Assembly (NCBI RefSeq): GCF_001591045.1
Contig: NZ_BCUA01000010.1
Coordinates: 1-64,000, forward strand
Source: Sphingopyxis granuli NBRC 100800
GTDB lineage: Bacteria; Pseudomonadota; Alphaproteobacteria; Sphingomonadales; Sphingomonadaceae
Reading direction: 5' to 3'
DNA: 64,000 nucleotides
Under the pieces are notes generated by a model. It ran no database searches. It saw nothing but the letters and a program-made list of their open reading frames with translations, and was not told where the DNA came from. Of this stretch, positions 1-64,000 are shown piece by piece; the first letter of the stretch is position 1; the number at the start of each line of letters is the position of its first letter. The translations under genes were made by a program, and so were the position numbers.

Positions 1-1
1 G

Positions 2-397
2 GCGCTGACGCGCATCACGCGGCGCAGCGCCCGCCCGCTCGACCCCAGGGCGCCCGATCCGGTGCCGCTGTGGCGCGCGGCGGTGCCGGGCGACGTCCCG
101 CCGCTGCGCGGCCGCGCGCTCGGTCCCGGCTATGTTCGCGGCACGCTGGCGCCCGGGGCGGCGACGCAGCTCGAACAGCTCTTCCTGTCGGGGCAGGCGG
201 CGACGGTCGCCGCCAATTCGCGGCCGCGGGACGACCTGCGGCTGCGGCTTTACGACGCCGCAGGCAAGCTGGTCTGCGAACGCGCGCCGGCGTCGGCGCG
301 CGACTGCCGCTTCACGCCGGTCTTCACGCAGCGCTATCGGATCGAACTCAACAACGCGGGCGCCGCAGCCGCGCGCTATTATCTGGTGGTCGATTGA
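2..397 (+). CDS. C-terminal part of an unidentified protein (5' end outside window)
   Basis: The reading frame is open from the first bases of the window to a TGA at 395-397, so only the last 131 residues are visible. The tail is rich in alternating hydrophobic and charged residues (RLRLYDAAGKLVCE, then YRIELNNAG and YYLVVD). This looks like a beta-sandwich of the pre-peptidase C-terminal kind found on exported proteins; that comparison is a guess from pattern. The two cysteines, in LVCE and DCRF, could form a disulfide if the protein is exported. The TPR-CHAT gene starts only 31 bases downstream on the same strand, so the two are probably co-transcribed and may work together. The function is not recognised. 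Confidence 0.55.
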   Translation, partial: ALTRITRRSARPLDPRAPDPVPLWRAAVPGDVPPLRGRALGPGYVRGTLAPGAATQLEQLFLSGQAATVAANSRPRDDLRLRLYDAAGKLVCERAPASARDCRFTPVFTQRYRIELNNAGAAAARYYLVVD

Positions 398-428
398 GGC
401 CGTCACGGGGACCAAAAGGGGGGACGCA

Positions 429-3275
429 ATGACCAGGGGAATGGGCAAGAGGCCCGCGCGCGCGGCGCTGTTGGCGGTGGGCCTGGCATGGAGCGCCGCC
501 GCGTCGGCCGCCCCCGCCGCCGCGCCTGACCGCACAAGGCTCGACACGCTGATCGCGCGTTTTGAGGCTGCCGATTCGGAAGCCGATCCCGCCGCCTATC
601 GTGCCGCCGCGGCCGATGCGCTCGTCGAGGCGCGCCGGCTCTATCCCCCGGACCATCCCGAAATCGCCGCGCGCTCGCTCTACGTCGCGATGGGACGCGC
701 GGCGGCCGGGGAGATGGACCAGGCGCTTGCCGAGGCGGACCGGATCATCCTGATCCTCGCCGCCGCCCCCGCCTATCGCGCCGACTGGCGCAACGCGCTG
801 AACCTGCGCGCCTATATCCTCAATTTCAAGGGCGATCACGCCGCGTCGCTGGCGATCAACGAGCGGCTGGTCGCCGACTATGCCGCCAATCCCGCGGGCG
901 TCGCACCGCGCGATCACGCCACCACCCTGTCCAATCTCGCCGCCTCCTATCTGGAGCATGGGCGGCTCGACGATGCGCTGGCGCGCAACGCCGAAGCGAT
1001 CGCGGTCGGCCTGACGCTGAATCCGGTGCCGGGCGACGTCGCGATCTGGAACGCCAATCGCGTCGTCTATCTCTATTCGTCGGGGCGTACGGAGGAAGCG
1101 ATCGCGACCGCGCAGGAGGCGATCGGACGCCTCGGCAACGCGATCGGGGCCGATCACCCGATGATGGCCAACCTCTATGCCAATCTGGGCGCGATCCTGT
1201 TCCGGCTGAACCGGCCGCACGATGCGATGCCGATGATCCGCCGCGCCTATGAGCTGATCGAGAAAGCGGGCGGCGGCCCCAACCAGAACAGCGCGGCGAT
1301 GCGCGTGCAGTTCGCGCAGGCGCTGATCCGCGCCGGCCAATATGACGACGCCATCGCCTTTCTCGACGCCGCGACGCCGATCATCGACGCGCAGCTCGGC
1401 GCGGAGAGCGACCGCGCGCTCGCCGCGCGCGACACGCGGCTGATCGCGCTGATCGCCACCGGCCATGGCGCCGAGGCGGCGGCGCTGGCGCGCGACCTGA
1501 TCGCGATCCGCGACGCGCGTCTGCCGGAGGGGCATCGCGACCGCGCCAACGCCCGCGACAATCTGGCGAAGGCGGCCTTCGCGAACGGCGACTGGGCCGC
1601 GGCGGCGGGCGCCGCGCGCGAAGCGGTGGCGCTGCGCACCGGGATGCTGCCGCCCGACCATCCCGACCTGCTGCTCGGCCGCGCGCTGCTGCTGCGCGCC
1701 GAGGATCGCGGCGATGCCCGGCCGGCCACCGATCTGGTCGCCGACGCGCGCGCGCTGTTCGACGCGCTGACCGGCAATGCCCATCTCGCGCGCGGCTCGG
1801 CGCAGGCGGAGCGGCAGCGCCCGGCCTATGGCTGGCTGGCGGAGATTTTCGCGCGGCGCGGCGCGGTCGAGGACGCGTTCGAGGCGCAGCAGTGGGCGGC
1901 GCGCAGCAGCCTCGACGATGCGCTCGCCGTCGCCGCCAGCGAACGCGCCGCCGCCGCCGATCCGGCGCTGGCCGCCATCGCGGGGGAGCGCCGCCAGCTC
2001 CTCGCCGCGCGCCAGGGACTGGAAGCGAAGCTCGACGCCAATCTGATGCGCCCGGATGCCGCCTTCGACCTCGCCGGCCTGACCCGCGAGCTGGACGGTA
2101 ACCGGCAGGCGATCGCCGCGCTCGACGCCACGCTGACGCCCGATCAGCGGGCGGCGCTCCTCTTCATGCCGTCGCGGCTGGCGGATCTCGAAGCAGCGGG
2201 TTCGCGCGCGGCCGCAACCGTCATGATGACCGACCTTGGCGGACCCTGGCTCGTCACCGCGGCCGGCGGCGGCAAGACGCAGCAATATCTGATCGCCGCC
2301 GACGCACCGATCGACGCGCTCGTCGGCCGGTTGCGTGCCTCGATCGACGCGGGCGAGAAGGACACCTTCGACCGCGCTGCCGCCGCCGAACTTCATGCCC
2401 GCCTCTTTCCCGGCGCGACGGCAAAATGGCTCGCCGCGACGCGCAGGCTGGCCGTGATCGCCAACGGATCGCTCGGCGCCCTGCCGTTCGGGCTGCTCGT
2501 TCCCGACGTCGGGAAGCCCGGCTATCTGGCCGACCGGACGACGGTCAGCCGGATGGTGCGCGCGCCGCGCGCGGGCGACGCCGCGCCCGATGCCGGGCCG
2601 GCGGACGCGGTGCTGATCGGCCTCGGCGGGGTCGAGAGCGGGCGCGCCGGGACGCTGATGGCGATGCGGTCGGCAGGGACGGCGCGCGCGATCGACGAGC
2701 TGCCCGCACTGCCCGGCGCGCCGCGCGAACTGGCGGCGCTGGCCGCGGCGCTGGGCGATGACGGCGCGCGGCTGCTGATCGGCGACGACGCGACCGAGGC
2801 GCAGCTTCGGGCGATGCCGGTACCGCAGGGCGCGGTGCTCGCCTTCGCCACCCACGGCCTGCTGTCGGGCGAGCTCGACGGGCTCGACGAACCCGCGCTA
2901 CTGCTGACCCCGGCGGGCGGCGACGATGGCCTGCTCAAGCCCAGCGAGATCGGCGGGATGACCCTGCCGGCCCGGCTCGTCATCCTGTCGGCGTGCAACA
3001 CCGCGGGGGCGGCGGGAACCGACCGACCGCAGCTGTCGGGCCTCGTCGAGGGCTTCTTCCTCGCCGGCGCCGAGCGGGTGATGGCCAGCCACTGGCCGGT
3101 CCGCGACGATATCGCGCGGCGGCTGTCGGTCGGTATGGTCAAGGGGATGCGCGCGGGCGAGGATCCCCCCGCCGCGCTGCGCGCCGCCATCGCGGCGGTC
3201 CGCACCGGCCGCGACGGCGAAGCCCGCGCCGATCACCCCGCGCTCTGGGCCCCCTTCGAGCTCTTCTCGCGCTGA
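429..3275 (+). CDS. Exported TPR-repeat protein with C-terminal CHAT (caspase-like) domain
   Basis: This is a protein of 948 residues. An N-terminal signal peptide (basic start, then an Ala-rich core ending near residue 32) suggests export. Residues of about 60-460 form TPR-like helical repeats, for example the segment containing TLSNLAASYLEHGRLDDALA. Residues of about 640-945 form a CHAT domain, a relative of caspases. The predicted catalytic His809 (in ATHG) and Cys856 (in SACNT) are both present, so it may be an active cysteine protease. The ATG at 429 follows a strong purine-rich site (AAAGGGGGGAC) and gives a proper signal peptide; a longer in-frame extension upstream has neither. It follows the preceding gene by 31 bases, probably in one operon. 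Many CHAT-TPR proteins have unknown substrates, and the role here is unknown. Confidence 0.85.
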   Translation: MTRGMGKRPARAALLAVGLAWSAAASAAPAAAPDRTRLDTLIARFEAADSEADPAAYRAAAADALVEARRLYPPDHPEIAARSLYVAMGRAAAGEMDQALAEADRIILILAAAPAYRADWRNALNLRAYILNFKGDHAASLAINERLVADYAANPAGVAPRDHATTLSNLAASYLEHGRLDDALARNAEAIAVGLTLNPVPGDVAIWNANRVVYLYSSGRTEEAIATAQEAIGRLGNAIGADHPMMANLYANLGAILFRLNRPHDAMPMIRRAYELIEKAGGGPNQNSAAMRVQFAQALIRAGQYDDAIAFLDAATPIIDAQLGAESDRALAARDTRLIALIATGHGAEAAALARDLIAIRDARLPEGHRDRANARDNLAKAAFANGDWAAAAGAAREAVALRTGMLPPDHPDLLLGRALLLRAEDRGDARPATDLVADARALFDALTGNAHLARGSAQAERQRPAYGWLAEIFARRGAVEDAFEAQQWAARSSLDDALAVAASERAAAADPALAAIAGERRQLLAARQGLEAKLDANLMRPDAAFDLAGLTRELDGNRQAIAALDATLTPDQRAALLFMPSRLADLEAAGSRAAATVMMTDLGGPWLVTAAGGGKTQQYLIAADAPIDALVGRLRASIDAGEKDTFDRAAAAELHARLFPGATAKWLAATRRLAVIANGSLGALPFGLLVPDVGKPGYLADRTTVSRMVRAPRAGDAAPDAGPADAVLIGLGGVESGRAGTLMAMRSAGTARAIDELPALPGAPRELAALAAALGDDGARLLIGDDATEAQLRAMPVPQGAVLAFATHGLLSGELDGLDEPALLLTPAGGDDGLLKPSEIGGMTLPARLVILSACNTAGAAGTDRPQLSGLVEGFFLAGAERVMASHWPVRDDIARRLSVGMVKGMRAGEDPPAALRAAIAAVRTGRDGEARADHPALWAPFELFSR

Positions 3276-3409
3276 ACGGGTGCGGGCCGCAGCCGCATTC
3301 TGTGGATTGACCGGCGCCCGCTTTGGCGGCAAAGGCGACGCATCGCGAAGGCAACTGTAAAACGCGCCGTAAAGCGGCGCGCGAAATAAAACGGTTGAGC
3401 CTTTGAAAC

Positions 3410-3483
3410 GCGGGTGTAGCTCAATGGTAGAGCAGAAGCTTCCCAAGCTTACGACGAGGGTTCGATTCCCTTCACCCGCTCCA
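3410..3483 (+). tRNA. tRNA-Gly (anticodon CCC)
   Basis: This is a 74-base cloverleaf beginning GCGGGTG and ending CACCCGCTCCA. The acceptor stem pairs over seven bases, the D arm is GCTC...GAGC, the anticodon loop is TTCCCAA (anticodon CCC), and the T arm carries GGTTCGATTCC. The CCA end is encoded. The sequence follows the pattern of Escherichia coli glyU. There is one imperfect pair at the outer end of the anticodon stem. It lies on its own between the CHAT gene and the CinA-type gene. Confidence 0.95.
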
Positions 3484-3701
3484 TCTTGATGACTGCGCGC
3501 GGGCGCTGATGGTTGAAAAAGCCCAGAAAACTGACTATTTTTGGGCATTCTCTGGCTCCCGGTGATTGCCGATGGTCGCGCGCTTCGGCGACCGCGACGC
3601 CGCAACGTTCGGCGCCTTCGTCGCGGCGGCCTTCGGCCTGCTCGCGTCGCGATGCTACGCCGCCTGCCGCGCGTCACGCGATCGGCGGGCGAGACGGGCG
3701 A

Positions 3702-4460
3702 TCAGATGCCGCCGTCGGTCACCGCATAGCCCGCCGCCTCGATCGCCACGGTGAGCGCCGCGACGCAGGCGGCGACGGCGGCGGCGTCGGTCGAGCGGAT
3801 GACGAAATTGGCGCCGGTGCGTCCCTCGCGGAAAAAGGGATAGCTGCCGATCGCGACGCCGGCATGATCGCGCTCGGCCGCGCGCAGGACATCGGCGATC
3901 TCGCTTTCAGGCGCCCAGGCGCCGATTGTGCGCGCGACTAGCGGCGCGCCCCCCTCCAGCGTGCCGGTCAGCGCATCGAGCATCCCCGCGGTGATGTGCG
4001 GAACCCCCGCCATCAGGAACAGGTTGCCTAGCCTGATGCCGGGCGCGCCCGACATGCGGTTGGGGATCAGTTCGGCGCCATCGGGAACGCGCGCCATGCG
4101 CAGCCGCGCCTCGGTCAGCCCGCCGCGCGTGGTGTAATAGCGTTCGAGGATCGCGCGCGCCTCGGGATGGATCACCACCGCGACCCCCAGCGCCTTCGCC
4201 ACCGCGTCGACGGTGATGTCGTCGTGCGTCGGCCCGATGCCGCCGGTGGTGAAGACATAGTCGTAGCGTGCGCGCAACGCGTTCAGCGCGTCGCCGATCT
4301 CTGCCTCGTCATCGGGGACGATGCGCACTTCGCGCAGGCGAATCCCCTGCACGTCGAGCCAGGTCGCGATCTGCGCGACATTCTTGTCCTGGGTGCGGCC
4401 GGAGAGGATTTCGTCGCCGATCACCAGCACGGCGGCGGTCCAGATGCGTTCGTCGCTCAT
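3702..4460 (-). CDS. CinA N-terminal-type (molybdopterin-binding, MoCF) domain protein
   Basis: This is a protein of 252 residues consisting of a single MoCF/MoaB-like domain. The start (AAVLVIGDEILSGRTQDKN) and the segment FTTGGIGPTHDDIT are the standard nucleotide or pterin-binding signatures of the competence/damage-inducible CinA family. It lacks the C-terminal amidase domain that converts NMN in full-length CinA, so it is the short stand-alone form common in alphaproteobacteria. Members with the COG1058 domain can act as ADP-ribose pyrophosphatases, but activity cannot be assigned here. It is divergent from the glutathione transferase gene, with 68 bases between the starts. Competence is not implied by the family name. 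Confidence 0.85.
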   Translation of the reverse strand: MSDERIWTAAVLVIGDEILSGRTQDKNVAQIATWLDVQGIRLREVRIVPDDEAEIGDALNALRARYDYVFTTGGIGPTHDDITVDAVAKALGVAVVIHPEARAILERYYTTRGGLTEARLRMARVPDGAELIPNRMSGAPGIRLGNLFLMAGVPHITAGMLDALTGTLEGGAPLVARTIGAWAPESEIADVLRAAERDHAGVAIGSYPFFREGRTGANFVIRSTDAAAVAACVAALTVAIEAAGYAVTDGGI

Positions 4461-4528
4461 CCCCTTGCCTTAGCCTGCTGCCATGACAAAACAAGGGTGC
4501 CGGATATGCCATGAAAGGAAGGTGCGCG

Positions 4529-5164
4529 ATGGCCGCCGAACTGATCTTCTACACCAACCCCATGTCGCGCGGGCAGATCGTCCGATGGATGCTCGAAGAG
4601 GTCGGCGCGCCCCATGAAACGCGGCTGCTCGACTATGGGACGACGATGAAGGGCGCCGATTATCTGGCGATCAATCCGATGGGCAAGGTTCCGGCGATCG
4701 TCCATGCCGGCAGGACCGTCACCGAATGCGCGGCGATCTGCGCCTATCTGGCCGACGCCTTTCCGGACGCGGGCCTGGCCCCCGCGCCGGTCGATCGCGC
4801 CGATTATTACCGCTGGCTCTTCTTCGCCGCCGGGCCGCTCGAACAGGCGATCACCGCGAAGCAGTTCGGGTTCGAACCCGAGGCCGATCAGCAACGGATG
4901 GCGGGTTTCGGCTCGCTCGCATCCGTGCTCGACGCGCTGGAGGGCGCGGTCGCGGGCAAGGCCTTCGTCGCTCGCGACCGCTTCAGCGCCGCCGATGTCT
5001 ATGTCGGCAGCCAGATCGACTGGGGTCTGCAATTCGGCACCATCCCATCGCGCCCGGCGTTCGAAGCCTATGTCGCGCCCCTGCGCGAGCGCACGGGCTA
5101 CAAGCGCGCGAAGGAGATCGACAATGCGCTGATAGCGGAAATGCGGGCGGCGGGGCCGGCCTGA
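4529..5164 (+). CDS. Glutathione S-transferase family protein
   Basis: This is a cytosolic protein of 211 residues. The N-terminal thioredoxin-like domain (about residues 3-78) begins AAELIFYTNPMSRGQ and carries NPMGKVPAI, where the cis-Pro lies in the glutathione site, followed by VTECAAICAYLAD, where the Glu and Cys replace the usual E-S pair. The C-terminal helical domain (about 85-205) contains FSAADVYVGSQ, close to the N-capping box of GSTs. ATG 4529 was preferred over ATG 4511 because AAAGGAAGG sits just ahead of it and because residue 1 then matches normal GST starts. It probably conjugates glutathione to electrophiles; the substrate is unknown. It ends at a bidirectional terminator. 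Confidence 0.88.
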   Translation: MAAELIFYTNPMSRGQIVRWMLEEVGAPHETRLLDYGTTMKGADYLAINPMGKVPAIVHAGRTVTECAAICAYLADAFPDAGLAPAPVDRADYYRWLFFAAGPLEQAITAKQFGFEPEADQQRMAGFGSLASVLDALEGAVAGKAFVARDRFSAADVYVGSQIDWGLQFGTIPSRPAFEAYVAPLRERTGYKRAKEIDNALIAEMRAAGPA

Positions 5165-5187
5165 GCGCCACGCCCGACCCGAAAGAA

Positions 5188-5217
5188 AAAGCCCGGCGGA
5201 TCGCTCCGCCGGGCTTT
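5188..5217. terminator. Bidirectional rho-independent terminator
   Basis: There is a perfect 13-base-pair stem, AAAGCCCGGCGGA/TCCGCCGGGCTTT, around a 4-base loop. Runs of A on the left and T on the right make it work on both strands. It lies exactly between the convergent glutathione transferase and Bax-inhibitor genes. Confidence 0.9.
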
Positions 5218-5240
5218 CTCCTTTTGCCTCGTGCGTCCGC

Positions 5241-5969
5241 TTATTCGCGGTTGCCCAGCAGGTTGAGCAGGAAGGTGAACATGTTCACGAAGTCGAGGTA
5301 GAGCGTCAGCGCGCCCATCACCACCGACTTGCCGACGAAATCGGTCCCGCGGACATAGAAGTACATGCTCTTGATCTTCTGCGTGTCATAGGCGGTCAGG
5401 CCCGCGAAGAGCAGGACGCCGATGATGCTGATCGCCAGGCTCAGCGCGCTCGACTGGACGAACAGGTTGATCAGCATCGCCACCAGGATGCCGACCACGC
5501 CCATGATCAGGAAGGTGCCGAAGCCCGACAGATCCTTCTTGGTCGTATAGCCGTAGAGGCTGAGGCCCAGGAAGGCCGCGGCCGTCGCAAAGAAGGTCGT
5601 CGCGATCGACGTCTGGGTAAAGGCCAGAAAGATCGTCGACATCGACAGGCCCATGATCGCGGCATAAGCCCAGAACAGCGCCTGCGCCGCGCCGGTCGAC
5701 AGCTTGTTGATGCCGAAGCTCAGCACCATCACGAACGCCAGCGGCGCCAGCATCACCACCCACATCAGCGGGCTGCCGACCAGCGACAGCGTGAAGCCCG
5801 TCGAATAGGCTAGCATTGCGACGATACCGGTCAGCAGGACGCCCGATCCCATATAGTTGTAGACCGACAGCATGTACGACCGCAGGCCGGCATCGACGGC
5901 CTGATCCATCCCGCGCGCGGTGCCAGGAAAGCCGGACGCCGCCATATTGGGGTCGTTCCAATTAGCCAT
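5241..5969 (-). CDS. Bax inhibitor-1/YccA family integral membrane protein
   Basis: This is a protein of 242 residues with seven likely membrane helices from about residue 37 to the C-terminus. Family signatures include the segment around LTAYDTQKIKSMYF and the terminal FVNMFTFLLNLLGNRE. Bacterial members such as YccA modulate the FtsH protease, and BsYetJ is a pH-dependent calcium leak channel; which role applies here is unknown. The start is well supported by GGAG ten bases ahead of the ATG. It is a single-gene unit closed by the shared terminator. Acidic residues in the last helices, expected for the calcium or pH gate, are present (for example the Asp in YLDFVNMF). Confidence 0.92.
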   Translation of the reverse strand: MANWNDPNMAASGFPGTARGMDQAVDAGLRSYMLSVYNYMGSGVLLTGIVAMLAYSTGFTLSLVGSPLMWVVMLAPLAFVMVLSFGINKLSTGAAQALFWAYAAIMGLSMSTIFLAFTQTSIATTFFATAAAFLGLSLYGYTTKKDLSGFGTFLIMGVVGILVAMLINLFVQSSALSLAISIIGVLLFAGLTAYDTQKIKSMYFYVRGTDFVGKSVVMGALTLYLDFVNMFTFLLNLLGNRE

Positions 5970-6140
5970 TGTTGTTACTCCATATCTGGCCAGGGCATAC
6001 CGGCCATGGGGGCAATATCGGCATTTCGCGCCGCCGTTTCAAGCGAAACCGGACAAGACGCCATCGGACATTCCCCGCCGCGCCCGCTGCCGCGCGACGA
6101 GCGGGATGGCATCGGCCGCCGCCCGGCCTATGCTGGCGCC

Positions 6141-6683
6141 ATGTCCACGCATCGCCTGTTCGTCGCCCTGCGCCCACCGCGCCCGATTCGCGCGATGCTG
6201 CTCGCGGCGATGCACGGCGTTTCGGCGGCGCGCTGGCAGGACGACGACCAGTTGCATCTCACCCTGCGCTTCATCGGCGAGGTCGACCACCATCGCGCCG
6301 AGGACATCGCCGCGGCGCTCGGCGGCCTGCACGCCTCCGCCGTGACCGCACGCATCGCCGGGGTCGGACTGTTCGAACGGCAGGGACGAGCGCACACGCT
6401 ATGGGCCGGCGTCGAGCCGCATGCGCCGCTCGCCGCGCTGCATCGCAAGGTCGACCAGCGCCTCGCGCGCGTCGGTCTCGCCCCCGAACCGCGCGCCTTC
6501 GTGCCGCACATCACCATCGCGCGCCTGAACCGTGCGGCGGGGCCGGTCGCGGCCTTCCTCGCGCAACACGGCGATCTGGCGAGCCCCGCCTTCGCCTTCG
6601 ACCATGTCGTCCTCTACGAAAGCGAACTCGGCCATGACGGCTCGCGCTATCATCCGGTCGCGCGCTATTCGCTCGAACCATAG
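6141..6683 (+). CDS. thpR: RNA 2',3'-cyclic phosphodiesterase (2H family, ThpR/LigT)
   Basis: This is a protein of 180 residues of the 2H phosphoesterase superfamily. Both catalytic HxTx motifs are seen: H39-L-T41 in LHLTLRF and H123-I-T125 in PHITIAR. They are spaced as usual for two-lobed LigT-like enzymes, which open 2',3'-cyclic phosphates on RNA ends. The start at 6141 (MSTHRLFVAL) matches family starts; an in-frame upstream extension has no such similarity. Its last 19 bases overlap the end of the convergent tyrosine phosphatase gene, so transcripts from the two genes would be complementary at their ends. Confidence 0.9.
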   Translation: MSTHRLFVALRPPRPIRAMLLAAMHGVSAARWQDDDQLHLTLRFIGEVDHHRAEDIAAALGGLHASAVTARIAGVGLFERQGRAHTLWAGVEPHAPLAALHRKVDQRLARVGLAPEPRAFVPHITIARLNRAAGPVAAFLAQHGDLASPAFAFDHVVLYESELGHDGSRYHPVARYSLEP

Positions 6684-7138
6684 GTCGCGACCAGCGCGGC
6701 GGCCACTGCGCTGACATCGTCCCAGGTCGCGGCAAAACCATCCTCCGCGCCATAATAGGGATCGGCGACGCTTTGCCCCGCGCGCCCCGGGACAAGATCG
6801 AGCATCAACGCCAGCCGCGCCCTCGCGTCGATCGGCATCAGTGCGCGCGCATCGCGCAGATTGGCCGTATCCGCGGCGAGAATCAGGTCGAAGCGCCGGA
6901 AATCCAGGCGCCCGAGCTGGCGGGCGCGCAGGTCGCCGATGTCGATCCCGCGCCGGCGCGCCTCGGCCTGCGCGCGCGGATCGGGCGCGCGGCCGACATG
7001 CCAGTCGCCGGTGCCCGCCGAATCGAGCGCCGCCTCAATCTGCGCCGCGGCAAAGGCCGCGCGCGCCGCCCCCTCCGCCAGCGGAGAGCGGCAGATGTTG
7101 CCGAGGCAAAGAAAAAGGATTGCGGGCCGGTCGGTCAT
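6665..7138 (-). CDS. Low-molecular-weight protein-tyrosine phosphatase
   Basis: This is a cytosolic protein of 157 residues. The P-loop CLGNICRS near the N-terminus gives the nucleophile Cys11 and Arg17. The general acid Asp126 is in DPYYG, as in all LMW-PTPs. The ATG at 7138 places the P-loop at the usual position; a frame extension to 7225 would add 29 residues with no family match. LMW-PTPs often act on exopolysaccharide tyrosine kinases, but no such kinase is in this window. It converges on, and overlaps by 19 bases, the thpR gene. Confidence 0.93.
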   Translation of the reverse strand: MTDRPAILFLCLGNICRSPLAEGAARAAFAAAQIEAALDSAGTGDWHVGRAPDPRAQAEARRRGIDIGDLRARQLGRLDFRRFDLILAADTANLRDARALMPIDARARLALMLDLVPGRAGQSVADPYYGAEDGFAATWDDVSAVAAALVATYGSSE

Positions 7139-7256
7139 GGTCTGTGCTGGCTCCTGGAAAGAAAATAAAGTTGAACCGGTTTTCAACTTTGCGCGCCCCC
7201 ATGGCTCTGCTAGCGAAGGCGACAAAGCGATAACGGGTCAGGGAGAGGCTTGCCAG

Positions 7257-8855
7257 ATGGTCGAAACCGCGCGCGACACAGAATCGACCGCCGGCGCTGC
7301 GCCGCTGCCCCCATCGCGCTCCTATGCCTGGTATGCGCTCGGCATCCTCTTTCTCGTCTATGTGCTCAATTTCATCGACCGGCAGATCATCACGATCCTC
7401 GCGCCCGACCTGAAGCGCGACCTCGGGCTCGACGACGCCGATATCGGCTTTCTCTACGGCACCGCCTTCGCGGTCTTCTATGCGCTGTTCGGAATCCCGC
7501 TCGGCCGGCTCGCCGACGCCTGGCACCGCGTCCGGCTGCTCACCGCCGGCCTCGCCATCTGGTCGGCGATGACGGCAGTATCGGGGCTCGCGGCGAACAA
7601 GTTCCAGCTTGCCGGGGCGCGCATGGGGGTCGGCATCGGCGAGGCCACCGCCAGCCCCTCGGCCTATTCGCTGATCTCCGACCTGTTCCCGAAGAATATG
7701 CGCGCGACCGCGCTCGCCATCTATTCGGCCGGGCTCTATTTCGGCGGCGGCATTTCGCTGATGATCGGCGGCTTCATCGTCGAAGGCTGGAACGAAGCCT
7801 ATCCGCAGGGCGGCCCCTTCGGGCTCGTCGGCTGGCAGGCGGCGTTCATGGCGGTCGGCATCCCCGGTCTGCTGCTCGCCGCGTGGGTCGCGACGCTGCG
7901 CGAACCGGTGCGCGGGCTGGTCGACGGCGTGCCGACCCAGCCTTCGCCGACGCCGTTCAAGGGCTTTTTCGAAGAATTATACGCGGTGATCCCGCCCTTC
8001 ACCATCCTATCGGCGATGGCGCGCGGCGGGCGGGCGCTGGCGATCAACCTCGGCGCGGCGGCGCTGCTCGCGCTCGGCGCGCTGGCGATGATCCGGCTGA
8101 CCGGCGCGACGCTGCAATGGATCTGCATCGCCTTCGGCTATTACGCGGTCTTTTCCTGGGCCAGTTCGCTGCGCAGCCGCGACGCCCCGACCTTTCGCCT
8201 GATCTGGGAATCGAAGGCGTTCCTCGCCACCATCCTCGGCTATGGCACCGTCGCCTTCATCTCCTATGCGTCGAGCGCCTTCGCGCCGGTCTATGCGCTC
8301 GAGGCGCTCGGCGAGGATGCCGGTACGGTCGGTTTCTGGGTCGGCGGCTCGGGCGCGCTCGCCGGCTTCCTGGGGGTCATCCTCGGCGGACGCATGTCGG
8401 ACCGCTTGCGGTTGCGCAACGAAGCGGGCCGCATCCTCGTGGTCGCCTTCGGCCTGATCGCGCCGATCGTCCCGATCGTGATCGCCTTCACGACGCCGTC
8501 GACGCCCGGCAACGGCGATTTCATCCGCTTCACCGTCTTCGCCTCGCTGGGCGGCCTGCTCGCCAGCAGCGCGCTCGGCGCCGCAGCGGCGACGACGCAG
8601 GACCTCGTCCTGCCGCGGATGCGCGGCACTGCGACCGCGACCTTCTTCCTCGCGACGACGCTCGTCGGCCTCGCGCTCGGCCCCTATATGGCCGGACAGG
8701 TGTCGGCGATGACCGGCAGCCTGTCGACCGGGGTGCTGTCGACGCTGGTCATCGTGCCTTTCGGCCTCGTCGCGCTCGTCATCGCCTATCGGCGCGTTCC
8801 CGACGCCGCCGCCCACGTCATCGAGCGAGCGCGCTCGGCGGGCGAGCCGGTTTAG
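7257..8855 (+). CDS. MFS transporter, spinster-like subfamily
   Basis: This is a protein of 532 residues with about twelve membrane helices. The first helix begins after a 23-residue soluble lead (YAWYALGILFLVYVLNFIDRQ), and the MFS loop motif is present as GRLADAWHRVR. The FIDRQ signature and the stretch GIGEATASPSAYSLISDLFP are typical of the spinster-type carriers that are very common in sphingomonads. The start has GGGAGAGG ten bases ahead. The substrate cannot be read from sequence. It is a single-gene unit, divergent from the phosphatase gene and convergent with sodC. Confidence 0.88.
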   Translation: MVETARDTESTAGAAPLPPSRSYAWYALGILFLVYVLNFIDRQIITILAPDLKRDLGLDDADIGFLYGTAFAVFYALFGIPLGRLADAWHRVRLLTAGLAIWSAMTAVSGLAANKFQLAGARMGVGIGEATASPSAYSLISDLFPKNMRATALAIYSAGLYFGGGISLMIGGFIVEGWNEAYPQGGPFGLVGWQAAFMAVGIPGLLLAAWVATLREPVRGLVDGVPTQPSPTPFKGFFEELYAVIPPFTILSAMARGGRALAINLGAAALLALGALAMIRLTGATLQWICIAFGYYAVFSWASSLRSRDAPTFRLIWESKAFLATILGYGTVAFISYASSAFAPVYALEALGEDAGTVGFWVGGSGALAGFLGVILGGRMSDRLRLRNEAGRILVVAFGLIAPIVPIVIAFTTPSTPGNGDFIRFTVFASLGGLLASSALGAAAATTQDLVLPRMRGTATATFFLATTLVGLALGPYMAGQVSAMTGSLSTGVLSTLVIVPFGLVALVIAYRRVPDAAAHVIERARSAGEPV

Positions 8856-8888
8856 AGAGTGGTCATCCTCGAACAGGGCATCGCCGTG

Positions 8889-8970
8889 TCCCCGCGCAGG
8901 CGGGGACCACGAGCGTCATGACGCCTGCGCAGGCCTTTCGCCGCTCTGGGTTCCCGCCTGCGCGGGAGCA
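8889..8970. repeat. Cluster of short GC-rich palindromes in an intergenic gap
   Basis: Three small palindromes lie together in the 197-base gap between the convergent MFS and sodC genes: CCCCGCGCAGGCGGGG at about 8890-8905, GCCTGCGCAGGC at about 8923-8934, and CCCGCCTGCGCGGG at about 8953-8966. A similar unit occurs at about 44731-44749. Such units are typical dispersed palindromic repeats of alphaproteobacteria and may also serve as transcript ends. Confidence 0.6.
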
Positions 8971-9052
8971 CAAGGCTCAGCAAATTTAGATGATCACGCC
9001 TCGGGTGTGGGGCAAGACCGATAGGCAGGGCGCGGAAACCGGGCCGATGCGC

Positions 9053-9622
9053 TCAGCCCGCCGGTGTCGCGATCACGCCGCAGGCGACGCGCCCGCCGCT
9101 GTTGCCCGCCGGGTCGGTCCGCATGTCGTCAGGGCCGGCGTGGATGACGAACGCCGCGCCATCGGCGTCGAGCAGCCCGCCCTCGCCGGTCAGCCGCGAT
9201 CCGACCATGTGCAGCGTCGCGCGACCGATCATGCCCGATTCGACGACCAGATTGGGCAGGTCGCCATGGTGGGCACCCATCGGATTGTCGCGGCCGTGCT
9301 GCGCGCCGGTCGGGTTCCAGTGCGGTCCGGCGCTGCTGAAATCGGGCGCCGCGCACTGTCCGACCGCATGGACATGCATGCCATAGGTGCCCGGCCCGAA
9401 GCCGCGTGCCACGACCTCCAGCCGTAGACCGGACGAATCGCGGAAGATGTCGACGCGCCCGCGGTCCGCGCCGCGCGCGTCGCGCAGTTCGGCATAGGCA
9501 TCGGGCGTCGGGAGGTTGCTCGACCCGCCTTTGTCCGTCGTGGCGCACCCCGTCAGCGCCAGCGCGCCGAGCGCGACCGTGCTCCAGACCAGACTATGCG
9601 CGATCCGCCGATGCTCGATCAT
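9053..9622 (-). CDS. sodC: Cu/Zn superoxide dismutase, lipoprotein form
   Basis: This is a protein of 189 residues. The N-terminus is a lipoprotein signal with the lipobox LTGC (Cys26), so it is probably anchored to a membrane and faces the periplasm. Metal ligands are in place: GMHVHAVGQC (His83, His85), HWNPTGAQHG (His101, His109), HHGDLPN (His119, Asp121) and FVIHAG (His161). Cys90 and Cys181 can form the conserved disulfide, and the active-site Arg is in GGRVAC. It dismutates superoxide outside the cytoplasm. The start at 9622 has AGGGAG ahead; a longer frame continues upstream toward the ugd 3' end without family match. It lies 67 bases downstream of ugd on the same strand. Confidence 0.93.
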   Translation of the reverse strand: MIEHRRIAHSLVWSTVALGALALTGCATTDKGGSSNLPTPDAYAELRDARGADRGRVDIFRDSSGLRLEVVARGFGPGTYGMHVHAVGQCAAPDFSSAGPHWNPTGAQHGRDNPMGAHHGDLPNLVVESGMIGRATLHMVGSRLTGEGGLLDADGAAFVIHAGPDDMRTDPAGNSGGRVACGVIATPAG

Positions 9623-9689
9623 TCCGATGCTCCCTTGCTGCCACGGTGCCACCCGCGTGGACGGACGGCTTCGGTCCGCGATCATGCCC

Positions 9690-11000
9690 TCATTCGGCGC
9701 TGCTTCCAATAGCGATATGGCGGAAACCGTGCCGCAGCACCTCGTCGCGGCGATAGATATTGCGCAGGTCGACGAGCAGGCGATCGGCCATGACCCCGCC
9801 GAGCCGGTCGAAATCGAGCGCGCGGAACGCATCCCATTCGGTGACGATCGCGACCGCATGCGCGCCGTCAGCCGCGGCATAGGCGCTCTGCTGCATCTCG
9901 ACCTCGGGCATCATCGGCGCCGCGATGACCATGCCTTCGGGATCGTAGGCCGTCACCCGCGCGCCCGCGTCGAGTAGCGTCTGGACGATCGCGAGGCTGG
10001 GCGAATCGCGCATGTCGTCGGTGTTCGGCTTGAAGGTCAGGCCGAGGAGCGCGACGGTCTTGCCGCGCGCGCTGCCGCCCATCGCCTGGACGATCTTGCG
10101 ACCCATCGCGCGCTTGCGAAGATCGTTCGCCTGCACCGTCGCCTCGACAAGGCGCAGCGGCACGTCGTGATCCTGCGCGGTCTTGAGCAGCGCGAGCGTA
10201 TCCTTGGGGAAGCAGCTTCCGCCATAGCCCGGCCCGGCGTGGAGGAATTTCGCGCCGATGCGGTTGTCGAGCCCGATGCCGCGCGCGACGTCCTGCACTT
10301 CGGCGCCGACCGCCTCGCACAGATCGGCGATCTCGTTGATGAAGGTGATCTTGGTCGCGAGGAAGGCATTGGCGGCATATTTGATCATTTCCGCAGTGCG
10401 GCGGCGCGTGACGAGAATCGGCGCCTCGTTGAGGAACAGCGGGCGATAGACTTCGCGCAGCACCGCCTCGCCGCGCGCATCCTCGGTGCCGATCACGATG
10501 CGGTCGGGGCGCTTGAAGTCGCCGATCGCCGCGCCTTCGCGCAGGAACTCGGGGTTGGAAGCGACGCTGTGCGCGCGCGTCGGCGCGCTCTCGCGCAGGA
10601 TGCGTTCGACTTCATCACCGGTGCCGACGGGGACGGTCGACTTAGTGACGATCACGCAGCCATGGTCGAGCGTTGCGGCCAGTTCCTCGGCGGCGCCGAA
10701 GACATAGGACAGGTCGGCGTGGCCGTCGCCGCGCCGCGACGGCGTGCCGACCGCGATGAACACCGCGTCGGCACCGGCGACGGCCGTCGCCAGATCGGTG
10801 GTGAAGGACAGGTGCCCCGCCGCGACATTGGCGGCGACGAGCGCGTCGAGACCGGGCTCGTAGATCGGCATACGGCCCGCGTGCAGCGCATCGATCTTGC
10901 TTTCGTCCTTGTCGACGCAGACGACATCGTGCCCGAAATCGGAGAAACAGGCCCCGGAAACCAGACCGACATAGCCGGTTCCGATCATGGCGATTTTCAT
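9690..11000 (-). CDS. ugd: UDP-glucose 6-dehydrogenase
   Basis: This is a cytosolic protein of 436 residues. The NAD-binding GTGYVG is at residues 7-12, the linker region holds VGTPSRRGDGHADLSYV, and the catalytic Cys263 lies in PGYGGSCFPKD. It oxidises UDP-glucose twice to UDP-glucuronate, a precursor for exopolysaccharide and glycolipid; in sphingomonads, glucuronosyl ceramide is an outer-membrane lipid. No polysaccharide genes are adjacent, so it is probably a housekeeping supply enzyme. It sits downstream of the exbD terminator, so it has its own promoter in the 148-base gap, and sodC follows it. Confidence 0.96.
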   Translation of the reverse strand: MKIAMIGTGYVGLVSGACFSDFGHDVVCVDKDESKIDALHAGRMPIYEPGLDALVAANVAAGHLSFTTDLATAVAGADAVFIAVGTPSRRGDGHADLSYVFGAAEELAATLDHGCVIVTKSTVPVGTGDEVERILRESAPTRAHSVASNPEFLREGAAIGDFKRPDRIVIGTEDARGEAVLREVYRPLFLNEAPILVTRRRTAEMIKYAANAFLATKITFINEIADLCEAVGAEVQDVARGIGLDNRIGAKFLHAGPGYGGSCFPKDTLALLKTAQDHDVPLRLVEATVQANDLRKRAMGRKIVQAMGGSARGKTVALLGLTFKPNTDDMRDSPSLAIVQTLLDAGARVTAYDPEGMVIAAPMMPEVEMQQSAYAAADGAHAVAIVTEWDAFRALDFDRLGGVMADRLLVDLRNIYRRDEVLRHGFRHIAIGSSAE

Positions 11001-11093
11001 GGGCGCTTACCTCTTATCCTAACTGCCGTGGGATGCCCCGCACCGGTGCGGGCGGGATGGCGCGTCCTTAAGGCGAAAAGACGCAAAGAAAAA

Positions 11094-11117
11094 GGGCCGC
11101 GAATGGCTTCGCGGCCC
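11094..11117 (-). terminator. Rho-independent terminator after the tonB-exbB-exbD-exbD operon
   Basis: A perfect 10-base-pair stem, GGGCCGCGAA/TTCGCGGCCC, surrounds a 4-base loop. Read on the minus strand it is followed by TTTTTCTTT. It lies 31 bases after the second exbD stop. Confidence 0.88.
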
Positions 11118-11148
11118 CGTTCTCTTTGCGGCTCGCGCCGATCAGCGA

Positions 11149-11574
11149 TCAGAAGGCGCGGGCATATTGCTCGTTGCCGACGAAGCCGAGCTTGCCGACG
11201 CCACTGCGCTTGATGACGGCCATCACGCGATCGACGACGATATAGCGAGCATAGGGATCGGGCTGCACCTGCAGCTCGGGCTCGACCGGCAATGTCTTGG
11301 TCTGCTCAAGATACTGGGTGAGCTGCGCCAGATCGACCGGCGTGCCGTTCCAGGTGATCGTCCCGGCCGGGTCGATCATGATCTTGTTTTTTTCCGGATC
11401 GACATTGGTCGGCGCGTCGTTGGGCACCGGCAGGTCGATCTTCACCGCGTGGGTCTGGACCGGGATGGTGATGATGAACATGATGAGGAGCACGAGCATG
11501 ACGTCGATCAGCGGCGTCATGTTCACTTCCATCATCGGTTCGTCATTGCCGTCTTCCCTCACAGCTGCGGACAT
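11149..11574 (-). CDS. exbD: Biopolymer transport protein ExbD/TolR (second copy)
   Basis: This is a protein of 141 residues. It has a short cytoplasmic tail, one membrane helix at about 17-37 with the essential Asp in PLIDVMLVLLIMF, and a periplasmic ExbD domain ending FVGNEQYARAF. ExbD forms the ion channel of the TonB complex together with ExbB. It is the last gene of the four-gene operon, 35 bases after the first exbD, and is followed by a strong terminator. The proton-carrying Asp is intact in both copies, so both could be active. Two ExbD proteins per operon are known from Xanthomonas and sphingomonads. Confidence 0.94.
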   Translation of the reverse strand: MSAAVREDGNDEPMMEVNMTPLIDVMLVLLIMFIITIPVQTHAVKIDLPVPNDAPTNVDPEKNKIMIDPAGTITWNGTPVDLAQLTQYLEQTKTLPVEPELQVQPDPYARYIVVDRVMAVIKRSGVGKLGFVGNEQYARAF

Positions 11575-11609
11575 GGCGTTATTCCTTCAAACTAGGGGGG
11601 ATCGCGCCT

Positions 11610-12128
11610 TTAGAGGCGGCCCAGCGTGGCCGAACCAGGCGCAGGCTCGGAAATGAACCCGATCTTCTGGAAACCGGCATATTGCATCGTGTAGATCACC
11701 CCGCCGATGCACTGGTACGGCGTGTTGACGTCGCCGCGGATATGCACTTCGGGGAAATTCTCTTCGGTAATGTTCTGCACGCCGCCGATCTTCTCGATCA
11801 GATCCTCGAGCTTCTTCTGCCCGCGTTCGAGCAGCTGCCGCGAATCGACCGGGGTCCGGCCCCAATAGACTTCGCACGACGCGCTGTCGGCGTTGGGCTG
11901 GCCATCGCCGTCGGTGTCCGCCGAGCGGACCGAGATATTGACGTTCTCGGGCTTGGTCGTCGTGGGTTCGAAAGGCACGTCGGGCAGTTTGAGGTTCACC
12001 GTCTCCAACACCACGGGAACCGTGATGAGGAAGATGATGAGCAGCACCAGCATGATGTCCACGAGCGGAATCACGTTGATTTCCGACATCGGGGCCTCAT
12101 CGCTAATTTCACCTACACTCATCGCCAT
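11610..12128 (-). CDS. exbD: Biopolymer transport protein ExbD/TolR with extended periplasmic domain (first copy)
   Basis: This is a protein of 172 residues, about 30 longer than the usual ExbD and than its neighbour. The membrane helix (about 19-40) has the essential Asp in PLVDIMLVLL. The extra length is in the periplasmic part: residues 71-81 read DTDGDGQPNAD, which fits the Dx[DN]xDG calcium-loop pattern, and Cys85 and Cys140 could form a disulfide. The rest keeps the ExbD fold, including EVHIRGD and YAGFQKIGFI. It lies between exbB and the shorter exbD in the operon. Whether it pairs with the short copy in one complex or serves a different TonB complex is unknown. Confidence 0.93.
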   Translation of the reverse strand: MAMSVGEISDEAPMSEINVIPLVDIMLVLLIIFLITVPVVLETVNLKLPDVPFEPTTTKPENVNISVRSADTDGDGQPNADSASCEVYWGRTPVDSRQLLERGQKKLEDLIEKIGGVQNITEENFPEVHIRGDVNTPYQCIGGVIYTMQYAGFQKIGFISEPAPGSATLGRL

Positions 12129-12226
12129 AGGATCAGCATCCTGTCACAAATTGATTTCGTGGGACGACCCGGCGCCCGCCGACCTGCCCTGACGGCAGGA
12201 GCGCCGGACGCCGGTTCGCCGAATCC

Positions 12227-13039
12227 TCAGGCCTTCTTCGGCGCCGCAGCCGGAGCAGCCGGCTTGCCGGCCGGGGCGGGCGCGACGGGGCGCACCTGGC
12301 CGCCCGACATGATCGAGCCGAGAACGTCGTTCGAGAAGGTCGACAGGCTGCGCGAGATCGCCTTGTTGCGGCTCTGCAGCCAGTTGAAGGCGAGCACCGC
12401 GGGAACCGCCACGATCAGACCGATCGCGGTCATGATCAGCGCTTCACCGACCGGGCCAGCGACGGTGTCGATCGAGGCCTGGCCCGACGCGCCGATCTTC
12501 ACCAGCGCGCGGAGAATACCGATAACCGTACCGAACAGGCCGACGAACGGCGCGGTCGAACCCACGGTGGCGAGGAAGGACAGGCCGCCGTTGAGCTTCG
12601 AGTTGATGTGGCCCTGCGACCGCTCGAGCGTGCCGTGCATCCAGTCGTGCGCCTCGATCGGGTTGGTCAGCTTGCCATGCTCTTCATGCGCACGCAGGCC
12701 GTCCTCGACCACCTGGCGGTAGGCACTGTTCTTCTCGAGCTTCGCGGCGCCCTCGGCGAGCGTCGGTGCGCGCCAGAAATTGGCGGTGACCGTCTTGCCC
12801 TGGCTCATCACCTTGTTCTGCTCGAACAGCTTGGTGAACAGGATGTAGAGCGATCCGACGAACATGATCAGCAGCACGAGGAAGGTGAGCTGCGACACGA
12901 TGCCGCCTTCGCACAGCGCCGGGATGAGGCCGTAGGGGCTCTCGCCCTCGCCGACGGTGCACATCGATGCCGGCATCAGGGTCATCCCCGTCGGGGCATG
13001 GCCACCCGCCGCAGCGGCATTTGCGATCAGATTAAGCAT
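12227..13039 (-). CDS. exbB: MotA/TolQ/ExbB proton channel family protein ExbB
   Basis: This is a protein of 270 residues with three membrane helices. The first follows the N-terminal periplasmic lead (QLTFLVLLIMFVGSLYILF), and the other two are at about 155-180 and 195-220, where FVGLFGTVIGILRAL and the segment ending IVAVPAVLAFNW carry family-conserved residues. The C-terminus is Ala/Pro-rich (PAPAGKPAAPAAAPKKA), a variable tail. It forms the pentameric stator that powers TonB using the proton gradient. It sits 69 bases after tonB and 98 bases before the first exbD on the same strand. Confidence 0.95.
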   Translation of the reverse strand: MLNLIANAAAAGGHAPTGMTLMPASMCTVGEGESPYGLIPALCEGGIVSQLTFLVLLIMFVGSLYILFTKLFEQNKVMSQGKTVTANFWRAPTLAEGAAKLEKNSAYRQVVEDGLRAHEEHGKLTNPIEAHDWMHGTLERSQGHINSKLNGGLSFLATVGSTAPFVGLFGTVIGILRALVKIGASGQASIDTVAGPVGEALIMTAIGLIVAVPAVLAFNWLQSRNKAISRSLSTFSNDVLGSIMSGGQVRPVAPAPAGKPAAPAAAPKKA

Positions 13040-13108
13040 TGGTTATTCCCTCTCAAAAATCGTGATATTCATGAAAGCTGATGTTGCCTGTGGCCGACAC
13101 GCGCAGGA

Positions 13109-13765
13109 TTACTGCGGAATCTGCCACCGGATACGGTTGCTGTAGGAGCCGCCCTTCGGATTGCCCTCGCGGTCCTTGCCCGGGTTGAAGCGGGCGCGGC
13201 GCGTGATGAGCTTGCAGGTCTCCGCATCGAGGTCGGAATGGCCGCTCGACGAGGTCACGTCGCACGAGGTCACGCGACCGTCGGCGCCGTAACTGACGCG
13301 GAAACCCGTGGTGCCTTCGCGGCCTTCACGCATTGCGCGCGCCGGATAGTCGTCGTTGGTCGCCCAACGCCCGGGGTTGCCCTTCGGCGTCCCTTCCTGG
13401 CTGAGATCGGGGGCCGGCGGAGCCGGCGGAGCCGCAGGCGGAACATAGATCGGCGGCGGCGGAGCCGGCGGAGCCTTCGGCACCGACTGGATCACGTTCG
13501 ACGTCACCGGCGGCGGAATCGGCGACGGAGGCGTCACCACCGGCGGCGGCGGCGGAAGCTTGTTGTCCGGCGGCGGCGGCGGCGGCGGTTCTTCCGGCGG
13601 CGGCGGTTCGTTGACGTCCACGACGTCCAGTTTCTCGGCGAGTTTCTTGACGATGCTGATATTCAGGCCGTTGACCAGGCCATAACCCAGAACTGCCGTA
13701 AACAGACCAACCAAGACAATCGCCACTACCCTGTTTTTAGGGTCGACATTATCACCATAAGCCAT
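13109..13765 (-). CDS. tonB: Energy transducer TonB
   Basis: This is a protein of 218 residues. A single N-terminal membrane helix (about 13-33), a long Pro/Glu-rich spacer (about 53-125, runs of PPPP) that spans the periplasm, and a C-terminal TonB domain (about 130-218) containing YPARAMREGREG are all present. Two cysteines, in TSCDVTS and AETCKLI, could make a disulfide in that domain. TonB carries energy to the outer-membrane receptors, of which at least five are encoded in this window. It is the first gene of the operon; the promoter should be in the 272-base divergent gap up to 14038. Confidence 0.95.
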   Translation of the reverse strand: MAYGDNVDPKNRVVAIVLVGLFTAVLGYGLVNGLNISIVKKLAEKLDVVDVNEPPPPEEPPPPPPPDNKLPPPPPVVTPPSPIPPPVTSNVIQSVPKAPPAPPPPIYVPPAAPPAPPAPDLSQEGTPKGNPGRWATNDDYPARAMREGREGTTGFRVSYGADGRVTSCDVTSSSGHSDLDAETCKLITRRARFNPGKDREGNPKGGSYSNRIRWQIPQ

Positions 13766-14037
13766 TCAGGGACGACGCTCCTTGCTAGATCATCCTGACA
13801 CCAAAAATCCTTCCCGACGGGTTGGGTTGCCAACATGCCCGGATAATTTCCGATCCATTCCGCGAGACCCGACGGTTAGCAGCCGGCATGTTCTGTTCTT
13901 GCCGGACGCTTCGTCGCCCGTCCTATCGTGGTGGCGGCAAGTTCGCAAACCCTTTATCAGCGGTTAATGTGCCATAGCCCAATGCAGGGTTTCCGCGCGC
14001 CTTTCGAGCGCCCCGACAAACAGAAACGGATCGATCC

Positions 14038-14919
14038 ATGCGCATGACTCCGCCCGCCATCGCCGCTCTCCTCGCTTTGATAAGCTCCGGAATCTCTAGC
14101 GTTTTTGCCATGGAGAAACCAGCACCCGCGGTCGCCGCCGTCGCCAGTCCCTACAGCTATGCGGACCTCGCCGACCTTGCCGTCGCGGCGCCGATGGCGA
14201 TCCACGCGCGCATCCGGAAGGCCGCGGCGCTGAAGCCCGAACAGGCCCCGGGGCTCGCCGCGGGCCATGTGCGATTCTTCATCGAAGCCGATGTGGTCAG
14301 CCTGATTCGCGGCTCCGGACCGCTCGCCGCGCGCATCTCCTACCTCGTCGACCTGCCGCTCGCGGCGAACGGCAAGGCGCCGAAGCTGAAGAGCAAGCAA
14401 CCCGTCCTGATCTTCGCGCGCCCGGTCGCAAGCGGCACGACGACCGACACCGGCAGCGTCCGCCTCGTCGCGCCCGACGCGCAGCTCGCGTGGGACCCCG
14501 CGACCGAGGCGCGGCTGCGCGCGATCCTGACCGAACTCGTCAAGCCCGGCGCCCCGCCCGCGATCACCGGCATCGCCAACGGCTTCCACGTCCCCGGCAC
14601 GCTACCTGGCGAGGGCGAGACGCAATTGTTCCTCAACACCGCGACGGGCGATCCGGTTTCGCTGACCGTCATCACCGCCGCCGATGGATCGCGCCGCTGG
14701 GCGGCCGCCTTCGGGGAGATCGTCGACGGGTCGGCGGCGGTGCCGCGCCGCGACACGCTCGCCTGGTACCGCCTCGCCTGCGGCCTGCCCAAGGCGCTGC
14801 CGCTCGACAAGCTGGCGGGCACCGCGCCCGAGGACCGCAAGAAGACCGCCGCCGACTATGCGATGATCCTCGGCGCGCTCGGCGAATGCACGCGGACCCG
14901 CGCACCCGTCGGCGGCTGA
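14038..14919 (+). CDS. Exported protein of unknown function
   Basis: This is a protein of 293 residues. A signal peptide of about 24 residues ends at VFA. The mature part is Ala/Leu-rich with no motif that I recognise; segments such as SYLVDLPLAANGKAPKLKSKQPVLIFARP and GLPKALPLDKLAG suggest a small beta-rich periplasmic domain. Its two cysteines are in ACGLPK and GECTR, so a disulfide is possible. It is divergent from tonB and lies 129 bases upstream of hom. It is probably a lineage-conserved hypothetical. It could share regulation with tonB through the common gap, but nothing in the sequence proves this. Confidence 0.75.
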   Translation: MRMTPPAIAALLALISSGISSVFAMEKPAPAVAAVASPYSYADLADLAVAAPMAIHARIRKAAALKPEQAPGLAAGHVRFFIEADVVSLIRGSGPLAARISYLVDLPLAANGKAPKLKSKQPVLIFARPVASGTTTDTGSVRLVAPDAQLAWDPATEARLRAILTELVKPGAPPAITGIANGFHVPGTLPGEGETQLFLNTATGDPVSLTVITAADGSRRWAAAFGEIVDGSAAVPRRDTLAWYRLACGLPKALPLDKLAGTAPEDRKKTAADYAMILGALGECTRTRAPVGG

Positions 14920-15048
14920 TGCCGCGTAGCCGCCGCTACGGCGCGAACAGAAATTCTATCGCGCTTGTTCCCTTGTTTCCGCCGGAAAAGCCGATAGGGG
15001 GCGCTGGCAACGGCGGGCGATGGCCCGCGCCATCGACGGAGTAGCCGC

Positions 15049-16368
15049 ATGTCCCCCCTTCCCTCTCCCACCGCGTCCCGCCCCCCGCTGCGCGTGGCGC
15101 TGGCGGGCATCGGCGTGGTCGGCGGCGGCGTCGTCCGGCTGCTCGAGGCAAACCGCGAGCTGATCGCGCGCCGCGCCGGGCGGGCGATCGAGATCGTCGC
15201 GCTGTCGGCGCGCGACCGCCACAAGGACCGCGGCGTCGACCTGTCGGCCTATCGCTGGGAAGACGACATGGGCGCGCTGGTCACTGCCGACGATGTCGAT
15301 GTCGTCGTCGAGATGGTCGGCGGCGCCGACGGCCCGGCGCTGACCCTCGCGCGCGCCGCGCTCGGCGCGGGCAAGGCGCTCGTCACCGCGAACAAGGCGA
15401 TGATCGCGCATCACGGGCTGGACCTCGCGCGACTGGCAGAGGAACGCGACACGCCGCTCAAATATGAAGCCGCGGTCGCGGGCGGCATCCCGGTGATCAA
15501 GGCGCTGCGCGAAGGCGCGTCGGCGAACCAGATCGCGCGCGTCTACGGCATCCTCAACGGCACCTGCAATTATATCCTGACGCTGATGGAGCGCGAGCGC
15601 GCGAGCTTCGCCGACGCGCTCGCCGACGCGCAGGCCGAAGGCTATGCCGAGGCCGACCCGACCTTCGACGTCGACGGCATCGATGCCGCGCACAAGCTGT
15701 CGATCCTCGCCGCGCTCTGCTTCGGGACGAAGCTCGATATCGGCGCGGTGACCGCGACCGGCATCCGCGGCCTGATCGCGGCGGACATCCGCGAGGCCGA
15801 GGCGCTCGGCCATCGCGTGCGGCTGATCGGCATGGCCGAGCGCGACGAGACCGGCCTCTATCAGCATGTCCAGCCGTGCCTCGTGCCCGCCGACCACCCG
15901 CTCGCCTATGTTCCCGGCGCGCTCAACGCCGTAGTGGCAGAGGGCAATTTCGTCGGCCGCCTGTTCTTCGAGGGCGCGGGCGCGGGCGCGGGGCCGACGG
16001 CATCGGCGATCGTCGCCGATATCATCGACATCGCACGCGACGAATATGGGCCGGCCTTCGCGATGCCGGTCGACGCGCTCGATCGGGCCGCCACCGCCGA
16101 CGCGGGCGCGCGCGTCGGCAAGCATTATGTTCGCCTGGTCGTCGAGGACCGCATCGGCGTCCTCGCCGAGATCGCGACGGCGATGCGCGACGCGGGTGTG
16201 TCGATCGAAAGCTTCATCCAGCGCGGCGACGATGCGGACGGCGGCGTTGTGATTGCGCTCGTCACCCACGCCGGCCCGGCCAGCGCGATCCACGCGGCGC
16301 TGGCGACGCTGTCGGCGTCGGACCACGTCGTCGGGACGCCGATGCACATGCCGATACTGGCGCTCTGA
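15049..16368 (+). CDS. hom: Homoserine dehydrogenase
   Basis: This is a cytosolic protein of 439 residues. The N-terminal Rossmann domain begins VALAGIGVVGGGVV, the catalytic and substrate-binding domain has VTANKAMIAHHG, KYEAAVAGGIPVIKALREG, GILNGTCNYILT and DPTFDVDGIDAAHKL (all family signatures), and a C-terminal ACT domain (about 350-435) starts at HYVRLVVEDRIGVLAEIA. It reduces aspartate semialdehyde to homoserine on the way to threonine and methionine, and the ACT domain implies feedback control by threonine. It is monofunctional, with no aspartokinase fused. The start has GGAG about nine bases ahead. glpX follows, separated by a repeat-bearing gap. Confidence 0.97.
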   Translation: MSPLPSPTASRPPLRVALAGIGVVGGGVVRLLEANRELIARRAGRAIEIVALSARDRHKDRGVDLSAYRWEDDMGALVTADDVDVVVEMVGGADGPALTLARAALGAGKALVTANKAMIAHHGLDLARLAEERDTPLKYEAAVAGGIPVIKALREGASANQIARVYGILNGTCNYILTLMERERASFADALADAQAEGYAEADPTFDVDGIDAAHKLSILAALCFGTKLDIGAVTATGIRGLIAADIREAEALGHRVRLIGMAERDETGLYQHVQPCLVPADHPLAYVPGALNAVVAEGNFVGRLFFEGAGAGAGPTASAIVADIIDIARDEYGPAFAMPVDALDRAATADAGARVGKHYVRLVVEDRIGVLAEIATAMRDAGVSIESFIQRGDDADGGVVIALVTHAGPASAIHAALATLSASDHVVGTPMHMPILAL

Positions 16369-16391
16369 CACGCCGGAGGCGTGCGGGAAAA

Positions 16392-16522
16392 TCTCACGCG
16401 AAGGCGCGAAGAAGTCGCTCTTGCCGCGAAGCGGCTTTTTGTCCAGCCGTGCGGCAAGACGCGCCGCTGAAGGAAAAGGGGGCCTTACGGCCCAACTCTT
16501 CTCCTTCGCGTCTTCGCGTGAA
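16392..16522. repeat. Inverted-repeat element in the hom-glpX gap
   Basis: The 337-base gap from 16369 to 16705 contains near-matching inverted arms: TCTCACGCGAAGGCGCGAAG at 16392-16411 and, at about 16498-16522, the complement of TTCACGCGAAGACGCGAAGG. Inner hairpins (CCGCGAAGCGG near 16424 and GGGCCTTACGGCCC-like near 16480) lie between them. The layout suggests a small non-coding palindromic unit (MITE- or REP-like) that may also end the hom transcript. The remaining 180 bases up to glpX show no gene; the ATATGGCGCG motif appears twice there (about 16528 and 16650). Confidence 0.5.
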
Positions 16523-16705
16523 ACCCATATGGCGCGGTGCCGACCACATGCGCCGGCACCGGAAGGCTCATCACCCAGCTGGCAGGGAAAGCCGTCAAGG
16601 CGGCTTCGAATCGGGCGAAGCCTTCTCGACAAGCGGCGCGGGCGACCATATGGCGCGCAGCAGGCCCGCGCGGCGCGACACGGATACAGACGGAGAGTCA
16701 GGACA

Positions 16706-17677
16706 ATGACGAACAGCAGCAGCAACCTCGACCGGGTGCTCGTGCTCGAAATGGTGCGCGTCACCGAAGCCGCGGCGATCGCCGCTGCGAAGCTGATCGG
16801 GCGCGGCGACGAAAAGGCCGCCGACGCCGCCGCGGTCGAGGCGATGCGCGCGGCCTTCAACACGCTCTATATGGACGGCACCGTCGTCATCGGCGAGGGC
16901 GAGCGCGACGAGGCGCCGATGCTCTATATCGGCGAGAAGGTCGGCGCCGCCCCCGGCAAGGGGCCGAAGATCGACATCGCGCTCGACCCGCTCGAAGGCA
17001 CGACGATCACGGCAAAGGCCGGTCCGAACGCGCTCGCGGTGCTCGCGATCGCCGAGGAAGGCTGCCTGCTCAATGCACCCGACGTCTATATGGACAAGCT
17101 GGCGGTCGGCCCCGGCTATTCGCCCGACATCGTCAACTTCGACAACAGCGTGCGCGAGAATGTCGAGGCGGTCGCGCGCGAAAAGGGTGTCGCGCCCGCC
17201 GACATCATCGTCTGCGTCCTCGACCGGCCGCGCCACGAGGCGCTGATCGCCGAGCTGCGCGCGATCGGCTGCGGCGTCGCGCTGATCCCCGACGGCGACG
17301 TCGCCGGCGTGATCGCGACGACCAACCCCGAAACCAACATCGACATCTACATGGGGTCGGGCGGCGCGCCCGAGGGTGTGCTGGCGGCGGCGGCGCTGCG
17401 CTGCGTCGGCGGCCAGTTCAAGGGCCGGCTGCTGTTCCGCAACGACGACGAGCGGCAGCGCGCGCGCAAATGGGGAATCGAGAATCTCGACCGCGTCTAC
17501 GACCTTCAGGATCTGGCGAAGGGCGATGTGATCTTCGCGGCGACCGGCGTCACCGACGGATCGCTGCTGCGCGGCGTCAAGCACCGCCGCGGCGGCATCC
17601 TGACCACTGAAAGCATCGTGATGCGCGCCTCTTCGGGCACCGTGCGCTGGGTCAAGGGCGAACACCGCGAGGGGTGA
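16706..17677 (+). CDS. glpX: Class II fructose-1,6-bisphosphatase
   Basis: This is a cytosolic protein of 323 residues, the normal length for GlpX. Metal- and substrate-binding segments are visible: GTVVIGEGERDEAPMLYIGE, then DIALDPLEGT, and GSGGAPEGVLAAAALR near residue 220. It removes the 1-phosphate from fructose 1,6-bisphosphate in gluconeogenesis. The start at 16706 gives the family N-terminus (TNSSSNLDRVLVLEMVRVTE); the open frame runs 150 codons further upstream through the repeat region but has no family match. The order hom-glpX-recJ in the same neighbourhood is common in sphingomonads, as far as I recall. Confidence 0.97.
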   Translation: MTNSSSNLDRVLVLEMVRVTEAAAIAAAKLIGRGDEKAADAAAVEAMRAAFNTLYMDGTVVIGEGERDEAPMLYIGEKVGAAPGKGPKIDIALDPLEGTTITAKAGPNALAVLAIAEEGCLLNAPDVYMDKLAVGPGYSPDIVNFDNSVRENVEAVAREKGVAPADIIVCVLDRPRHEALIAELRAIGCGVALIPDGDVAGVIATTNPETNIDIYMGSGGAPEGVLAAAALRCVGGQFKGRLLFRNDDERQRARKWGIENLDRVYDLQDLAKGDVIFAATGVTDGSLLRGVKHRRGGILTTESIVMRASSGTVRWVKGEHREG

Positions 17678-17690
17678 GCGACTCATTCTC

Positions 17691-17723
17691 CCTTCCAGCT
17701 TGCGGGAAGGAGCGTTGCTTTTT
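17691..17723 (+). terminator. Possible terminator after glpX
   Basis: A short stem CCTTCC/GGAAGG (17691-17696 with 17705-17710) is followed, eight bases later, by TTTTT at 17719-17723. The stem is weak and the T run overlaps the stop of the convergent flavodoxin gene. Confidence 0.35.
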
Positions 17724-18208
17724 CAGAAAATCCCCGCCGCCAGCCCCTCGGCCAGTGCGGCGCCCAGATCGCGCGCTTCGGCCAGCCGGTCTTCGGGGAT
17801 CGTCTTGGGCGCGAGGATCGCCTCGGGCGTCTGCGCGTCGGTATTGACGATCAGCGGATCGGCGACACGCCGCAGCCGCCAGCCGGTGGCGATGCGGTCG
17901 AGCTGGCGCTGCGCATTCTCACCGTCCGATCCGGCGCAGACGATCGTCGCATAGGGCCGCCCCTCCAGCCGGCCGAGGCACGGATAATAGCAGCGGTCGA
18001 ACATCTCCTTCATCGTCCCCGACAGCGCCGCGAGATTTTCGGGGCCGACGAACAGATAGCCCTGCGCCGCCAGCAGGTCGGCCTGCTCCGCCCGTTCGGC
18101 GGGGACCAGCCGCGCCGCCACGCCGCCGCCTTCCGCCGCCGCTTCGGCCAGCGCGCGGCTGCCGCCGGTTCGGCTGTGCCAAATGACAAGAAGTTTGCAT
18201 TTCGACAT
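17723..18208 (-). CDS. Flavodoxin-like (NADPH-dependent FMN reductase/WrbA-type) protein
   Basis: This is a cytosolic protein of 161 residues with a flavodoxin fold. The N-terminal KLLVIWHSRTGGSRALAEA forms the FMN phosphate loop, and GYLFVGPENLAALSGTMKEMFDRCYY matches the isoalloxazine-binding region of flavodoxin-like oxidoreductases. It is probably an FMN-dependent quinone or small-molecule reductase; the electron acceptor is unknown. The start at 18208 has AGAGGA seven bases ahead; an in-frame extension to 18499 lacks support and would cover the next gene's promoter. It is divergent from the alkylsulfatase gene, with 97 bases between the starts. Confidence 0.82.
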   Translation of the reverse strand: MSKCKLLVIWHSRTGGSRALAEAAAEGGGVAARLVPAERAEQADLLAAQGYLFVGPENLAALSGTMKEMFDRCYYPCLGRLEGRPYATIVCAGSDGENAQRQLDRIATGWRLRRVADPLIVNTDAQTPEAILAPKTIPEDRLAEARDLGAALAEGLAAGIF

Positions 18209-18305
18209 CGGCGAATCCTCTACGCGGGGCGCGGCGCACGGGGGCATCGGCTTGCCAACTCCCCGGGCGGGGCGCAAGCTGGACGAAAAGCGAGGGGAGG
18301 ATGCG

Positions 18306-20267
18306 ATGAAGCGTGCGATCGGCCTGATACCAATGCTGCTGTGGGCGAGCGGCGCGGTGGCGCAGGACGCGGCGAGCGAGGCGACCCGCGCGGCGCAAAC
18401 CGAACTAGCCGCGCGCCTGCCGCTGAACGACCCCGCCGACATGACGAACGCGACCCGCGGCAAGATCGCCGAGATCGCGGACGGCGTGATCCTCGGCAAG
18501 GATGGCCGAATCGTCTGGGATCGCCGCCCCTATGCCTTCCTCGCCGCCGACCAAGCGCCCGATACGGTCAATCCCTCGCTGTGGCGGCAGGCGCGGCTCA
18601 ACGCGGTGCACGGCCTGTTCGAGGTGGTGCCCGGCAAGATCTGGCAGGTGCGCGGCTACGACATCTCGGTGATGACGATCATCCGCGGCGAATCGGGCTG
18701 GATCGTCGTCGATCCACTGCTGACCGAAGAGGCGGCGGCGGCGGGCTGGAAGCTGTTCGCCGACACCGTCGAGGCGAAGGCGGGCAAGCGGCCGATCCGC
18801 GCAGTCATCTTCACCCACAGCCACAGCGACCATTTCGGCGGCGTCGGCGGCGTCGTCACGCCTGAACAGGTGCGCCGGGAGAATATCCGCATCATCGCCC
18901 CGCACGGCTTTTCGGAGGAAGCGACCGCGGAGAATGTCCTCGCCGGCAATGCGATGGGTCGCCGCGCGCTGTACATGTTCGGCGCGATCCTGCCGCCCGG
19001 CCCGACAGGGCAGGTCGACACCGGGCTGGGACCGAAGCTGTCGTCGGGCACCATCGGCTATATGGAGCCGACCGAGACGGTGCCCGCCGCGGGCGCAACG
19101 CTGACGATCGACGGGCTGGCGTTCGATTTCCTCGACGCCGCCGGCACCGAGGCGCCCGCCGAGTTCGTCTTCTATATCCCCGCCTACAAGGCGCTGCACA
19201 CGACCGAAGTCGTCACGCACAACCTCCACAATATCCTGACGCTGCGCGGCGCGCAGGTGCGTGACGCGCTGCACTGGTCGAAGGTGATCGACGCGATGCT
19301 GCTCAAATGGGGCGGCACGGCCGAGGTCGCGCTCGCCTCGCACCACTGGCCAACCTGGGGGCAGGGCGCGGTGGCGAAATGGCTGGCCGACCAGCGCGAC
19401 GCCTATCGCTACGTCCACGACCGCACGCTGTTCCTTGCCAACCGCGGCGCGACGCTCCACGAACTCGCCGACCAGACGGCCGAGGCGCCGGTGCAGGGCC
19501 GCGATTTCTCGACGCGCAATTATTACGGCACACTCAACCATAATATGAAGGCGACCTATCAGCGCTATTTCGGCTGGTGGGACGGTAATCCGGCGCATTT
19601 CAACCCGCTGCCCCCCGAACAGAGCGCCGCGAAATATGTCGCGCTCGCCGGTGGTCCCGACAAGCTGCTCGCCGCCGGGAAGGCGGCGATCGCGGCGGGC
19701 GATTATCGCTGGGCGGCCGAGCTGCTCGACAAGCTCGTCTTCGCACAGCCCGACAGTCAGGACGCGCGCGCGGCGCTGGCCTCAGCCTATGACCAGCTTG
19801 GCTATCAGGCCGAATCGGGGGCGTGGCGCAACTATTATCTCGCCGCCGCCGCGACGCTGCGTGGGACCGAGCTCGACACGCTCACCGGCAACGGCCAGAG
19901 CCGCAGCTTCGTCAGCGCGATTCCCACCGCGGTCTTCTTCGACGCGCTCGCGACGCGCTTCGACGCGGCAAAGGGCGCCGCGCTCGCCGGCACCTTCCAG
20001 TTCGTGCTGCCCGACAGCCGGGAAGCCGTCGCGGTGGTCGTCGGCGGCGGAGTCGAATTCCCGCGCCACGGCGTCACCGACCCCGCGCCGACCGCGACGA
20101 TCACCATCGACCGCAAGACGCTCGACGACGTGATGCTGGGGCAGGCGCAATTCCCGGCGCTGCTCCAGTCGGGTGCGATCCGCATCGACGGCGACCGCGC
20201 CGCCTTCCTGTCGTGGTTCGCGCTGCATCCGCCCGCCGATCCGCGCTTCAATGTGGTTGTGCCTTAA
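18306..20267 (+). CDS. Exported alkylsulfatase, SdsA/BDS1-type metallo-beta-lactamase
   Basis: This is a protein of 653 residues with a signal peptide (MKRAIGLIPMLLWASGAVAQ). The zinc site HSHSDHFGG (His171, His173, Asp175, His176) and a later KALHTTEVVTHNLHN segment belong to the class III alkylsulfatases that cut primary alkyl sulfates such as dodecyl sulfate. A dimerisation region follows (KATYQRYFGWWDGNPAHFNPLPP), and the last 120 residues form the SCP2-like C-terminal domain. It probably acts in the periplasm, freeing an alcohol and sulfate. GAGGGGAGGA just ahead of the ATG is an excellent ribosome site. It starts a run of four closely spaced genes ending in recJ. Confidence 0.93.
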   Translation: MKRAIGLIPMLLWASGAVAQDAASEATRAAQTELAARLPLNDPADMTNATRGKIAEIADGVILGKDGRIVWDRRPYAFLAADQAPDTVNPSLWRQARLNAVHGLFEVVPGKIWQVRGYDISVMTIIRGESGWIVVDPLLTEEAAAAGWKLFADTVEAKAGKRPIRAVIFTHSHSDHFGGVGGVVTPEQVRRENIRIIAPHGFSEEATAENVLAGNAMGRRALYMFGAILPPGPTGQVDTGLGPKLSSGTIGYMEPTETVPAAGATLTIDGLAFDFLDAAGTEAPAEFVFYIPAYKALHTTEVVTHNLHNILTLRGAQVRDALHWSKVIDAMLLKWGGTAEVALASHHWPTWGQGAVAKWLADQRDAYRYVHDRTLFLANRGATLHELADQTAEAPVQGRDFSTRNYYGTLNHNMKATYQRYFGWWDGNPAHFNPLPPEQSAAKYVALAGGPDKLLAAGKAAIAAGDYRWAAELLDKLVFAQPDSQDARAALASAYDQLGYQAESGAWRNYYLAAAATLRGTELDTLTGNGQSRSFVSAIPTAVFFDALATRFDAAKGAALAGTFQFVLPDSREAVAVVVGGGVEFPRHGVTDPAPTATITIDRKTLDDVMLGQAQFPALLQSGAIRIDGDRAAFLSWFALHPPADPRFNVVVP

Positions 20268-20273
20268 GGGCGC

Positions 20274-20822
20274 ATGCGCCTATCGAGGGGGATGAGCGAC
20301 GCCGCCATCCCCCACCCCACCGACCCCTTCGCGCCCGAGGCGATCAACGCCGTCGACGGGCTGACGCCGGTCGATCCCGCCTTTCGCCACGTGCTGCGCA
20401 TCGCGACGCTGCTCAACGCGCTGCCGCTGGCGATCGCCGCGATGCTGGCCGACATCTTCCTCGTCCGCGCGATCGACGGACCCTATGGCCTGCTGACCGT
20501 GCTCGGCTGGCTGCTCGGCGCGCTGGCGGTCGCCATCCTGCCGTCGCGGCGCGCGCAGCGCTGGGGCTACCGCGTCGGCGAGGGGCAGCTTCGCGTCGCG
20601 CACGGCTGGCTGTTCCGCACCGACACGATCGTCCCCTTCGTCCGCGTCCAGCATATCGACGTCGGGCAGGGCCCGGTCGAGCGCTGGTTCGGTCTCGCGC
20701 ATCTGGTCGTCCACACGTCAGGCACCCACAACAGCACGGTGACGCTGCCCGGCCTGCCCGCTGACCTTGCCGCGGCGATGCGCGAGACGATCCGCCGCCA
20801 TATCCACACCGATTTCGCATGA
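20274..20822 (+). CDS. PH-domain (DUF304/bPH2) membrane protein, YdbS-like
   Basis: This is a protein of 182 residues (176 if ATG 20292 is used). Two membrane helices occupy about 45-65 and 72-90, followed by a bacterial PH domain with YRVGEGQLRVAHGWLFRTDTIVPFVRVQHIDVGQGP, the hallmark of the YdbS family. It starts six bases after the alkylsulfatase stop and its stop overlaps the next start by four bases (ATGA), so it is translationally coupled. YdbS/YdbT pairs in Bacillus have been linked to resistance to certain bacteriocins; the role here is unknown. Ribosome sites are similar for both candidate starts. Confidence 0.85.
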   Translation: MRLSRGMSDAAIPHPTDPFAPEAINAVDGLTPVDPAFRHVLRIATLLNALPLAIAAMLADIFLVRAIDGPYGLLTVLGWLLGALAVAILPSRRAQRWGYRVGEGQLRVAHGWLFRTDTIVPFVRVQHIDVGQGPVERWFGLAHLVVHTSGTHNSTVTLPGLPADLAAAMRETIRRHIHTDFA

Positions 20823-22324
20823 CCGACGCAGCCGCCCCGCCCACCGCGGAAGCCGAGCCGCACTGGCTGCGCCTCCACCCCGCGACGCTCGCGCTGTCGA
20901 TCGCGAAGCTCGGGCCGCGCTCGCTCAATTTCCTGCCCGCGATCGCGGCGCTGGGGGTCACCGGCAACTGGGCCTATATCGTGCCGGCCTTCCTGCTCTT
21001 CCTGCTTTTCTCACTGCTCGCGGCCTGGCTTCACTGGTTACGCTTCCGCTTCGCGGTGGGGGCGGACGAAGTCGTCATCGAAAGCGGCGTGCTGGCGCGC
21101 CAGCACCGCACCATCCCCTTCGATCGCATCCAGGACGTCAGCATCGAGCAGGGATTGATCGCCCGCGTGCTCGGCATCGCGAAGGTCGAGTTCGAGACCG
21201 GGGCGGGCGGCGGCAAGGACCATGACGCAAGCCTCGACGCGGTCGGTCTTGACGCTGCGGAAGCGCTGCGCGGCGTAATCCGCGCGCACCGCAGCGAACT
21301 GGCCACTGCGCTTGCCCCCGCCGATGCGCCGGGCGCGGAGGATCGGCTGCTCTTCGCGATGGGGCCGCGCCGGCTGCTAATCGCCGGGCTGTTCAACTTC
21401 TCGCTCGCGGCGCTCGCGGTCTTTGGCGCGGCCATGCAGTTCTTCGACAATCTGCTGCCCTTCGACTTCAACATCTTCAACCCGGTCGACTGGATCGATG
21501 TCGCCGAAGCCTACGGCCTCGACGCCTGGCTCGTCGCGCATCGCTGGGTCGCCGGGCTGGGCGCGGCGATCTCGCTGCTCTTCATCGGCTTTGCCGGCGG
21601 GGTCGCGACGATGTTTTTCACCAACTGGGGTTTCCGCCTGACGCGCGAACCGCGCGCACTGCGCCGCACCCGCGGGCTGACGACGCGCACCGACGTCGCG
21701 ATGCCGGTGCGCCGCGTGCAGGCCGCGATCCTCGTCACCGGCTGGCTGCGCGAGCGGTTCGGCTGGCACGAGCTGCGGCTCCAGAGCCTGGCAAGCGACG
21801 GCGGGAAGGAGCGCGACCACCAGGTGGTGCCCTTCGGCACGCTGCGCGAAATCGATCCGGTGCTCGCGACCGTGGCGATCGATCGTCCGCCTGGGGAAAC
21901 ACGCTGGGAACGCAGTCACCATATCGTTGCGCTCGGGGGGCTGCTCGGCGCCGTGATAGCCGCGGTCGGCGGCGCGGTGGCGATCGCGCGCGGCGAACCG
22001 CTCGGCAGCCTCGCGATTGCGGCGGCCGTCCTTCTGGCGCTGGCCGCGTTGGTCGGCGCGCGCTTCCGCCTGTGGGCCGACCTCGGCGATCGGGTCGCGA
22101 TCCGCCGCGGCTGGTGGAAACCGAAGCTGACCCTGCTGCCCCACGCCTCGGTGCAGAGCATCGACCTCAGGACCGACTTCGTTCTCCGCCCGCTCGGCCT
22201 CGCGACGCTGGTGTTCGGGGTACCCGGCGGCAGCGCGCTCGGCAGCCATGCGATCCCCGCCATCCCGGTCGGCATCGCGCAGGCGCTGCGCACGCGCATC
22301 CTCGCGGCGGGAGGCGCGGCATGA
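20819..22324 (+). CDS. PH-domain (DUF304/bPH2) membrane protein, YdbT-like
   Basis: This is a protein of 501 residues with repeated units of paired membrane helices followed by bPH2 domains. The first is at about 45-165 (RFRFAVGADEVVIESGVLARQHRTIPFDRIQDVSIEQG), the second at about 235-345, and the third at about 360-495 with LLPHASVQSIDLRTDFVLRPLGLATL. It partners the smaller YdbS-like protein upstream, with which it overlaps by four bases; its own stop overlaps recJ by four bases. The pair probably forms an inner-membrane complex. Direct ligand data for this family are lacking. Confidence 0.86.
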   Translation: MTDAAAPPTAEAEPHWLRLHPATLALSIAKLGPRSLNFLPAIAALGVTGNWAYIVPAFLLFLLFSLLAAWLHWLRFRFAVGADEVVIESGVLARQHRTIPFDRIQDVSIEQGLIARVLGIAKVEFETGAGGGKDHDASLDAVGLDAAEALRGVIRAHRSELATALAPADAPGAEDRLLFAMGPRRLLIAGLFNFSLAALAVFGAAMQFFDNLLPFDFNIFNPVDWIDVAEAYGLDAWLVAHRWVAGLGAAISLLFIGFAGGVATMFFTNWGFRLTREPRALRRTRGLTTRTDVAMPVRRVQAAILVTGWLRERFGWHELRLQSLASDGGKERDHQVVPFGTLREIDPVLATVAIDRPPGETRWERSHHIVALGGLLGAVIAAVGGAVAIARGEPLGSLAIAAAVLLALAALVGARFRLWADLGDRVAIRRGWWKPKLTLLPHASVQSIDLRTDFVLRPLGLATLVFGVPGGSALGSHAIPAIPVGIAQALRTRILAAGGAA

Positions 22325-24090
22325 CCGACACCGCGCTCGGCATCGCGCGGTCCATTCTCGGCCAGCCGTGGCGCTGGCGGCGGACCAGCGCACAGATGGG
22401 CGGCGAAAACCTCGCCCCCGACGATCTCGTCGCCCAGCTCCTGCTCGCGCGCGGGGTGCCGCGCGACGATATCGAGCGCCAGCGGGCGCCGACATTGCGC
22501 GCCTTCATGCCCGACCCGTCGTTGTTCCGCGACATGGACGCCGCCGCCGCGCGGCTCGCCGACGCGGTCGAGGCGCGCGAGGCGGTCACCGTCTTCGGCG
22601 ACTATGATGTCGACGGCGCGACCTCGGCGGCGCTGCTCGTCCGCCTGCTGCGCGCGCTCGACGTCCCCGTCGGCGCCTATATCCCCGACCGGCTGATGGA
22701 AGGCTATGGCCCCTCGGGCGCCGCGCTGGTCCGGATCGGCGCGGCCGGATCGCGGCTCGTCGTCACCGTCGATTGCGGCGCGCAGGCCTTCGACGCGATC
22801 GCCGAGGCCAAGGCCGCGGGGGTCGAGGTGATCGTCGTCGACCATCACCAATGCGCGACGACGCTGCCGCAGGCCTTCGCCGTCGTGAACCCCAACCGGC
22901 TCGACGAGGCTCCCGACGCGGCACTCCACGGCAATCTCGCTGCGGTCGGGGTCGCCTTCCTGCTCGGCGCGGCGCTGCTCCGCACGCTGCGCACGCGCGG
23001 CTTCTTCGGATCGCGGCCCGAACCCGCGCTGATCGACCTGCTCGATCTCGTTGCACTCGGCACCGTCGCCGACGTCGCGCGGCTGACCGGCTTCAACCGT
23101 GCGCTGGTGACGCAGGGACTGAAGGTGATGGCACGGCGCGGCAACATCGGACTCGCGGCGCTGATGGACGCGGCGCGGCTCACCAAGCCTCCGACCGCGA
23201 GCGACATGGGCTTCGCACTCGGCCCGCGCATCAACGCCGGCGGCCGCGTCGGCAAATCCGACCTCGGTGTGCGGCTGCTCACCACCTCGGACCCGCAAGA
23301 GGCGGCCGATATCGCGCAGGAACTGAACCGCCTGAACGAGGAGCGCCGCGCGATCGAGGCCGCAGTGCTCGACCAGGCGATCGAGGCGAGCGCCGCCTGC
23401 GCCAACGCTCCCGTCGCGCTCGTCGCCGCATCGGGCTGGCACCCCGGCGTGATCGGCATCGTCGCGGGGCGGCTCAAGGAACGGCTGCACCGCCCCGCGA
23501 TCGTCGTCGCGCTGGGCGACGACGGCATCGGCAAGGGGTCGGGCCGCTCGATCGCTGGCGTCGACCTCGGCGCTGCGGTGCTCGCCGCGAAGGAGACGGG
23601 GCTGCTCGTCGCAGGGGGCGGTCACGCGATGGCGGCGGGACTGACCGTCGCCGCCGACCGCATCGACGCGCTCGGCGCCTTCCTAAGCGACCGGCTCGCC
23701 GCCGACGTCGAGCGGGCGAGCGGCGACAAGGCGCTGCTGATCGACGCCGTGCTCGCGCCGCGCGGCATCAGCCCGCTGTGGTGCGAAGCGATCGACAGCG
23801 CGGGGCCCTATGGCGCCGGCTGGCCCGCGCCGCGCGTCGCGACCGGCCCGGTGCGTATCGTCGAGGCGGGGATCGTCGGCACCGATCACCTGCGCCTGAT
23901 CGTCTCCGGCGACGACGGTGCGCGTTTCAAGGCGATCGCCTTCCGCAGCGCCGAAAGCCTGCTCGGCCAGACGCTGCTCCACGCGCGCGGCGGCCGCAAG
24001 CTGTGGCTCGCAGGCCGCGCGAAACGCGACGACTGGGGCAGCCGCCCCGCCGCCGAACTGCACCTCGAGGATGCCGCCTGGGCCGACTGA
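22321..24090 (+). CDS. recJ: Single-stranded-DNA-specific exonuclease RecJ
   Basis: This is a cytosolic protein of 589 residues. The DHH-family metal motifs are in place: FGDYDVDGATS (about 92-102), TVDCG and VDHHQ (174-177), and the DHHA1 motif GGGHAMAAGL near residue 437, with the OB-fold C-terminal domain after that. It degrades single-stranded DNA 5' to 3' in recombination and mismatch repair. The start at 22321 overlaps the preceding stop by four bases; the frame extends further upstream but inside the PH-domain gene. The operon link between alkylsulfatase, PH-domain proteins and recJ is probably positional rather than functional. Confidence 0.96.
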   Translation: MTDTALGIARSILGQPWRWRRTSAQMGGENLAPDDLVAQLLLARGVPRDDIERQRAPTLRAFMPDPSLFRDMDAAAARLADAVEAREAVTVFGDYDVDGATSAALLVRLLRALDVPVGAYIPDRLMEGYGPSGAALVRIGAAGSRLVVTVDCGAQAFDAIAEAKAAGVEVIVVDHHQCATTLPQAFAVVNPNRLDEAPDAALHGNLAAVGVAFLLGAALLRTLRTRGFFGSRPEPALIDLLDLVALGTVADVARLTGFNRALVTQGLKVMARRGNIGLAALMDAARLTKPPTASDMGFALGPRINAGGRVGKSDLGVRLLTTSDPQEAADIAQELNRLNEERRAIEAAVLDQAIEASAACANAPVALVAASGWHPGVIGIVAGRLKERLHRPAIVVALGDDGIGKGSGRSIAGVDLGAAVLAAKETGLLVAGGGHAMAAGLTVAADRIDALGAFLSDRLAADVERASGDKALLIDAVLAPRGISPLWCEAIDSAGPYGAGWPAPRVATGPVRIVEAGIVGTDHLRLIVSGDDGARFKAIAFRSAESLLGQTLLHARGGRKLWLAGRAKRDDWGSRPAAELHLEDAAWAD

Positions 24091-24179
24091 CCGACGCCGG
24101 CGATATTTCTGCCCTGCCGGCCACCGGCGCGCTTGACCGCAGGAACACGCGCGTCTAAGGCGCCGCTTCACCGACTGAC

Positions 24180-24255
24180 GGCCCCTTCGTCTAGCGGTCT
24201 AGGACGTCGCCCTTTCACGGCGAAAACACGGGTTCGAGTCCCGTAGGGGTCACCA
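24180..24255 (+). tRNA. tRNA-Glu (anticodon TTC)
   Basis: This is a 76-base cloverleaf starting GGCCCCTTCGTC and ending AGGGGTCACCA. The acceptor stem pairs over seven bases (one G-T), the anticodon loop is CTTTCAC (anticodon TTC), the T arm is CACGGGTTCGAGTCCCGT-like, and CCA is encoded. It resembles other bacterial tRNA-Glu genes closely. It stands alone between recJ and the amidohydrolase gene. Confidence 0.95.
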
Positions 24256-24363
24256 TTGGCGAGTTTTCGCCGTTCTGGGATCATGAAGCGATCCCTTTGA
24301 TTCGGTTGTCCCAGCGCCCTTATCGGCTCGTTTTAACGGCCCGGATCGTGGTTGCGAGTGGCG

Positions 24364-25716
24364 TCATTTGCGCGGATCGGGGCGGGCCAGGATCATCATC
24401 GCCGAGAGCGCCAGCGTCTGGGCGCCGCGTTTGATCGTCGGTTCGGGCACGGGCGCGAAATAGGGTGAGTGGTTGACCGGCAGCGGTTTTCCTTCCGCCT
24501 CGTACCGTGCGATCATCGCCGGATCGTAGCCGCCGATCGCGAAGAAGACCGAAGGCACGCCTTCGTCGATGAAGGCCGAGAAATCCTCGCTGGCGGTGCC
24601 GCCCGCCGCGCTCGCGGGGACGAACTGCACATCCTTGCCGAAGGCCGTCGTCAGCATCGCCGCCGACCGCGCCGACAGCGCCGCGTCGTTGCGGACGGCG
24701 TTCGTGCCCGTCGGCTGCGCGATCGTTGGTTCGGGCGCGCGCGCCATCGCCGCGACCGAGCGCGCGGTGCGCTCGACGCCTTCGACGAGCAGCTTGCGCG
24801 TCGCCTCGTCGTGCGAGCGCAGAGTCAGCTTCAGGTCGGCGTGGTCGGGAATGATGTTGTTGACCGTCCCCGCGACGAAAGCCCCGACGGTCACCACGCC
24901 GAACGCCTTGGGATCCTTTTCGCGGCTGATGATCGTCTGGACGTCGGTGACGAAACGGCTGCCCATCATCACCGGATCGATGCTCTTGTCGGGCATCGAT
25001 CCGTGCGCGCCGACGCCGTGGAAGGTGATGTCGATCGCGTCCGAGGCCGAACTGACGACGCCGTCCTTCACCACCACCGTGCCGACCGGCATCGGACCGA
25101 CGTGCGCGGCGAAGCCGAAATCGGGCTTGGGCCAGCGGGTGAACAGCCCGTCGGCGATCATCGCCTTCGCGCCGCTGACATTTTCCTCCGACGGCTGGCC
25201 GATGAACATCAGCGTGCCGCTCCACTGGTCCTTCATCGCCGCGAGCGCCGCTGCGGCGCCAACCCACCAGGCCATGTGGCTGTCGTGGCCGCAGCTATGG
25301 TCGACGAAGCTCAGCTTGCCGTCGACGGTCTGCTGGGCACGGCTGGCATAGGGGAGGCCGGTCTTTTCCTCCATCGGCAGCGCGTCCATTTCGGTGCGCA
25401 CGAGCAAGGTCGGCCCTTCGCCGTTCTTCAGGATCGCGACGATACCGGTCTGGCCGACCTTTTCGGTGACGGTGAAGCCCAGCTTGCGCATCTCGGCCGC
25501 GAGCAGGGCGGCGGTGCGCACCTCCTGAAAGCCGACCTCGGGATGCGCGTGGAGATCCTTGTAGAGCGCGTCGAGATGCGGATACTGCCTGTCGATCGTC
25601 GCGTCGATGCGCGCCAGCGCGGCGGCGACGTCGAAGCCGGGAGCGGTCGGTGCGGGCTGCGCCAGGGCGGGAAGCGCCGCGAGGCCGGCGGTCAGGGTGA
25701 GCAATATCTTGTGCAT
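24364..25716 (-). CDS. Exported M20 family amidohydrolase (aminoacylase/hippurate-hydrolase type)
   Basis: This is a protein of 450 residues with a signal peptide (MHKILLTLTAGLAALPALAQ). M20D signatures are visible: HAHPEVGFQE, RTEMDALPM, the metal site SCGHDSH (Cys142, His144), GQPSEEN with the catalytic Glu, a dimerisation domain of about 225-340 with HGVGAHGSMPD, and GGTASEDFSAF near the end. It probably cleaves N-acyl amino acids or peptides in the periplasm. The Cys as a metal ligand is normal in this subfamily. The TetR gene lies upstream on the same strand, 41 bases away, so the two may be cotranscribed. Confidence 0.9.
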   Translation of the reverse strand: MHKILLTLTAGLAALPALAQPAPTAPGFDVAAALARIDATIDRQYPHLDALYKDLHAHPEVGFQEVRTAALLAAEMRKLGFTVTEKVGQTGIVAILKNGEGPTLLVRTEMDALPMEEKTGLPYASRAQQTVDGKLSFVDHSCGHDSHMAWWVGAAAALAAMKDQWSGTLMFIGQPSEENVSGAKAMIADGLFTRWPKPDFGFAAHVGPMPVGTVVVKDGVVSSASDAIDITFHGVGAHGSMPDKSIDPVMMGSRFVTDVQTIISREKDPKAFGVVTVGAFVAGTVNNIIPDHADLKLTLRSHDEATRKLLVEGVERTARSVAAMARAPEPTIAQPTGTNAVRNDAALSARSAAMLTTAFGKDVQFVPASAAGGTASEDFSAFIDEGVPSVFFAIGGYDPAMIARYEAEGKPLPVNHSPYFAPVPEPTIKRGAQTLALSAMMILARPDPRK

Positions 25717-25757
25717 CGGGCGGTCTCCGCTGTGGGATGGAAAGGTGGCGGGCTGGC

Positions 25758-26339
25758 TCAGCGCAGGAGTGCGATCACCAGGCGCTGGAGGAAATCGTCG
25801 CCGAGCGGCCGGCCGGTGAGATAGCCCTGGTCGATCGCGGCAGCGAGGGTGAAGATGATCTCGAACGGCGGCAGGACGGGATGGATGTCCTGCGCGGCGA
25901 GCGCGCGCGTGAGGATTGTGACACTGGCCTTGCGTCGTATATGCTGGGCATCGGCAATCGGGGCGATCAGATCGGGCGCGACGCGACGTGCCTCGTATAT
26001 GGCGGGCAGGCAGGTCGCGATGACCGGATCATGGTAGCGGTTGCGAACAGCGGTCGCAAAGGCAAGCAGATCGGCCGCCACGTCGCCGGTATCGCCGAGC
26101 AGCGCATCGTCGAAGCGATCGTTGAATGCATCGATGAACGCCGCGATGGCCGAAGGCCAGCGGCGATAGAAGGTCGGGCGGGGAACGCCCGCGTGCCGGC
26201 AGACGCGATTGATCGACAGGCCGGCGAAGCCGAACTCGCCCAATATGGCGACCGCGCTGGCCTTGATCCGCTCGTCGAGTTCGGCCTGCCGCGGCCGTCC
26301 CGCCGTCGTGTCCCTGTCGCCCAATATCGTGACTTCCAT
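25758..26339 (-). CDS. TetR/AcrR family transcriptional regulator
   Basis: This is a protein of 193 residues. The N-terminal DNA-binding domain (about 20-66) has ILGEFGFAGLSINRVCRHAGVPRPTFYRRWPS, a typical TetR helix-turn-helix; the C-terminal ligand domain is divergent. The ATG at 26339 gives a normal TetR length; an in-frame extension to 26612 would run through the operator region. It is divergent from a TonB receptor gene, and two near-identical elements lie between them (26393-26414 and 26521-26547), so it probably represses both its own gene and the receptor-lipase unit. The effector is unknown but may be the imported compound. The M20 amidohydrolase follows on the same strand. Confidence 0.87.
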   Translation of the reverse strand: MEVTILGDRDTTAGRPRQAELDERIKASAVAILGEFGFAGLSINRVCRHAGVPRPTFYRRWPSAIAAFIDAFNDRFDDALLGDTGDVAADLLAFATAVRNRYHDPVIATCLPAIYEARRVAPDLIAPIADAQHIRRKASVTILTRALAAQDIHPVLPPFEIIFTLAAAIDQGYLTGRPLGDDFLQRLVIALLR

Positions 26340-26392
26340 CTCCACCGCACTCGCAATGCCCGATCGCACCGTTCCAGGCGAACGAATAATAT

Positions 26393-26414
26393 CGATACAT
26401 AGATGTATCGTAAT
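26393..26414. promoter_or_regulatory. Candidate TetR operator, copy 1
   Basis: CGATACAT-AG-ATGTATCG is a perfect 8-base inverted repeat (26393-26410) extending into TAAT. Its right part, ATACATAGATGTATCGTAAT, matches copy 2 at 16 of 20 bases. It lies 54 bases upstream of the tetR start. Confidence 0.7.
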
Positions 26415-26520
26415 ATCGCGCCGGGTCAAGGGCTTCGCCCGCGAATGCCGGTTCGGCCCCTCGCCCTCGCCCCGTTCGAGGCTTGACACCCGCACCGATT
26501 CTACGCCAAAGCCCCTTTCG

Positions 26521-26547
26521 ATGCATGATTGTATCGTAATCATGCAT
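26521..26547. promoter_or_regulatory. Candidate TetR operator, copy 2
   Basis: ATGCATGATT-GTATCGT-AATCATGCAT is a perfect 10-base inverted repeat with a 7-base spacer. It shares the 11-mer TGTATCGTAAT with copy 1. It lies about 86 bases upstream of the TonB-receptor start. Confidence 0.7.
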
Positions 26548-26632
26548 GGCAGCGACCGATAATGACGAGGGGCGCGCCCGACCGGCCAAGCCCGCACCGC
26601 CGTTGCCGGCAAACAGGGAAGGGCTCTTCAAA

Positions 26633-29536
26633 ATGTTGGACAATCGCAAATTGTTGCTCGTGGTTTCGGCGTCGGCCTTGGCGCTCACCGGCGCCCCCGC
26701 CCTCGCGCAGGATGGGCCGGGCGGCGGCGAAGCGACGGCCGGGGCGGCCCCGAGCGAGATCGTCGTCACCGGATCGCGAATCGCGCGGCGCGACTTCGAG
26801 GCGGCGAGCCCGATCGTCACGCTGGGCGCCGACGCCGTCGCGGCGACCGGACAGGCAACGCTCGAAGGCGCGCTCAACCAGCTTCCGCAATTCTCGGCGG
26901 GCTCGACCGCCTTCTCGAACGACCTCAACGCGACCGGGCAGGCGACGCTCAATCTTCGCGGCCTCGGCGCGCAGCGCAACCTCGTGCTGCTCGACGGCCG
27001 TCGCCTGCAGCCGTCGAACTCGAGCCAGGTCATCGACATCAACACCATCCCATCGATCCTCGTCGGCGGGACCGAGATCATCAGCGGCGGCGCCTCGGCC
27101 GTCTATGGCTCCGACGCCATCTCCGGCGTCGTCAACTTCAAGGTGCGCGACCTCGACGGGATCGAGATTTCGGGCCAGAACACGCTGACCGAGCGCGGCG
27201 ACGGCGGCATTCGCGAGATTTCGATCGGCGCCGGCACCCGCTTCGCCGACGGCCGCGGCCGCATCATCGTCGGCGCCGCCTATACCGACCGCGATGCGGT
27301 CAACATCAACAGCCGCGCCTTCTTCCGCCGGAATCAGGGCGTGTCGGGGACGATCCCGTTCGGTATCTTCACCCCGGGCGCGAACCCCGCCAGCCAGGGC
27401 GCGCTCAACGACGCCTTCGCCGCCTATGGTATCGCGCCGGGATCGGTGCTCCCCTCGTCGGGGATCGGGGTCAATGCGGACGGCACGCTCTTCGCCAACG
27501 GGCGCGGCGTCTATAATTATCGCGACGATGAGCCCTATCTCTACAATAACGGGCAGGCGCTGCTGCAGGTGCCGTCGACGACCTACACCCAGATTCCGCT
27601 CGAGCGCATCTCGACCTTCGGCCGCGCGACCTTCGAGGCGAGCGATACTATCAAGCTGTTCGTCCAGGGCCTCTATACCGACTATACCTCGACGACGATC
27701 CAGGATCCCGCCCCGAACGCCGGGCTGTGGACGATCCGCGTTCCGCGGTCGAATCCGTTCATCCCGGCCGCGCTGAACCCCATCCTCGATTCGCGCACCG
27801 ACCCGACCGCACCGGTCGTCGTGACCAAGCGCTATAGCGAAGCCGGTCCGCGCAGCGTCGATCACGAGGCGACGACGTGGCAGATCCTCGGCGGCGCATC
27901 GGGGTCCTTCGGCGGCAGCGGCATCACCTGGGAGCTGTACGGATCGACCGGCAAGAGCATCGTCGACGACATCTCCTACGGCTCGGTCTTCACCAGCAAG
28001 GTGCAGCAACTGGCATCGGCGGCCGACGGCGGCGCGTCGATCTGCTCCGGCGGCTATAATCCGTTCGCGGTCACCAATTCGCCCGAATGCGTCGCCTTCA
28101 TCAGCGGCGTGACGCGCAACCGCACCGAAACGAAGCAGGACGTGGTCGAGTTCAACCTGCAGGGCGGCATCGCGCAGCTTCCCGCGGGCGAACTGCGCTT
28201 CGCGGCGGGCGTCGGCTATCGCCACAATGAATTCGCCTTCACCCCCGATCCCGAGCAGATCACGGGCAACATCGTCGCCATCGCGCGCACCTCGCCGACC
28301 GCGGGTTCGACGAGCGCGAAGGAAGCCTATGCCGAACTGCTGATCCCGCTGCTCCACGACATTCCGCTGATTCAGGACCTCACGATCGACGCCGCCTATC
28401 GCTATTCGGACTACAAGCAGAGCGGCGGGGTTTCGACCTACAAGGTCGATGTCGACTGGACCGTGGTCGACGGCGTGCGCCTGCGCGGCGGCTATCAGCG
28501 CGCGATCCGCGCGCCGAACGTCGGCGAGCTCTACACCGCGACCACCGGCCTGTTCCCGACCATCGGTTCGGTCGCCAACGGCGCCGGCGATCCGTGCGAC
28601 ACGCGCAGCGCGTTCCGTACCGGCGCCAACGCGGCGCAGGTGCGCGCGATCTGCGTCGCGCAGGGAATGCCCGACGTGCTCGCCGACTCCTATATCAACA
28701 ACGTCACGCAGGTCGCGGCCTTCCTGTCGGGCAACGCCAATCTGAAACCCGAAAAGGCCGACACCTGGACGGTCGGCGCGGTGCTGTCGCCGCGCGCCGC
28801 CTCGCCCTGGCTGTCGAACCTGCGCGCGTCGGTCGATTACTATAATATCGCGATCGACGACGCGATCGCGACGATCCCGGTGTCGGTGTCGCTCAACAAA
28901 TGCTTCAACGCCGATGGCAGCAACCCCGGCTATGACGCGAACAATTTCTTCTGCGCGCTGATCGGCCGCGACGTCAATTCGGGCGGCATCACCAACGCGC
29001 TGCAGCCCTATCTGAACCTCGGCGGCTACAAGACCGCCGGGGTCGACGTGCAGCTCGACTGGTCGGTGCGCCTTGCCGATATCGGGGCCGGCGACGGGTC
29101 GGGGCGCTTCGGCATTTCGTCGGTGATCAACTATCTCGACAAATTCGAGATCCAGAACCTTCCCGGCGGACCGTTCCAGGATTTCGGCCGCACGATCGGA
29201 TCGGGAACCACGCTGCCGCGCTGGCGCTCGACGACCTCCTTCACCTTCGGCACCGACAGCTTCAACGCGCTGGTGCGCTGGCGGCACGTCGGCGCGATGA
29301 TCGACGCGTCGAAGGTGACGAACGCGGCGAGCACGACGCCGGGGGTCAAGGCTTACGACTATTTCGACCTGTCGCTGCGCGTCGACCCGGCCGAGCGCTT
29401 CAGCTTGCGCTTCGGAGTGAACAATCTGTTCGACAAGACGCCGCCGGTGGTCAGCGGCGTGCTCGGCCAGACCGACGCCAGCACCTATGACGTGCTCGGC
29501 CGCACCTATTATCTGGCGGCCACCGCGCGCTTCTGA
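26633..29536 (+). CDS. TonB-dependent outer-membrane receptor
   Basis: This is a protein of 967 residues. A signal peptide ends near ALAQ (about residue 28), then comes a TonB box-like SEIVVTGSR and a plug domain (about 48-165) with LNLRGLGAQRNLVLLDGRRLQPS and GGTEIISGGASAVYGSDAISGVVNFKV. The rest is a 22-strand barrel ending in an aromatic C-terminus (YYLAATARF) recognised by the BAM complex. The ATG at 26633 has GGGAAGGG ahead and a clear signal peptide. A secreted lipase gene starts 22 bases downstream, so the likely cargo is a lipid or ester product. It is probably controlled by the divergent TetR protein through the two palindromes in the gap. Confidence 0.93.
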   Translation: MLDNRKLLLVVSASALALTGAPALAQDGPGGGEATAGAAPSEIVVTGSRIARRDFEAASPIVTLGADAVAATGQATLEGALNQLPQFSAGSTAFSNDLNATGQATLNLRGLGAQRNLVLLDGRRLQPSNSSQVIDINTIPSILVGGTEIISGGASAVYGSDAISGVVNFKVRDLDGIEISGQNTLTERGDGGIREISIGAGTRFADGRGRIIVGAAYTDRDAVNINSRAFFRRNQGVSGTIPFGIFTPGANPASQGALNDAFAAYGIAPGSVLPSSGIGVNADGTLFANGRGVYNYRDDEPYLYNNGQALLQVPSTTYTQIPLERISTFGRATFEASDTIKLFVQGLYTDYTSTTIQDPAPNAGLWTIRVPRSNPFIPAALNPILDSRTDPTAPVVVTKRYSEAGPRSVDHEATTWQILGGASGSFGGSGITWELYGSTGKSIVDDISYGSVFTSKVQQLASAADGGASICSGGYNPFAVTNSPECVAFISGVTRNRTETKQDVVEFNLQGGIAQLPAGELRFAAGVGYRHNEFAFTPDPEQITGNIVAIARTSPTAGSTSAKEAYAELLIPLLHDIPLIQDLTIDAAYRYSDYKQSGGVSTYKVDVDWTVVDGVRLRGGYQRAIRAPNVGELYTATTGLFPTIGSVANGAGDPCDTRSAFRTGANAAQVRAICVAQGMPDVLADSYINNVTQVAAFLSGNANLKPEKADTWTVGAVLSPRAASPWLSNLRASVDYYNIAIDDAIATIPVSVSLNKCFNADGSNPGYDANNFFCALIGRDVNSGGITNALQPYLNLGGYKTAGVDVQLDWSVRLADIGAGDGSGRFGISSVINYLDKFEIQNLPGGPFQDFGRTIGSGTTLPRWRSTTSFTFGTDSFNALVRWRHVGAMIDASKVTNAASTTPGVKAYDYFDLSLRVDPAERFSLRFGVNNLFDKTPPVVSGVLGQTDASTYDVLGRTYYLAATARF

Positions 29537-29558
29537 AGAACGGGACAGGAGACAGATT

Positions 29559-30737
29559 ATGTCGAAATGGATGCGATCGGCGGCAGTTCTCGCCGCATTC
29601 GGCCTCGCAGCGGCAACCCCGGCGCTCGCGGCGCAAGCGCCCGCCGCGCAGGCGGCGCCCGCACCGGCAGCGGGCGCGTTGATCGAAAGCGGCCCGCTCG
29701 CGCCCGAGTTCGGCCTCGACGGTGCGGCGCAGGCCTTCGCGATCCGCTATGGCTCGACCGACGGCGTCGTCGGCAGCGGCACGGTGCCGGTGACCGCCGC
29801 GCTGTTCACCCCCAAGGGCACGCCGCCCGCGGGGGGCTGGCCGCTGATTGCCTGGGCGCATGGCACCGTCGGCATCGGCGACGATTGCGCGCCGTCGCGC
29901 AACCCGCGCTCGGCGCGCGACCGCACCTATCTCGACCATTGGCTGGGCGAGGGCTATGCCATCGTCGCCACCGACTATCAGGGGCTCGGCGGACCCGGAC
30001 CGCACCCCTATCTCAACAGCCGCGCCGCCGCCTATTCGACCCTCGACGCGGTGCGTGCGGTGCTGGGGGGCGATTTCGGCCTCGCCAACAAGGTGCTGCT
30101 CGTCGGCCAGTCGCAGGGCGCCGGCGCGGCTTTCGCGACGGCGGGCTATGCCGCCGACTATGCGCCCGACGTCAATGTGCGCGGGACGATCGCCACCGGC
30201 CTGCCCAACCTCGCCGTCGCGGGCGCGACGAGCGGCGGCGACGGGGACAAGGTCGATCGCCTGATCGCCTACCTGCTCTACATCGCCTCCGCGGCGGAGC
30301 AGATCGATCCCAGATACGATCCCACGGCGGTGCTGACCGATCGCGCGATGCCGCTCTATCGGCGCGCGGCCGACACCTGCGTCGTCGACATGTTCGGTGC
30401 GGTGGTCGAGGCGGGGCTGACCCGCGCCAACAGTTTCAAGACCGATTTCTGGCGCGCCTATGCGCCGATGCTGACCCACGCCGGCTATCCGACGCTGCAC
30501 ATCGCGACGCCGGTGTTCATCGGCACCGGCGCGGAGGATGTCGACACGCCGGCCGCGATGCAGAAATCGGTCGTCGACGGGGCCTGCGACGCCGGATCGA
30601 CGATCGAATGGCACGTCTATCCGGGGCTCGACCATTCGGGGACGGTCAACCGCTCCTTCACCGATTCGCGCCTCTTCGCCCAGCATGTCATGGCGGGCCA
30701 CGCCATCGCGGGGACCTGTCCGCAGGCCGCCGGCTAG
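29559..30737 (+). CDS. Exported secretory-lipase family alpha/beta hydrolase
   Basis: This is a protein of 392 residues with a signal peptide (about 25 residues, ending near ALAA). It resembles secretory lipases: an oxyanion region around PLIAWAHGTVG, the nucleophile Ser185 in GQSQGAG, a probable acid in GTGAEDVDTP (about 327-336), and the catalytic His in GLDHSGTVN. It probably hydrolyses esters or triglycerides in the periplasm or outside the cell. It is 22 bases after the TonB receptor gene, with GACAGGAGA as ribosome site, so the two form one unit. Cys110 and two later cysteines could give disulfides, as usual in exported lipases. Confidence 0.87.
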   Translation: MSKWMRSAAVLAAFGLAAATPALAAQAPAAQAAPAPAAGALIESGPLAPEFGLDGAAQAFAIRYGSTDGVVGSGTVPVTAALFTPKGTPPAGGWPLIAWAHGTVGIGDDCAPSRNPRSARDRTYLDHWLGEGYAIVATDYQGLGGPGPHPYLNSRAAAYSTLDAVRAVLGGDFGLANKVLLVGQSQGAGAAFATAGYAADYAPDVNVRGTIATGLPNLAVAGATSGGDGDKVDRLIAYLLYIASAAEQIDPRYDPTAVLTDRAMPLYRRAADTCVVDMFGAVVEAGLTRANSFKTDFWRAYAPMLTHAGYPTLHIATPVFIGTGAEDVDTPAAMQKSVVDGACDAGSTIEWHVYPGLDHSGTVNRSFTDSRLFAQHVMAGHAIAGTCPQAAG

Positions 30738-30797
30738 GCGTTCGCTCTCGCCGCGTGAGGGCACCGGACGGATCGGGATGACCCGACGAAGCGGGCG

Positions 30798-32435
30798 CTA
30801 TTCGCGGTCGACGGGACCGGTATTGACGAACCATTGTTCGCCCCTCTGGCGCTGACGCCGCATGATCTCCTCCCGGAATTCGAACATTCCGGGCATGGGG
30901 TCGCGGCGCAGCACCGGCGATGCGCCAAGCTCGAGGAAATATTCCTCCTCTCCATAGGGACGCCAGTCGGGCGCACCGACCGCCGACGGAATGCCGCGCG
31001 CGGCGAAGCTGGACCAATAATCGACCATCTGCCGGGCAAGCCGGCGATCGTCGTCCCCCGTCGCCGCCGGCCAGTTTGCCGCCTGTGGAACGGCGCGACC
31101 GATGCTGCCGAACATGAAGGGAATCTCGCTGGCGTGAAACGCGCACAGCTTCCGCGCCCGCGCGGCGTCGTAGCAATGGTCGAACAGATAGAGATAGGAG
31201 GGGACGCCCGCCACGGTCTGCTGCCGCACGAGCCGCTCGACGGCCCAGCCATAGACGATGTCGCGCGTCGCGGCGATCAGGCTCTCTTCCATGTCGGACG
31301 CGGGATAGAGCCGCAGGAAGGCCGGCGCGAGATCGCCGTAGCGACGGGCGGCCCCCGCGGCATAGGCCGCCGCATCGGCGGGCACCGGGGGCACCAGGCC
31401 GCGCTGGCTCCGCACCTCGCCGCTGTTGAAGCCGGCGAGGACCGGCACCTTGATCTGCTCGCCGCGATCGAAGACGTCGACGATCTGCGCCGGAAGCAGC
31501 GCGCCGTCGATCGTCGGCTGCGCTGCAAAGCGCGCACGCAGCGCCGCGGCGGTCAGCGCTTCGGCGTCGAGGGCGCGAAGGGCGGCGGGATTCTTCGCGC
31601 CGACGCTTTCGGCGAAGGCGGCGCCGATCGCTTCGGCCGACGGCAGGCCGTAGGCCGGATCGCGCAGCCGCGGGACCGCGCGCATATTGGTGCTCTGGAC
31701 GATCGCGCGGCCGAACAGCCCCTTCGCGCGCGGGGCGGCGAGCAGATAGGTGACGCTGAGCGCGCCCGCCGATTCGCCCATCGCGGTGACATTGGCCGGG
31801 TCGCCGCCGAACGCCGCGATATTGCGCTTCACCCATTCGAGCGCCGCGATCTGGTCGAGCAGACCATAATTGCCCGAGACACGATCAGGCGCTTCGGCGC
31901 TGAGCCCCGGGTGCGCGAGCCAGCCGAAGATGCCGAGGCGATAGTTGATCGACACGAAGACGATCCCGCGCTTCGCATATTCGCGCCCGTCGTACATCGG
32001 GCTCGCGCTGCCGCCATGCTGGAGCGCGCCGCCGTGAATCCAGACGATCACCGGCGCGCGCGCCGCGCTGCGCGGCGCCCAGACGTTGAGCGTCAGGCAA
32101 TCCTCGCTCGTCGGACGCGGCGGCTCGAAATAGACGCTGTCGGCGGGATAGGGCGGCTGCACACAATCGGGGCCGAAGGCGTGGGCCTCGCGCGCACCCT
32201 GCCACGAAGCGGGCGGAGCGGGCGGGCGCCAACGACGCACCCCGACCGGCGGCAGCGCATAGGGAAGCCCCTTGAACACCCGGACCCCGTCCTCCAGGCT
32301 GCCGGCGACGCGGCCCTCGGCGACGGTGGCCGTCGGTCGGCCGGAAGCGGCGGCGACGGGAACGGCGAAGGCGGCGAGGGCGCCGAGCAGCGGAGCGCCG
32401 AAGACGAGGGCGAAGGTCCGTCCGGACAGCAGCAT
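30798..32435 (-). CDS. Exported type-B carboxylesterase
   Basis: This is a protein of 545 residues with a signal peptide (about 30 residues). Type-B carboxylesterase features are the segment VFKGLPYALPPVGVRRWRPP, the EDCLTLNVWAP signature, the oxyanion loop VWIHGGAL, the nucleophile Ser222 in GESAG, a Glu in GFNSGEVRS and a catalytic His in AFHASEIPFMFG. It hydrolyses carboxylic esters, probably in the periplasm. It is a close paralogue of the esterase at 40446-42080. It is divergent from the M28-like gene, and a TCAC/GTGAAT inverted element lies between them. Confidence 0.92.
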   Translation of the reverse strand: MLLSGRTFALVFGAPLLGALAAFAVPVAAASGRPTATVAEGRVAGSLEDGVRVFKGLPYALPPVGVRRWRPPAPPASWQGAREAHAFGPDCVQPPYPADSVYFEPPRPTSEDCLTLNVWAPRSAARAPVIVWIHGGALQHGGSASPMYDGREYAKRGIVFVSINYRLGIFGWLAHPGLSAEAPDRVSGNYGLLDQIAALEWVKRNIAAFGGDPANVTAMGESAGALSVTYLLAAPRAKGLFGRAIVQSTNMRAVPRLRDPAYGLPSAEAIGAAFAESVGAKNPAALRALDAEALTAAALRARFAAQPTIDGALLPAQIVDVFDRGEQIKVPVLAGFNSGEVRSQRGLVPPVPADAAAYAAGAARRYGDLAPAFLRLYPASDMEESLIAATRDIVYGWAVERLVRQQTVAGVPSYLYLFDHCYDAARARKLCAFHASEIPFMFGSIGRAVPQAANWPAATGDDDRRLARQMVDYWSSFAARGIPSAVGAPDWRPYGEEEYFLELGASPVLRRDPMPGMFEFREEIMRRQRQRGEQWFVNTGPVDRE

Positions 32436-32492
32436 GTCTTTCGTTCCTCTTCCCGGCGGCGATGCTTGCCATCGCCCGCCCGTCGATTTACG

Positions 32493-32509
32493 CTCACAAG
32501 AGAGTGAAT
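32493..32509. promoter_or_regulatory. Candidate operator, TCAC-N6-GTGAAT, site A
   Basis: CTCACAAGAGAGTGAAT lies in the 112-base divergent gap between the esterase (start 32435) and the M28-like gene (start 32548). It matches site B before the SDR gene at 14 of 17 bases, including both outer halves. It could regulate both flanking genes. Confidence 0.6.
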
Positions 32510-32547
32510 ATCAAGTGCGGACGAACGGACGACGGGAGAGGTGCAGC

Positions 32548-33855
32548 ATGACGGATCCGACGCGACGCGGCTTCCTGGTCGGGGCGGCGGCGCTGCCCCT
32601 TACCGCCCCGGCCGCAGCAGCCCATGACGCAGGCGCGGCCGACTCGATCGCCGCCGATCTCGCGACCTACATCGACTTCGGCAACAAACAATCGGGCGGC
32701 CCCGGTGACGACGCCTGCGGTCATTGGCTTGCGGACGAACTGGCGCGCGCGGGTTTCGCGACCGAAAAGCCGGCCCTGTCCGTCCCCTGGTTCGAACCGG
32801 GCAAATGCGAGATCGCCGCCGGCGACGCGCGCGCGCCGCTCCATCCCCAGCCGATCGTGATCCCGACGCCCGCGGGCGGCGTGTCGGGGCCGCTGGTCCG
32901 CGTCGATGCCCACGGCCGCGCCGATGCGCCGCTGGCCGGGGCGGTCGCGCTGGTCGATCTGCCCTATGGCCGCTGGTCCTCGGCGCTGGCCAGGCCGGTG
33001 CGCGCACCCATCGATGCGGCCTTCGCAGGCGGAGCGAAGGCCGCGGTGATCGTCACCAACGGTCCGACCGGCGGCGTCATCGCGCTCAACGCCGATGGCC
33101 GCACGCCGATGTTCGCGGGGCCGGTCGGCCTGCTCGCGCCCGCCCGGGCTGCCCCCTTCCTCGACGCGGCGATGCGACACGACACAGCCACGGTAACGCT
33201 GACCGGGCGCGGCGGTCGCCGGCCCGCCTTCAACATCATCGGCCGGCTCGATCGCGGCAAGGGGCGCTGGATCACCATATCGACGCCACGTTCGGGCTGG
33301 TTCGGCTGCGCCGGCGAGCGCGGCGGCGGCATCGCGGCGTGGCTCGACCTCGCCCGAACCGCCCCCGCGCTGCTGCCCGACCACGACCTCGCCTTCCTGT
33401 GCAACAGCGGGCATGAATATGAGAATCTGGGCGCCGAGGAATCGCTGAAGGCGGTGGCGCCGAAACCGGCGGAGACGCATTTCTGGCTCCACCTCGGCGC
33501 CAATGTCGCGGCGCGCGACTGGCACGAAGGGCTGTTCGGGCTGGCCCCGCTGAGCGGCGCGGATTCGCAGCGCTATCTGGTCGCCAGCCCGCCGCTGCTG
33601 CCCGCCGCGCGCCGGCTGTTCGCGGGACTGGCGGGACTCGAAAACCCCTATTCCAGCGAAGCGCTGTCGGCGGGCGAACTGACCGCGATCATCGCGGCAG
33701 GCTATCCATCGGTGGCGGGAGTCTTCGGCGTCCATCGCTTCCACCATGTCGAGGGCGACGACGAACGCTGCGTCGACGCGGCAAGCGTCGCCGCAGCGGC
33801 GGCGGCTTTTCGCGAACTGCTGCTGGTGGCAGTCGGCCGAAACAGCGCGCGCTAG
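32548..33855 (+). CDS. Tat-exported M28-like protein with degenerate metal site
   Basis: This is a protein of 435 residues with a twin-arginine signal (TRRGFLVGAAALPL). The middle (about 95-205) resembles a PA-type insert. The core (about 230-330) aligns with M28 aminopeptidases: ITISTPRSGWFGCAGERGGGIAAWLDLAR and FLCNSGHEYENLG sit where M28 has HxDS, GAxDxxSG and EE motifs. The first His/Asp pair reads PRS and the second ligand reads GERGGG, so several zinc ligands are missing or changed. It may be a non-peptidase relative or use other ligands. GGGAGAGG precedes the ATG. It is the only plus-strand gene among its neighbours. Confidence 0.65.
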   Translation: MTDPTRRGFLVGAAALPLTAPAAAAHDAGAADSIAADLATYIDFGNKQSGGPGDDACGHWLADELARAGFATEKPALSVPWFEPGKCEIAAGDARAPLHPQPIVIPTPAGGVSGPLVRVDAHGRADAPLAGAVALVDLPYGRWSSALARPVRAPIDAAFAGGAKAAVIVTNGPTGGVIALNADGRTPMFAGPVGLLAPARAAPFLDAAMRHDTATVTLTGRGGRRPAFNIIGRLDRGKGRWITISTPRSGWFGCAGERGGGIAAWLDLARTAPALLPDHDLAFLCNSGHEYENLGAEESLKAVAPKPAETHFWLHLGANVAARDWHEGLFGLAPLSGADSQRYLVASPPLLPAARRLFAGLAGLENPYSSEALSAGELTAIIAAGYPSVAGVFGVHRFHHVEGDDERCVDAASVAAAAAAFRELLLVAVGRNSAR

Positions 33856-33944
33856 CTTGCATCACCCAAATCCGTTCGTGTCGAGCAGGATGGCGAGTCG
33901 GATATTCGACGCAGCATCTTTGGTGTGGTGCCACCGGAAAGCTT

Positions 33945-34027
33945 CGTCATTGCGAGCGGCGAAGTCGCGCGGCAATCCAGAGCAGGCGGTCACCGCTCTG
34001 GATTGCTTCGCTCCGCTCGCAATGACG
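33945..34027. repeat. Dispersed inverted-repeat element
   Basis: CGTCATTGCGAG at 33945-33956 is mirrored by CTCGCAATGACG at 34016-34027, and GGCAATCCAGAGC / GCTCTGGATTGC lie inside. The unit of about 83 bases can fold into one long stem. It has the form of a dispersed repeat seen in many alphaproteobacteria. It sits between the 3' ends of the convergent M28-like and GH1 genes. Confidence 0.8.
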
Positions 34028-34056
34028 CAAGGGGGCAATCCCAAGCCAATCGAAAT

Positions 34057-35385
34057 CTAGATGCGATTGGCACGGGCAATCGCGCCCAGGTGCCAGGCGC
34101 TCGGGCGCGGCGTGCGCCTGAAGCTCTGCCGGTCGACTGTGGCGAGCCCGAACGGGATCGAATAGCCCGACGTCCACTCGAAATTGTCGAGGAGCGACCA
34201 ATAGATATAGCTGTGGACCGCGATCCCCTCGTCGAGGCAGGCCCTCACCCCGTCGAGCGCCTGGTCGATGAAGGCGATGCGGCGCCGGTCGTCGTTCACG
34301 GCGACGCCGCTTTCGGTCACATAGATCGGCTTGCCGATCGCGCGGTGGGCCCATCGGATCGTGTTCGCGAGCGCCTGCGGATAAAATTCATAGCCCGACA
34401 GCGTCAGTTCGGCGCCCGCTGGCGGCGCGACCATCCCGCGCTCGTCGAACCGCAGGCGGGTGTAGCATTGCACACCGAAGAAATCGGAATGGGTGCGCGC
34501 GACGTCGATCCAGTCGCCGTACAGCTGCCGCTCGTAATGCGCGACCAGCGACGGCGCGCCCGTCGACTGGATATCCTGCGTGGTCAGCGTGATCCCCACC
34601 GGCAGGTCGGGCCGCGCGGCCTTGATCGCGTCATAGGCCTGACGGTGCGCTTCCTGCAGGATCGGCGTCGCGATCGCGGGATCGGCGAAGGCGAGACGCG
34701 AGAAGCGCGGCGACCCGGTGGCGGCCACGGCCGCGGCATTCGCTTCGCGGGTCAGCTTCATCGCCGCTTCGGACCTAGGGAAAAGCGCGACCAGCAGGCC
34801 GATGTTCGCCTCGTTGAACGTCGTCGCCAAATGCATCAGGCCGCCGAGCCGCTCGGCGACGGTACGGCAATAGCGCGCGAAGAAGCGGGGCGCGTCGTCG
34901 ACCTCGAATCCGCCGCGAGCGGCGAACCACAGGGGCGTCGTGAAATGGTTGAGCGTGACGATCGGCCGCAACCCGCGCGCGCGGCACGCCTCCAGCATGC
35001 GCGCATAATGGTCGAGCACGGCGTTCGAGACATGGCCTTCGCTTGGTTCGATGCGCGCCCATTCGATGCCGAACCGATAGCAGTTGAAACCCAGCCGTTC
35101 GGCAAGCGCGAAATCCTCGTCGAAGCGATGATAGCTGTCGCATGCGTCGCCCGACCGGTCCCGAAACAGGGTCGGCGTGACATTCTCTGCCAGCCAGGCG
35201 TCGCTGTTCGTGTTGTTGCCCTCGCTCTGATGCGCCGAGATCGCGGTGCCCCAGAGGAAGCCGGGCGGCGCCGGCCGTCGCGCCGCCAGCGCCGGCGCGC
35301 TTCCCAGCAGCGCGGGCGCCGCCGCCGCCCCTGCGGCCGCCCGCATCAGGTCGCGCCGCCCGATCGATCCGTCCGCTTCGGCCAC
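34057..35385 (-). CDS. Tat-exported glycoside hydrolase family 1 protein
   Basis: This is a protein of 442 residues with a twin-arginine signal (IGRRDLMRAAAG). The GH1 fold is shown by GFLWGTAISAHQSEG at the start, CYRFGIEWARIEP, TLNHFTTPLW, the acid/base Glu192 in TTFNEAN, the nucleophile Glu358 in YVTESG, and SLLDNFEWTSGYSIPFGLATVD near the end. Both catalytic residues are intact. GH1 enzymes remove beta-linked glucose or similar sugars, and export by Tat is uncommon among them, so it probably attacks a glycoside in the periplasm. It is the last gene of the run, 15 bases after the MFS gene. Confidence 0.92.
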   Translation of the reverse strand: MAEADGSIGRRDLMRAAAGAAAAPALLGSAPALAARRPAPPGFLWGTAISAHQSEGNNTNSDAWLAENVTPTLFRDRSGDACDSYHRFDEDFALAERLGFNCYRFGIEWARIEPSEGHVSNAVLDHYARMLEACRARGLRPIVTLNHFTTPLWFAARGGFEVDDAPRFFARYCRTVAERLGGLMHLATTFNEANIGLLVALFPRSEAAMKLTREANAAAVAATGSPRFSRLAFADPAIATPILQEAHRQAYDAIKAARPDLPVGITLTTQDIQSTGAPSLVAHYERQLYGDWIDVARTHSDFFGVQCYTRLRFDERGMVAPPAGAELTLSGYEFYPQALANTIRWAHRAIGKPIYVTESGVAVNDDRRRIAFIDQALDGVRACLDEGIAVHSYIYWSLLDNFEWTSGYSIPFGLATVDRQSFRRTPRPSAWHLGAIARANRI

Positions 35386-35400
35386 GGCCCTTCTCCCTCG

Positions 35401-37065
35401 TCAGGCTTCGATATCGCGCTTGTAGGTTTCGGGCAGGAAGAAGATGCCGACGACCGCGGTGATGGCGGCGATCACCACCGCATACCACAGCCCCTGATAG
35501 ATATTGCCCGTCGCCGCGACCATCGCGAAGCCGATCGTCGGCATGAAGCCGCCGATCCAGCCGTTGCCGATATGATAGGGCAGCGACAGCGAGGTATAGC
35601 GGATACGCGCCGGAAACAGTTCGACCAGCAGCGCCGCAAGCGGGCCATAGACCATCGTCGCGAGCAGGCCGAAGACGCAGAGGATCGCGATCACCCGCCC
35701 CTTGTCGACCGCGGCCGGATCGGCGGCGGCGGGATAGCCGGCGCGCGAAAGCCCGGCATGCACTTCTTCCTGGAACGCCGCGATCGCCTGGGCCTTCGCC
35801 TCGCCCTTCAGCTTCGCGGGGTCGGGCGCGGTGTGGCTCTCCTCGCCGATCCGCACCGTCGCGACCGTGCCCGGGGGCGCATCGACATTGGCGTAGTTGA
35901 TCCCGCCGCGCGCCAGATAGGCCTTGACGATGTCGCAGCTCGTCCGGTCGAAGCTGTTCTTGCCGATCGGGTCGAACTGGAACGAGCATTCGCGCGGGTC
36001 GGCGACGACCTGCACCGGCGCATGCTCGACCGCCGCCGCCATCGCCGGATTGGCCGCGGCGACCAGCGCCTTGTAGAGCGGGAAATAGGTGAAGACCGCG
36101 ATGACGCAGGCGGTCATCATGATCGGCTTGCGCCCGATCCGGTCGCTGAGCCAGCCGAAGAAGACGAAGCTGGGAATGATGATCAGCAGCGCGGTGGCGA
36201 CGAGGAAATTGGACGTCGCCCCGTCGACCTTCGCGATCTTCTCAAGGTAGAAAAGCGGATAGAGATGCGCGGCGAAGCCGATCACCGCCTGCCCCGCCAC
36301 CGCCCCGAACAGCGCGATCAGCACGATCTTCAGGTTGCGCCATTCGCCGAAGGCCTCCTTCAGCGGCGCCTTCGACGTGGCGCCCGCCTGCTTCATCCGC
36401 TGGAAGACCGGGCTTTCCTCTAGCTGGAGCCGGATCCAGAGCGCGATCGACAGCAGCACGATCGAGAAGATGAAGGGAAGGCGCCAGCCCCAGGCATTGA
36501 AGCTGTCGGCATCCATGAACAGGCGCAGCGACACGACGAAGGTCGATGCGAGGATTAGGCCGATCATCGCCGTGGTCTGGATGAAGCTGGTGTAGAAGCC
36601 GCGCTTTCCCGGCGGGGCATGTTCGGCGATGTAGACCGCCGCGCCGCCATATTCACCGCCGATCGCGAGCCCCTGGAGCAGGCGAAGCAGCATCAGGATG
36701 ATCGGCGCGGCGATTCCGATCGTGTCGTAGGACGGCAGGAAGCCGACCGCGAAAGTCGACAGCCCCATGATCGCCATGGTGACGAGGAAGGTGTTCTTGC
36801 GCCCGACGATGTCGCCGACCCGCCCGAAGACGAGCGCCCCGAACGGCCGGATCGCGAAGCCGGCGGCAAAGGCCATCAGCGCGAGTATGAACCCCGTCGT
36901 CTCGTTGACGCCCGCGAAGAAATGCATCGAGATCGCGCTCGCGAGCAGGCCGTAGAGGTAGAAGTCATACCATTCGAACACCGTCCCCAGCGACGAGGCG
37001 GCGATGACGAGAGTCTCGTTCTGGCCCTTGCCTTCGGCGGGCAGGGTTTCGCTGTCGGTTGCCAT
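35401..37065 (-). CDS. MFS transporter, metabolite:H+ symporter (MHS) type, with large soluble insert
   Basis: This is a protein of 554 residues. The N-terminal half is a standard MHS carrier: SSLGTVFEWYDFYLYG, RPFGALVFGRVGDIVGRKNTF, LRLLQGLAIGGEYGGAAVYIAEHAP. A soluble insert of about 110 residues (about 350-455) with two cysteines (ECSF and TSCD) interrupts the helices. The last four helices follow, with YGPLAALLVELFPARIRYTSLSLPYH. MHS members carry organic acids, betaines or aromatic acids. In this operon it probably moves the hydrolysis product across the inner membrane. It is 72 bases after the SDR gene. Confidence 0.9.
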   Translation of the reverse strand: MATDSETLPAEGKGQNETLVIAASSLGTVFEWYDFYLYGLLASAISMHFFAGVNETTGFILALMAFAAGFAIRPFGALVFGRVGDIVGRKNTFLVTMAIMGLSTFAVGFLPSYDTIGIAAPIILMLLRLLQGLAIGGEYGGAAVYIAEHAPPGKRGFYTSFIQTTAMIGLILASTFVVSLRLFMDADSFNAWGWRLPFIFSIVLLSIALWIRLQLEESPVFQRMKQAGATSKAPLKEAFGEWRNLKIVLIALFGAVAGQAVIGFAAHLYPLFYLEKIAKVDGATSNFLVATALLIIIPSFVFFGWLSDRIGRKPIMMTACVIAVFTYFPLYKALVAAANPAMAAAVEHAPVQVVADPRECSFQFDPIGKNSFDRTSCDIVKAYLARGGINYANVDAPPGTVATVRIGEESHTAPDPAKLKGEAKAQAIAAFQEEVHAGLSRAGYPAAADPAAVDKGRVIAILCVFGLLATMVYGPLAALLVELFPARIRYTSLSLPYHIGNGWIGGFMPTIGFAMVAATGNIYQGLWYAVVIAAITAVVGIFFLPETYKRDIEA

Positions 37066-37137
37066 ATCCTTCTCCCTTTCTCCCGGCAGCGGCGGCGGGC
37101 TCTTTCGCCGGCCCGTCCGCCCTGCTCCCGGGGATTG

Positions 37138-38037
37138 TCAGCGGTTGACCGCCATCGTCGGCGCGGTGAAGCCGGCGCTCGTCAGTTCGCGCTCGGCCTG
37201 CGTGAAACCATAAGCGGGAACGATCTCTCCCCGCCGATCCGAAATGCGGTCCCATTCGGAGATGACGCGCAGCGCGGCATCGTCGTCGCGGCCGATAAAG
37301 GCGCCATCGGTCAGCGTGACGTTCGCGGTCGCGAAATGGCCGGCGCCCGCGCACAGGATCGTGCGCGTCGGGGCATCGTCGCCGACCAGCGCGAGCAGGC
37401 CCGGACTCACCGCCTCGGGCGCCAGATGGGCGAGCGCGTCGGGCGCCAACACGCCGTCGGTCATCCGGGTCGCCGCGGTGGGCGCGAGGCAGTTGACGCG
37501 GATGCCATATTTCTCGCCTTCGAGCGCGAGCGTCTGCATCAGCCCGACGAGCGCCATCTTCGCGGCGCCGTAATTGGCCTGCCCGAAATTGCCGTAGAGG
37601 CCCGACGAGGATGTCGTCATCACGATGCGGCCGTGGCGGCGCTCGCGCATCTGGTCCCACACCGCCTTGGAACAGGTGGCGGCGCCCATCAGGTGGACGT
37701 CGACGACGAGGCGGAAGTCGGCAAGGTCCATCTTGGCGAAGCTCCTGTCGCGCAGGATGCCGGCGTTGTTGACCAATATGTCGATGCCGCCCCAAGCCAT
37801 GGTCGCGGCATGGACCATCGCCGCGACCTGCTCCGCGTCGGTGACCGACGCCGGCGCCGCCATCGCCCGGCCGCCCGCGGCCTCGATCTCGGCAGCGACG
37901 CGCTCGGCGGCGGCGCCGTCGCTGTCGTTGACGACGACGCACGCGCCATGGCGCGCCAGCATCAGCGCATGCGCCCGGCCGAGCCCTCCGCCCGCACCGG
38001 TCACGATCGCCACTCGATCCTGCAATGCCTTCGTCAT
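37138..38037 (-). CDS. SDR-family dehydrogenase, (3R)-hydroxyacyl-CoA dehydrogenase-like
   Basis: This is a protein of 299 residues. The NAD-binding TGAGGGLGRAHAL, NNAGILRDRSFAKMD, the active Ser in TTSSSGLYGNFGQ and the YGAAK pair (Tyr and Lys) are all typical SDR residues. The ILRDRSF motif and the C-terminal extension are found in the dehydrogenase part of peroxisomal multifunctional enzyme 2 and bacterial relatives, which oxidise 3-hydroxyacyl-CoA or steroid-like alcohols. The start at 38037 has GAGGGGCAGG ahead. A TCAC/GTGAAT element lies 30 bases upstream. Its role is probably oxidation of an intermediate after the CoA ligase. Confidence 0.87.
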   Translation of the reverse strand: MTKALQDRVAIVTGAGGGLGRAHALMLARHGACVVVNDSDGAAAERVAAEIEAAGGRAMAAPASVTDAEQVAAMVHAATMAWGGIDILVNNAGILRDRSFAKMDLADFRLVVDVHLMGAATCSKAVWDQMRERRHGRIVMTTSSSGLYGNFGQANYGAAKMALVGLMQTLALEGEKYGIRVNCLAPTAATRMTDGVLAPDALAHLAPEAVSPGLLALVGDDAPTRTILCAGAGHFATANVTLTDGAFIGRDDDAALRVISEWDRISDRRGEIVPAYGFTQAERELTSAGFTAPTMAVNR

Positions 38038-38067
38038 CCTGCCCCTCTCGTTATCCGATCTACTATA

Positions 38068-38086
38068 ACTCACTTGTGAGTGAATG
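38068..38086. promoter_or_regulatory. Candidate operator, site B
   Basis: ACTCAC-TT-GTGAGT is a perfect 6-base inverted repeat (38068-38081), extended to GAATG. It lies 30-49 bases upstream of the SDR start and 51 bases past the tetR stop. The shared pattern with site A is CTCAC-N2-G-N-GAGTGAAT. Confidence 0.65.
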
Positions 38087-38136
38087 AAAATTGAAACAGA
38101 CGGGAGACGGGAAAGCGCCCCACCCCGCCCGCTTGA

Positions 38137-38832
38137 CTAGGCTCCATCCTTTGCGCGCTGTTCGCAGATATCGCGAAAGCCCGCCGCCATGAAGCGCGCC
38201 ATGCGCTGCTTGACCGCCGCATAATCGTCCGACCGGCAAAGTCCCTGCGACAATTTGTCGATGCGGCCGGTGCGCGCGAGCGTCAGCATCAGCGCCCCGG
38301 TGACGAAGTGATAGCCCCAGAAGATGTCTTCCTCCGCCGCCTCGGGCAGCGCCTTCTTCAATATGCCGATCAGCCGTAGCACGACCGGGTCGAAATGGGC
38401 GTCCATCATCCCGGCGCCCCATTCGGGCGTGTTCGCCACCTGCGCGCTGAGCGCCCCATAGTTGCGCCAGCCCTCGCCGCCCTCGATATAAAGGTCGAGG
38501 TCGGTGTCCAGAAAGGCATGGAGCGCGCCCTCGATCGTCGGCTTTCCCCCCGACGCCCGCTCGTAATCGTCGAGCACCTTCATGCGGCGCTCGCTCGTCA
38601 CCACCGCGCGGCGGGCGAACACCGCATCGAACAGCTTCTTCTTGTCCTCGAAATAATAGTTGAGCAGCGTGTGATGCACGCCCACCCGCTTGGCGACATC
38701 CTTGAGCGTCACTCCGTAAAGGCCGTTGCGCGAAAAGAGATATTCGGCGGTGTCGAGAATCTGCTCGATCGTTTCGGCGCGCTGCTCCGCTTTCGATGGC
38801 CGTTTCGTCCGACTCTTTGCCTTGGACTCCAA
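38137..38832 (-). CDS. TetR/AcrR family transcriptional regulator of the catabolic cluster
   Basis: This is a protein of 231 residues. The basic N-terminal tail leads into the TetR helix-turn-helix, with ILDTAEYLFSRNGLYGVTLKDVAKRVGVHHTLLNYYFEDKKKL (about 25-68). The C-terminal domain is helical and of unknown ligand. The start is a TTG at 38832, preceded by GAGAGGA, eight bases away; no better ATG exists. It lies between the acyl-CoA ligase gene and the SDR gene, 51 bases after the ligase stop. It is the best candidate for binding sites A, B and C. Confidence 0.88.
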   Translation of the reverse strand: MESKAKSRTKRPSKAEQRAETIEQILDTAEYLFSRNGLYGVTLKDVAKRVGVHHTLLNYYFEDKKKLFDAVFARRAVVTSERRMKVLDDYERASGGKPTIEGALHAFLDTDLDLYIEGGEGWRNYGALSAQVANTPEWGAGMMDAHFDPVVLRLIGILKKALPEAAEEDIFWGYHFVTGALMLTLARTGRIDKLSQGLCRSDDYAAVKQRMARFMAAGFRDICEQRAKDGA

Positions 38833-38883
38833 ATCTCTATTCCTCTCGAAACCTTCGTTCGCAGGGCGGCGGGGCCTTTCGGC

Positions 38884-40445
<1,562 letters not shown>

Positions 40446-40449
<4 letters not shown>

Positions 40450-42080
40450 TGGCAGCCCTCGGTCTTCGCCGGCAGCGGCGGCGACGCGACGCCGATATTC
40501 CAGTTCCATGGCACGTCCCCGGCGGCACGGCGGCGGCAGACGACCGCCTCGTGCAGCGCCGCCGTGCCAGGAAACAGATTGTGCCCGGCGCGCGGCGTGT
40601 CGGCGATGTGCAGGAAACCGCGATTGTCGGCATAATCGGGCCAGTCGGGCCCGCCCTTTGCAATGGGTCGGCCGGTCGCTGCGAAGCTGGCCCAGTAATC
40701 GCCGATCGCGGCGATCAGCCTGCGCTCGGCCAGGCTGTCCGGAATCTTCGGCCACAGGGGCGGCGTCCGCGCCGCGGTCCCGAACACGTAGGGCAGCTCG
40801 GCGGCGTGGAAAGCGTGGAGATTCCACTGCGCGGTCGCGGGATAGCCATGGTCGAAAAGATAGAAATAGGCGCCCTGCCCCAGCGCCGCCTGGTTCGACA
40901 CCAGCCGCTCCGAGGTCCAGCCATACATGGCGTCGCGCGTCGCCGCGAGCATGCTTTCGCCGATATCCTTCGCCGGATAACGGGCGAGGAAGGCGTTGGC
41001 GAGTTCGCCATAGTTCGCGCGGATCGTGGCTTCATAGGCGGCCGCGTCGGCGGGAGGTTTGGGCAGCAGGAACCGCAGCGAGCGAATCTCGCCGCTGTTG
41101 AAGCCGGCGAGAATCGGCACCGGCGCCTGTTCGTCGCGATCGAAGGTGTCGACGAGCTGGCGCGACAGCGTCTTGCCGTCGATATTGGGAAAGGGGAAAT
41201 AGCCCGTCGCGGCGACCCGGGCCGGGATGTCGGCCGCCGGCAATGCGCGCAGCGCCGCGATGTCGGCGGCACCGAGCTTCGCCGCAAGTTCGGCGCCCTG
41301 CACCTCTGCAGGGACCATGCCGTTGATCCGGTCGCGCAGGCCGGGCGCGGAGACCATATAGGCGCTCTGCGCCACCGCCTTGTGGAACAGCCCGCGCGCC
41401 GCCGGAGCCGCCATCAGATACATGACGCTGAGCGCGCCCGCCGATTCCCCGGCGATGGTGACATTGCCCGCATTGCCGCCGAAGGCGCCGATATTGCGCT
41501 TCACCCATTCGAGCGCCGCGATCTGGTCGAGCAGACCGTAATTGCCCGAGACATGGTCGGGCGATTCCGCACTGAGCCCCGGGTGCGCGAACCAGCCGAA
41601 CATGCCGAGACGATAGTTGATCGACACCACGACGATGCCGCGCCGCGCGAGCGCGCTGCCGTCGTAAATGGGGTCGGCGCCCGACCCCGACGCCAGCGCG
41701 CCGCCGTGGATCCAGACGAAGACCGGCGCGCCGCGCGCATCCTGCGGCGCCCAGATGTTGAGCGACAGGCAATCCTCGCTCATCGCCGGCAGGTCCCAGC
41801 CATAGATGCTGGGCGCCTGCGGCTTCGGCTGCATGCAGGCGGCGCCGAAGCGGGTGGCATCGCGGGTGCCCTCCCAACGCGTCAGCGGCGCCGGCGCACG
41901 CCAGCGGCGCTCGCCGACGGGCGGCTCGGCATAGGGGATGCCGCGAAAGACGCGCAGATCGCGGTCCTGCACGCCGCGCACGACGCCCGCGGGCGCATCG
42001 ACCGCCGGTTCCGCGGCCGCGGCGGCCGCCCCCGGGAGGAGGACGGCCAGAACGAGAGCGAGGGTCCGCAGGCGACGCAT
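40446..42080 (-). CDS. Exported type-B carboxylesterase, paralogue of the 30798 gene
   Basis: This is a protein of 544 residues with a signal peptide (about 23 residues, ending near AAAA). It has the same motif set as its paralogue: RVFRGIPYAEPPVGERRW, EDCLSLNIWAP, VWIHGGAL, the nucleophile Ser213 in GESAG, a Glu in GFNSGEIRS and a His in AFHAAELPYVFG. Cysteines near 82 and 104 match the usual disulfide. The start at 42080 has GAAGGAAG ahead and a good signal. It follows the TonB receptor by 26 bases and overlaps the CoA ligase by four, so one mRNA carries receptor, esterase and ligase. Confidence 0.93.
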
Positions 42081-42106
42081 GGGCGGCTTCCTTCTTCCGG
42101 CGCCGA

Positions 42107-44410
42107 TCAGAAGCGATAGTCGGCGCGGACGCCGATCGTGCGCGGCCGCAGGCGGGCGTAGCGCCCGTCGAGGAAGGCTTCGGGATGGACATAGGTGATC
42201 GATGTGTCGTCGAAGAGATTCTCGACATAGGCGGTCAGATTCAGCGCCCCCAGCTTCGCCCCGGCGAACAGGTTCACATTGGTCCACGCCTCGGTATGGT
42301 CATACGTCGGGCTGACCGCGTTGGGATTGCCCGGCACGTTCGGGAACTGGTTCGGGAAGGACCCGGCGTGCGATACGTTGACCGACCCGAAGGCGGTTTT
42401 CCCGTTGCCGATCGGGAAATCGTACCGCAGCGTTCCCGATCCCTGGAAATGCGGCGAGGCAAGCCGGGTGCCCAGCTCGGCACCGGAGATCGCCGCCTCG
42501 ATCGCGGACAGCTTCGTCACCTTCGCCTCGTTGAACGAGCCGTTGAGCACGAGACTCAGCCCCGAAAGCGGCCGCGCCATCACTTCGAACTCGAGGCCAT
42601 AGCTTTCCGCAGCGCCGATGTTGGTCGCGAACTGGATCGAATCCGACACGCGGTTCGCCTGGACCTGGATATTCTTCCAGTCGATATAATAGCCCGCAAG
42701 ATTGGCGGTCAGATTGCCGCCCAGCCAGCGCCCCTTCAGCCCGACCTCATAATTGGTCACGCTGTCCGACTTCGCGCCGTCGGGTATGACGATGTCGCTG
42801 GGGTTGATCGTGCTGACCAGCCCCGCGCGCGCGTTGACCACCGGGGTACGGAAACCCGTCGAAACCGTCGCATAGGCGGTCAGTTCGGGCACTGGTTTCC
42901 ACGAGACGCTGGCCTTCCACGACAGGCGGTCGTCGGACACTTTCAGCCCTTCGGCGTAGGGAATCGGGTCCCTGCGCATGACGACATTGTTCCAGCCGGG
43001 CGTGGCGCCGACCGCCAGATAGCCGAACTGCGGAAGCGCAGCGACGACATAATTATAGCCGCCGCCCCGGGTGAAGGTCTGGACGTCCGTCTTGCCATAG
43101 CGCAGCCCGCCGGTGACCCAGAAATTGTCGCTGAGATGCGCCGTCACCTCGCCGAAGCCGGCGATCTCCCTCTGGTCCGTATAGCTGTTGAAACGCTGAT
43201 AATACTCATTTTCCATGCCGATGATATTGCGCTGGGCGATGAATTCGAGTGACGAGCGATAGGCGAAATCGACGGTCCGCCGTTTGTCGTAGTAGAAAAA
43301 GCCCGCAACCCATTCGATCGGCCCGCTGTGGCGCGACACCAGCCGTGTCTCCTGAACGAAAAGATCGTCATAGCCATAGGCGTCGAGCGCGAAGGGAAAA
43401 GCCTGTGCGAAAGTTCCGGCGAGGTCGACATAGAAGGACGCGTCATAGTCGGACAGCGTCGTCGAACTGACCAGCTCGGCGAAATCGAACTCGTAATTGA
43501 CCGTGATATTATAGTTGGTGAGCTTGCCCTGGAACAGGTCGGGACGGTCGGAGTTGCGCACGAACTTGCCAAGGGTGGGGTTGGTCAGCGCCGAATCGGC
43601 CGGCTTGCTGTTCTCGTAGGAGACGAGCAGCTTCACCTTCATCCGGTCGCTCGGCCGCATTAGCAGGATCGCGCGTCCGCCGAAGGCTTCGAGGCTGTTC
43701 GAATCCTTGATACCGGTGCCGATATTGTCGACCCAGCCGTCCTCGTTCCGATAATAGCCCGAGACGCGCAGACCCATTTCGTCGGTCATGATCGGCAGGT
43801 TGACCATCGCATTGTAGCGCTGGCGCAGCGAGCCCGAACCGACGACGCCCAGGTCGACGCTCGCCGATCCCTCGAACTTGCTGAGGTTGGGACTGCGGGT
43901 GATGATCCGCATCGCGCCGGCGAGCGAGTTGGAGCCGAACAGCGTCCCCTGCGGCCCGCGCAGGAATTCGACGCGTTCGACGTCGTAGAGATTCGGATCG
44001 AGGATGGTCGAGTTGCCGTTCGCCGAGATCGGCAGTTCGTCGACATAGATGGCGACCGCGCTCTGCAGGCCGGCGCTGTAACCGTTGGTGTTGATGCCGC
44101 GGCTGGTGAAATTGTTGAAATTCTGCGTCGGCCGGTTGACGACGATGCCGGGCGTGTTCTGGGCGATGCCCTCGTAACCGACGATGCCCAGATCATCGAG
44201 TTCCTCCTGCCCGAAGGCAGAGACGCTGAGCGGCACGTCCTGAAGCCGCGCGGTACGGCGCGTCGCCGTGACGATGATGTCGTTGTCGCCGCGATTGCTT
44301 TGCGCGGAGGAAGCGGCCGGCGCCTCATCCTCCGTGACCTGCGCCATGGCCGAGACCGGAAGCGCGAACAGGGCGACCGCCGAGGCGGACGCGAAAAGCT
44401 GAGCCTTCAT
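42107..44410 (-). CDS. TonB-dependent outer-membrane receptor
   Basis: This is a protein of 767 residues. A signal peptide of about 23 residues (ending SAMAQ), a TonB box-like DNDIIVTATRR, and a plug domain (about 50-170) with NTPGIVVNRPTQNFNNFTSRGI and DVERVEFLRGPQGTLFGSNSLAGAMRI are followed by the barrel, which ends in YRF. The size and QDVPLSVSAF segment match sphingomonad receptors found with catabolic genes for sterol- and aromatic-like compounds, by memory only. It is the first gene of the minus-strand cluster, and site C lies about 85 bases upstream. No STN domain is present, so it does not signal to a sigma factor. Confidence 0.93.
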   Translation of the reverse strand: MKAQLFASASAVALFALPVSAMAQVTEDEAPAASSAQSNRGDNDIIVTATRRTARLQDVPLSVSAFGQEELDDLGIVGYEGIAQNTPGIVVNRPTQNFNNFTSRGINTNGYSAGLQSAVAIYVDELPISANGNSTILDPNLYDVERVEFLRGPQGTLFGSNSLAGAMRIITRSPNLSKFEGSASVDLGVVGSGSLRQRYNAMVNLPIMTDEMGLRVSGYYRNEDGWVDNIGTGIKDSNSLEAFGGRAILLMRPSDRMKVKLLVSYENSKPADSALTNPTLGKFVRNSDRPDLFQGKLTNYNITVNYEFDFAELVSSTTLSDYDASFYVDLAGTFAQAFPFALDAYGYDDLFVQETRLVSRHSGPIEWVAGFFYYDKRRTVDFAYRSSLEFIAQRNIIGMENEYYQRFNSYTDQREIAGFGEVTAHLSDNFWVTGGLRYGKTDVQTFTRGGGYNYVVAALPQFGYLAVGATPGWNNVVMRRDPIPYAEGLKVSDDRLSWKASVSWKPVPELTAYATVSTGFRTPVVNARAGLVSTINPSDIVIPDGAKSDSVTNYEVGLKGRWLGGNLTANLAGYYIDWKNIQVQANRVSDSIQFATNIGAAESYGLEFEVMARPLSGLSLVLNGSFNEAKVTKLSAIEAAISGAELGTRLASPHFQGSGTLRYDFPIGNGKTAFGSVNVSHAGSFPNQFPNVPGNPNAVSPTYDHTEAWTNVNLFAGAKLGALNLTAYVENLFDDTSITYVHPEAFLDGRYARLRPRTIGVRADYRF

Positions 44411-44488
44411 ACAAACTCTCCCTCCCGTTGGCGGTCGTTGCCGCCGAACCGTCCTTCTTATCCGTCACATTCTCGAATGAGTCAACAT

Positions 44489-44508
44489 TCACTATCACGC
44501 GCGTGAAT
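44489..44508. promoter_or_regulatory. Candidate operator, site C (looser match)
   Basis: TCACTATCACGCGCGTGAAT contains TCACGCGCGTGA, a perfect 12-base palindrome (44495-44506), and ends in GTGAAT like sites A and B, but its halves are four bases apart rather than six. It lies about 80-100 bases upstream of the receptor start. Confidence 0.45.
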
Positions 44509-44730
44509 AAATTTCTCGTGGAGCGATTTTGCGCTTCGCAGCCCTGCCGATCATGAGGCGAGCGGCCGGGAATTCGTCGCGATCGGGGATTGGGGGTGGT
44601 TCGGGAATCGGAGCTTCTTGCGCTCCAAGCATCGGTGGGCGGACCCTGCTCACGGATGCGGTCTGCGAACTGAATGACTTCCGGGTCCAGCGCGAAAGCG
44701 AGGAGTGATCGTTACGGCGGACAACCATGC

Positions 44731-44749
44731 GCTCCCGCGGAGGCGGGGA
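44731..44749. repeat. Short GC palindromic repeat
   Basis: GCTCCCGCGGAGGCGGGGA resembles the units at 8889-8970 (same CCCGC...GCGGGG frame). It is probably a dispersed palindromic repeat. Confidence 0.5.
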
Positions 44750-44793
44750 CACGAAGATGTTTCGTTCAAGGACGAGCACGCCCCAAACAAGAA

Positions 44794-44837
44794 CCGCCGG
44801 TCGATCGATCCCCAGGAAGGAATCGGCCGACCGGCGG
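44794..44837 (-). terminator. Possible terminator after the siderophore-type receptor
   Basis: Arms CCGCCGGTCG (44794-44803) and CGACCGGCGG (44828-44837) pair perfectly over 10 bases around a 24-base loop. On the minus strand they are followed by TTCTTGTTT, a weak T-rich stretch. Confidence 0.4.
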
Positions 44838-44878
44838 AGCGTTCGCCTTGCTCTCGACGGGGACCTGGCCCCCTTGTC

Positions 44879-47248
44879 CTAGAAGCGCGCGTTCAGGCTC
44901 ACCCAGTAGCTGCGCGCCTTGTCCTTGTTGTTGTAGTGATCAACGTAGGTCGGCGAGTAGGCACCGCTCACCGGATCCGGGACACCGAAATCGACATCAT
45001 AGGCGCGGAAGTCCTGATCCAGCAGGTTGTTGACGCGCGCGGCGAAGGTCAGGTGATCGTTGATGCGATATTGCGCACCCAGATTCAGCACCTGATAGCT
45101 CTTGTAGAAAAGATGATTGCCGCTCCCATCAAGACCACGATATCGACGCGAGCGATGCTCGGCTGAAAGCTGCGCCGACAGGCCATCCGCTACCTGCCAG
45201 TCGAGCGTCGCATTGGCCATATGCTTTGCCGTCTGGGTCAGCGGCTGCCCCGCAGAATTGCCGGTCAACTGCTTGCTGTCGGTATAGGTGTAGTTGGCGC
45301 GGATCGAGAGGCCGGGGAAGAACTGGTAGCGCCCCGCCACCTCGGCGCCCTTGATGCGCGCCTTGTCGATGTTGATCGGCACGCTGATCGTGCCGCCGAG
45401 CCCCAGCACGGCCCAATAGTCGCCGAGATTGGCGCAGGGCCGCACGAAATTGGTCACCGCGCAGGGTTGGGCAACTGTCGAAGCGATCTTGTCCTTGAAC
45501 TTGTTGTGGAACAGCGTGACGTTGATGCCGCTGTGCGGTGACGGGTTCCAGTAGAGCGCGATCTCGCTGTTGACGCTGGTCTCGGGCTTCAGATCGGGGT
45601 TGCCGATGAAGGGACTGGTGCCCTGGCTGCCGAAACCGCGAATGCCGTCGTAGAGATCGGTGGTCTTGGGCGTCTTGTAGCCCGTGCTGACCCCGCCCTT
45701 CAGCGTCAGGGTCGGGTTGATCTCGAAGTTGGCATAGAGGCGCGGGCTGAGATGCCCTCCGAACAGATTATGGTCGTCGTAGCGCAGCCCGCCGGTGACC
45801 GTGAACCCGTCGACGATGGTCCAGTTGTCCTCGGCGAACAGCGACCAGATCTTGTGGTCCTGCACGGCGTCGATCCCGCCGACCGATGCTTCGAGGCCGA
45901 AGACCCCGTCGTCGAGCGCCCCGTCGATATATTGGCCGCCGATCACGAAATGATGCCGGCCGGCGAAATTCTCGACCGGGATGTCGACGCGCGCGTCGAG
46001 CGTATATTGCGCACTTTCCAGCGTGCGAAGCGGGCGCGGCAGGAAGGTGGATTCGGCAAGCGCGCGGCGCTGCGCAGTCGTCAGCCCGGCATAGGCGCCG
46101 GTCCCGCTGTACATCTGTTGCAGCAGCAGGCGCTCGGCGACCGAGAAGGGCATGGTGCGGCCCTTGTTGTTCGTCTTCACATAGGCGAGCGAGACGAAGC
46201 TGCGCGCGAAGCCCCAGTCGCCATGATGCGTGACGGCCCAGTTGAGCCGGTCGAAGACCTGTTCTTCGGTATAGCCGACGCGCGGCTGCACGACGCCGCC
46301 GCTCGCGCGCCAGATGCTCTCGATCCCGTCGAGCGTCCCGAGCGGATAGGTGATCGCGCCGGTGCCGGGATTGACGATCGGCGTGTTGTCATAGACCTGC
46401 TTCGAATAATCGATGTCGAAGACGAAGCTGTGGTCGGGCGACGGAGTGAAGCTGATCGAGCCGCCATAGCTGCGGTTGGTGTTCTTCACCGTCTTGCCGC
46501 CGGTACCGAAACCCAGGCCGCGAACGTGCGATACGCCGGCCGGGTCGACCGCCGGCGCAAAATCGGGCTCGGACGGATAGCGCTTGTAGATCGAGCCGCG
46601 CAGCTTCAGGCCGATGACGCCGGGCACCACCGGGCCGCTGAGATTGGCGTCGAACGTCATATCGTCACCGAAGGCCGTATCCTCCTGGATGCTGCGGCCG
46701 ATCGTCGCCGACCCGCTCCAGCGATCGAGAACCTTCTTGGTGATGATGTTGATCACCCCGCCCAGCGCGTCGGCGCCATAGAGCGTCGAGGCGGGGCCGC
46801 GAATGACCTCGATCCGTTCGATGGCGTCGAGCGGCGGAATATGATTGAACTGGTTGCCGCCGAAGCTGTTGGGGTAGATGTCGCCATGATTGTTCTGACG
46901 CCGACCGTCGATCATGATCAGCGTATAGTCGGACCCCATGCCGCGGATGCTGATCGTCCGCTGCCCGGTCTTGTCCGACGTCTCGCCGACGTCGACCCCC
47001 TCGATGTCGCGCACCGCGTCGATCAGCGTGATGTAGGGGCGCTGGCGCAGCTCCGCCTCGGTCACCACGGTGATGCTGGCGGGCGCATCGGTGATCTTCT
47101 GCTCGAAGCCCGCCGCGGTGACGACGATGGCGTCGGACTGATCGTCCGCCTCGACCGCGCCGGCCGGAACGGCGATCAGCGCGGCCAGAACGGACAGGGC
47201 TGCGCCTTCGCCGAGGCGGAGCGTGCGAGCGCGAACAATAGTGGTCAT
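44879..47248 (-). CDS. TonB-dependent siderophore-type receptor (FepA/CirA-like)
   Basis: This is a protein of 789 residues with a signal peptide of about 33 residues. The TonB box-like DAIVVTAAGFEQ, a plug (about 45-160) with EGVDVGETSDKTGQRTISIRGMG, YTLIMIDGRRQN and ERIEVIRGPASTLYGADALGGVINIIT, and a barrel ending WVSLNARF fit colicin I/ferric-siderophore receptors. A Fur-like palindrome lies just upstream and a two-component pair is divergent, as for PfeA and PirA of Pseudomonas. It probably imports a ferric siderophore. The start at 47248 has CGGGGGA seven bases ahead. Cys pair CAVTNFVRPC in an outer loop could be a disulfide. Confidence 0.92.
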   Translation of the reverse strand: MTTIVRARTLRLGEGAALSVLAALIAVPAGAVEADDQSDAIVVTAAGFEQKITDAPASITVVTEAELRQRPYITLIDAVRDIEGVDVGETSDKTGQRTISIRGMGSDYTLIMIDGRRQNNHGDIYPNSFGGNQFNHIPPLDAIERIEVIRGPASTLYGADALGGVINIITKKVLDRWSGSATIGRSIQEDTAFGDDMTFDANLSGPVVPGVIGLKLRGSIYKRYPSEPDFAPAVDPAGVSHVRGLGFGTGGKTVKNTNRSYGGSISFTPSPDHSFVFDIDYSKQVYDNTPIVNPGTGAITYPLGTLDGIESIWRASGGVVQPRVGYTEEQVFDRLNWAVTHHGDWGFARSFVSLAYVKTNNKGRTMPFSVAERLLLQQMYSGTGAYAGLTTAQRRALAESTFLPRPLRTLESAQYTLDARVDIPVENFAGRHHFVIGGQYIDGALDDGVFGLEASVGGIDAVQDHKIWSLFAEDNWTIVDGFTVTGGLRYDDHNLFGGHLSPRLYANFEINPTLTLKGGVSTGYKTPKTTDLYDGIRGFGSQGTSPFIGNPDLKPETSVNSEIALYWNPSPHSGINVTLFHNKFKDKIASTVAQPCAVTNFVRPCANLGDYWAVLGLGGTISVPINIDKARIKGAEVAGRYQFFPGLSIRANYTYTDSKQLTGNSAGQPLTQTAKHMANATLDWQVADGLSAQLSAEHRSRRYRGLDGSGNHLFYKSYQVLNLGAQYRINDHLTFAARVNNLLDQDFRAYDVDFGVPDPVSGAYSPTYVDHYNNKDKARSYWVSLNARF

Positions 47249-47263
47249 TGTATTCCCCCGATA

Positions 47264-47280
47264 TTGCGAATAATTAGCAA
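47264..47280. promoter_or_regulatory. Fur-box-like palindrome
   Basis: TTGCGAATAATTAGCAA pairs at 7 of 8 positions around a central A, and its GAATAATTA core resembles the 7-1-7 Fur operator. It is 16 bases upstream of the receptor start and about 58 bases upstream of the response-regulator start, so it could control both by iron. Confidence 0.6.
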
Positions 47281-47337
47281 GAATGTCGGGGCGCGACCTG
47301 ATGCCAAGCGGGCGTCCGGTCAATCCGGAATGCGCGA

Positions 47338-48117
47338 ATGACAGGCAGGAGCAACACTTTGTTACAATTGGCGCCAGGCGACCGGCCGGTCCGGATACCG
47401 GCTATCGCGCACCACATCGTCATCGTCGACGACGATGCGGGCGTCCGCACACTGCTCGCCCGCATCCTGCGCGAATGCGGCTACGACGTGACCGGCGCCG
47501 CCGACGGCCGCGAACTGGAGGCCGCCATGACCGAGCGTCCGGTCGATCTGGTCCTGCTCGACATCATGCTGCCGGGCGAAAGCGGCCTCGACATCTGCCG
47601 CATGGTGCGGGCGCGCAGCCAGGTCCCGATCATCATGATCAGCGCCCGCGGACAGGAAAGCGACCGCGTCACGGGCCTGGACATGGGCGCCGACGACTAT
47701 ATCGCCAAGCCGTTCGGCCGGGCGGAGGTCCTTGCACGCGTGCGTGCGGTGCTGCGCCGCATCAGCGACCCACACGTGCCGCTCGACATTCCGGCGCCGG
47801 AGCAATTCGACTTCGCCGGCTGGCGCTATCATTCGCGGCGCTGCGAGCTGATTTCGCCGTCGGGCGCGGAGGTCGAGCTGACCGCGGCGGAGCATGAACT
47901 GCTGCTGGCGCTCCTGCGCCATCCGCAGCGGATGATCGGCCGCGAACGGCTGATCGAGATGACGCGCAGCCGGATCGGCACGCCGAACGACCGCAGCATC
48001 GACGTGCTGATCAGCCGCCTGCGCCGCAAGCTGGGGGACGGACGGAAATCGCGGCCGATCATCCGCACGATCCGCGGCGGCGGCTACATGCTCGCGGTCG
48101 ACGTCCGCGCCGACTGA
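47338..48117 (+). CDS. OmpR-family response regulator
   Basis: This is a protein of 259 residues. The receiver domain (about 26-140) has the acidic pair DDD near 31-33, phospho-acceptor Asp75 in LLDIMLPG, and KPFGRAEVLARV with the conserved Lys. The winged-helix DNA-binding domain (about 165-255) ends in RTIRGGGYML. It is followed by the sensor kinase only two bases later, so they form an operon. It is divergent from the siderophore-type receptor, with 89 bases between the starts, and probably controls that receptor. Confidence 0.94.
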   Translation: MTGRSNTLLQLAPGDRPVRIPAIAHHIVIVDDDAGVRTLLARILRECGYDVTGAADGRELEAAMTERPVDLVLLDIMLPGESGLDICRMVRARSQVPIIMISARGQESDRVTGLDMGADDYIAKPFGRAEVLARVRAVLRRISDPHVPLDIPAPEQFDFAGWRYHSRRCELISPSGAEVELTAAEHELLLALLRHPQRMIGRERLIEMTRSRIGTPNDRSIDVLISRLRRKLGDGRKSRPIIRTIRGGGYMLAVDVRAD

Positions 48118-48119
48118 CG

Positions 48120-49454
48120 ATGGCGATGCGGCACCTGCGATCGATGGGGATGGTCGGGCGGATCGCGCTCGTCGTGGCGGCGGCGCTGCTGCTCGAACTG
48201 CTCGGCAACATCGCGCTGCACCGCTGGCAGGAACCCGAACTCGTTTCGGCGGACCAGGTTCGCCGCATCGCCGCGCGGCTGGTCGAGGCGGAGCGCGTCG
48301 CGGTCGCCGCGCCGGTGCCCGACCGGGGGCGTGCGATGCATGCGCTCGCCGGCGACGGCATGACGCTCAACTGGGTGGCGCGGACCGTGATCACCGACAT
48401 CGGCGCGGCGCCGGTCCGGCTCGGCGCGATGCGCGACCGGATGACCCGCAGCGAACCGAGCCTGGCCGCGGGCGAGTTGCGGCTGACGCTGATTCCCTCC
48501 ACCGCGCCGGGGCGGCGCGACCTTCTCGGCGCGCGCCGTCTTGCCGACGGTTCGTTCGTGACGTTCCGCATCAGCCCCTTTCTGGGCGCCCCGCCGCGTC
48601 CGAACATGGTCGTCGCGATGCACCTGCTGCTGACGCTGAGCGTGCTGCTGGTCGCGGTTCTGATGGTTCGCGCGCTCATTCGGCCGCTTCGCGATCTCGC
48701 CGAAGCCGCGGACGCGACCGGGCACGGCCGCACGGGCGCCTTCCGCATCGACGGGCCGCCCGAGGTCCGCCGCGTCGCCGCCGCCTTTTCCGCGATGCAG
48801 GCGCGGCTGATCCGGACGATGGACGATCATACGCAATCGCTGATCGCCGTGTCGCACGACCTGCGCACGCCGATCCAGCGCCTGCATCTGCGCGCATCGC
48901 TGATCGACGACCCCGAGACGCGCGAAGCGATGGCCGTGGACCTTCGCGAGATGGAACATTTCATCGGGTCGACGCTATCCTATTTCCGCAGCGGCGATGA
49001 GGAAGCGCCCCGGCTCGTCGACCTTGCGGCCATCGTGACGACCGCGGTGGACACGGCCGCGGATCTGGGGGCCGACATCCGCTATCAGGGGCCAGACAGG
49101 TTCGAGACGATGGCGAGGCCGGTGGCGATGAAGCGCGCGATCACCAACCTGATCGACAACGCCCGCCGTCATGCGCGGCGGATCGACGTATCGATGCACA
49201 CCGACTCCGAATCCATAGCGATCGACATCGACGACGACGGACCCGGCATTCCCCCCGACCTGCGTGCGGAAGCCATCCTGCCGTTCCGGCGGCTGGAGGT
49301 CGGAGCGGCGCAGCGGCCCGGCGGCGCCGGTCTCGGCCTCGCGGCCGCCGACCGCGCCATGGCCGCGATGGGCGGAAAGCTGATCCTCGCCGACAGTCCG
49401 CTCGGGGGCCTGAAGGCTCGTCTGGCCTTTCCGAATTCCACCGAAGGGGCTTGA
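48120..49454 (+). CDS. Sensor histidine kinase
   Basis: This is a protein of 444 residues. One membrane helix at about 12-32, a small periplasmic domain to about 163, a second helix at about 164-184, a HAMP segment, and a HisKA domain with His246 in VSHDLRTPIQRL are seen. The ATPase domain has LIDNARRHARR (N box), DDDGPGIPPD (G1) and GGAGLGLAAADR (G2). It probably senses a signal from the cell envelope, such as metal or siderophore, and phosphorylates the regulator encoded just upstream. The stop lies 21 bases from the stop of the convergent fdhD gene. Confidence 0.93.
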   Translation: MAMRHLRSMGMVGRIALVVAAALLLELLGNIALHRWQEPELVSADQVRRIAARLVEAERVAVAAPVPDRGRAMHALAGDGMTLNWVARTVITDIGAAPVRLGAMRDRMTRSEPSLAAGELRLTLIPSTAPGRRDLLGARRLADGSFVTFRISPFLGAPPRPNMVVAMHLLLTLSVLLVAVLMVRALIRPLRDLAEAADATGHGRTGAFRIDGPPEVRRVAAAFSAMQARLIRTMDDHTQSLIAVSHDLRTPIQRLHLRASLIDDPETREAMAVDLREMEHFIGSTLSYFRSGDEEAPRLVDLAAIVTTAVDTAADLGADIRYQGPDRFETMARPVAMKRAITNLIDNARRHARRIDVSMHTDSESIAIDIDDDGPGIPPDLRAEAILPFRRLEVGAAQRPGGAGLGLAAADRAMAAMGGKLILADSPLGGLKARLAFPNSTEGA

Positions 49455-49475
49455 GGCTGACGGATTCCGGCATCG

Positions 49476-50306
49476 TCATCCGATATTGCCGTGACGGTCG
49501 CAGACGACGAGCGCCGCGTCCGGCCGCGCGAGCGCAACCAGCGTCAGGCCCGCCTTCGCCGCGCGTTCGACCGCGAGGCTGGTCGGCGCAGAGATGGTGA
49601 CCAGCACCGGGCAGCCGGCGCGAACGGTTTTTTCCACCAGCTCGTAGCTGCAACGCGCGGTGAGCAGGATGAAACCGGTGCCGGGGTCGATGCCTTCGCC
49701 GGCGAGCGCCCCGATCAGCTTGTCGAGCGCATTGTGCCGCCCGACATCCTCGCGGGCGCGCAGGATCGCGCCGTCGGGCGTACAGAATGCCGCGGCGTGC
49801 ACCGCGCCCGTGGCCTGCCCCAGCGGCTGATGATCGTGCAGCGCCGCCAGCGCGCGGGCGATCGCGCCGCGATCGGTCGCGATCCGCGCCTTCACCTCGG
49901 GCAGCGGCCTCAGGACCTGGGCGATATTCTCCATCCCGCAGATGCCGCAACTGCTTTCGGTGACGCGCAGCCGTGCGCGCTCGAATGCCCGGTCGGCATG
50001 TTCGGCGGGCAAGGCGATGCGGGCGACCATGCCCCCTTCGACTGCGTGAACATCGACCGAAAGAATCTGGTCGATCCGCTCGATCATGCCCTCGCTGAGC
50101 GCGAAACCGAGGGCGTAATCCCGCAGATCGGACGGCGTCGCCATCATGACCGCATAGCCGATTCCGCAAATCTCGATCGAGACGGGCATCTCGATCGGAA
50201 TGCTGCGCCGCAGTTCGGAATCGCCCGGATCGGCCAGGCCGATCCGGCGCACCGCAAGTTCGATGGTCCGTAATTCGGGCAAGATCGTCGTACCTCGTTC
50301 ACGCAT
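49476..50306 (-). CDS. fdhD: Formate dehydrogenase accessory sulfurtransferase FdhD
   Basis: This is a protein of 276 residues from the chosen ATG at 50306. The active-site pair Cys120 and Cys123 in SSCGIC matches the CxxC positions in E. coli FdhD (121/124), which supports this start; the frame continues to 50456 but would then overlap the divergent gene. EDVGRHNALDKLIG and TARCSYELVEKTVRAG are family signatures. FdhD passes sulfur from IscS to the molybdenum cofactor of formate dehydrogenase-like enzymes. It is divergent from such an enzyme, so it probably serves that protein. Confidence 0.93.
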   Translation of the reverse strand: MRERGTTILPELRTIELAVRRIGLADPGDSELRRSIPIEMPVSIEICGIGYAVMMATPSDLRDYALGFALSEGMIERIDQILSVDVHAVEGGMVARIALPAEHADRAFERARLRVTESSCGICGMENIAQVLRPLPEVKARIATDRGAIARALAALHDHQPLGQATGAVHAAAFCTPDGAILRAREDVGRHNALDKLIGALAGEGIDPGTGFILLTARCSYELVEKTVRAGCPVLVTISAPTSLAVERAAKAGLTLVALARPDAALVVCDRHGNIG

Positions 50307-50442
50307 CGTCTGGCGGACCGGCCGTGGTTCGGCGCGCGCGGCCGCAGCTTCCCCATTCTCGCACGAGACCGGGATGCGATAGCCGGTGGAAAAGGAGCGC
50401 CCGACGTGCTTAGTTGCCCCGACATATGGGACATGGCTGATC

Positions 50443-52710
50443 ATGGCTGACGACACTCCGCGCTACAAGCCCTACGACCGCCCGGCCGGAGGCTGGGGCG
50501 CGGCCGCGGCGACCGCCAAGGTGCTCCTCGAACAGAGCGTCGTCACCAAGGGGTCGCGCGCGTTGCTCGCCATGAATCAACCGGGCGGCTTCAAATGCCC
50601 GAGCTGCGCCTTTCCCGACGCCGACTGCAAGAAGACGCTGGAATTCTGCGAAAACGGCGCGAAGGCGCTGGCGCATGAGGCCACGAAGTTCCGGGTGACG
50701 CGCGAGTTCTTCGCCGAACACAGCGTCACCGCGCTCATGGAGAAATCCGACTATTGGCTCGAAATGCAGGGACGCCTCACCGAGCCGATGCGGTACGATC
50801 CGGCGAGCGACAGATATGTGCCCTGCCCATGGGACGAGGCCTTCGCGCTGATCGGCGAGCATCTGCGCGCGCTCGACAGCCCGCATGAAGCGGAATTCTA
50901 TACGTCCGGCCGAACGCCCAACGAGGCCGCCTTCCTTTATTCCATCTTCGTGCGCCAGTTCGGCACCAACAATTTTCCCGACTGCTCGAACATGTGCCAC
51001 GAGCCGACGAGCCGGGGCCTGCCGCCGTCCATCGGGGTCGGCAAGGGCACGGTCGTGCTCGAGGATTTCGAGCATGCCGAGGCGATCTTCATCATCGGAC
51101 AGAATACCGGCACCAATTCGCCGCGCATGATGACCAATCTGGTCGAGGCGCGCAAACGCGGCATCCCGATCGTGGCGATCAATCCGATGCCCGAACGCGC
51201 GCTCATCAAGTTCACCGAGCCGCAGGACGTCGTCCAGATGGCCACATTCGGTTCGACGCCGATCGCCAGCGAATTCGTCCACGTCCGGATCGGCGGCGAT
51301 CTGGCGATACTCAAGGGCATGATGAAGGTCATGTTCGAGCGCGAGGCGCAGGGCGAGCCGGTCCTCGACCACGCCTTCATCGCCGAGCATACGTCGGGCC
51401 TGGAGGCGGTGCGCGACGAGGTGATGGCGCTCGACTGGGCCGACATCGTCGCCCATTCCGGCGTCGAGGAAGCCCAGATCCGGCGATGCGCCGAAATCTA
51501 CATCCGCTCGAAGGCGACCATCATCTGCTACGGCATGGGACTGACTCAGCATCAACTGGGTTCGCAGCTCGTCCAGCAGGTCGCGAACATCCTTCTCCTC
51601 AAGGGCAATTTCGGGCGGCCGGGCGCCGGAATCTCCCCCATCCGCGGCCATTCCAACGTCCAGGGCGACCGGACCGTCGGCATCGACGAAAGGCCCTCGC
51701 AGGCCTATCTCGACCGCGTGCGCGATGTCTTCGGGTTCGAACCCCCGCGCGAGCATGGGCACCACACCGTCGAATCGGTGGAGGCGATGCTGAAGGGCAC
51801 CGCGAAGGTCTTCATCGGCATGGGCGGCAATTTTGTCCGCGCCGTGCCCGATACCGATCTGGCCTATTCGGCGATGCGCGGGCTGGCGCTGACCGTCGGC
51901 ATCGCCACCAAGCTCAACCGCGGCCACCTCGTCCATGGCCGCGACGCGCTCATCCTGCCGGTGATCGCACGCTCCGAACGGATCGAGACGGCGGCGGGCG
52001 AGCAGTTCGTCACGATCGAGGATTCGATGTCGAACGTCACGGCGTCGCGCGGCGTGCTGGAGCCCGCGAGCGAACATCTGAAGTCCGAGGTGGAGATCGT
52101 CTGCCGCATCGCGATGGCGACGCTTCCCGACAGCCGGATTCCCTGGGAATCCTATATCCACGACTATGGCCTCATCCGTGACCGGATCGCCGACGTCTAT
52201 CCCGAAATCTACGCCGACTTCCCGGCGCGGATCCGGGACCCGAAGGGATTCCATCTCGACATCCCGCCGCGGCGGCTGGTCTGGCCGACCCCGAACGGCA
52301 AGGCGAATTTCCTGCTGCTGCCGGGTCTGGAAGTCGACGCGCGGGTCGACGACCCCGCGATGCTGAGGCTGGCGACGGTGCGTTCGCACGATCAGTTCAA
52401 CACGACGATCTACAGCTACAGCGACCGCTATCGCGGCGTCTACAACGATCGCATGATCCTGTTCATGAACGCGGACGACCGCATCGCGCGCGGGCTGGAA
52501 AAGGGCGCGACCGTCGCGCTTGAAACGATCAGCACCGACGCGGTCCGGCGGCGGGTCGATGCGCTCACGATCATCGACTATCCGATGCCGCGCGGCGCGG
52601 TCGCAGGCTATTACCCCGAACTCAATCCGCTGCTGCCGCTCGACCATTACGACCGGATGAGCGGCACGCCAGCGGCCAAATCGATTCCGGTCCGCGTGGT
52701 GCCCGCCTGA
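50443..52710 (+). CDS. FdhF/YdeP-type molybdopterin oxidoreductase
   Basis: This is a protein of 755 residues. It lacks the full CxxCxxxC...C set of FdhF but has KCPSCAFPD (Cys52, Cys55), Cys62 and FCENGAKA (Cys69). The molybdenum ligand is probably Cys185 in NMCHEPT, which replaces the selenocysteine of E. coli FdhF. The molybdopterin-binding parts NTGTNSPRMMTNLVEARKRG, INPMPERALIKF, LLKGNFGRPGAGISPIRGHSNVQGDRT and the C-terminal MsoP-like domain are in place. No partner subunits lie nearby. Many such proteins have unknown substrates and need not act on formate. The start at 50443 is weakly supported by GGGAC ten bases ahead. Confidence 0.88.
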   Translation: MADDTPRYKPYDRPAGGWGAAAATAKVLLEQSVVTKGSRALLAMNQPGGFKCPSCAFPDADCKKTLEFCENGAKALAHEATKFRVTREFFAEHSVTALMEKSDYWLEMQGRLTEPMRYDPASDRYVPCPWDEAFALIGEHLRALDSPHEAEFYTSGRTPNEAAFLYSIFVRQFGTNNFPDCSNMCHEPTSRGLPPSIGVGKGTVVLEDFEHAEAIFIIGQNTGTNSPRMMTNLVEARKRGIPIVAINPMPERALIKFTEPQDVVQMATFGSTPIASEFVHVRIGGDLAILKGMMKVMFEREAQGEPVLDHAFIAEHTSGLEAVRDEVMALDWADIVAHSGVEEAQIRRCAEIYIRSKATIICYGMGLTQHQLGSQLVQQVANILLLKGNFGRPGAGISPIRGHSNVQGDRTVGIDERPSQAYLDRVRDVFGFEPPREHGHHTVESVEAMLKGTAKVFIGMGGNFVRAVPDTDLAYSAMRGLALTVGIATKLNRGHLVHGRDALILPVIARSERIETAAGEQFVTIEDSMSNVTASRGVLEPASEHLKSEVEIVCRIAMATLPDSRIPWESYIHDYGLIRDRIADVYPEIYADFPARIRDPKGFHLDIPPRRLVWPTPNGKANFLLLPGLEVDARVDDPAMLRLATVRSHDQFNTTIYSYSDRYRGVYNDRMILFMNADDRIARGLEKGATVALETISTDAVRRRVDALTIIDYPMPRGAVAGYYPELNPLLPLDHYDRMSGTPAAKSIPVRVVPA

Positions 52711-52802
52711 ACCTCCGCACCGGCAGGAGATTCCCATGGCGACCGCGACGCCCGATTCTGCAGCGGGCCCCGCGAGGATTCTAACCTATTTTCATTAAAG
52801 TA

Positions 52803-52816
52803 TTGATATAAATCAT
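52803..52816. promoter_or_regulatory. FNR/FixK-like box
   Basis: TTGATATAAATCAT matches the TTGAT-N4-ATCAA consensus at nine of ten positions. No promoter or start lies close, so it may be a chance match in AT-rich DNA. Confidence 0.3.
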
Positions 52817-53142
52817 AATTACATGAAATTATCGTCAAATAATTTATCAATACCCCCACTCATACCCTCACCACCTATTGGATGGACACGAACGAAAGTG
52901 GATAAAGACAGTCAGCGCGGCGGTTCGCCATAAATTACTGTCTCGCATGATCTTATTATCCCTTTCAATGAAATCCGTGCCTTCCCTTGGCGCCGCCAGC
53001 CCCACGCGAAAAGGGCGAGGATGCGGATAGCACTCTCGAAGAACAGTGGAACTGTGTGGGTTTTATGATCGAAATTTCCAAGAGCGGTCTAATCGCACCC
53101 TCGAAACGCGGCGGAAAATCGCCATGCACCCGTGCGTGAGGG

Positions 53143-53170
53143 GTGTGTGTGTATGTGTGTGTGTGTGTAT
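53143..53170. repeat. TG dinucleotide microsatellite
   Basis: This is 28 bases of GT repeat with two TA interruptions, about 165 bases upstream of the sigma-factor start. Confidence 0.9.
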
Positions 53171-53333
53171 ATCCAGATTGTTGGCTCGATGCGTAGCATC
53201 GCAGCCTCTTGAATGACCTTTCCGCCTGCCGCCCGTCAGCTCGCGTCGATTTTCTGGCCCCCGACAAAAATTCTCCCTAGACCCACAGCCGCGTCATACG
53301 TTTTTCTAATCGGAACAACGAAGGGACGAGAAT

Positions 53334-53840
53334 TTGCCGCCCGACGAGGGACAATCCGGCAATCAACTGGATCAGCGCTGGAGGCCGGCGCTGATGGCCT
53401 TTTTCCTGCGCCGTGTTCAAAGCTACGCTGAAGCGGAGGATTTGACGCAGGAGGTCTTCGCCAGACTGCTGGTCGGAAAAGGAACGACGGATCAACCCGA
53501 TGTCTACGTTTTTCGCACCGCGCAGAATTTGTTGGTAGATCGCGTCCGCAAACTCGTTGTGCGTCAGCGCTATCGCGAAACCGCGCTTACCGAACCGGAG
53601 CGGGAATTCGACGTCCTCGATCCGCACACCATCACCGCCAGCCGCGAGGAGATGGCGGTTTTCCTATCCGCCCTCGCGACTTTGCCGGAGCGTACCCGCA
53701 CCATGTTCATCCTCTATCGGCTCGAACATCTGAGTCAGGACGACATCGCCGCAACCTTCGGCATCTCAACAAGCGCGGTAAAGCAACAGATCGCCAAGGC
53801 GACCGCGCTGTTGACCAAACAGATGCAGGGTGCGCAATGA
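53334..53840 (+). CDS. FecI-type ECF RNA polymerase sigma factor
   Basis: This is a protein of 168 residues. Region 2 is at about 15-80 (LTQEVFARLL, then DVYVFRTAQNLLVDRVRK), and region 4 at about 105-160 (ALATLPERTRTMFILYRLEHLSQDDIAATFGISTSAVKQQIAKA). The start is a TTG at 53334 with AAGGGA seven bases ahead; no suitable ATG exists. Its stop overlaps the FecR gene by four bases (ATGA). It probably directs transcription of the receptor gene downstream in response to the bound substrate, as FecI does for iron citrate. Confidence 0.93.
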   Translation: MPPDEGQSGNQLDQRWRPALMAFFLRRVQSYAEAEDLTQEVFARLLVGKGTTDQPDVYVFRTAQNLLVDRVRKLVVRQRYRETALTEPEREFDVLDPHTITASREEMAVFLSALATLPERTRTMFILYRLEHLSQDDIAATFGISTSAVKQQIAKATALLTKQMQGAQ

Positions 53841-54850
53841 GGGCCGTGCAAGACGATATCCAGCCCGACCGTCACGAAGAAGCGGCGCTCTGGTGCATGA
53901 GCCTCGCCGAAGGGCAATTGCCGCCCGGCGAGCGCGAAGCCTTCGACCGCTGGCTGGGTGATGACCGGAATGCTGCCGCGTTTCAGGCCGTCGTTCGCAC
54001 ATGGAAAACGGCCGACAGCGCGGGCCGCCTTCCCGAAGCGATCGGGATGCGGAGCGTCGCGCTGGAAAGCTACCGCAACGTCAATCGCCGCCGTTGGACA
54101 CGGCGCCTTGGTTCCCGTTCCTATTGGGCCGGCGGGATCGCGGCGGCGCTGGTGTTGGCGGTGACGACGATGTTCATGCTGGGCGATTCCACCCGGCCCT
54201 ATCAGACCGAGGTCGGCGAACGCCGCGTTGCGCTGCTGAGCGATCAATCCAGACTATCGCTCGACGCCGACAGTCTGGTCGAAGTCGGCATGGGCGACAA
54301 GCAACGCGAGCTGACCCTGGTTCGCGGCCGCGCAAAGTTCGATGTGGCGAAGGACCCCTTGCGTCCCTTCACCGTCGTCGCGGGCGACAAGATGGTGGTG
54401 GCGACCGGAACTTCGTTCAGCGTTGAGATGGTCGGCAAGGAAGTGCGCGTCCTGCTCTATCATGGGCGGGTATCGGTGCTCGACCGCACCGCGCCGGCGC
54501 CGGCCGGAAAGGAACTGCAACTGGAGCCGGGACAGGAGATGATCGCCCCGATCGGCGCGGGCACGCCGCCGACGCTGGTTTCCTTCGATCCGCAACGATC
54601 GACATCATGGGAATCGGGGCAGTTGAGTTTCGGCGACGAGCCGCTGGCGCTCGCCGCAGCGCGGATGAACCGCTATTCCAACCGCAAACTGGTGCTCGGC
54701 GATGCAAAGGTGGCGAATGTCCGGGTCAACGGTGTGTTCACGGCGGGCGACACCGCGGCGTTTGTCGAAGGCGTGACGGGGATGAACCCGGTGCGCGCCG
54801 AATATTCGCCCGGCCAAATCACCCTGAAAAGCTTGCCTGAAAAAAAGTGA
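53837..54850 (+). CDS. FecR-type anti-sigma factor/sigma regulator
   Basis: This is a protein of 337 residues. The cytoplasmic N-terminal domain (about 10-70) has EEAALWCMSLAEGQLPPGEREAFDRWL, one membrane helix is at about 96-116 (YWAGGIAAALVLAVTTMFML), and the periplasmic FecR domain (about 120-260) has TEVGERRVALLSDQSRLSLDADS, RGRAKFDVAKDPLRPFTV, and GTSFSVEMVGKEVRVLLYHG. A C-terminal secretin/STN-like tail binds the receptor's STN domain. It is coupled to the sigma gene, with a four-base overlap, and precedes the receptor by 78 bases. Confidence 0.94.
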   Translation: MRAVQDDIQPDRHEEAALWCMSLAEGQLPPGEREAFDRWLGDDRNAAAFQAVVRTWKTADSAGRLPEAIGMRSVALESYRNVNRRRWTRRLGSRSYWAGGIAAALVLAVTTMFMLGDSTRPYQTEVGERRVALLSDQSRLSLDADSLVEVGMGDKQRELTLVRGRAKFDVAKDPLRPFTVVAGDKMVVATGTSFSVEMVGKEVRVLLYHGRVSVLDRTAPAPAGKELQLEPGQEMIAPIGAGTPPTLVSFDPQRSTSWESGQLSFGDEPLALAAARMNRYSNRKLVLGDAKVANVRVNGVFTAGDTAAFVEGVTGMNPVRAEYSPGQITLKSLPEKK

Positions 54851-54928
54851 GGGCGCGCGCTATCCCTGCGGCGAGGTGACACGTTTTACCCTGAGACGGC
54901 GCAAAGCCGAACATGGGGGAGGACAGTA

Positions 54929-57900
54929 ATGGCACGACGGGGTTTCTATACGCATTCGCTGGCGCTGCGCGCGCTTGCGGTTTCGCTGGCGACGGTCGCG
55001 GCAATTCAGCCGGCCTGTGCGCAGGAGCAGGTCTACAGCTTTGACATTCCGGCACAGGATCTCGACTCCGCGCTAAAAACATTTGCCCGCGTGTCGGGCC
55101 AGCAAGTGGTGTTCAATTCGCGCGATGCGCGCGGCAAGACGGCGCCGGCCCTGAAGGGCAGCTATTCCGCGCAGGCGGCGCTCGACGCCCTGCTCCGGGG
55201 GTCCGGGCTGATCGTGGAACGCGGGCAGTCGGGCTTGTTCCTGATCCACCCGCCACGCGCAAATGAGGCGTCGGGGGCCGCCTACGTCGCCGATGAAATC
55301 GTCGTCACCGCGCAGAAGCGGGTGGAATCGGCGCAGGATGTGCCGATCGCGATCACCGCGCTGTCGCAGAAGAACCTTGAGGAGCAGAAAATCGAGAGCG
55401 GTTCCGATATCATGCGGGCCGTGCCGAACCTGACGTTCAGCAAGTCCAACTTCACCAGTTACAATTTGTCGATCCGCGGCATCGGCACCAAGGCGATATC
55501 GGCTTCCACTGACCCGGGCGTCGCTGTTAGCTTCAACAATATCGGCCTGATCAACAATCGCTTTTTCGAGCAGGAGTTCTTTGACGTCGAGCGGATCGAG
55601 ATCCTCCGCGGGCCACAAGGGACGCTATACGGACGTAATGCCACCGGCGGCGTTCTCAACCTCATTTCGGCTAAACCGAAACTCGGTGCATTTGAAGGAA
55701 GCATCAAGGGCGAGGTCGGCAATTTCGACAGTCGCCGCATTACGGCGATGTTGAACGTCCCCCTAGTTCCCGATGTGTTAGGGGTGCGCGTCGCTGGCGC
55801 GATGACGCAGCGCGATGGCTATGATTACAACTCTATTACGAAGAACCAGATCAATGGCCGCGACCTTTGGTCTTTGCGCACCACGGTGGGGTTCGAGCCG
55901 GCGCCATGGCTCCGCGCAAATTTGATCTGGGAGCGTTTTAGCGAAAACGACAACCGGTCGCGAACTGGCAAGCAGCTTTGCCACCGGGATGATAGTCCTA
56001 CGATGATTGGCTCGACCCCCACGCGCGAAGCCAATCCCGGCTCATTTTTTGCCCCCGTCCAAGAGCTCCGCGCCGCGATGTTCAGCACCGGATGTAAAGC
56101 AGGCAGCCTGTACGACGACGAGGCATATGGGACGCCAAACGGCTTGGGTTTGTCATATATTTCCGGCTTGATGACAGCGACGGAAATGTTCGGGATTGGC
56201 AACACTGCCAATGGCCAAAAAGGGTATCTGATCAACCCACTCGTCGATCCTTATGGCGGGTTAATGCAGTCGCGGGACCTCCGCGAAATCGCGTCCATTC
56301 GGGATCCGCGCTATCGTGCGAAGTCCGACATTCTCGAATTTAACTTGGACGTCGATCTTTCGGATAGCCTGACGCTGTCTTCCCAGACCGCCTTCAACAA
56401 AGATAAAGTATATAGCTTCCAAGATTTCAATAGATTTAACACTGTGCCTATCTTCAATGATACGTCAGATTTCGTTGATTTCCTGGGCAACCCTAATGTT
56501 TGGACAAATTTGGCACCTGGCGGCATTTTTTGCGATCCCCAGATCGGTTGCACCAGCTCTCTCGCTGCATTTGACGTTTCTTCTTCTGAATCGAAACAAT
56601 TTACGCAGGAAGTCAGGCTGCAGTCGGAATCTTCCGGTCCTTTCAACTTCAGCATTGGTGGAAATTACGCCAAATTCACGACGCAGAATGACTATTACGT
56701 CATGAGCAACGTGCTCACCGCCATCGCCATGATGCCTCCGTTCAATTACACTGGCACGCAGGATTCATGTGATGCAGTCGCGTGGGCGCCCGCATTTCCG
56801 GCTGGGCCAACGGGGGTTTCCTACTGCCCTTACATTGACCCAAATCCGGTCGAGGACATCGACGGGGAAGGGCATAATTATTTTCGCAGTTCCAACCCTT
56901 ACGAGCTGAAGAGCTGGGCGGCGTTCGGCGAGGCTTATTACAATATCACTCCCGATCTCAAGCTCACCGCTGGGCTGCGCTACACCCGAGATAAGAAAAC
57001 GTTCACCGTCGTCCCGAGCCAGCTTTTGCTTACGCCAACCTATGCTGGCGGAGGCTTCGTCGGAAAGGGTTATCCGTCCACGGGCACGATCAAACAGTCC
57101 TGGGGCGAGTTTACCGGTCGCTTCGGCCTCGACTGGCAGCCGGACCTTGGATTTACCGATCACACGCTTATGTATGCCACTTATAGCCGCGGCTATAAGG
57201 CCGGTGGCATCAATCCACCGACGCCAGGGTTCGCAACACCCGAGCAGTTGATCGAAGGTGGATTTCTGACCCAACCTCAGGTCGATTTTTACACGACGTT
57301 TGGTTCCGGATTCTTCCCACTCTTGAACCTGACCGGTGTAAATTACAGTGCCACATTTGATCCCGAATTCGTGAACGCCTTCGAGATCGGCATGAAGAAT
57401 ACCTTGATGGGCGGCCGCCTGACGTTGAATGGCAGCGCATTCTTCTACGACTATTCGAACTATCAAGTGTCCCAAATTCGCGATCGGACAGCGGTCAACG
57501 AGAATTTCGATGCGAAAATTTGGGGCGCGGAGCTGTCAGCCCAGTTTGAACCAGTCGATAATCTGCGTTTCAATGCAAACGTGGGCTGGCTCCAAACAAA
57601 AATCGGCGAGGGGCAAAGATCGATCGATCCGATGAACCGGACGCTTGGAAACCCAGACTACACCGTCACCAAGCCATGGGTACAGTTGCCTTCCAACTGC
57701 GTGGTGCCGACTCATATGGCGGAAGCCTGGCTTAATGGAAACAATGGCATCCAGGGCAATTGGAAAATGTGCACGGGCGTCGGCGGGCTGCTTGGCGGAC
57801 TGTTCGGTCGCGACCTGATTGACCCCCTGACCGGCCAAACCTACGATCCCGCGAACTATCCCGAGCTTAATGGTGGAGCCGGACTTTATACCGAACTGGC

Positions 57901-58258
57901 AGGGAACGAACTTCCCAACTCACCGCATTGGACCGTCAATCTCGGCGCAGAATACACCATCCCGTTTGACGGTGACTGGAGCGCCACCATTCGCGGTGAT
58001 GGCTATTGGCAGGCGAAGAGCTGGGCGCGCGCATACAACCTCAATCCGTATGACCGCCTCCGCGACTGGACGAACTTCAACATCTCGCTTCGCGTTGATG
58101 GTCCCGAGGATCTTTCGATCGAGGCCTATGTGAAGAATGTCTTCAATTCGACGCCGATCACTGATGCCTTCCTGAACAGCGACGACAGCGGTCTGACCAC
58201 CAACGTGTTCACGCTCGATCCGCGCATCATCGGATTCAGCATCGCGAAGAAGTTCTAG
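54929..58258 (+). CDS. TonB-dependent transducer with STN signalling domain (FecA-type)
   Basis: This is a protein of 1109 residues. A signal peptide ends near ACAQ (about residue 31), then an STN domain (about 36-110) has FDIPAQDLDSALKTFARVSGQQVVF. A TonB box-like DEIVVTAQKR, a plug and a long barrel follow, the latter ending SIAKKF. The STN domain signals to the FecR protein upstream and thus to the sigma factor. It is longer than usual FecA (about 770). From about 55740 to 57800 the GC content drops sharply (18 G or C of 60 at 56401-56460), while both ends match the genome. The cargo is unknown. Confidence 0.93.
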   Translation: MARRGFYTHSLALRALAVSLATVAAIQPACAQEQVYSFDIPAQDLDSALKTFARVSGQQVVFNSRDARGKTAPALKGSYSAQAALDALLRGSGLIVERGQSGLFLIHPPRANEASGAAYVADEIVVTAQKRVESAQDVPIAITALSQKNLEEQKIESGSDIMRAVPNLTFSKSNFTSYNLSIRGIGTKAISASTDPGVAVSFNNIGLINNRFFEQEFFDVERIEILRGPQGTLYGRNATGGVLNLISAKPKLGAFEGSIKGEVGNFDSRRITAMLNVPLVPDVLGVRVAGAMTQRDGYDYNSITKNQINGRDLWSLRTTVGFEPAPWLRANLIWERFSENDNRSRTGKQLCHRDDSPTMIGSTPTREANPGSFFAPVQELRAAMFSTGCKAGSLYDDEAYGTPNGLGLSYISGLMTATEMFGIGNTANGQKGYLINPLVDPYGGLMQSRDLREIASIRDPRYRAKSDILEFNLDVDLSDSLTLSSQTAFNKDKVYSFQDFNRFNTVPIFNDTSDFVDFLGNPNVWTNLAPGGIFCDPQIGCTSSLAAFDVSSSESKQFTQEVRLQSESSGPFNFSIGGNYAKFTTQNDYYVMSNVLTAIAMMPPFNYTGTQDSCDAVAWAPAFPAGPTGVSYCPYIDPNPVEDIDGEGHNYFRSSNPYELKSWAAFGEAYYNITPDLKLTAGLRYTRDKKTFTVVPSQLLLTPTYAGGGFVGKGYPSTGTIKQSWGEFTGRFGLDWQPDLGFTDHTLMYATYSRGYKAGGINPPTPGFATPEQLIEGGFLTQPQVDFYTTFGSGFFPLLNLTGVNYSATFDPEFVNAFEIGMKNTLMGGRLTLNGSAFFYDYSNYQVSQIRDRTAVNENFDAKIWGAELSAQFEPVDNLRFNANVGWLQTKIGEGQRSIDPMNRTLGNPDYTVTKPWVQLPSNCVVPTHMAEAWLNGNNGIQGNWKMCTGVGGLLGGLFGRDLIDPLTGQTYDPANYPELNGGAGLYTELAGNELPNSPHWTVNLGAEYTIPFDGDWSATIRGDGYWQAKSWARAYNLNPYDRLRDWTNFNISLRVDGPEDLSIEAYVKNVFNSTPITDAFLNSDDSGLTTNVFTLDPRIIGFSIAKKF

Positions 58259-58291
58259 GTCCTCTCCGCCCAGTCCACTGGGGGACAAACT

Positions 58292-58339
58292 CGGGTCGAT
58301 GCCTCGCTTGCTCCCGGGCAAGCATCGGCCCGGTTTTTT
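58292..58339 (+). terminator. Rho-independent terminator after the STN receptor
   Basis: CGGGTCGATGC at 58292-58302 pairs with GCATCGGCCCG at 58322-58332 (one G-T), and TTTTTT follows at 58334-58339. It lies about 33 bases after the receptor stop. Confidence 0.85.
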
Positions 58340-58494
58340 GGACCTAGCGGAACAGTCTCTCGCACTCTCTCTCCCCTGAGGGATAACTCGGCCGCCGTCC
58401 CGCCAGTCCCGGCACCGGGCGGCGGCCTCATTTGTCCGGCAGCGAAGGCGGCCAACATGATGCTCCGCCCCGACGACAAACCGGAGGTGAAAGG

Positions 58495-59301
58495 ATGCAA
58501 GGCGGCGATTTTCTGCCGAGCCAGGGTCTGGACGCGGGCGCGCTGAACTTTGCGTCGGCGTTCCTCGCCGAAATCCAGCAGGCGGCGGGCCTCGCCGACG
58601 TCGAGCGGCTGCTCGAAGCCGCCGCCCACGAACTCGGCTTCCGCCACTATGCGATGATCCATCACGACGATCACCGCGTCGGCTCGCCCGGCCTCATCAA
58701 CATGAACAATTATCCGGCAGACTATGCCGCGGCCTATTTCGGCGGCCTCTATCATCGCGACGATCCCGTCGTTCACGCCTGCATCGCGGCCAATGCCTGT
58801 TTTGCATGGTGCGAACTGGCCGACCTGATCGAACTGGCGCCGCATCATCACCGCTTCCTCGAACGCGGTGCGCGGCACGGCGTCACCCACGGCATCACCG
58901 TCCCCGCCTTCGTCTTGGGTGAGCGCAGCGGCTCCTGCAACTTCTGTAGCCCGCGTATCCCCGACCTGACGCAGCGCCACATCGCCGTCGCTCAGATGGT
59001 CGGCGGCTTCGCCTTCCAGAAAGCCCGCCGCATCATCGGCCGCCGTCCGCGCCCGATCCGCACCCCCGGCCTGCAACCCCGCCAACGCGAATGCGCGATC
59101 CTCGCCGCCCAGGGCAAGAGCAACACCGACATCGCCACCATCCTCGGCCTGACCCCCGCGACGATCAAAACCTACATCGAAGCCGCCTGCGGCCGTTACG
59201 AGGTCCACAACCGCACCCAACTCGTCATCGCCGCCGTGCTGGACGGAGAAATCGGCCTCCACGAAATCTCCCCGCGTCAATACCGCCATCTGGCGACCTA
59301 G
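58495..59301 (+). CDS. LuxR-family regulator with autoinducer-binding domain (LuxR solo)
   Basis: This is a protein of 268 residues. The N-terminal ligand domain (about 25-175) has HRDDPVVHAC, FAWCELAD and GVTHGITVPAF, as in AHL-binding LuxR proteins. The YPxxW Trp is a Tyr here (Tyr77), which can alter ligand choice. The GerE helix-turn-helix (about 192-250) has LQPRQRECAILAAQGKSNTDIATILGLTPATIKTYIEAA. The start at 58495 has GGAGGTGAA ahead. No luxI gene is in the window. It lies next to the XRE/DUF2285-like pair, like the TraR gene in some integrative elements. Confidence 0.87.
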   Translation: MQGGDFLPSQGLDAGALNFASAFLAEIQQAAGLADVERLLEAAAHELGFRHYAMIHHDDHRVGSPGLINMNNYPADYAAAYFGGLYHRDDPVVHACIAANACFAWCELADLIELAPHHHRFLERGARHGVTHGITVPAFVLGERSGSCNFCSPRIPDLTQRHIAVAQMVGGFAFQKARRIIGRRPRPIRTPGLQPRQRECAILAAQGKSNTDIATILGLTPATIKTYIEAACGRYEVHNRTQLVIAAVLDGEIGLHEISPRQYRHLAT

Positions 59302-59356
59302 ACATTCCCTTTGCGATGTGAACGCCCGTTCGCGAATCCGCGACCGGCATCGGCTT

Positions 59357-59391
59357 GCCGCCGCCCCTGCCTTTTGGGGGCGGGCGGCGGC
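59357..59391. terminator. Possible bidirectional terminator
   Basis: GCCGCCGCCC (59357-59366) pairs perfectly with GGGCGGCGGC (59382-59391) around a 15-base loop, in the gap between the convergent LuxR and XRE genes. It lacks a clear T run. Confidence 0.4.
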
Positions 59392-59419
59392 CTTCCGAAT
59401 TGCTGTTGGTGACGGGGCT

Positions 59420-59659
59420 CTAACGGTCGGCGAATATGGACGACAGCAACGCGCTGGCATCCAGCTTCAGCGCATCGGCGATCTCGCAGAACTCGACGAC
59501 GTCGATGCGGCGTTCGCCGACCTCATATTTGGCGACGAAGGATTGCGGCCGACCCAATCTCTCCGCCAATTGCACCTGCGTCAGCCCCGCTGCCTTGCGC
59601 GCGTCGGCAAGGCCGGATTGGAGCTGGCGATGTTTGGGAGTGCGAAGCGACCGAGCCAT
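59420..59659 (-). CDS. Small XRE-family DNA-binding regulator (QseC-like)
   Basis: This is a protein of 79 residues that is almost entirely one helix-turn-helix domain: ARKAAGLTQVQLAERLGRPQSFVAKYEVGERRIDVVEFCEIADAL. It probably binds DNA as a dimer. It is divergent from the DUF2285-like gene, and palindromic TGGGAT/ATCCCA elements lie about 40-65 bases upstream of its start, so it is likely to regulate both itself and that neighbour. The layout recalls QseC of ICEMlSymR7A; sequence similarity was not tested. Confidence 0.88.
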   Translation of the reverse strand: MARSLRTPKHRQLQSGLADARKAAGLTQVQLAERLGRPQSFVAKYEVGERRIDVVEFCEIADALKLDASALLSSIFADR

Positions 59660-59699
59660 GAAAGAACCGACAAAAGGAGGTCTTTCCTTGCGTCGGTTT

Positions 59700-59723
59700 T
59701 GGGATTATCCCATATTGGGATTA
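59700..59723. promoter_or_regulatory. Candidate XRE operators
   Basis: TGGGATTATCCCA (59700-59712) is a perfect palindrome, and a third half-site TGGGATTA follows at 59716-59723, giving three alternating half-sites. They lie between the divergent XRE and DUF2285-like starts. Confidence 0.65.
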
Positions 59724-59747
59724 CACGAACTGTCGGGAGCGCTGGAT

Positions 59748-60044
59748 ATGACCGTGACACCGCCACCACGCCCCGAAAACCTCGATTTCCCCGACACCGT
59801 CTTACCCTATGATCGCGCCAATATCCTGACCTATGCGCGCGTTCTCGATGTTGCCGAGGGGCGGGACATCATCGACGGCCGCGACTGGCGCGAGGCAAGC
59901 AGCATCATTCTGGGCTGCGACCCCGACAAGGATGAAGCAGCCGCCCGCCGCTGCTGGGACGCCCACGTTGCGCGGGCGCGCTGGATCACCACGGAAGGGC
60001 TGCCGCTGTTCCTCGGGGGTGACGGGGAACGGTGCAGGGGTTGA
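59748..60044 (+). CDS. Small DUF2285-like protein (QseM-like)
   Basis: This is a protein of 98 residues from ATG 59748, which has GGGAG eight bases ahead. The core, with ILTYARVLDVAEGRD, then DWREASSIILGCDPDKDEAAARRCWDAHVARARWI, resembles the DUF2285 family as I recall it; QseM and parts of FseA, quorum-sensing regulators of ICEMlSymR7A transfer, have this domain. A perfect ribosome site (AAAAGGAGGT at 59672-59681) precedes an in-frame TTG at 59688, which would add 20 residues and place the operators inside the gene. Function by analogy: an anti-activator that binds the LuxR protein. This was not tested. Confidence 0.6.
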   Translation: MTVTPPPRPENLDFPDTVLPYDRANILTYARVLDVAEGRDIIDGRDWREASSIILGCDPDKDEAAARRCWDAHVARARWITTEGLPLFLGGDGERCRG

Positions 60045-60348
60045 GCTGACCAAGCGCGACGATTCTTTGTCGGGTTTGCGCCTCCTTGTCGCCATTCTGG
60101 CCGCCATTAGGCGATGCCCAAAAGCGGTCGTACGTTAACGCACAGACCGGCGAATGAAGTTTGATTTAACCGACTCGGATGCACCTGAAAGCGAGAATCC
60201 TTTTCGCGACCCACCGCTCTACATGAAATTCGAATCTGATATAGGGAAATATCAACTTCGCATTGGAAATCCCAAACCCTTCTCCGCACTATGCCGCCCA
60301 TAGGCACACGGGGCTCTCCGCCCCGGACCGACAAGGGGATTGGGAGCG
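60045..60348. other. Non-coding gap before the last receptor
   Basis: This gap of 304 bases is lower in GC (about 60150-60300). It holds a small hairpin GGGGC/GCCCC just ahead of the receptor's ribosome site. A 49-codon frame at 60154-60303 has no ribosome site and is not counted. The promoter is expected here. Confidence 0.6.
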
Positions 60349-63135
60349 ATGAATATGCGGAGCAAAGCGGGACTCATGCGGAGCACGATGCTCGTACCGG
60401 CGCTAGTGCTTGTCGGTGCGACCTCGACGCCAGTAGCCTATGCTCAGGGAGTCGAACCGGCGTATAATGCCAACGCCGGAACCGCCGAGGCCTCTGCCGA
60501 AAGCGATATCGTCGTAACCGGTTCGCGCGTGGCGCGCAGCGGTTATGACCAGCCGACGCCGACCGTCGTGATCGGTTCTGACTTCATCGAGAAGACCGGT
60601 GCGCCCAACATCGCGGACGCGATCAACCTACAGCCGCAGCTTCGGTCGACGCTGACTCCGTCGAACAGCACCACGACGGTTGCCACCGCCGGCAAGAATA
60701 TTCTCGACCTTCGCGGCCTCGGCGCGCAGCGCACCCTCGTTCTCGTCGACGGCAAGCGCTTCGTTCCCGGCGTCGTCGAAGGCATGGTCGACGTGAACGT
60801 CATCCCGCAAGCGCTGATCGACGGCGTTGACATCGTTACGGGCGGCGCCTCCGCAGCTTATGGCTCAGACGCGGTCGCGGGCGTCGTCAACCTTCGGCTG
60901 TCGTCGCGCCTTGAGGGCCTGAAGGCCACGATACAGGGCGGCATCACCGACCATGACGACTACCGCAATTATCTGGCTTCGCTGGCTTATGGCACGTCCT
61001 TCGCCGATGGTCGCGGCCGGCTCATCCTGTCGGCCGAGGCGGCGCAGAACAGCGGTGTCACGAGCATCTACAAGCGCGGCTGGGCCGCTGGCGGGCGCGG
61101 CGTCATCGCGAACCCGCTGTACACGGCGACCAACGACGAGCCCGTCAATCTCCTCGTCGCTTCGGGCATGCGCTACGCGAACTCCAGCTATGGCGGCGTG
61201 ATCAACTCGGGGCCGCTGCGGGGTATCCAGTTCGGAGCCGGCGGCGTGCCGCTTCCTTTCAACTACGGCACCTTGACGACCGCGCGCACGCAACTCGGCG
61301 GCGACGGGGCCTATCAGCGGGCCAACTATATTCTGGCGACGCCGACAAGGCGCAAGGTTGGCTATGGCCGCCTGAGCTTCGAAGCGAGCGACGCGCTGAA
61401 ACTCTATGTCGACGGTTCCTGGGCCGAGGCAAAGGCGACGGCGGCCAGCACTACGCGTGAGGACACGTCGATCACCATTCGCAACGACAATCCCTTCCTG
61501 CCGGACTCGATCCTGGACGCGATGGATGCACAAGGCATCACCAGCTTCACCATGGGCCGCTTCAGCAGCGATTACGGCAATGTCCGCGTCCCTTCGACGA
61601 CGCGGACCTGGCGCGTCGTCGCAGGGGCGACGGGCGATATCGGCGGCGGATGGAGCTATGACCTCTATTATACGCACGGCGACACGATGACGCGCCAGTC
61701 GCCGCAGGGCGTACGGATCACGTCGCGCTATGGTTTCGCGATCGACGCGATCACCGATCCGTTGACCGGCGCCGCCGTCTGCCGCAATGCCGCCGCGCGC
61801 GCGGCAGGCTGCGTGCCGCTCAATCTCTTCGGCGACGGTAGTCCTTCTGCACAGGCGGTTGGCTATATCACGACCGATAGTTTCCGCCGTGCCGATATCG
61901 CGCAGGATGTCGTGTCGGCTACCCTGCGCGGCGATCCGTTCAGCACCTGGGCGGGACCGGTATCGATTGCGGTGGGCGCCGAATATCGCCGCGAGGCGGT
62001 CGATTTCACCTTGTCGGAGCTTTCCCAGCAGTTCGCGCTCGCAACCGGCAACGGCACACCGTGGAGCGGCAAGGTCAACGTGCGGGAAGCCTTCGCCGAA
62101 GCCGTCATTCCGCTGGCCCGCGACGAAGCCTTTGCGCATTCGATCGACCTGACGCTCGCCGGGCGTCTGACCGACTACAGCACCTCGGGAACCGTGGCGA
62201 CCTGGAAGACGGGCGCGACCTGGGCCATCACTGACACGCTGACTCTGCGCGGTACGGTCTCGCGCGACATCCGCGCGCCCTCGAGCGCCGACCTGTTCGC
62301 CGCCGGACTCAGCGGCACCTTCAGCGTTTTCGATCCCACGGTGAACCAGACCTATTCGATGTCGACCATCACCAGCGGATCGACCGATCTCGATCCCGAG
62401 AAGGCGACGACCTGGACCGTCGGCGCGGTTCTGGATCGCGCGATCCCGGGCCTTCGCGTCTCGGCGGACTATTATAATATCCGCCTGAACGGGGCGATCA
62501 GCACCTTGTCGGCGGACGCGATCGTCCGGCGCTGCTACACCGACACGCCGTCGCTCTGTTCGCTCATCACGCGCGGGACGAACGGCCTCGTGTCGAACAT
62601 CTCGATCGTGCCGCGCAATCTGCAGACGATCCGCGAGCAGGGCGTCGATATCGAAGCCGATTACAAAGTGGCTCTCGGCGGCGGCACGCTCTCGCTCCAC
62701 TCTGTCCTGAACTATGTCGGACGCCTCGATTTCCAGGACGGCGCGTCGGTCACGCGCCTCGACGGCAGCGTCTATGCGCCGTTCACCATCGGCGCCAATG
62801 GCGTGCCGCACTGGCGCGGCCTGGCCTCCGTCAGCTATGACATCGGGGCGGCGAACCTCTATGCGGCGGCGCGCTTCATCGGGTCGGCGGCGATCAACAA
62901 CGATTTCACCTCCAAGGATCTCGATGTTCTGCGCGTGCCCAGTGTGACCTATTTCGATGCATCCCTCACTTACCGGATCATCGACGCACCGCAACGCAAA
63001 GTGTCCGCCTTCTTCCGGGTCGGCAACCTGTTCGACAAGGACCCGCCGCTCACCAATGATCTCGTCGGCACTAGCCCCGGTCTCTATGACGTGATCGGGC
63101 GGACCTATACCGCGGGCATCCGGGTCGAGCTTTGA
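60349..63135 (+). CDS. TonB-dependent outer-membrane receptor
   Basis: This is a protein of 928 residues with a signal peptide of about 33 residues (ending VAYAQ). The TonB box-like SDIVVTGSRVARSG, a plug with LDLRGLGAQRTLVLVDGKRFVPG and DIVTGGASAAYGSDAVAGVVNLRL, and a barrel ending GIRVEL are seen. It is of the same subfamily as the receptor at 26633-29536 (shared LRGLGAQR and YGSDA motifs). GGGAG precedes ATG 60349. A proline iminopeptidase gene follows 38 bases after the stop, so the cargo may be peptides. No STN domain is present. Confidence 0.93.
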   Translation: MNMRSKAGLMRSTMLVPALVLVGATSTPVAYAQGVEPAYNANAGTAEASAESDIVVTGSRVARSGYDQPTPTVVIGSDFIEKTGAPNIADAINLQPQLRSTLTPSNSTTTVATAGKNILDLRGLGAQRTLVLVDGKRFVPGVVEGMVDVNVIPQALIDGVDIVTGGASAAYGSDAVAGVVNLRLSSRLEGLKATIQGGITDHDDYRNYLASLAYGTSFADGRGRLILSAEAAQNSGVTSIYKRGWAAGGRGVIANPLYTATNDEPVNLLVASGMRYANSSYGGVINSGPLRGIQFGAGGVPLPFNYGTLTTARTQLGGDGAYQRANYILATPTRRKVGYGRLSFEASDALKLYVDGSWAEAKATAASTTREDTSITIRNDNPFLPDSILDAMDAQGITSFTMGRFSSDYGNVRVPSTTRTWRVVAGATGDIGGGWSYDLYYTHGDTMTRQSPQGVRITSRYGFAIDAITDPLTGAAVCRNAAARAAGCVPLNLFGDGSPSAQAVGYITTDSFRRADIAQDVVSATLRGDPFSTWAGPVSIAVGAEYRREAVDFTLSELSQQFALATGNGTPWSGKVNVREAFAEAVIPLARDEAFAHSIDLTLAGRLTDYSTSGTVATWKTGATWAITDTLTLRGTVSRDIRAPSSADLFAAGLSGTFSVFDPTVNQTYSMSTITSGSTDLDPEKATTWTVGAVLDRAIPGLRVSADYYNIRLNGAISTLSADAIVRRCYTDTPSLCSLITRGTNGLVSNISIVPRNLQTIREQGVDIEADYKVALGGGTLSLHSVLNYVGRLDFQDGASVTRLDGSVYAPFTIGANGVPHWRGLASVSYDIGAANLYAAARFIGSAAINNDFTSKDLDVLRVPSVTYFDASLTYRIIDAPQRKVSAFFRVGNLFDKDPPLTNDLVGTSPGLYDVIGRTYTAGIRVEL

Positions 63136-63173
63136 CGGCCGCCCGCGTGGGGCGCGAGAGGGAAAGGCGAGCA

Positions 63174-64000
63174 TTGGCGGACGCGGGCTATCTCGATACC
63201 GGCGACGGACACGAACTGTACTGGCAGGCGAGCGGGCAGGCCGACGGAATGCCCTGCCTCGTCATCCACGGCGGGCCGGGCGCAGGCAGCAGCGCGTCCG
63301 TGCGCGCGCTCTTCGACCCGGCCCGGACGCGCCTGATCCAGTTCGACCAGCGCGGGGCGGGGCGGTCGAAGCCCTCGGGCTCGCTCGACCGCAACACGAC
63401 TTTCGATCTGGTTGCGGATATCGAGCGCCTCCGCACCCATCTCGGGATCGATCGCTGGCATGTGTTCGCCGGATCGTGGGGAACGACGCTCGCGCTTCTC
63501 TATGCCGCCGCCCACCGCGCGCATTGCCGCGGGCTGATCCTGCGCGGGATTACCGAGTGGACGCCGAAAAAATATCAATGGGCGCTCGACGGGCGGCGCT
63601 TCCTGGCGCCGCGCGCGCACGCCTATCTGATGGACCTGCTGACTCTGGAAGAACGGAAGGAGCCGGTCGCGGCCTATTACCGCCGCATCATGGCGGGCGA
63701 ACGCGAAGCCTGCAAACGCTGGCATCTCTATGAGAAGCAGTTCGCCTATCCCTGCCCGCGCGGCGCGGTCGATGACGAGGCGCTGCTTGCGCCCGATTTC
63801 GAGGTCCGCGCGCGCATTCATATCCATTATTGGTATCATAACGCCTTTCTGGAGCCGGGGACGCTCGAAGCCGCGACCGACCGGCTCGGCGATCTGCCGG
63901 TCGTGATCGTCCAGGGCGCTCTCGACCTGATGTGTCCACCGATCTTCGCCCAGCGGCTGGCGGCGCGCCTGCCGCATGCCGATTTCCATCTCATTGCGGG
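63174..64000 (+). CDS. pip: Proline iminopeptidase (S33), 3' end outside window
   Basis: The frame is open from TTG 63174 to the end of the window, 275 codons, so the C-terminus is missing. HGGPGAGSS, DQRGAGRSKPSG and the nucleophile in AGSWGTTLALLYA are the standard proline iminopeptidase motifs; a probable catalytic Asp is in VQGALDLMCPP near the truncated end. It removes N-terminal proline from small peptides in the cytoplasm. AGGGAAAGG precedes the TTG; a GTG at 63147 is an alternative but lacks a ribosome site. It follows the receptor by 38 bases and probably shares its mRNA. Confidence 0.88.
   Translation, partial: MADAGYLDTGDGHELYWQASGQADGMPCLVIHGGPGAGSSASVRALFDPARTRLIQFDQRGAGRSKPSGSLDRNTTFDLVADIERLRTHLGIDRWHVFAGSWGTTLALLYAAAHRAHCRGLILRGITEWTPKKYQWALDGRRFLAPRAHAYLMDLLTLEERKEPVAAYYRRIMAGEREACKRWHLYEKQFAYPCPRGAVDDEALLAPDFEVRARIHIHYWYHNAFLEPGTLEAATDRLGDLPVVIVQGALDLMCPPIFAQRLAARLPHADFHLIA

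What the first reader, a model, noticed from the sequence alone, without database searches (positions are those of the whole stretch)
30798..44410. Nine-gene uptake and degradation locus for an unknown acylated or glycosylated compound
Seen: one receptor, two paralogous exported esterases, an acyl-CoA ligase coupled to one of them, a TetR gene, an SDR dehydrogenase, an MHS carrier with a large insert, a Tat-exported GH1 glycosidase and a Tat-exported M28-like protein, mostly in one orientation. Known: each family's usual role. Inferred: the receptor imports a glycoside or ester, esterases and the glycosidase strip it in the periplasm, the carrier moves the core inside, and the ligase and dehydrogenase start its oxidation. 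I do not recognise this exact set as a described pathway.
Basis: partly seen in the sequence, partly recalled or inferred. Interest (0 to 1): 0.8.

Follow-up and report, generated by a model that had tools for sequence, protein, structure and literature searches.

The report
TetR-controlled locus for an acylated glucoside
A soil and water bacterium carries a shared, repressor-controlled set of genes that seems to import an ester (sometimes also glucose-linked), cut it outside the cell interior and burn the released acid; the compound itself is still unknown but can now be tested for.

Summary
The nine genes are real and mostly as described. Spacing suggests TBDT1-EstA-ligase-TetR, SDR-MHS-GH1, and divergent EstB and M28-like. 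All three promoter regions carry a 20-bp palindrome, TTCACTCACnnGTGAGTGAA. In 34 TetR-centred loci, 50 of 50 sites lie just upstream of locus genes; a reversed-pattern control gave 0. So this is one TetR regulon, not a chance neighbourhood. The core (TonB receptor, type-B carboxylesterase, acyl-CoA ligase, TetR, usually an HSD17B4-like SDR and an MFS carrier) recurs, often shuffled, in Sphingomonadaceae, Caulobacter and one Stenotrophomonas. GH1 is optional: in 1 of 28 TetR-centred core loci. Yet all 15 genomes tested with an unlinked GH1 hold the TetR, and three unlinked GH1 genes have the operator at their own promoter. The M28-like protein has the M28 fold but altered catalytic residues. 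Best reading: uptake, periplasmic de-esterification and, where GH1 is present, deglucosylation of an acylated compound; the freed acid is imported, CoA-activated and degraded by beta-oxidation chemistry. The substrate is unidentified. The listings of ten literature searches showed no described locus with this set.

The parts
42107..44410 (-). TBDT1, TonB-dependent outer-membrane receptor (767 aa)
   Evidence: Pfam Plug and TonB_dep_Rec_b-barrel; orthologues at the same place in relatives
44488..44507 (+). candidate TetR operator at the TBDT1 promoter, TTCACTATCACGCGCGTGAA (4 mismatches to consensus)
   Evidence: sites upstream of TBDT1 in relatives
40446..42080 (-). EstA, exported type-B carboxylesterase (544 aa), Ser-Glu-His triad apparent
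   Evidence: Pfam COesterase; GESAG and alignment; PDB neighbours 8wdm, FumD 8s6d
38884..40449 (-). acyl-CoA ligase (AMP-forming), ATGA overlap with EstA
   Evidence: Pfam AMP-binding and C domain; nearest PDB 6ihk; sequence
38137..38832 (-). TetR repressor with TetR_C_30 domain
   Evidence: matches in 37 of 397 family genomes at E<=1e-60
38065..38084 (-). candidate TetR operator at the SDR promoter, TTCACTCACAAGTGAGTTAT
   Evidence: near-identical sequence at this promoter in relatives
37138..38037 (-). SDR, HSD17B4/MFE-2-like (3R)-hydroxyacyl-CoA dehydrogenase (299 aa from ATG)
   Evidence: best PDB 2et6, 1zbq, 1gz6; relatives in beta-oxidation operons
35401..37065 (-). MHS-family proton symporter with a large insert that is common in the class
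   Evidence: TIGR00883 350 bits, below its cut-off; insert also in other genomes
34057..35385 (-). GH1 beta-glucosidase-like enzyme with Tat signal; optional module, 15 bp behind MHS
   Evidence: Pfam Glyco_hydro_1; PDB 6ier, 4r27; co-occurrence with TetR
32548..33855 (+). M28-fold protein with Tat signal and altered catalytic site
   Evidence: AlphaFold model pLDDT 79; M28 matches Z up to 26.6; site substitutions
32489..32508 (-). candidate TetR operator between divergent EstB and M28-like, TTCACTCTCTTGTGAGCGTA
30798..32435 (-). EstB, exported type-B carboxylesterase (545 aa), paralogue of EstA
   Evidence: 53% to EstA; triad

Best explanation
This is a dedicated TetR regulon for growing on an ester whose alcohol part is, in some strains, a beta-glucoside. 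TBDT1 brings the compound through the outer membrane. EstA and EstB cut ester bonds in the periplasm; Tat-exported GH1, where present, removes glucose. The MHS carrier (an ACS-type MFS in many relatives) brings the freed carboxylic acid into the cell by proton symport. The ligase makes its CoA thioester. The HSD17B4-like SDR oxidises the 3-hydroxyacyl-CoA stage, and a thiolase (BktB-like, next to the locus in some relatives) releases acetyl-CoA. TetR represses its own operon, the SDR operon and the EstB/M28 promoters through the 20-bp palindrome and is probably released by a pathway acyl or acyl-CoA compound. The M28-like protein shares the regulon but is likely not a standard peptidase. Shown by computation: gene set, palindromes, conservation, co-occurrence. 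Inferred: repressor binding, compartments, direction of transport, every chemical step and the inducer.
For: Operators: same palindrome at the TBDT1 and SDR promoters in three same-genus genomes and at EstB/M28 in the two that have it. 50 hits in 34 TetR-centred loci, all intergenic and just upstream of locus genes, in 29 of 34 loci; 0 for the reversed pattern (one locus, L154, was itself fetched through an operator hit, without it 48 of 48 in 33 loci). 0 of 4 loci with TetR paralogues under 65% and 0 of 3 off-locus M28 paralogue loci had a hit. Shuffles gave about 2 against 80 observed in 54 sequences (window not shuffled; L154-L156, fetched through operator hits, give 4 of the 80). Whole genomes: 42 sites at <=3 mismatches in 22 of 33 genomes, 38 at the locus, 4 elsewhere, 3 control sites. 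Gene set: of 33 loci with TetR>=65% in the family survey, 30 have the ligase, 29 EstA, 22 SDR; all 28 with TetR, ligase and esterase have a TonB receptor and 22 an MHS or MFS carrier. Beta-oxidation: SDR best matches are MFE-2 enzymes; BktB-like thiolase near 4 of the 28 core loci; L169 also has isocitrate lyase and malate synthase, L185 a FadB-type enzyme; R. etli holds FadB-SDR-ACAD-SDR-BktB around the SDR homologue. GH1: 15 of 15 genomes with unlinked GH1 have TetR at 69-82%, against 37 of 397 family genomes with any match at E<=1e-60; operator 43-80 bp upstream of unlinked GH1 in L060, L073, L085.
Against: No substrate, no expression data. GH1 is missing from 27 of 28 TetR-centred core loci and from 9 of 11 same-genus loci that carry the M28-like gene. 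The window's genome has no orthologue of the relatives' acyl-CoA dehydrogenase (best 40%) or BktB (best 45%), so later steps must use other enzymes. 17 of 30 GH1-centred loci with TetR, and 5 of 34 TetR-centred loci, have no operator at <=4 mismatches; 11 of 33 genomes have none at <=3. Of 17 unlinked GH1 loci only 3 have an operator at <=4 mismatches near the start, 5 more at 5 mismatches, 9 none. Co-occurrence counts are not corrected for kinship, and the TetR base rate in Caulobacteraceae was not measured. Identity cut-offs are mine.
Confidence: 0.62

Rival explanations
1. The acid is aromatic: the locus handles hydroxycinnamoyl or other phenolic esters (chlorogenate-like or acylated flavonoid glucosides); ligase and SDR start CoA-dependent side-chain shortening to an aroyl-CoA.
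For: Tannase/feruloyl-esterase family gene in L168; Rieske, FAA-hydrolase and LigB-type genes a few kilobases downstream of EstB in S. terrae L053; the GH1 relative SGR_2426 hydrolyses pNP-glucoside (PMC12369401, passages).
Against: Ring-cleavage-type genes were met in one locus only, though neighbours were annotated for a minority of loci; thiolase plus isocitrate lyase and malate synthase beside L169 suggest acetyl-CoA as a main product.
Confidence: 0.22
2. The substrate is a steroid or terpenoid ester or glycoside, and the HSD17B4-like SDR acts on the ring system or side chain.
For: SDR resembles 17-beta-HSD type 4; a sphingomonad bile-acid cluster holds a TetR, a CoA ligase and an esterase-like alpha/beta hydrolase (PMC12882949, passages read).
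Against: No steroid-ring gene among those annotated here; the bile-acid passages name other palindromes and no SDR in that cluster; HSD17B4 is itself a 3-hydroxyacyl-CoA enzyme (2et6 title).
Confidence: 0.1
3. A detoxification locus like the fumonisin cluster: the esterases disarm a fungal or plant toxin ester and catabolism is secondary.
For: FumD is among the best PDB sequence matches of both esterases and comes from Sphingopyxis (PMC10746191, passages read).
Against: No aminotransferase (FumI) among the genes scanned; broad conservation with a CoA ligase, SDR and carrier points to carbon use; similarity to FumD is family-level only.
Confidence: 0.1
4. GH1 is a hitch-hiker that landed in the operon and has no part in the pathway.
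For: Absent from 27 of 28 TetR-centred core loci.
Against: TetR present in 15 of 15 genomes tested with unlinked GH1; operator at the promoter of three unlinked GH1 genes; a type-B carboxylesterase gene lies in 13 of 20 same-genus GH1 stretches.
Confidence: 0.08

Closest known systems
Fumonisin degradation (fum) cluster of Sphingopyxis sp. MTA144
   Same: Exported type-B carboxylesterase (FumD) releasing acid side chains, in the same genus; FumD is a top PDB match of EstA and EstB. That its cluster also holds a TonB receptor and dehydrogenases is recalled, not read.
   Different: fumI aminotransferase has no counterpart; here a CoA ligase, HSD17B4-like SDR, MHS carrier, TetR operator system and optional GH1.
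MFE-2 / HSD17B4 (3R)-hydroxyacyl-CoA dehydrogenases (PDB 2et6, 1zbq)
   Same: SDR aligns along most of the dehydrogenase domain, sharing the NAGILRDRSFAKM and YGNFGQANY stretches.
   Different: Single-domain 299-aa bacterial enzyme in an ester-uptake operon; substrate untested.
GH1 beta-glucosidases of the BGL167 / Bgl1317 / SGR_2426 group
   Same: Best PDB matches 6ier, 4r27, 8kap; that 4r27 is BGL167, a ginsenoside enzyme, is recalled.
   Different: SGR_2426 sits with a beta-1,2-glucan ABC transporter and lacks a signal peptide (PMC12369401, passages); here GH1 has a Tat signal and lies under an ester-locus TetR.
Sphingomonad bile-salt side-chain cluster bsd I (Caenibius tardaugens)
   Same: TetR, CoA ligase, esterase-like hydrolase and a transport-related gene (passages).
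   Different: Has acyl-CoA dehydrogenase and MaoC hydratase; its palindromes differ; no SDR is named in that cluster in the passages.
M28 aminopeptidases and the M28 fold of transferrin receptor
   Same: Whole-length fold match, Z 26.6 to B. subtilis BSAP and 22.5 to transferrin receptor.
   Different: First zinc-ligand motif and catalytic Glu replaced.

Membership tests
Type-B carboxylesterase (EstA, EstB) | COesterase domain with Ser (GESAG)-Glu-His triad | tested here: met
   Pfam E 1.7e-102 and 6.4e-99; GESAG and conserved GFNSGE and FHA(A/S)E(L/I)P in both
Type-B carboxylesterase (EstA, EstB) | Ester-hydrolase activity | not testable with these tools
   needs purified enzyme
GH1 beta-glucosidase | GH1 domain with acid/base and nucleophile Glu | tested here: met
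   Pfam E 1.3e-57; NEA and TESG motifs in place of the usual NEP and TENG (usual forms recalled)
M28 peptidase | M28 fold | tested here: met
   fold matches, Z 26.6
M28 peptidase | HxD zinc motif and catalytic Glu | tested here: not met
   Aligned to PaAP: HLD to PRS, first Glu of the EE pair (changed in the E340A mutant 8acg) to His; both seen in 16 of 18 aligned sequences
HSD17B4/MFE-2 (3R)-hydroxyacyl-CoA dehydrogenase | Closest to MFE-2 dehydrogenase domains, with SDR YxxxK site | tested here: met
   top four PDB matches all MFE-2/HSD17B4, E<=3.3e-57; next best 1.4e-45
HSD17B4/MFE-2 (3R)-hydroxyacyl-CoA dehydrogenase | Activity on 3-hydroxyacyl-CoA | not testable with these tools
   needs assay
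Fumonisin (fum) cluster | Carboxylesterase plus FumI aminotransferase | tested here: not met
   Pfam scans of the nine genes and the neighbouring lipase name no aminotransferase
TetR-type local regulon | Regulator gene in the locus and a conserved palindrome at its promoters | tested here: met
TetR-type local regulon | Regulator binds the palindrome | not testable with these tools
   needs gel shift or footprint
MHS metabolite:H+ symporter | TIGR00883 subfamily model | tested here: inconclusive
   best model but 350 bits, below the 443 cut-off, perhaps because of the insert

The most novel reading that the evidence does not exclude
An undescribed, widespread pathway, with its own TetR and operator code that also reaches unlinked glucosidase genes, for acylated glucosides whose acid is an (R)-3-hydroxy acid, for instance from fungal glycolipids. 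This would explain why a ligase and an MFE-2-type 3-hydroxyacyl-CoA dehydrogenase are the recurring cytoplasmic steps while an acyl-CoA dehydrogenase was found in only 1 of 28 core loci.
Probability: 0.15. Interest if true: 0.75.

Novelty: new variant of a known kind. Interest (0 to 1): 0.52.

Why it matters
It turns a list of nine plausible genes into a defined regulon with a proposed operator, recurring in several families. That gives a direct handle: a TetR reporter can screen compounds to find what sphingomonads and caulobacters take up through one of their many TonB receptors of unknown substrate. It also suggests that the glycosidase and the esterases belong together by regulation even where they are far apart on the chromosome.

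Tried and rejected
First calls at the M28-like gene used the wrong strand (32494-33747 minus) and at the lipase a wrong frame (29567); both gave no Pfam hit and were replaced by 32548-33855 plus and 29559-30737 plus.

The MHS insert was considered as a special feature and rejected.

GH1 as a core gene was rejected after the M28-centred and TetR-centred surveys, then restored as an optional regulon member.

A wider regulon was looked for with whole-genome operator scans; off-locus sites are at control level (4 against 3; in G008 two of four sites lie outside its two loci). Those scans allow 3 mismatches, so weaker trans sites such as the 4-mismatch one at L060 would be missed. Two of the 33 genomes (G185, G189) went in by mistake; they are not among the TetR matches and had no site.

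Ten literature searches showed no paper with this gene set; only listings were read (one search listed 15 of 23), and passages of PMC12369401, PMC10746191, PMC7142613, PMC4843849 and PMC12882949. Most subscription papers are not held.

TetR on plasmids: no match at 1e-50. Only the M28-like protein was modelled and fold-searched.

Left out of counts: L155 and L156 (stray operator hits, not loci); L154 from the 37-locus gene tally but kept in the 34-locus operator tally. Not all matches were fetched (G403 was not). G030, with an M28-like match of 77%, was not fetched. Of 17 unlinked GH1 loci of 65% or more, L077 and L080 were not tested; L098 and L114 (62-63%) were left out.
Full report
What is there. 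The window lies in a 4.26-Mb, 181-contig genome. Spacing suggests TBDT1-EstA-ligase-TetR as one operon (EstA and ligase overlap by ATGA), SDR-MHS-GH1 as a second, and EstB and the M28-like gene as a divergent pair.

One regulon. The sequence shows a palindrome upstream of the SDR and between EstB and the M28-like gene, and a weaker one upstream of TBDT1. In two same-genus genomes the TBDT1 and SDR promoters hold the same element, and the EstB/M28 promoter does in the one that has that pair, giving the consensus TTCACTCACnnGTGAGTGAA. In the window's genome the only sites with up to 3 mismatches are two in the locus, with none for the reversed pattern; the TBDT1 site has 4. In 34 loci centred on a TetR of at least 65% identity, 50 sites with up to 4 mismatches were found in 29 loci. 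All 50 are intergenic and just upstream of a locus gene, though intergenic DNA is only 11.6% of the bases by my gene calls; the reversed pattern gave 0. One of the 34, L154, was fetched because of an operator hit; without it the count is 48 of 48 in 33 loci. Ten M28-centred loci gave 25 sites, 24 upstream of locus genes. Loci of more distant TetR paralogues (0 of 4) and off-locus M28 paralogues (0 of 3) gave none. GH1-centred loci of named genomes with the TetR gave 18 sites in 13 of 30, all intergenic; those without the TetR gave 7 sites in 49, three of them in front of GH1. Whole-genome scans of 33 genomes gave 42 sites in 22 genomes, 38 at the locus and 4 elsewhere, against 3 control sites. 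Binding by the TetR is inferred, not shown.

How far it is conserved. In 11 other same-genus loci (L021, L022, L141-L149) the order TBDT1-EstA-ligase-TetR-SDR-MHS is the same, at 76-88% protein identity where each gene was called; L145, on a 9.9-kb contig, lacks SDR and MHS calls. Other same-genus genomes (L025, L154, L091) and other genera keep much of the set but shuffle it. A TetR search in 397 family genomes found 37 with a match at E<=1e-60 in 21 of 96 genera, and in 385 class genomes 4 at E<=1e-80, including the own one. Of 37 loci fetched around the family matches (not every match was fetched), 33 hold a TetR of at least 65%; of those, 30 have the ligase, 29 EstA, 22 the SDR, 21 TBDT1 and 11 another TonB receptor. 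MHS (9) and an ACS-like MFS carrier (15) tend to stand in for each other, which hints at an organic acid as cargo. Named relatives include Sphingopyxis, Sphingomonas, Caulobacter and Stenotrophomonas nitritireducens, the last with GH1, SDR, TetR, ligase, EstA, carrier and TBDT1 together.

Fate of the acid. The SDR's four best PDB matches are all MFE-2/HSD17B4 enzymes. Its relatives on plasmids sit with acyl-CoA dehydrogenase (Novosphingobium) and, in Rhizobium etli, also with a FadB-type enzyme and BktB; in Tistrella such genes lie about 4 kb or more away; in Sphingopyxis sp. 113P3 a thiolase, TetR, adenylate-forming enzyme and hydrolase are close. A BktB-like thiolase lies near 4 of 28 core loci, in L169 with malate synthase and isocitrate lyase, and L185 adds an acyl-CoA dehydrogenase and a FadB-type enzyme. 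So the acid most likely ends as acetyl-CoA. The window's own genome has no orthologue of the relatives' acyl-CoA dehydrogenase (40%) or BktB (45%), so it must use other enzymes, or the acid already bears a 3-hydroxyl. The last point is the basis of the novel case and is inference.

The glycosidase. GH1 of 81-82% identity is found in 2 of 59 other same-genus genomes. It is absent from 9 of 11 same-genus loci with the M28-like gene and from 27 of 28 TetR-centred core loci. But among 79 GH1-centred loci from named genomes, 30 have a TetR of at least 65% within reach, 21 of them with ligase and esterase too. Seventeen further loci with GH1 of 65% or more have no such TetR nearby; 15 of their genomes were searched and all 15 hold a TetR, best match 69-82%. 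In 12 of the 15 the TetR locus has ligase and esterase; of the other three, one has the ligase only, on a 4.8-kb contig, and two have esterases only. Three unlinked GH1 genes (L060, L073, L085) have the operator 43-80 bp upstream, five more only a 5-mismatch form (three of these 39-83 bp upstream), and nine none. GH1 is therefore an optional but probably co-regulated part, and the substrate is probably a glucoside at least in those strains. Kinship was not corrected for.

Extra hydrolases in relatives. DUF3089 (8 GH1-centred loci), GDSL, tannase-family and PHB-depolymerase-family genes occur beside some loci. These suggest that ester bonds of several kinds are cut.

The M28-like protein. The model (mean pLDDT 79, pTM 0.79) matches M28 aminopeptidases along most of its length. 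Aligned to P. aeruginosa PaAP, HLD reads PRS and the catalytic Glu reads His. Sixteen of 18 aligned sequences share STPRSGW and N(S/T)(G/A)HEY; the two distant ones (L191, L192) keep HTD. It is either a non-peptidase or an enzyme with a different mechanism.

Against known systems. The nearest described locus is the fumonisin cluster, which shares an exported type-B esterase of the same family in the same genus but has an aminotransferase not seen here. Bile-salt cluster bsd I shares a TetR, a CoA ligase and an esterase-like gene but not the palindromes. The listings of ten literature searches showed no paper with the same set. Verdict: a real, conserved, single-regulator uptake and catabolic locus of a familiar general kind, in a combination not found described, for a still unknown acylated compound.

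Noticed in passing
33945-34045: Inverted dispersed repeat between GH1 and the M28-like gene; its 29-bp arm has 46 matches at up to 3 mismatches (26 plus, 20 minus) in the genome, several as facing pairs, 0 in the control.
   Followed up: partly
26546-30737: TonB receptor followed by a secretory-lipase-family (PF03583) gene on the plus strand, converging on EstB: a second receptor-hydrolase pair without the palindrome.
   Followed up: partly
44879-49454: Another TonB receptor divergent from a response regulator and sensor kinase pair, next to the locus but without the palindrome.
   Followed up: no
L199:4895-14832: Plasmid of Sphingopyxis sp. 113P3: thiolase, MFS, alpha/beta hydrolase, two SDRs, TetR, adenylate-forming enzyme and a TonB plug gene beside an IS3 element, an analogous set.
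   Followed up: partly
L182:3803-5371 and relatives L176, L180, L183, L187: FG-GAP-repeat protein beside a second MFS and EstB, with another SDR in most, in a few related loci; role unknown.
   Followed up: no
L021-L040: GH1 of this group has a type-B carboxylesterase in 13 of 20 same-genus stretches, mostly without the TetR being found there.
   Followed up: partly
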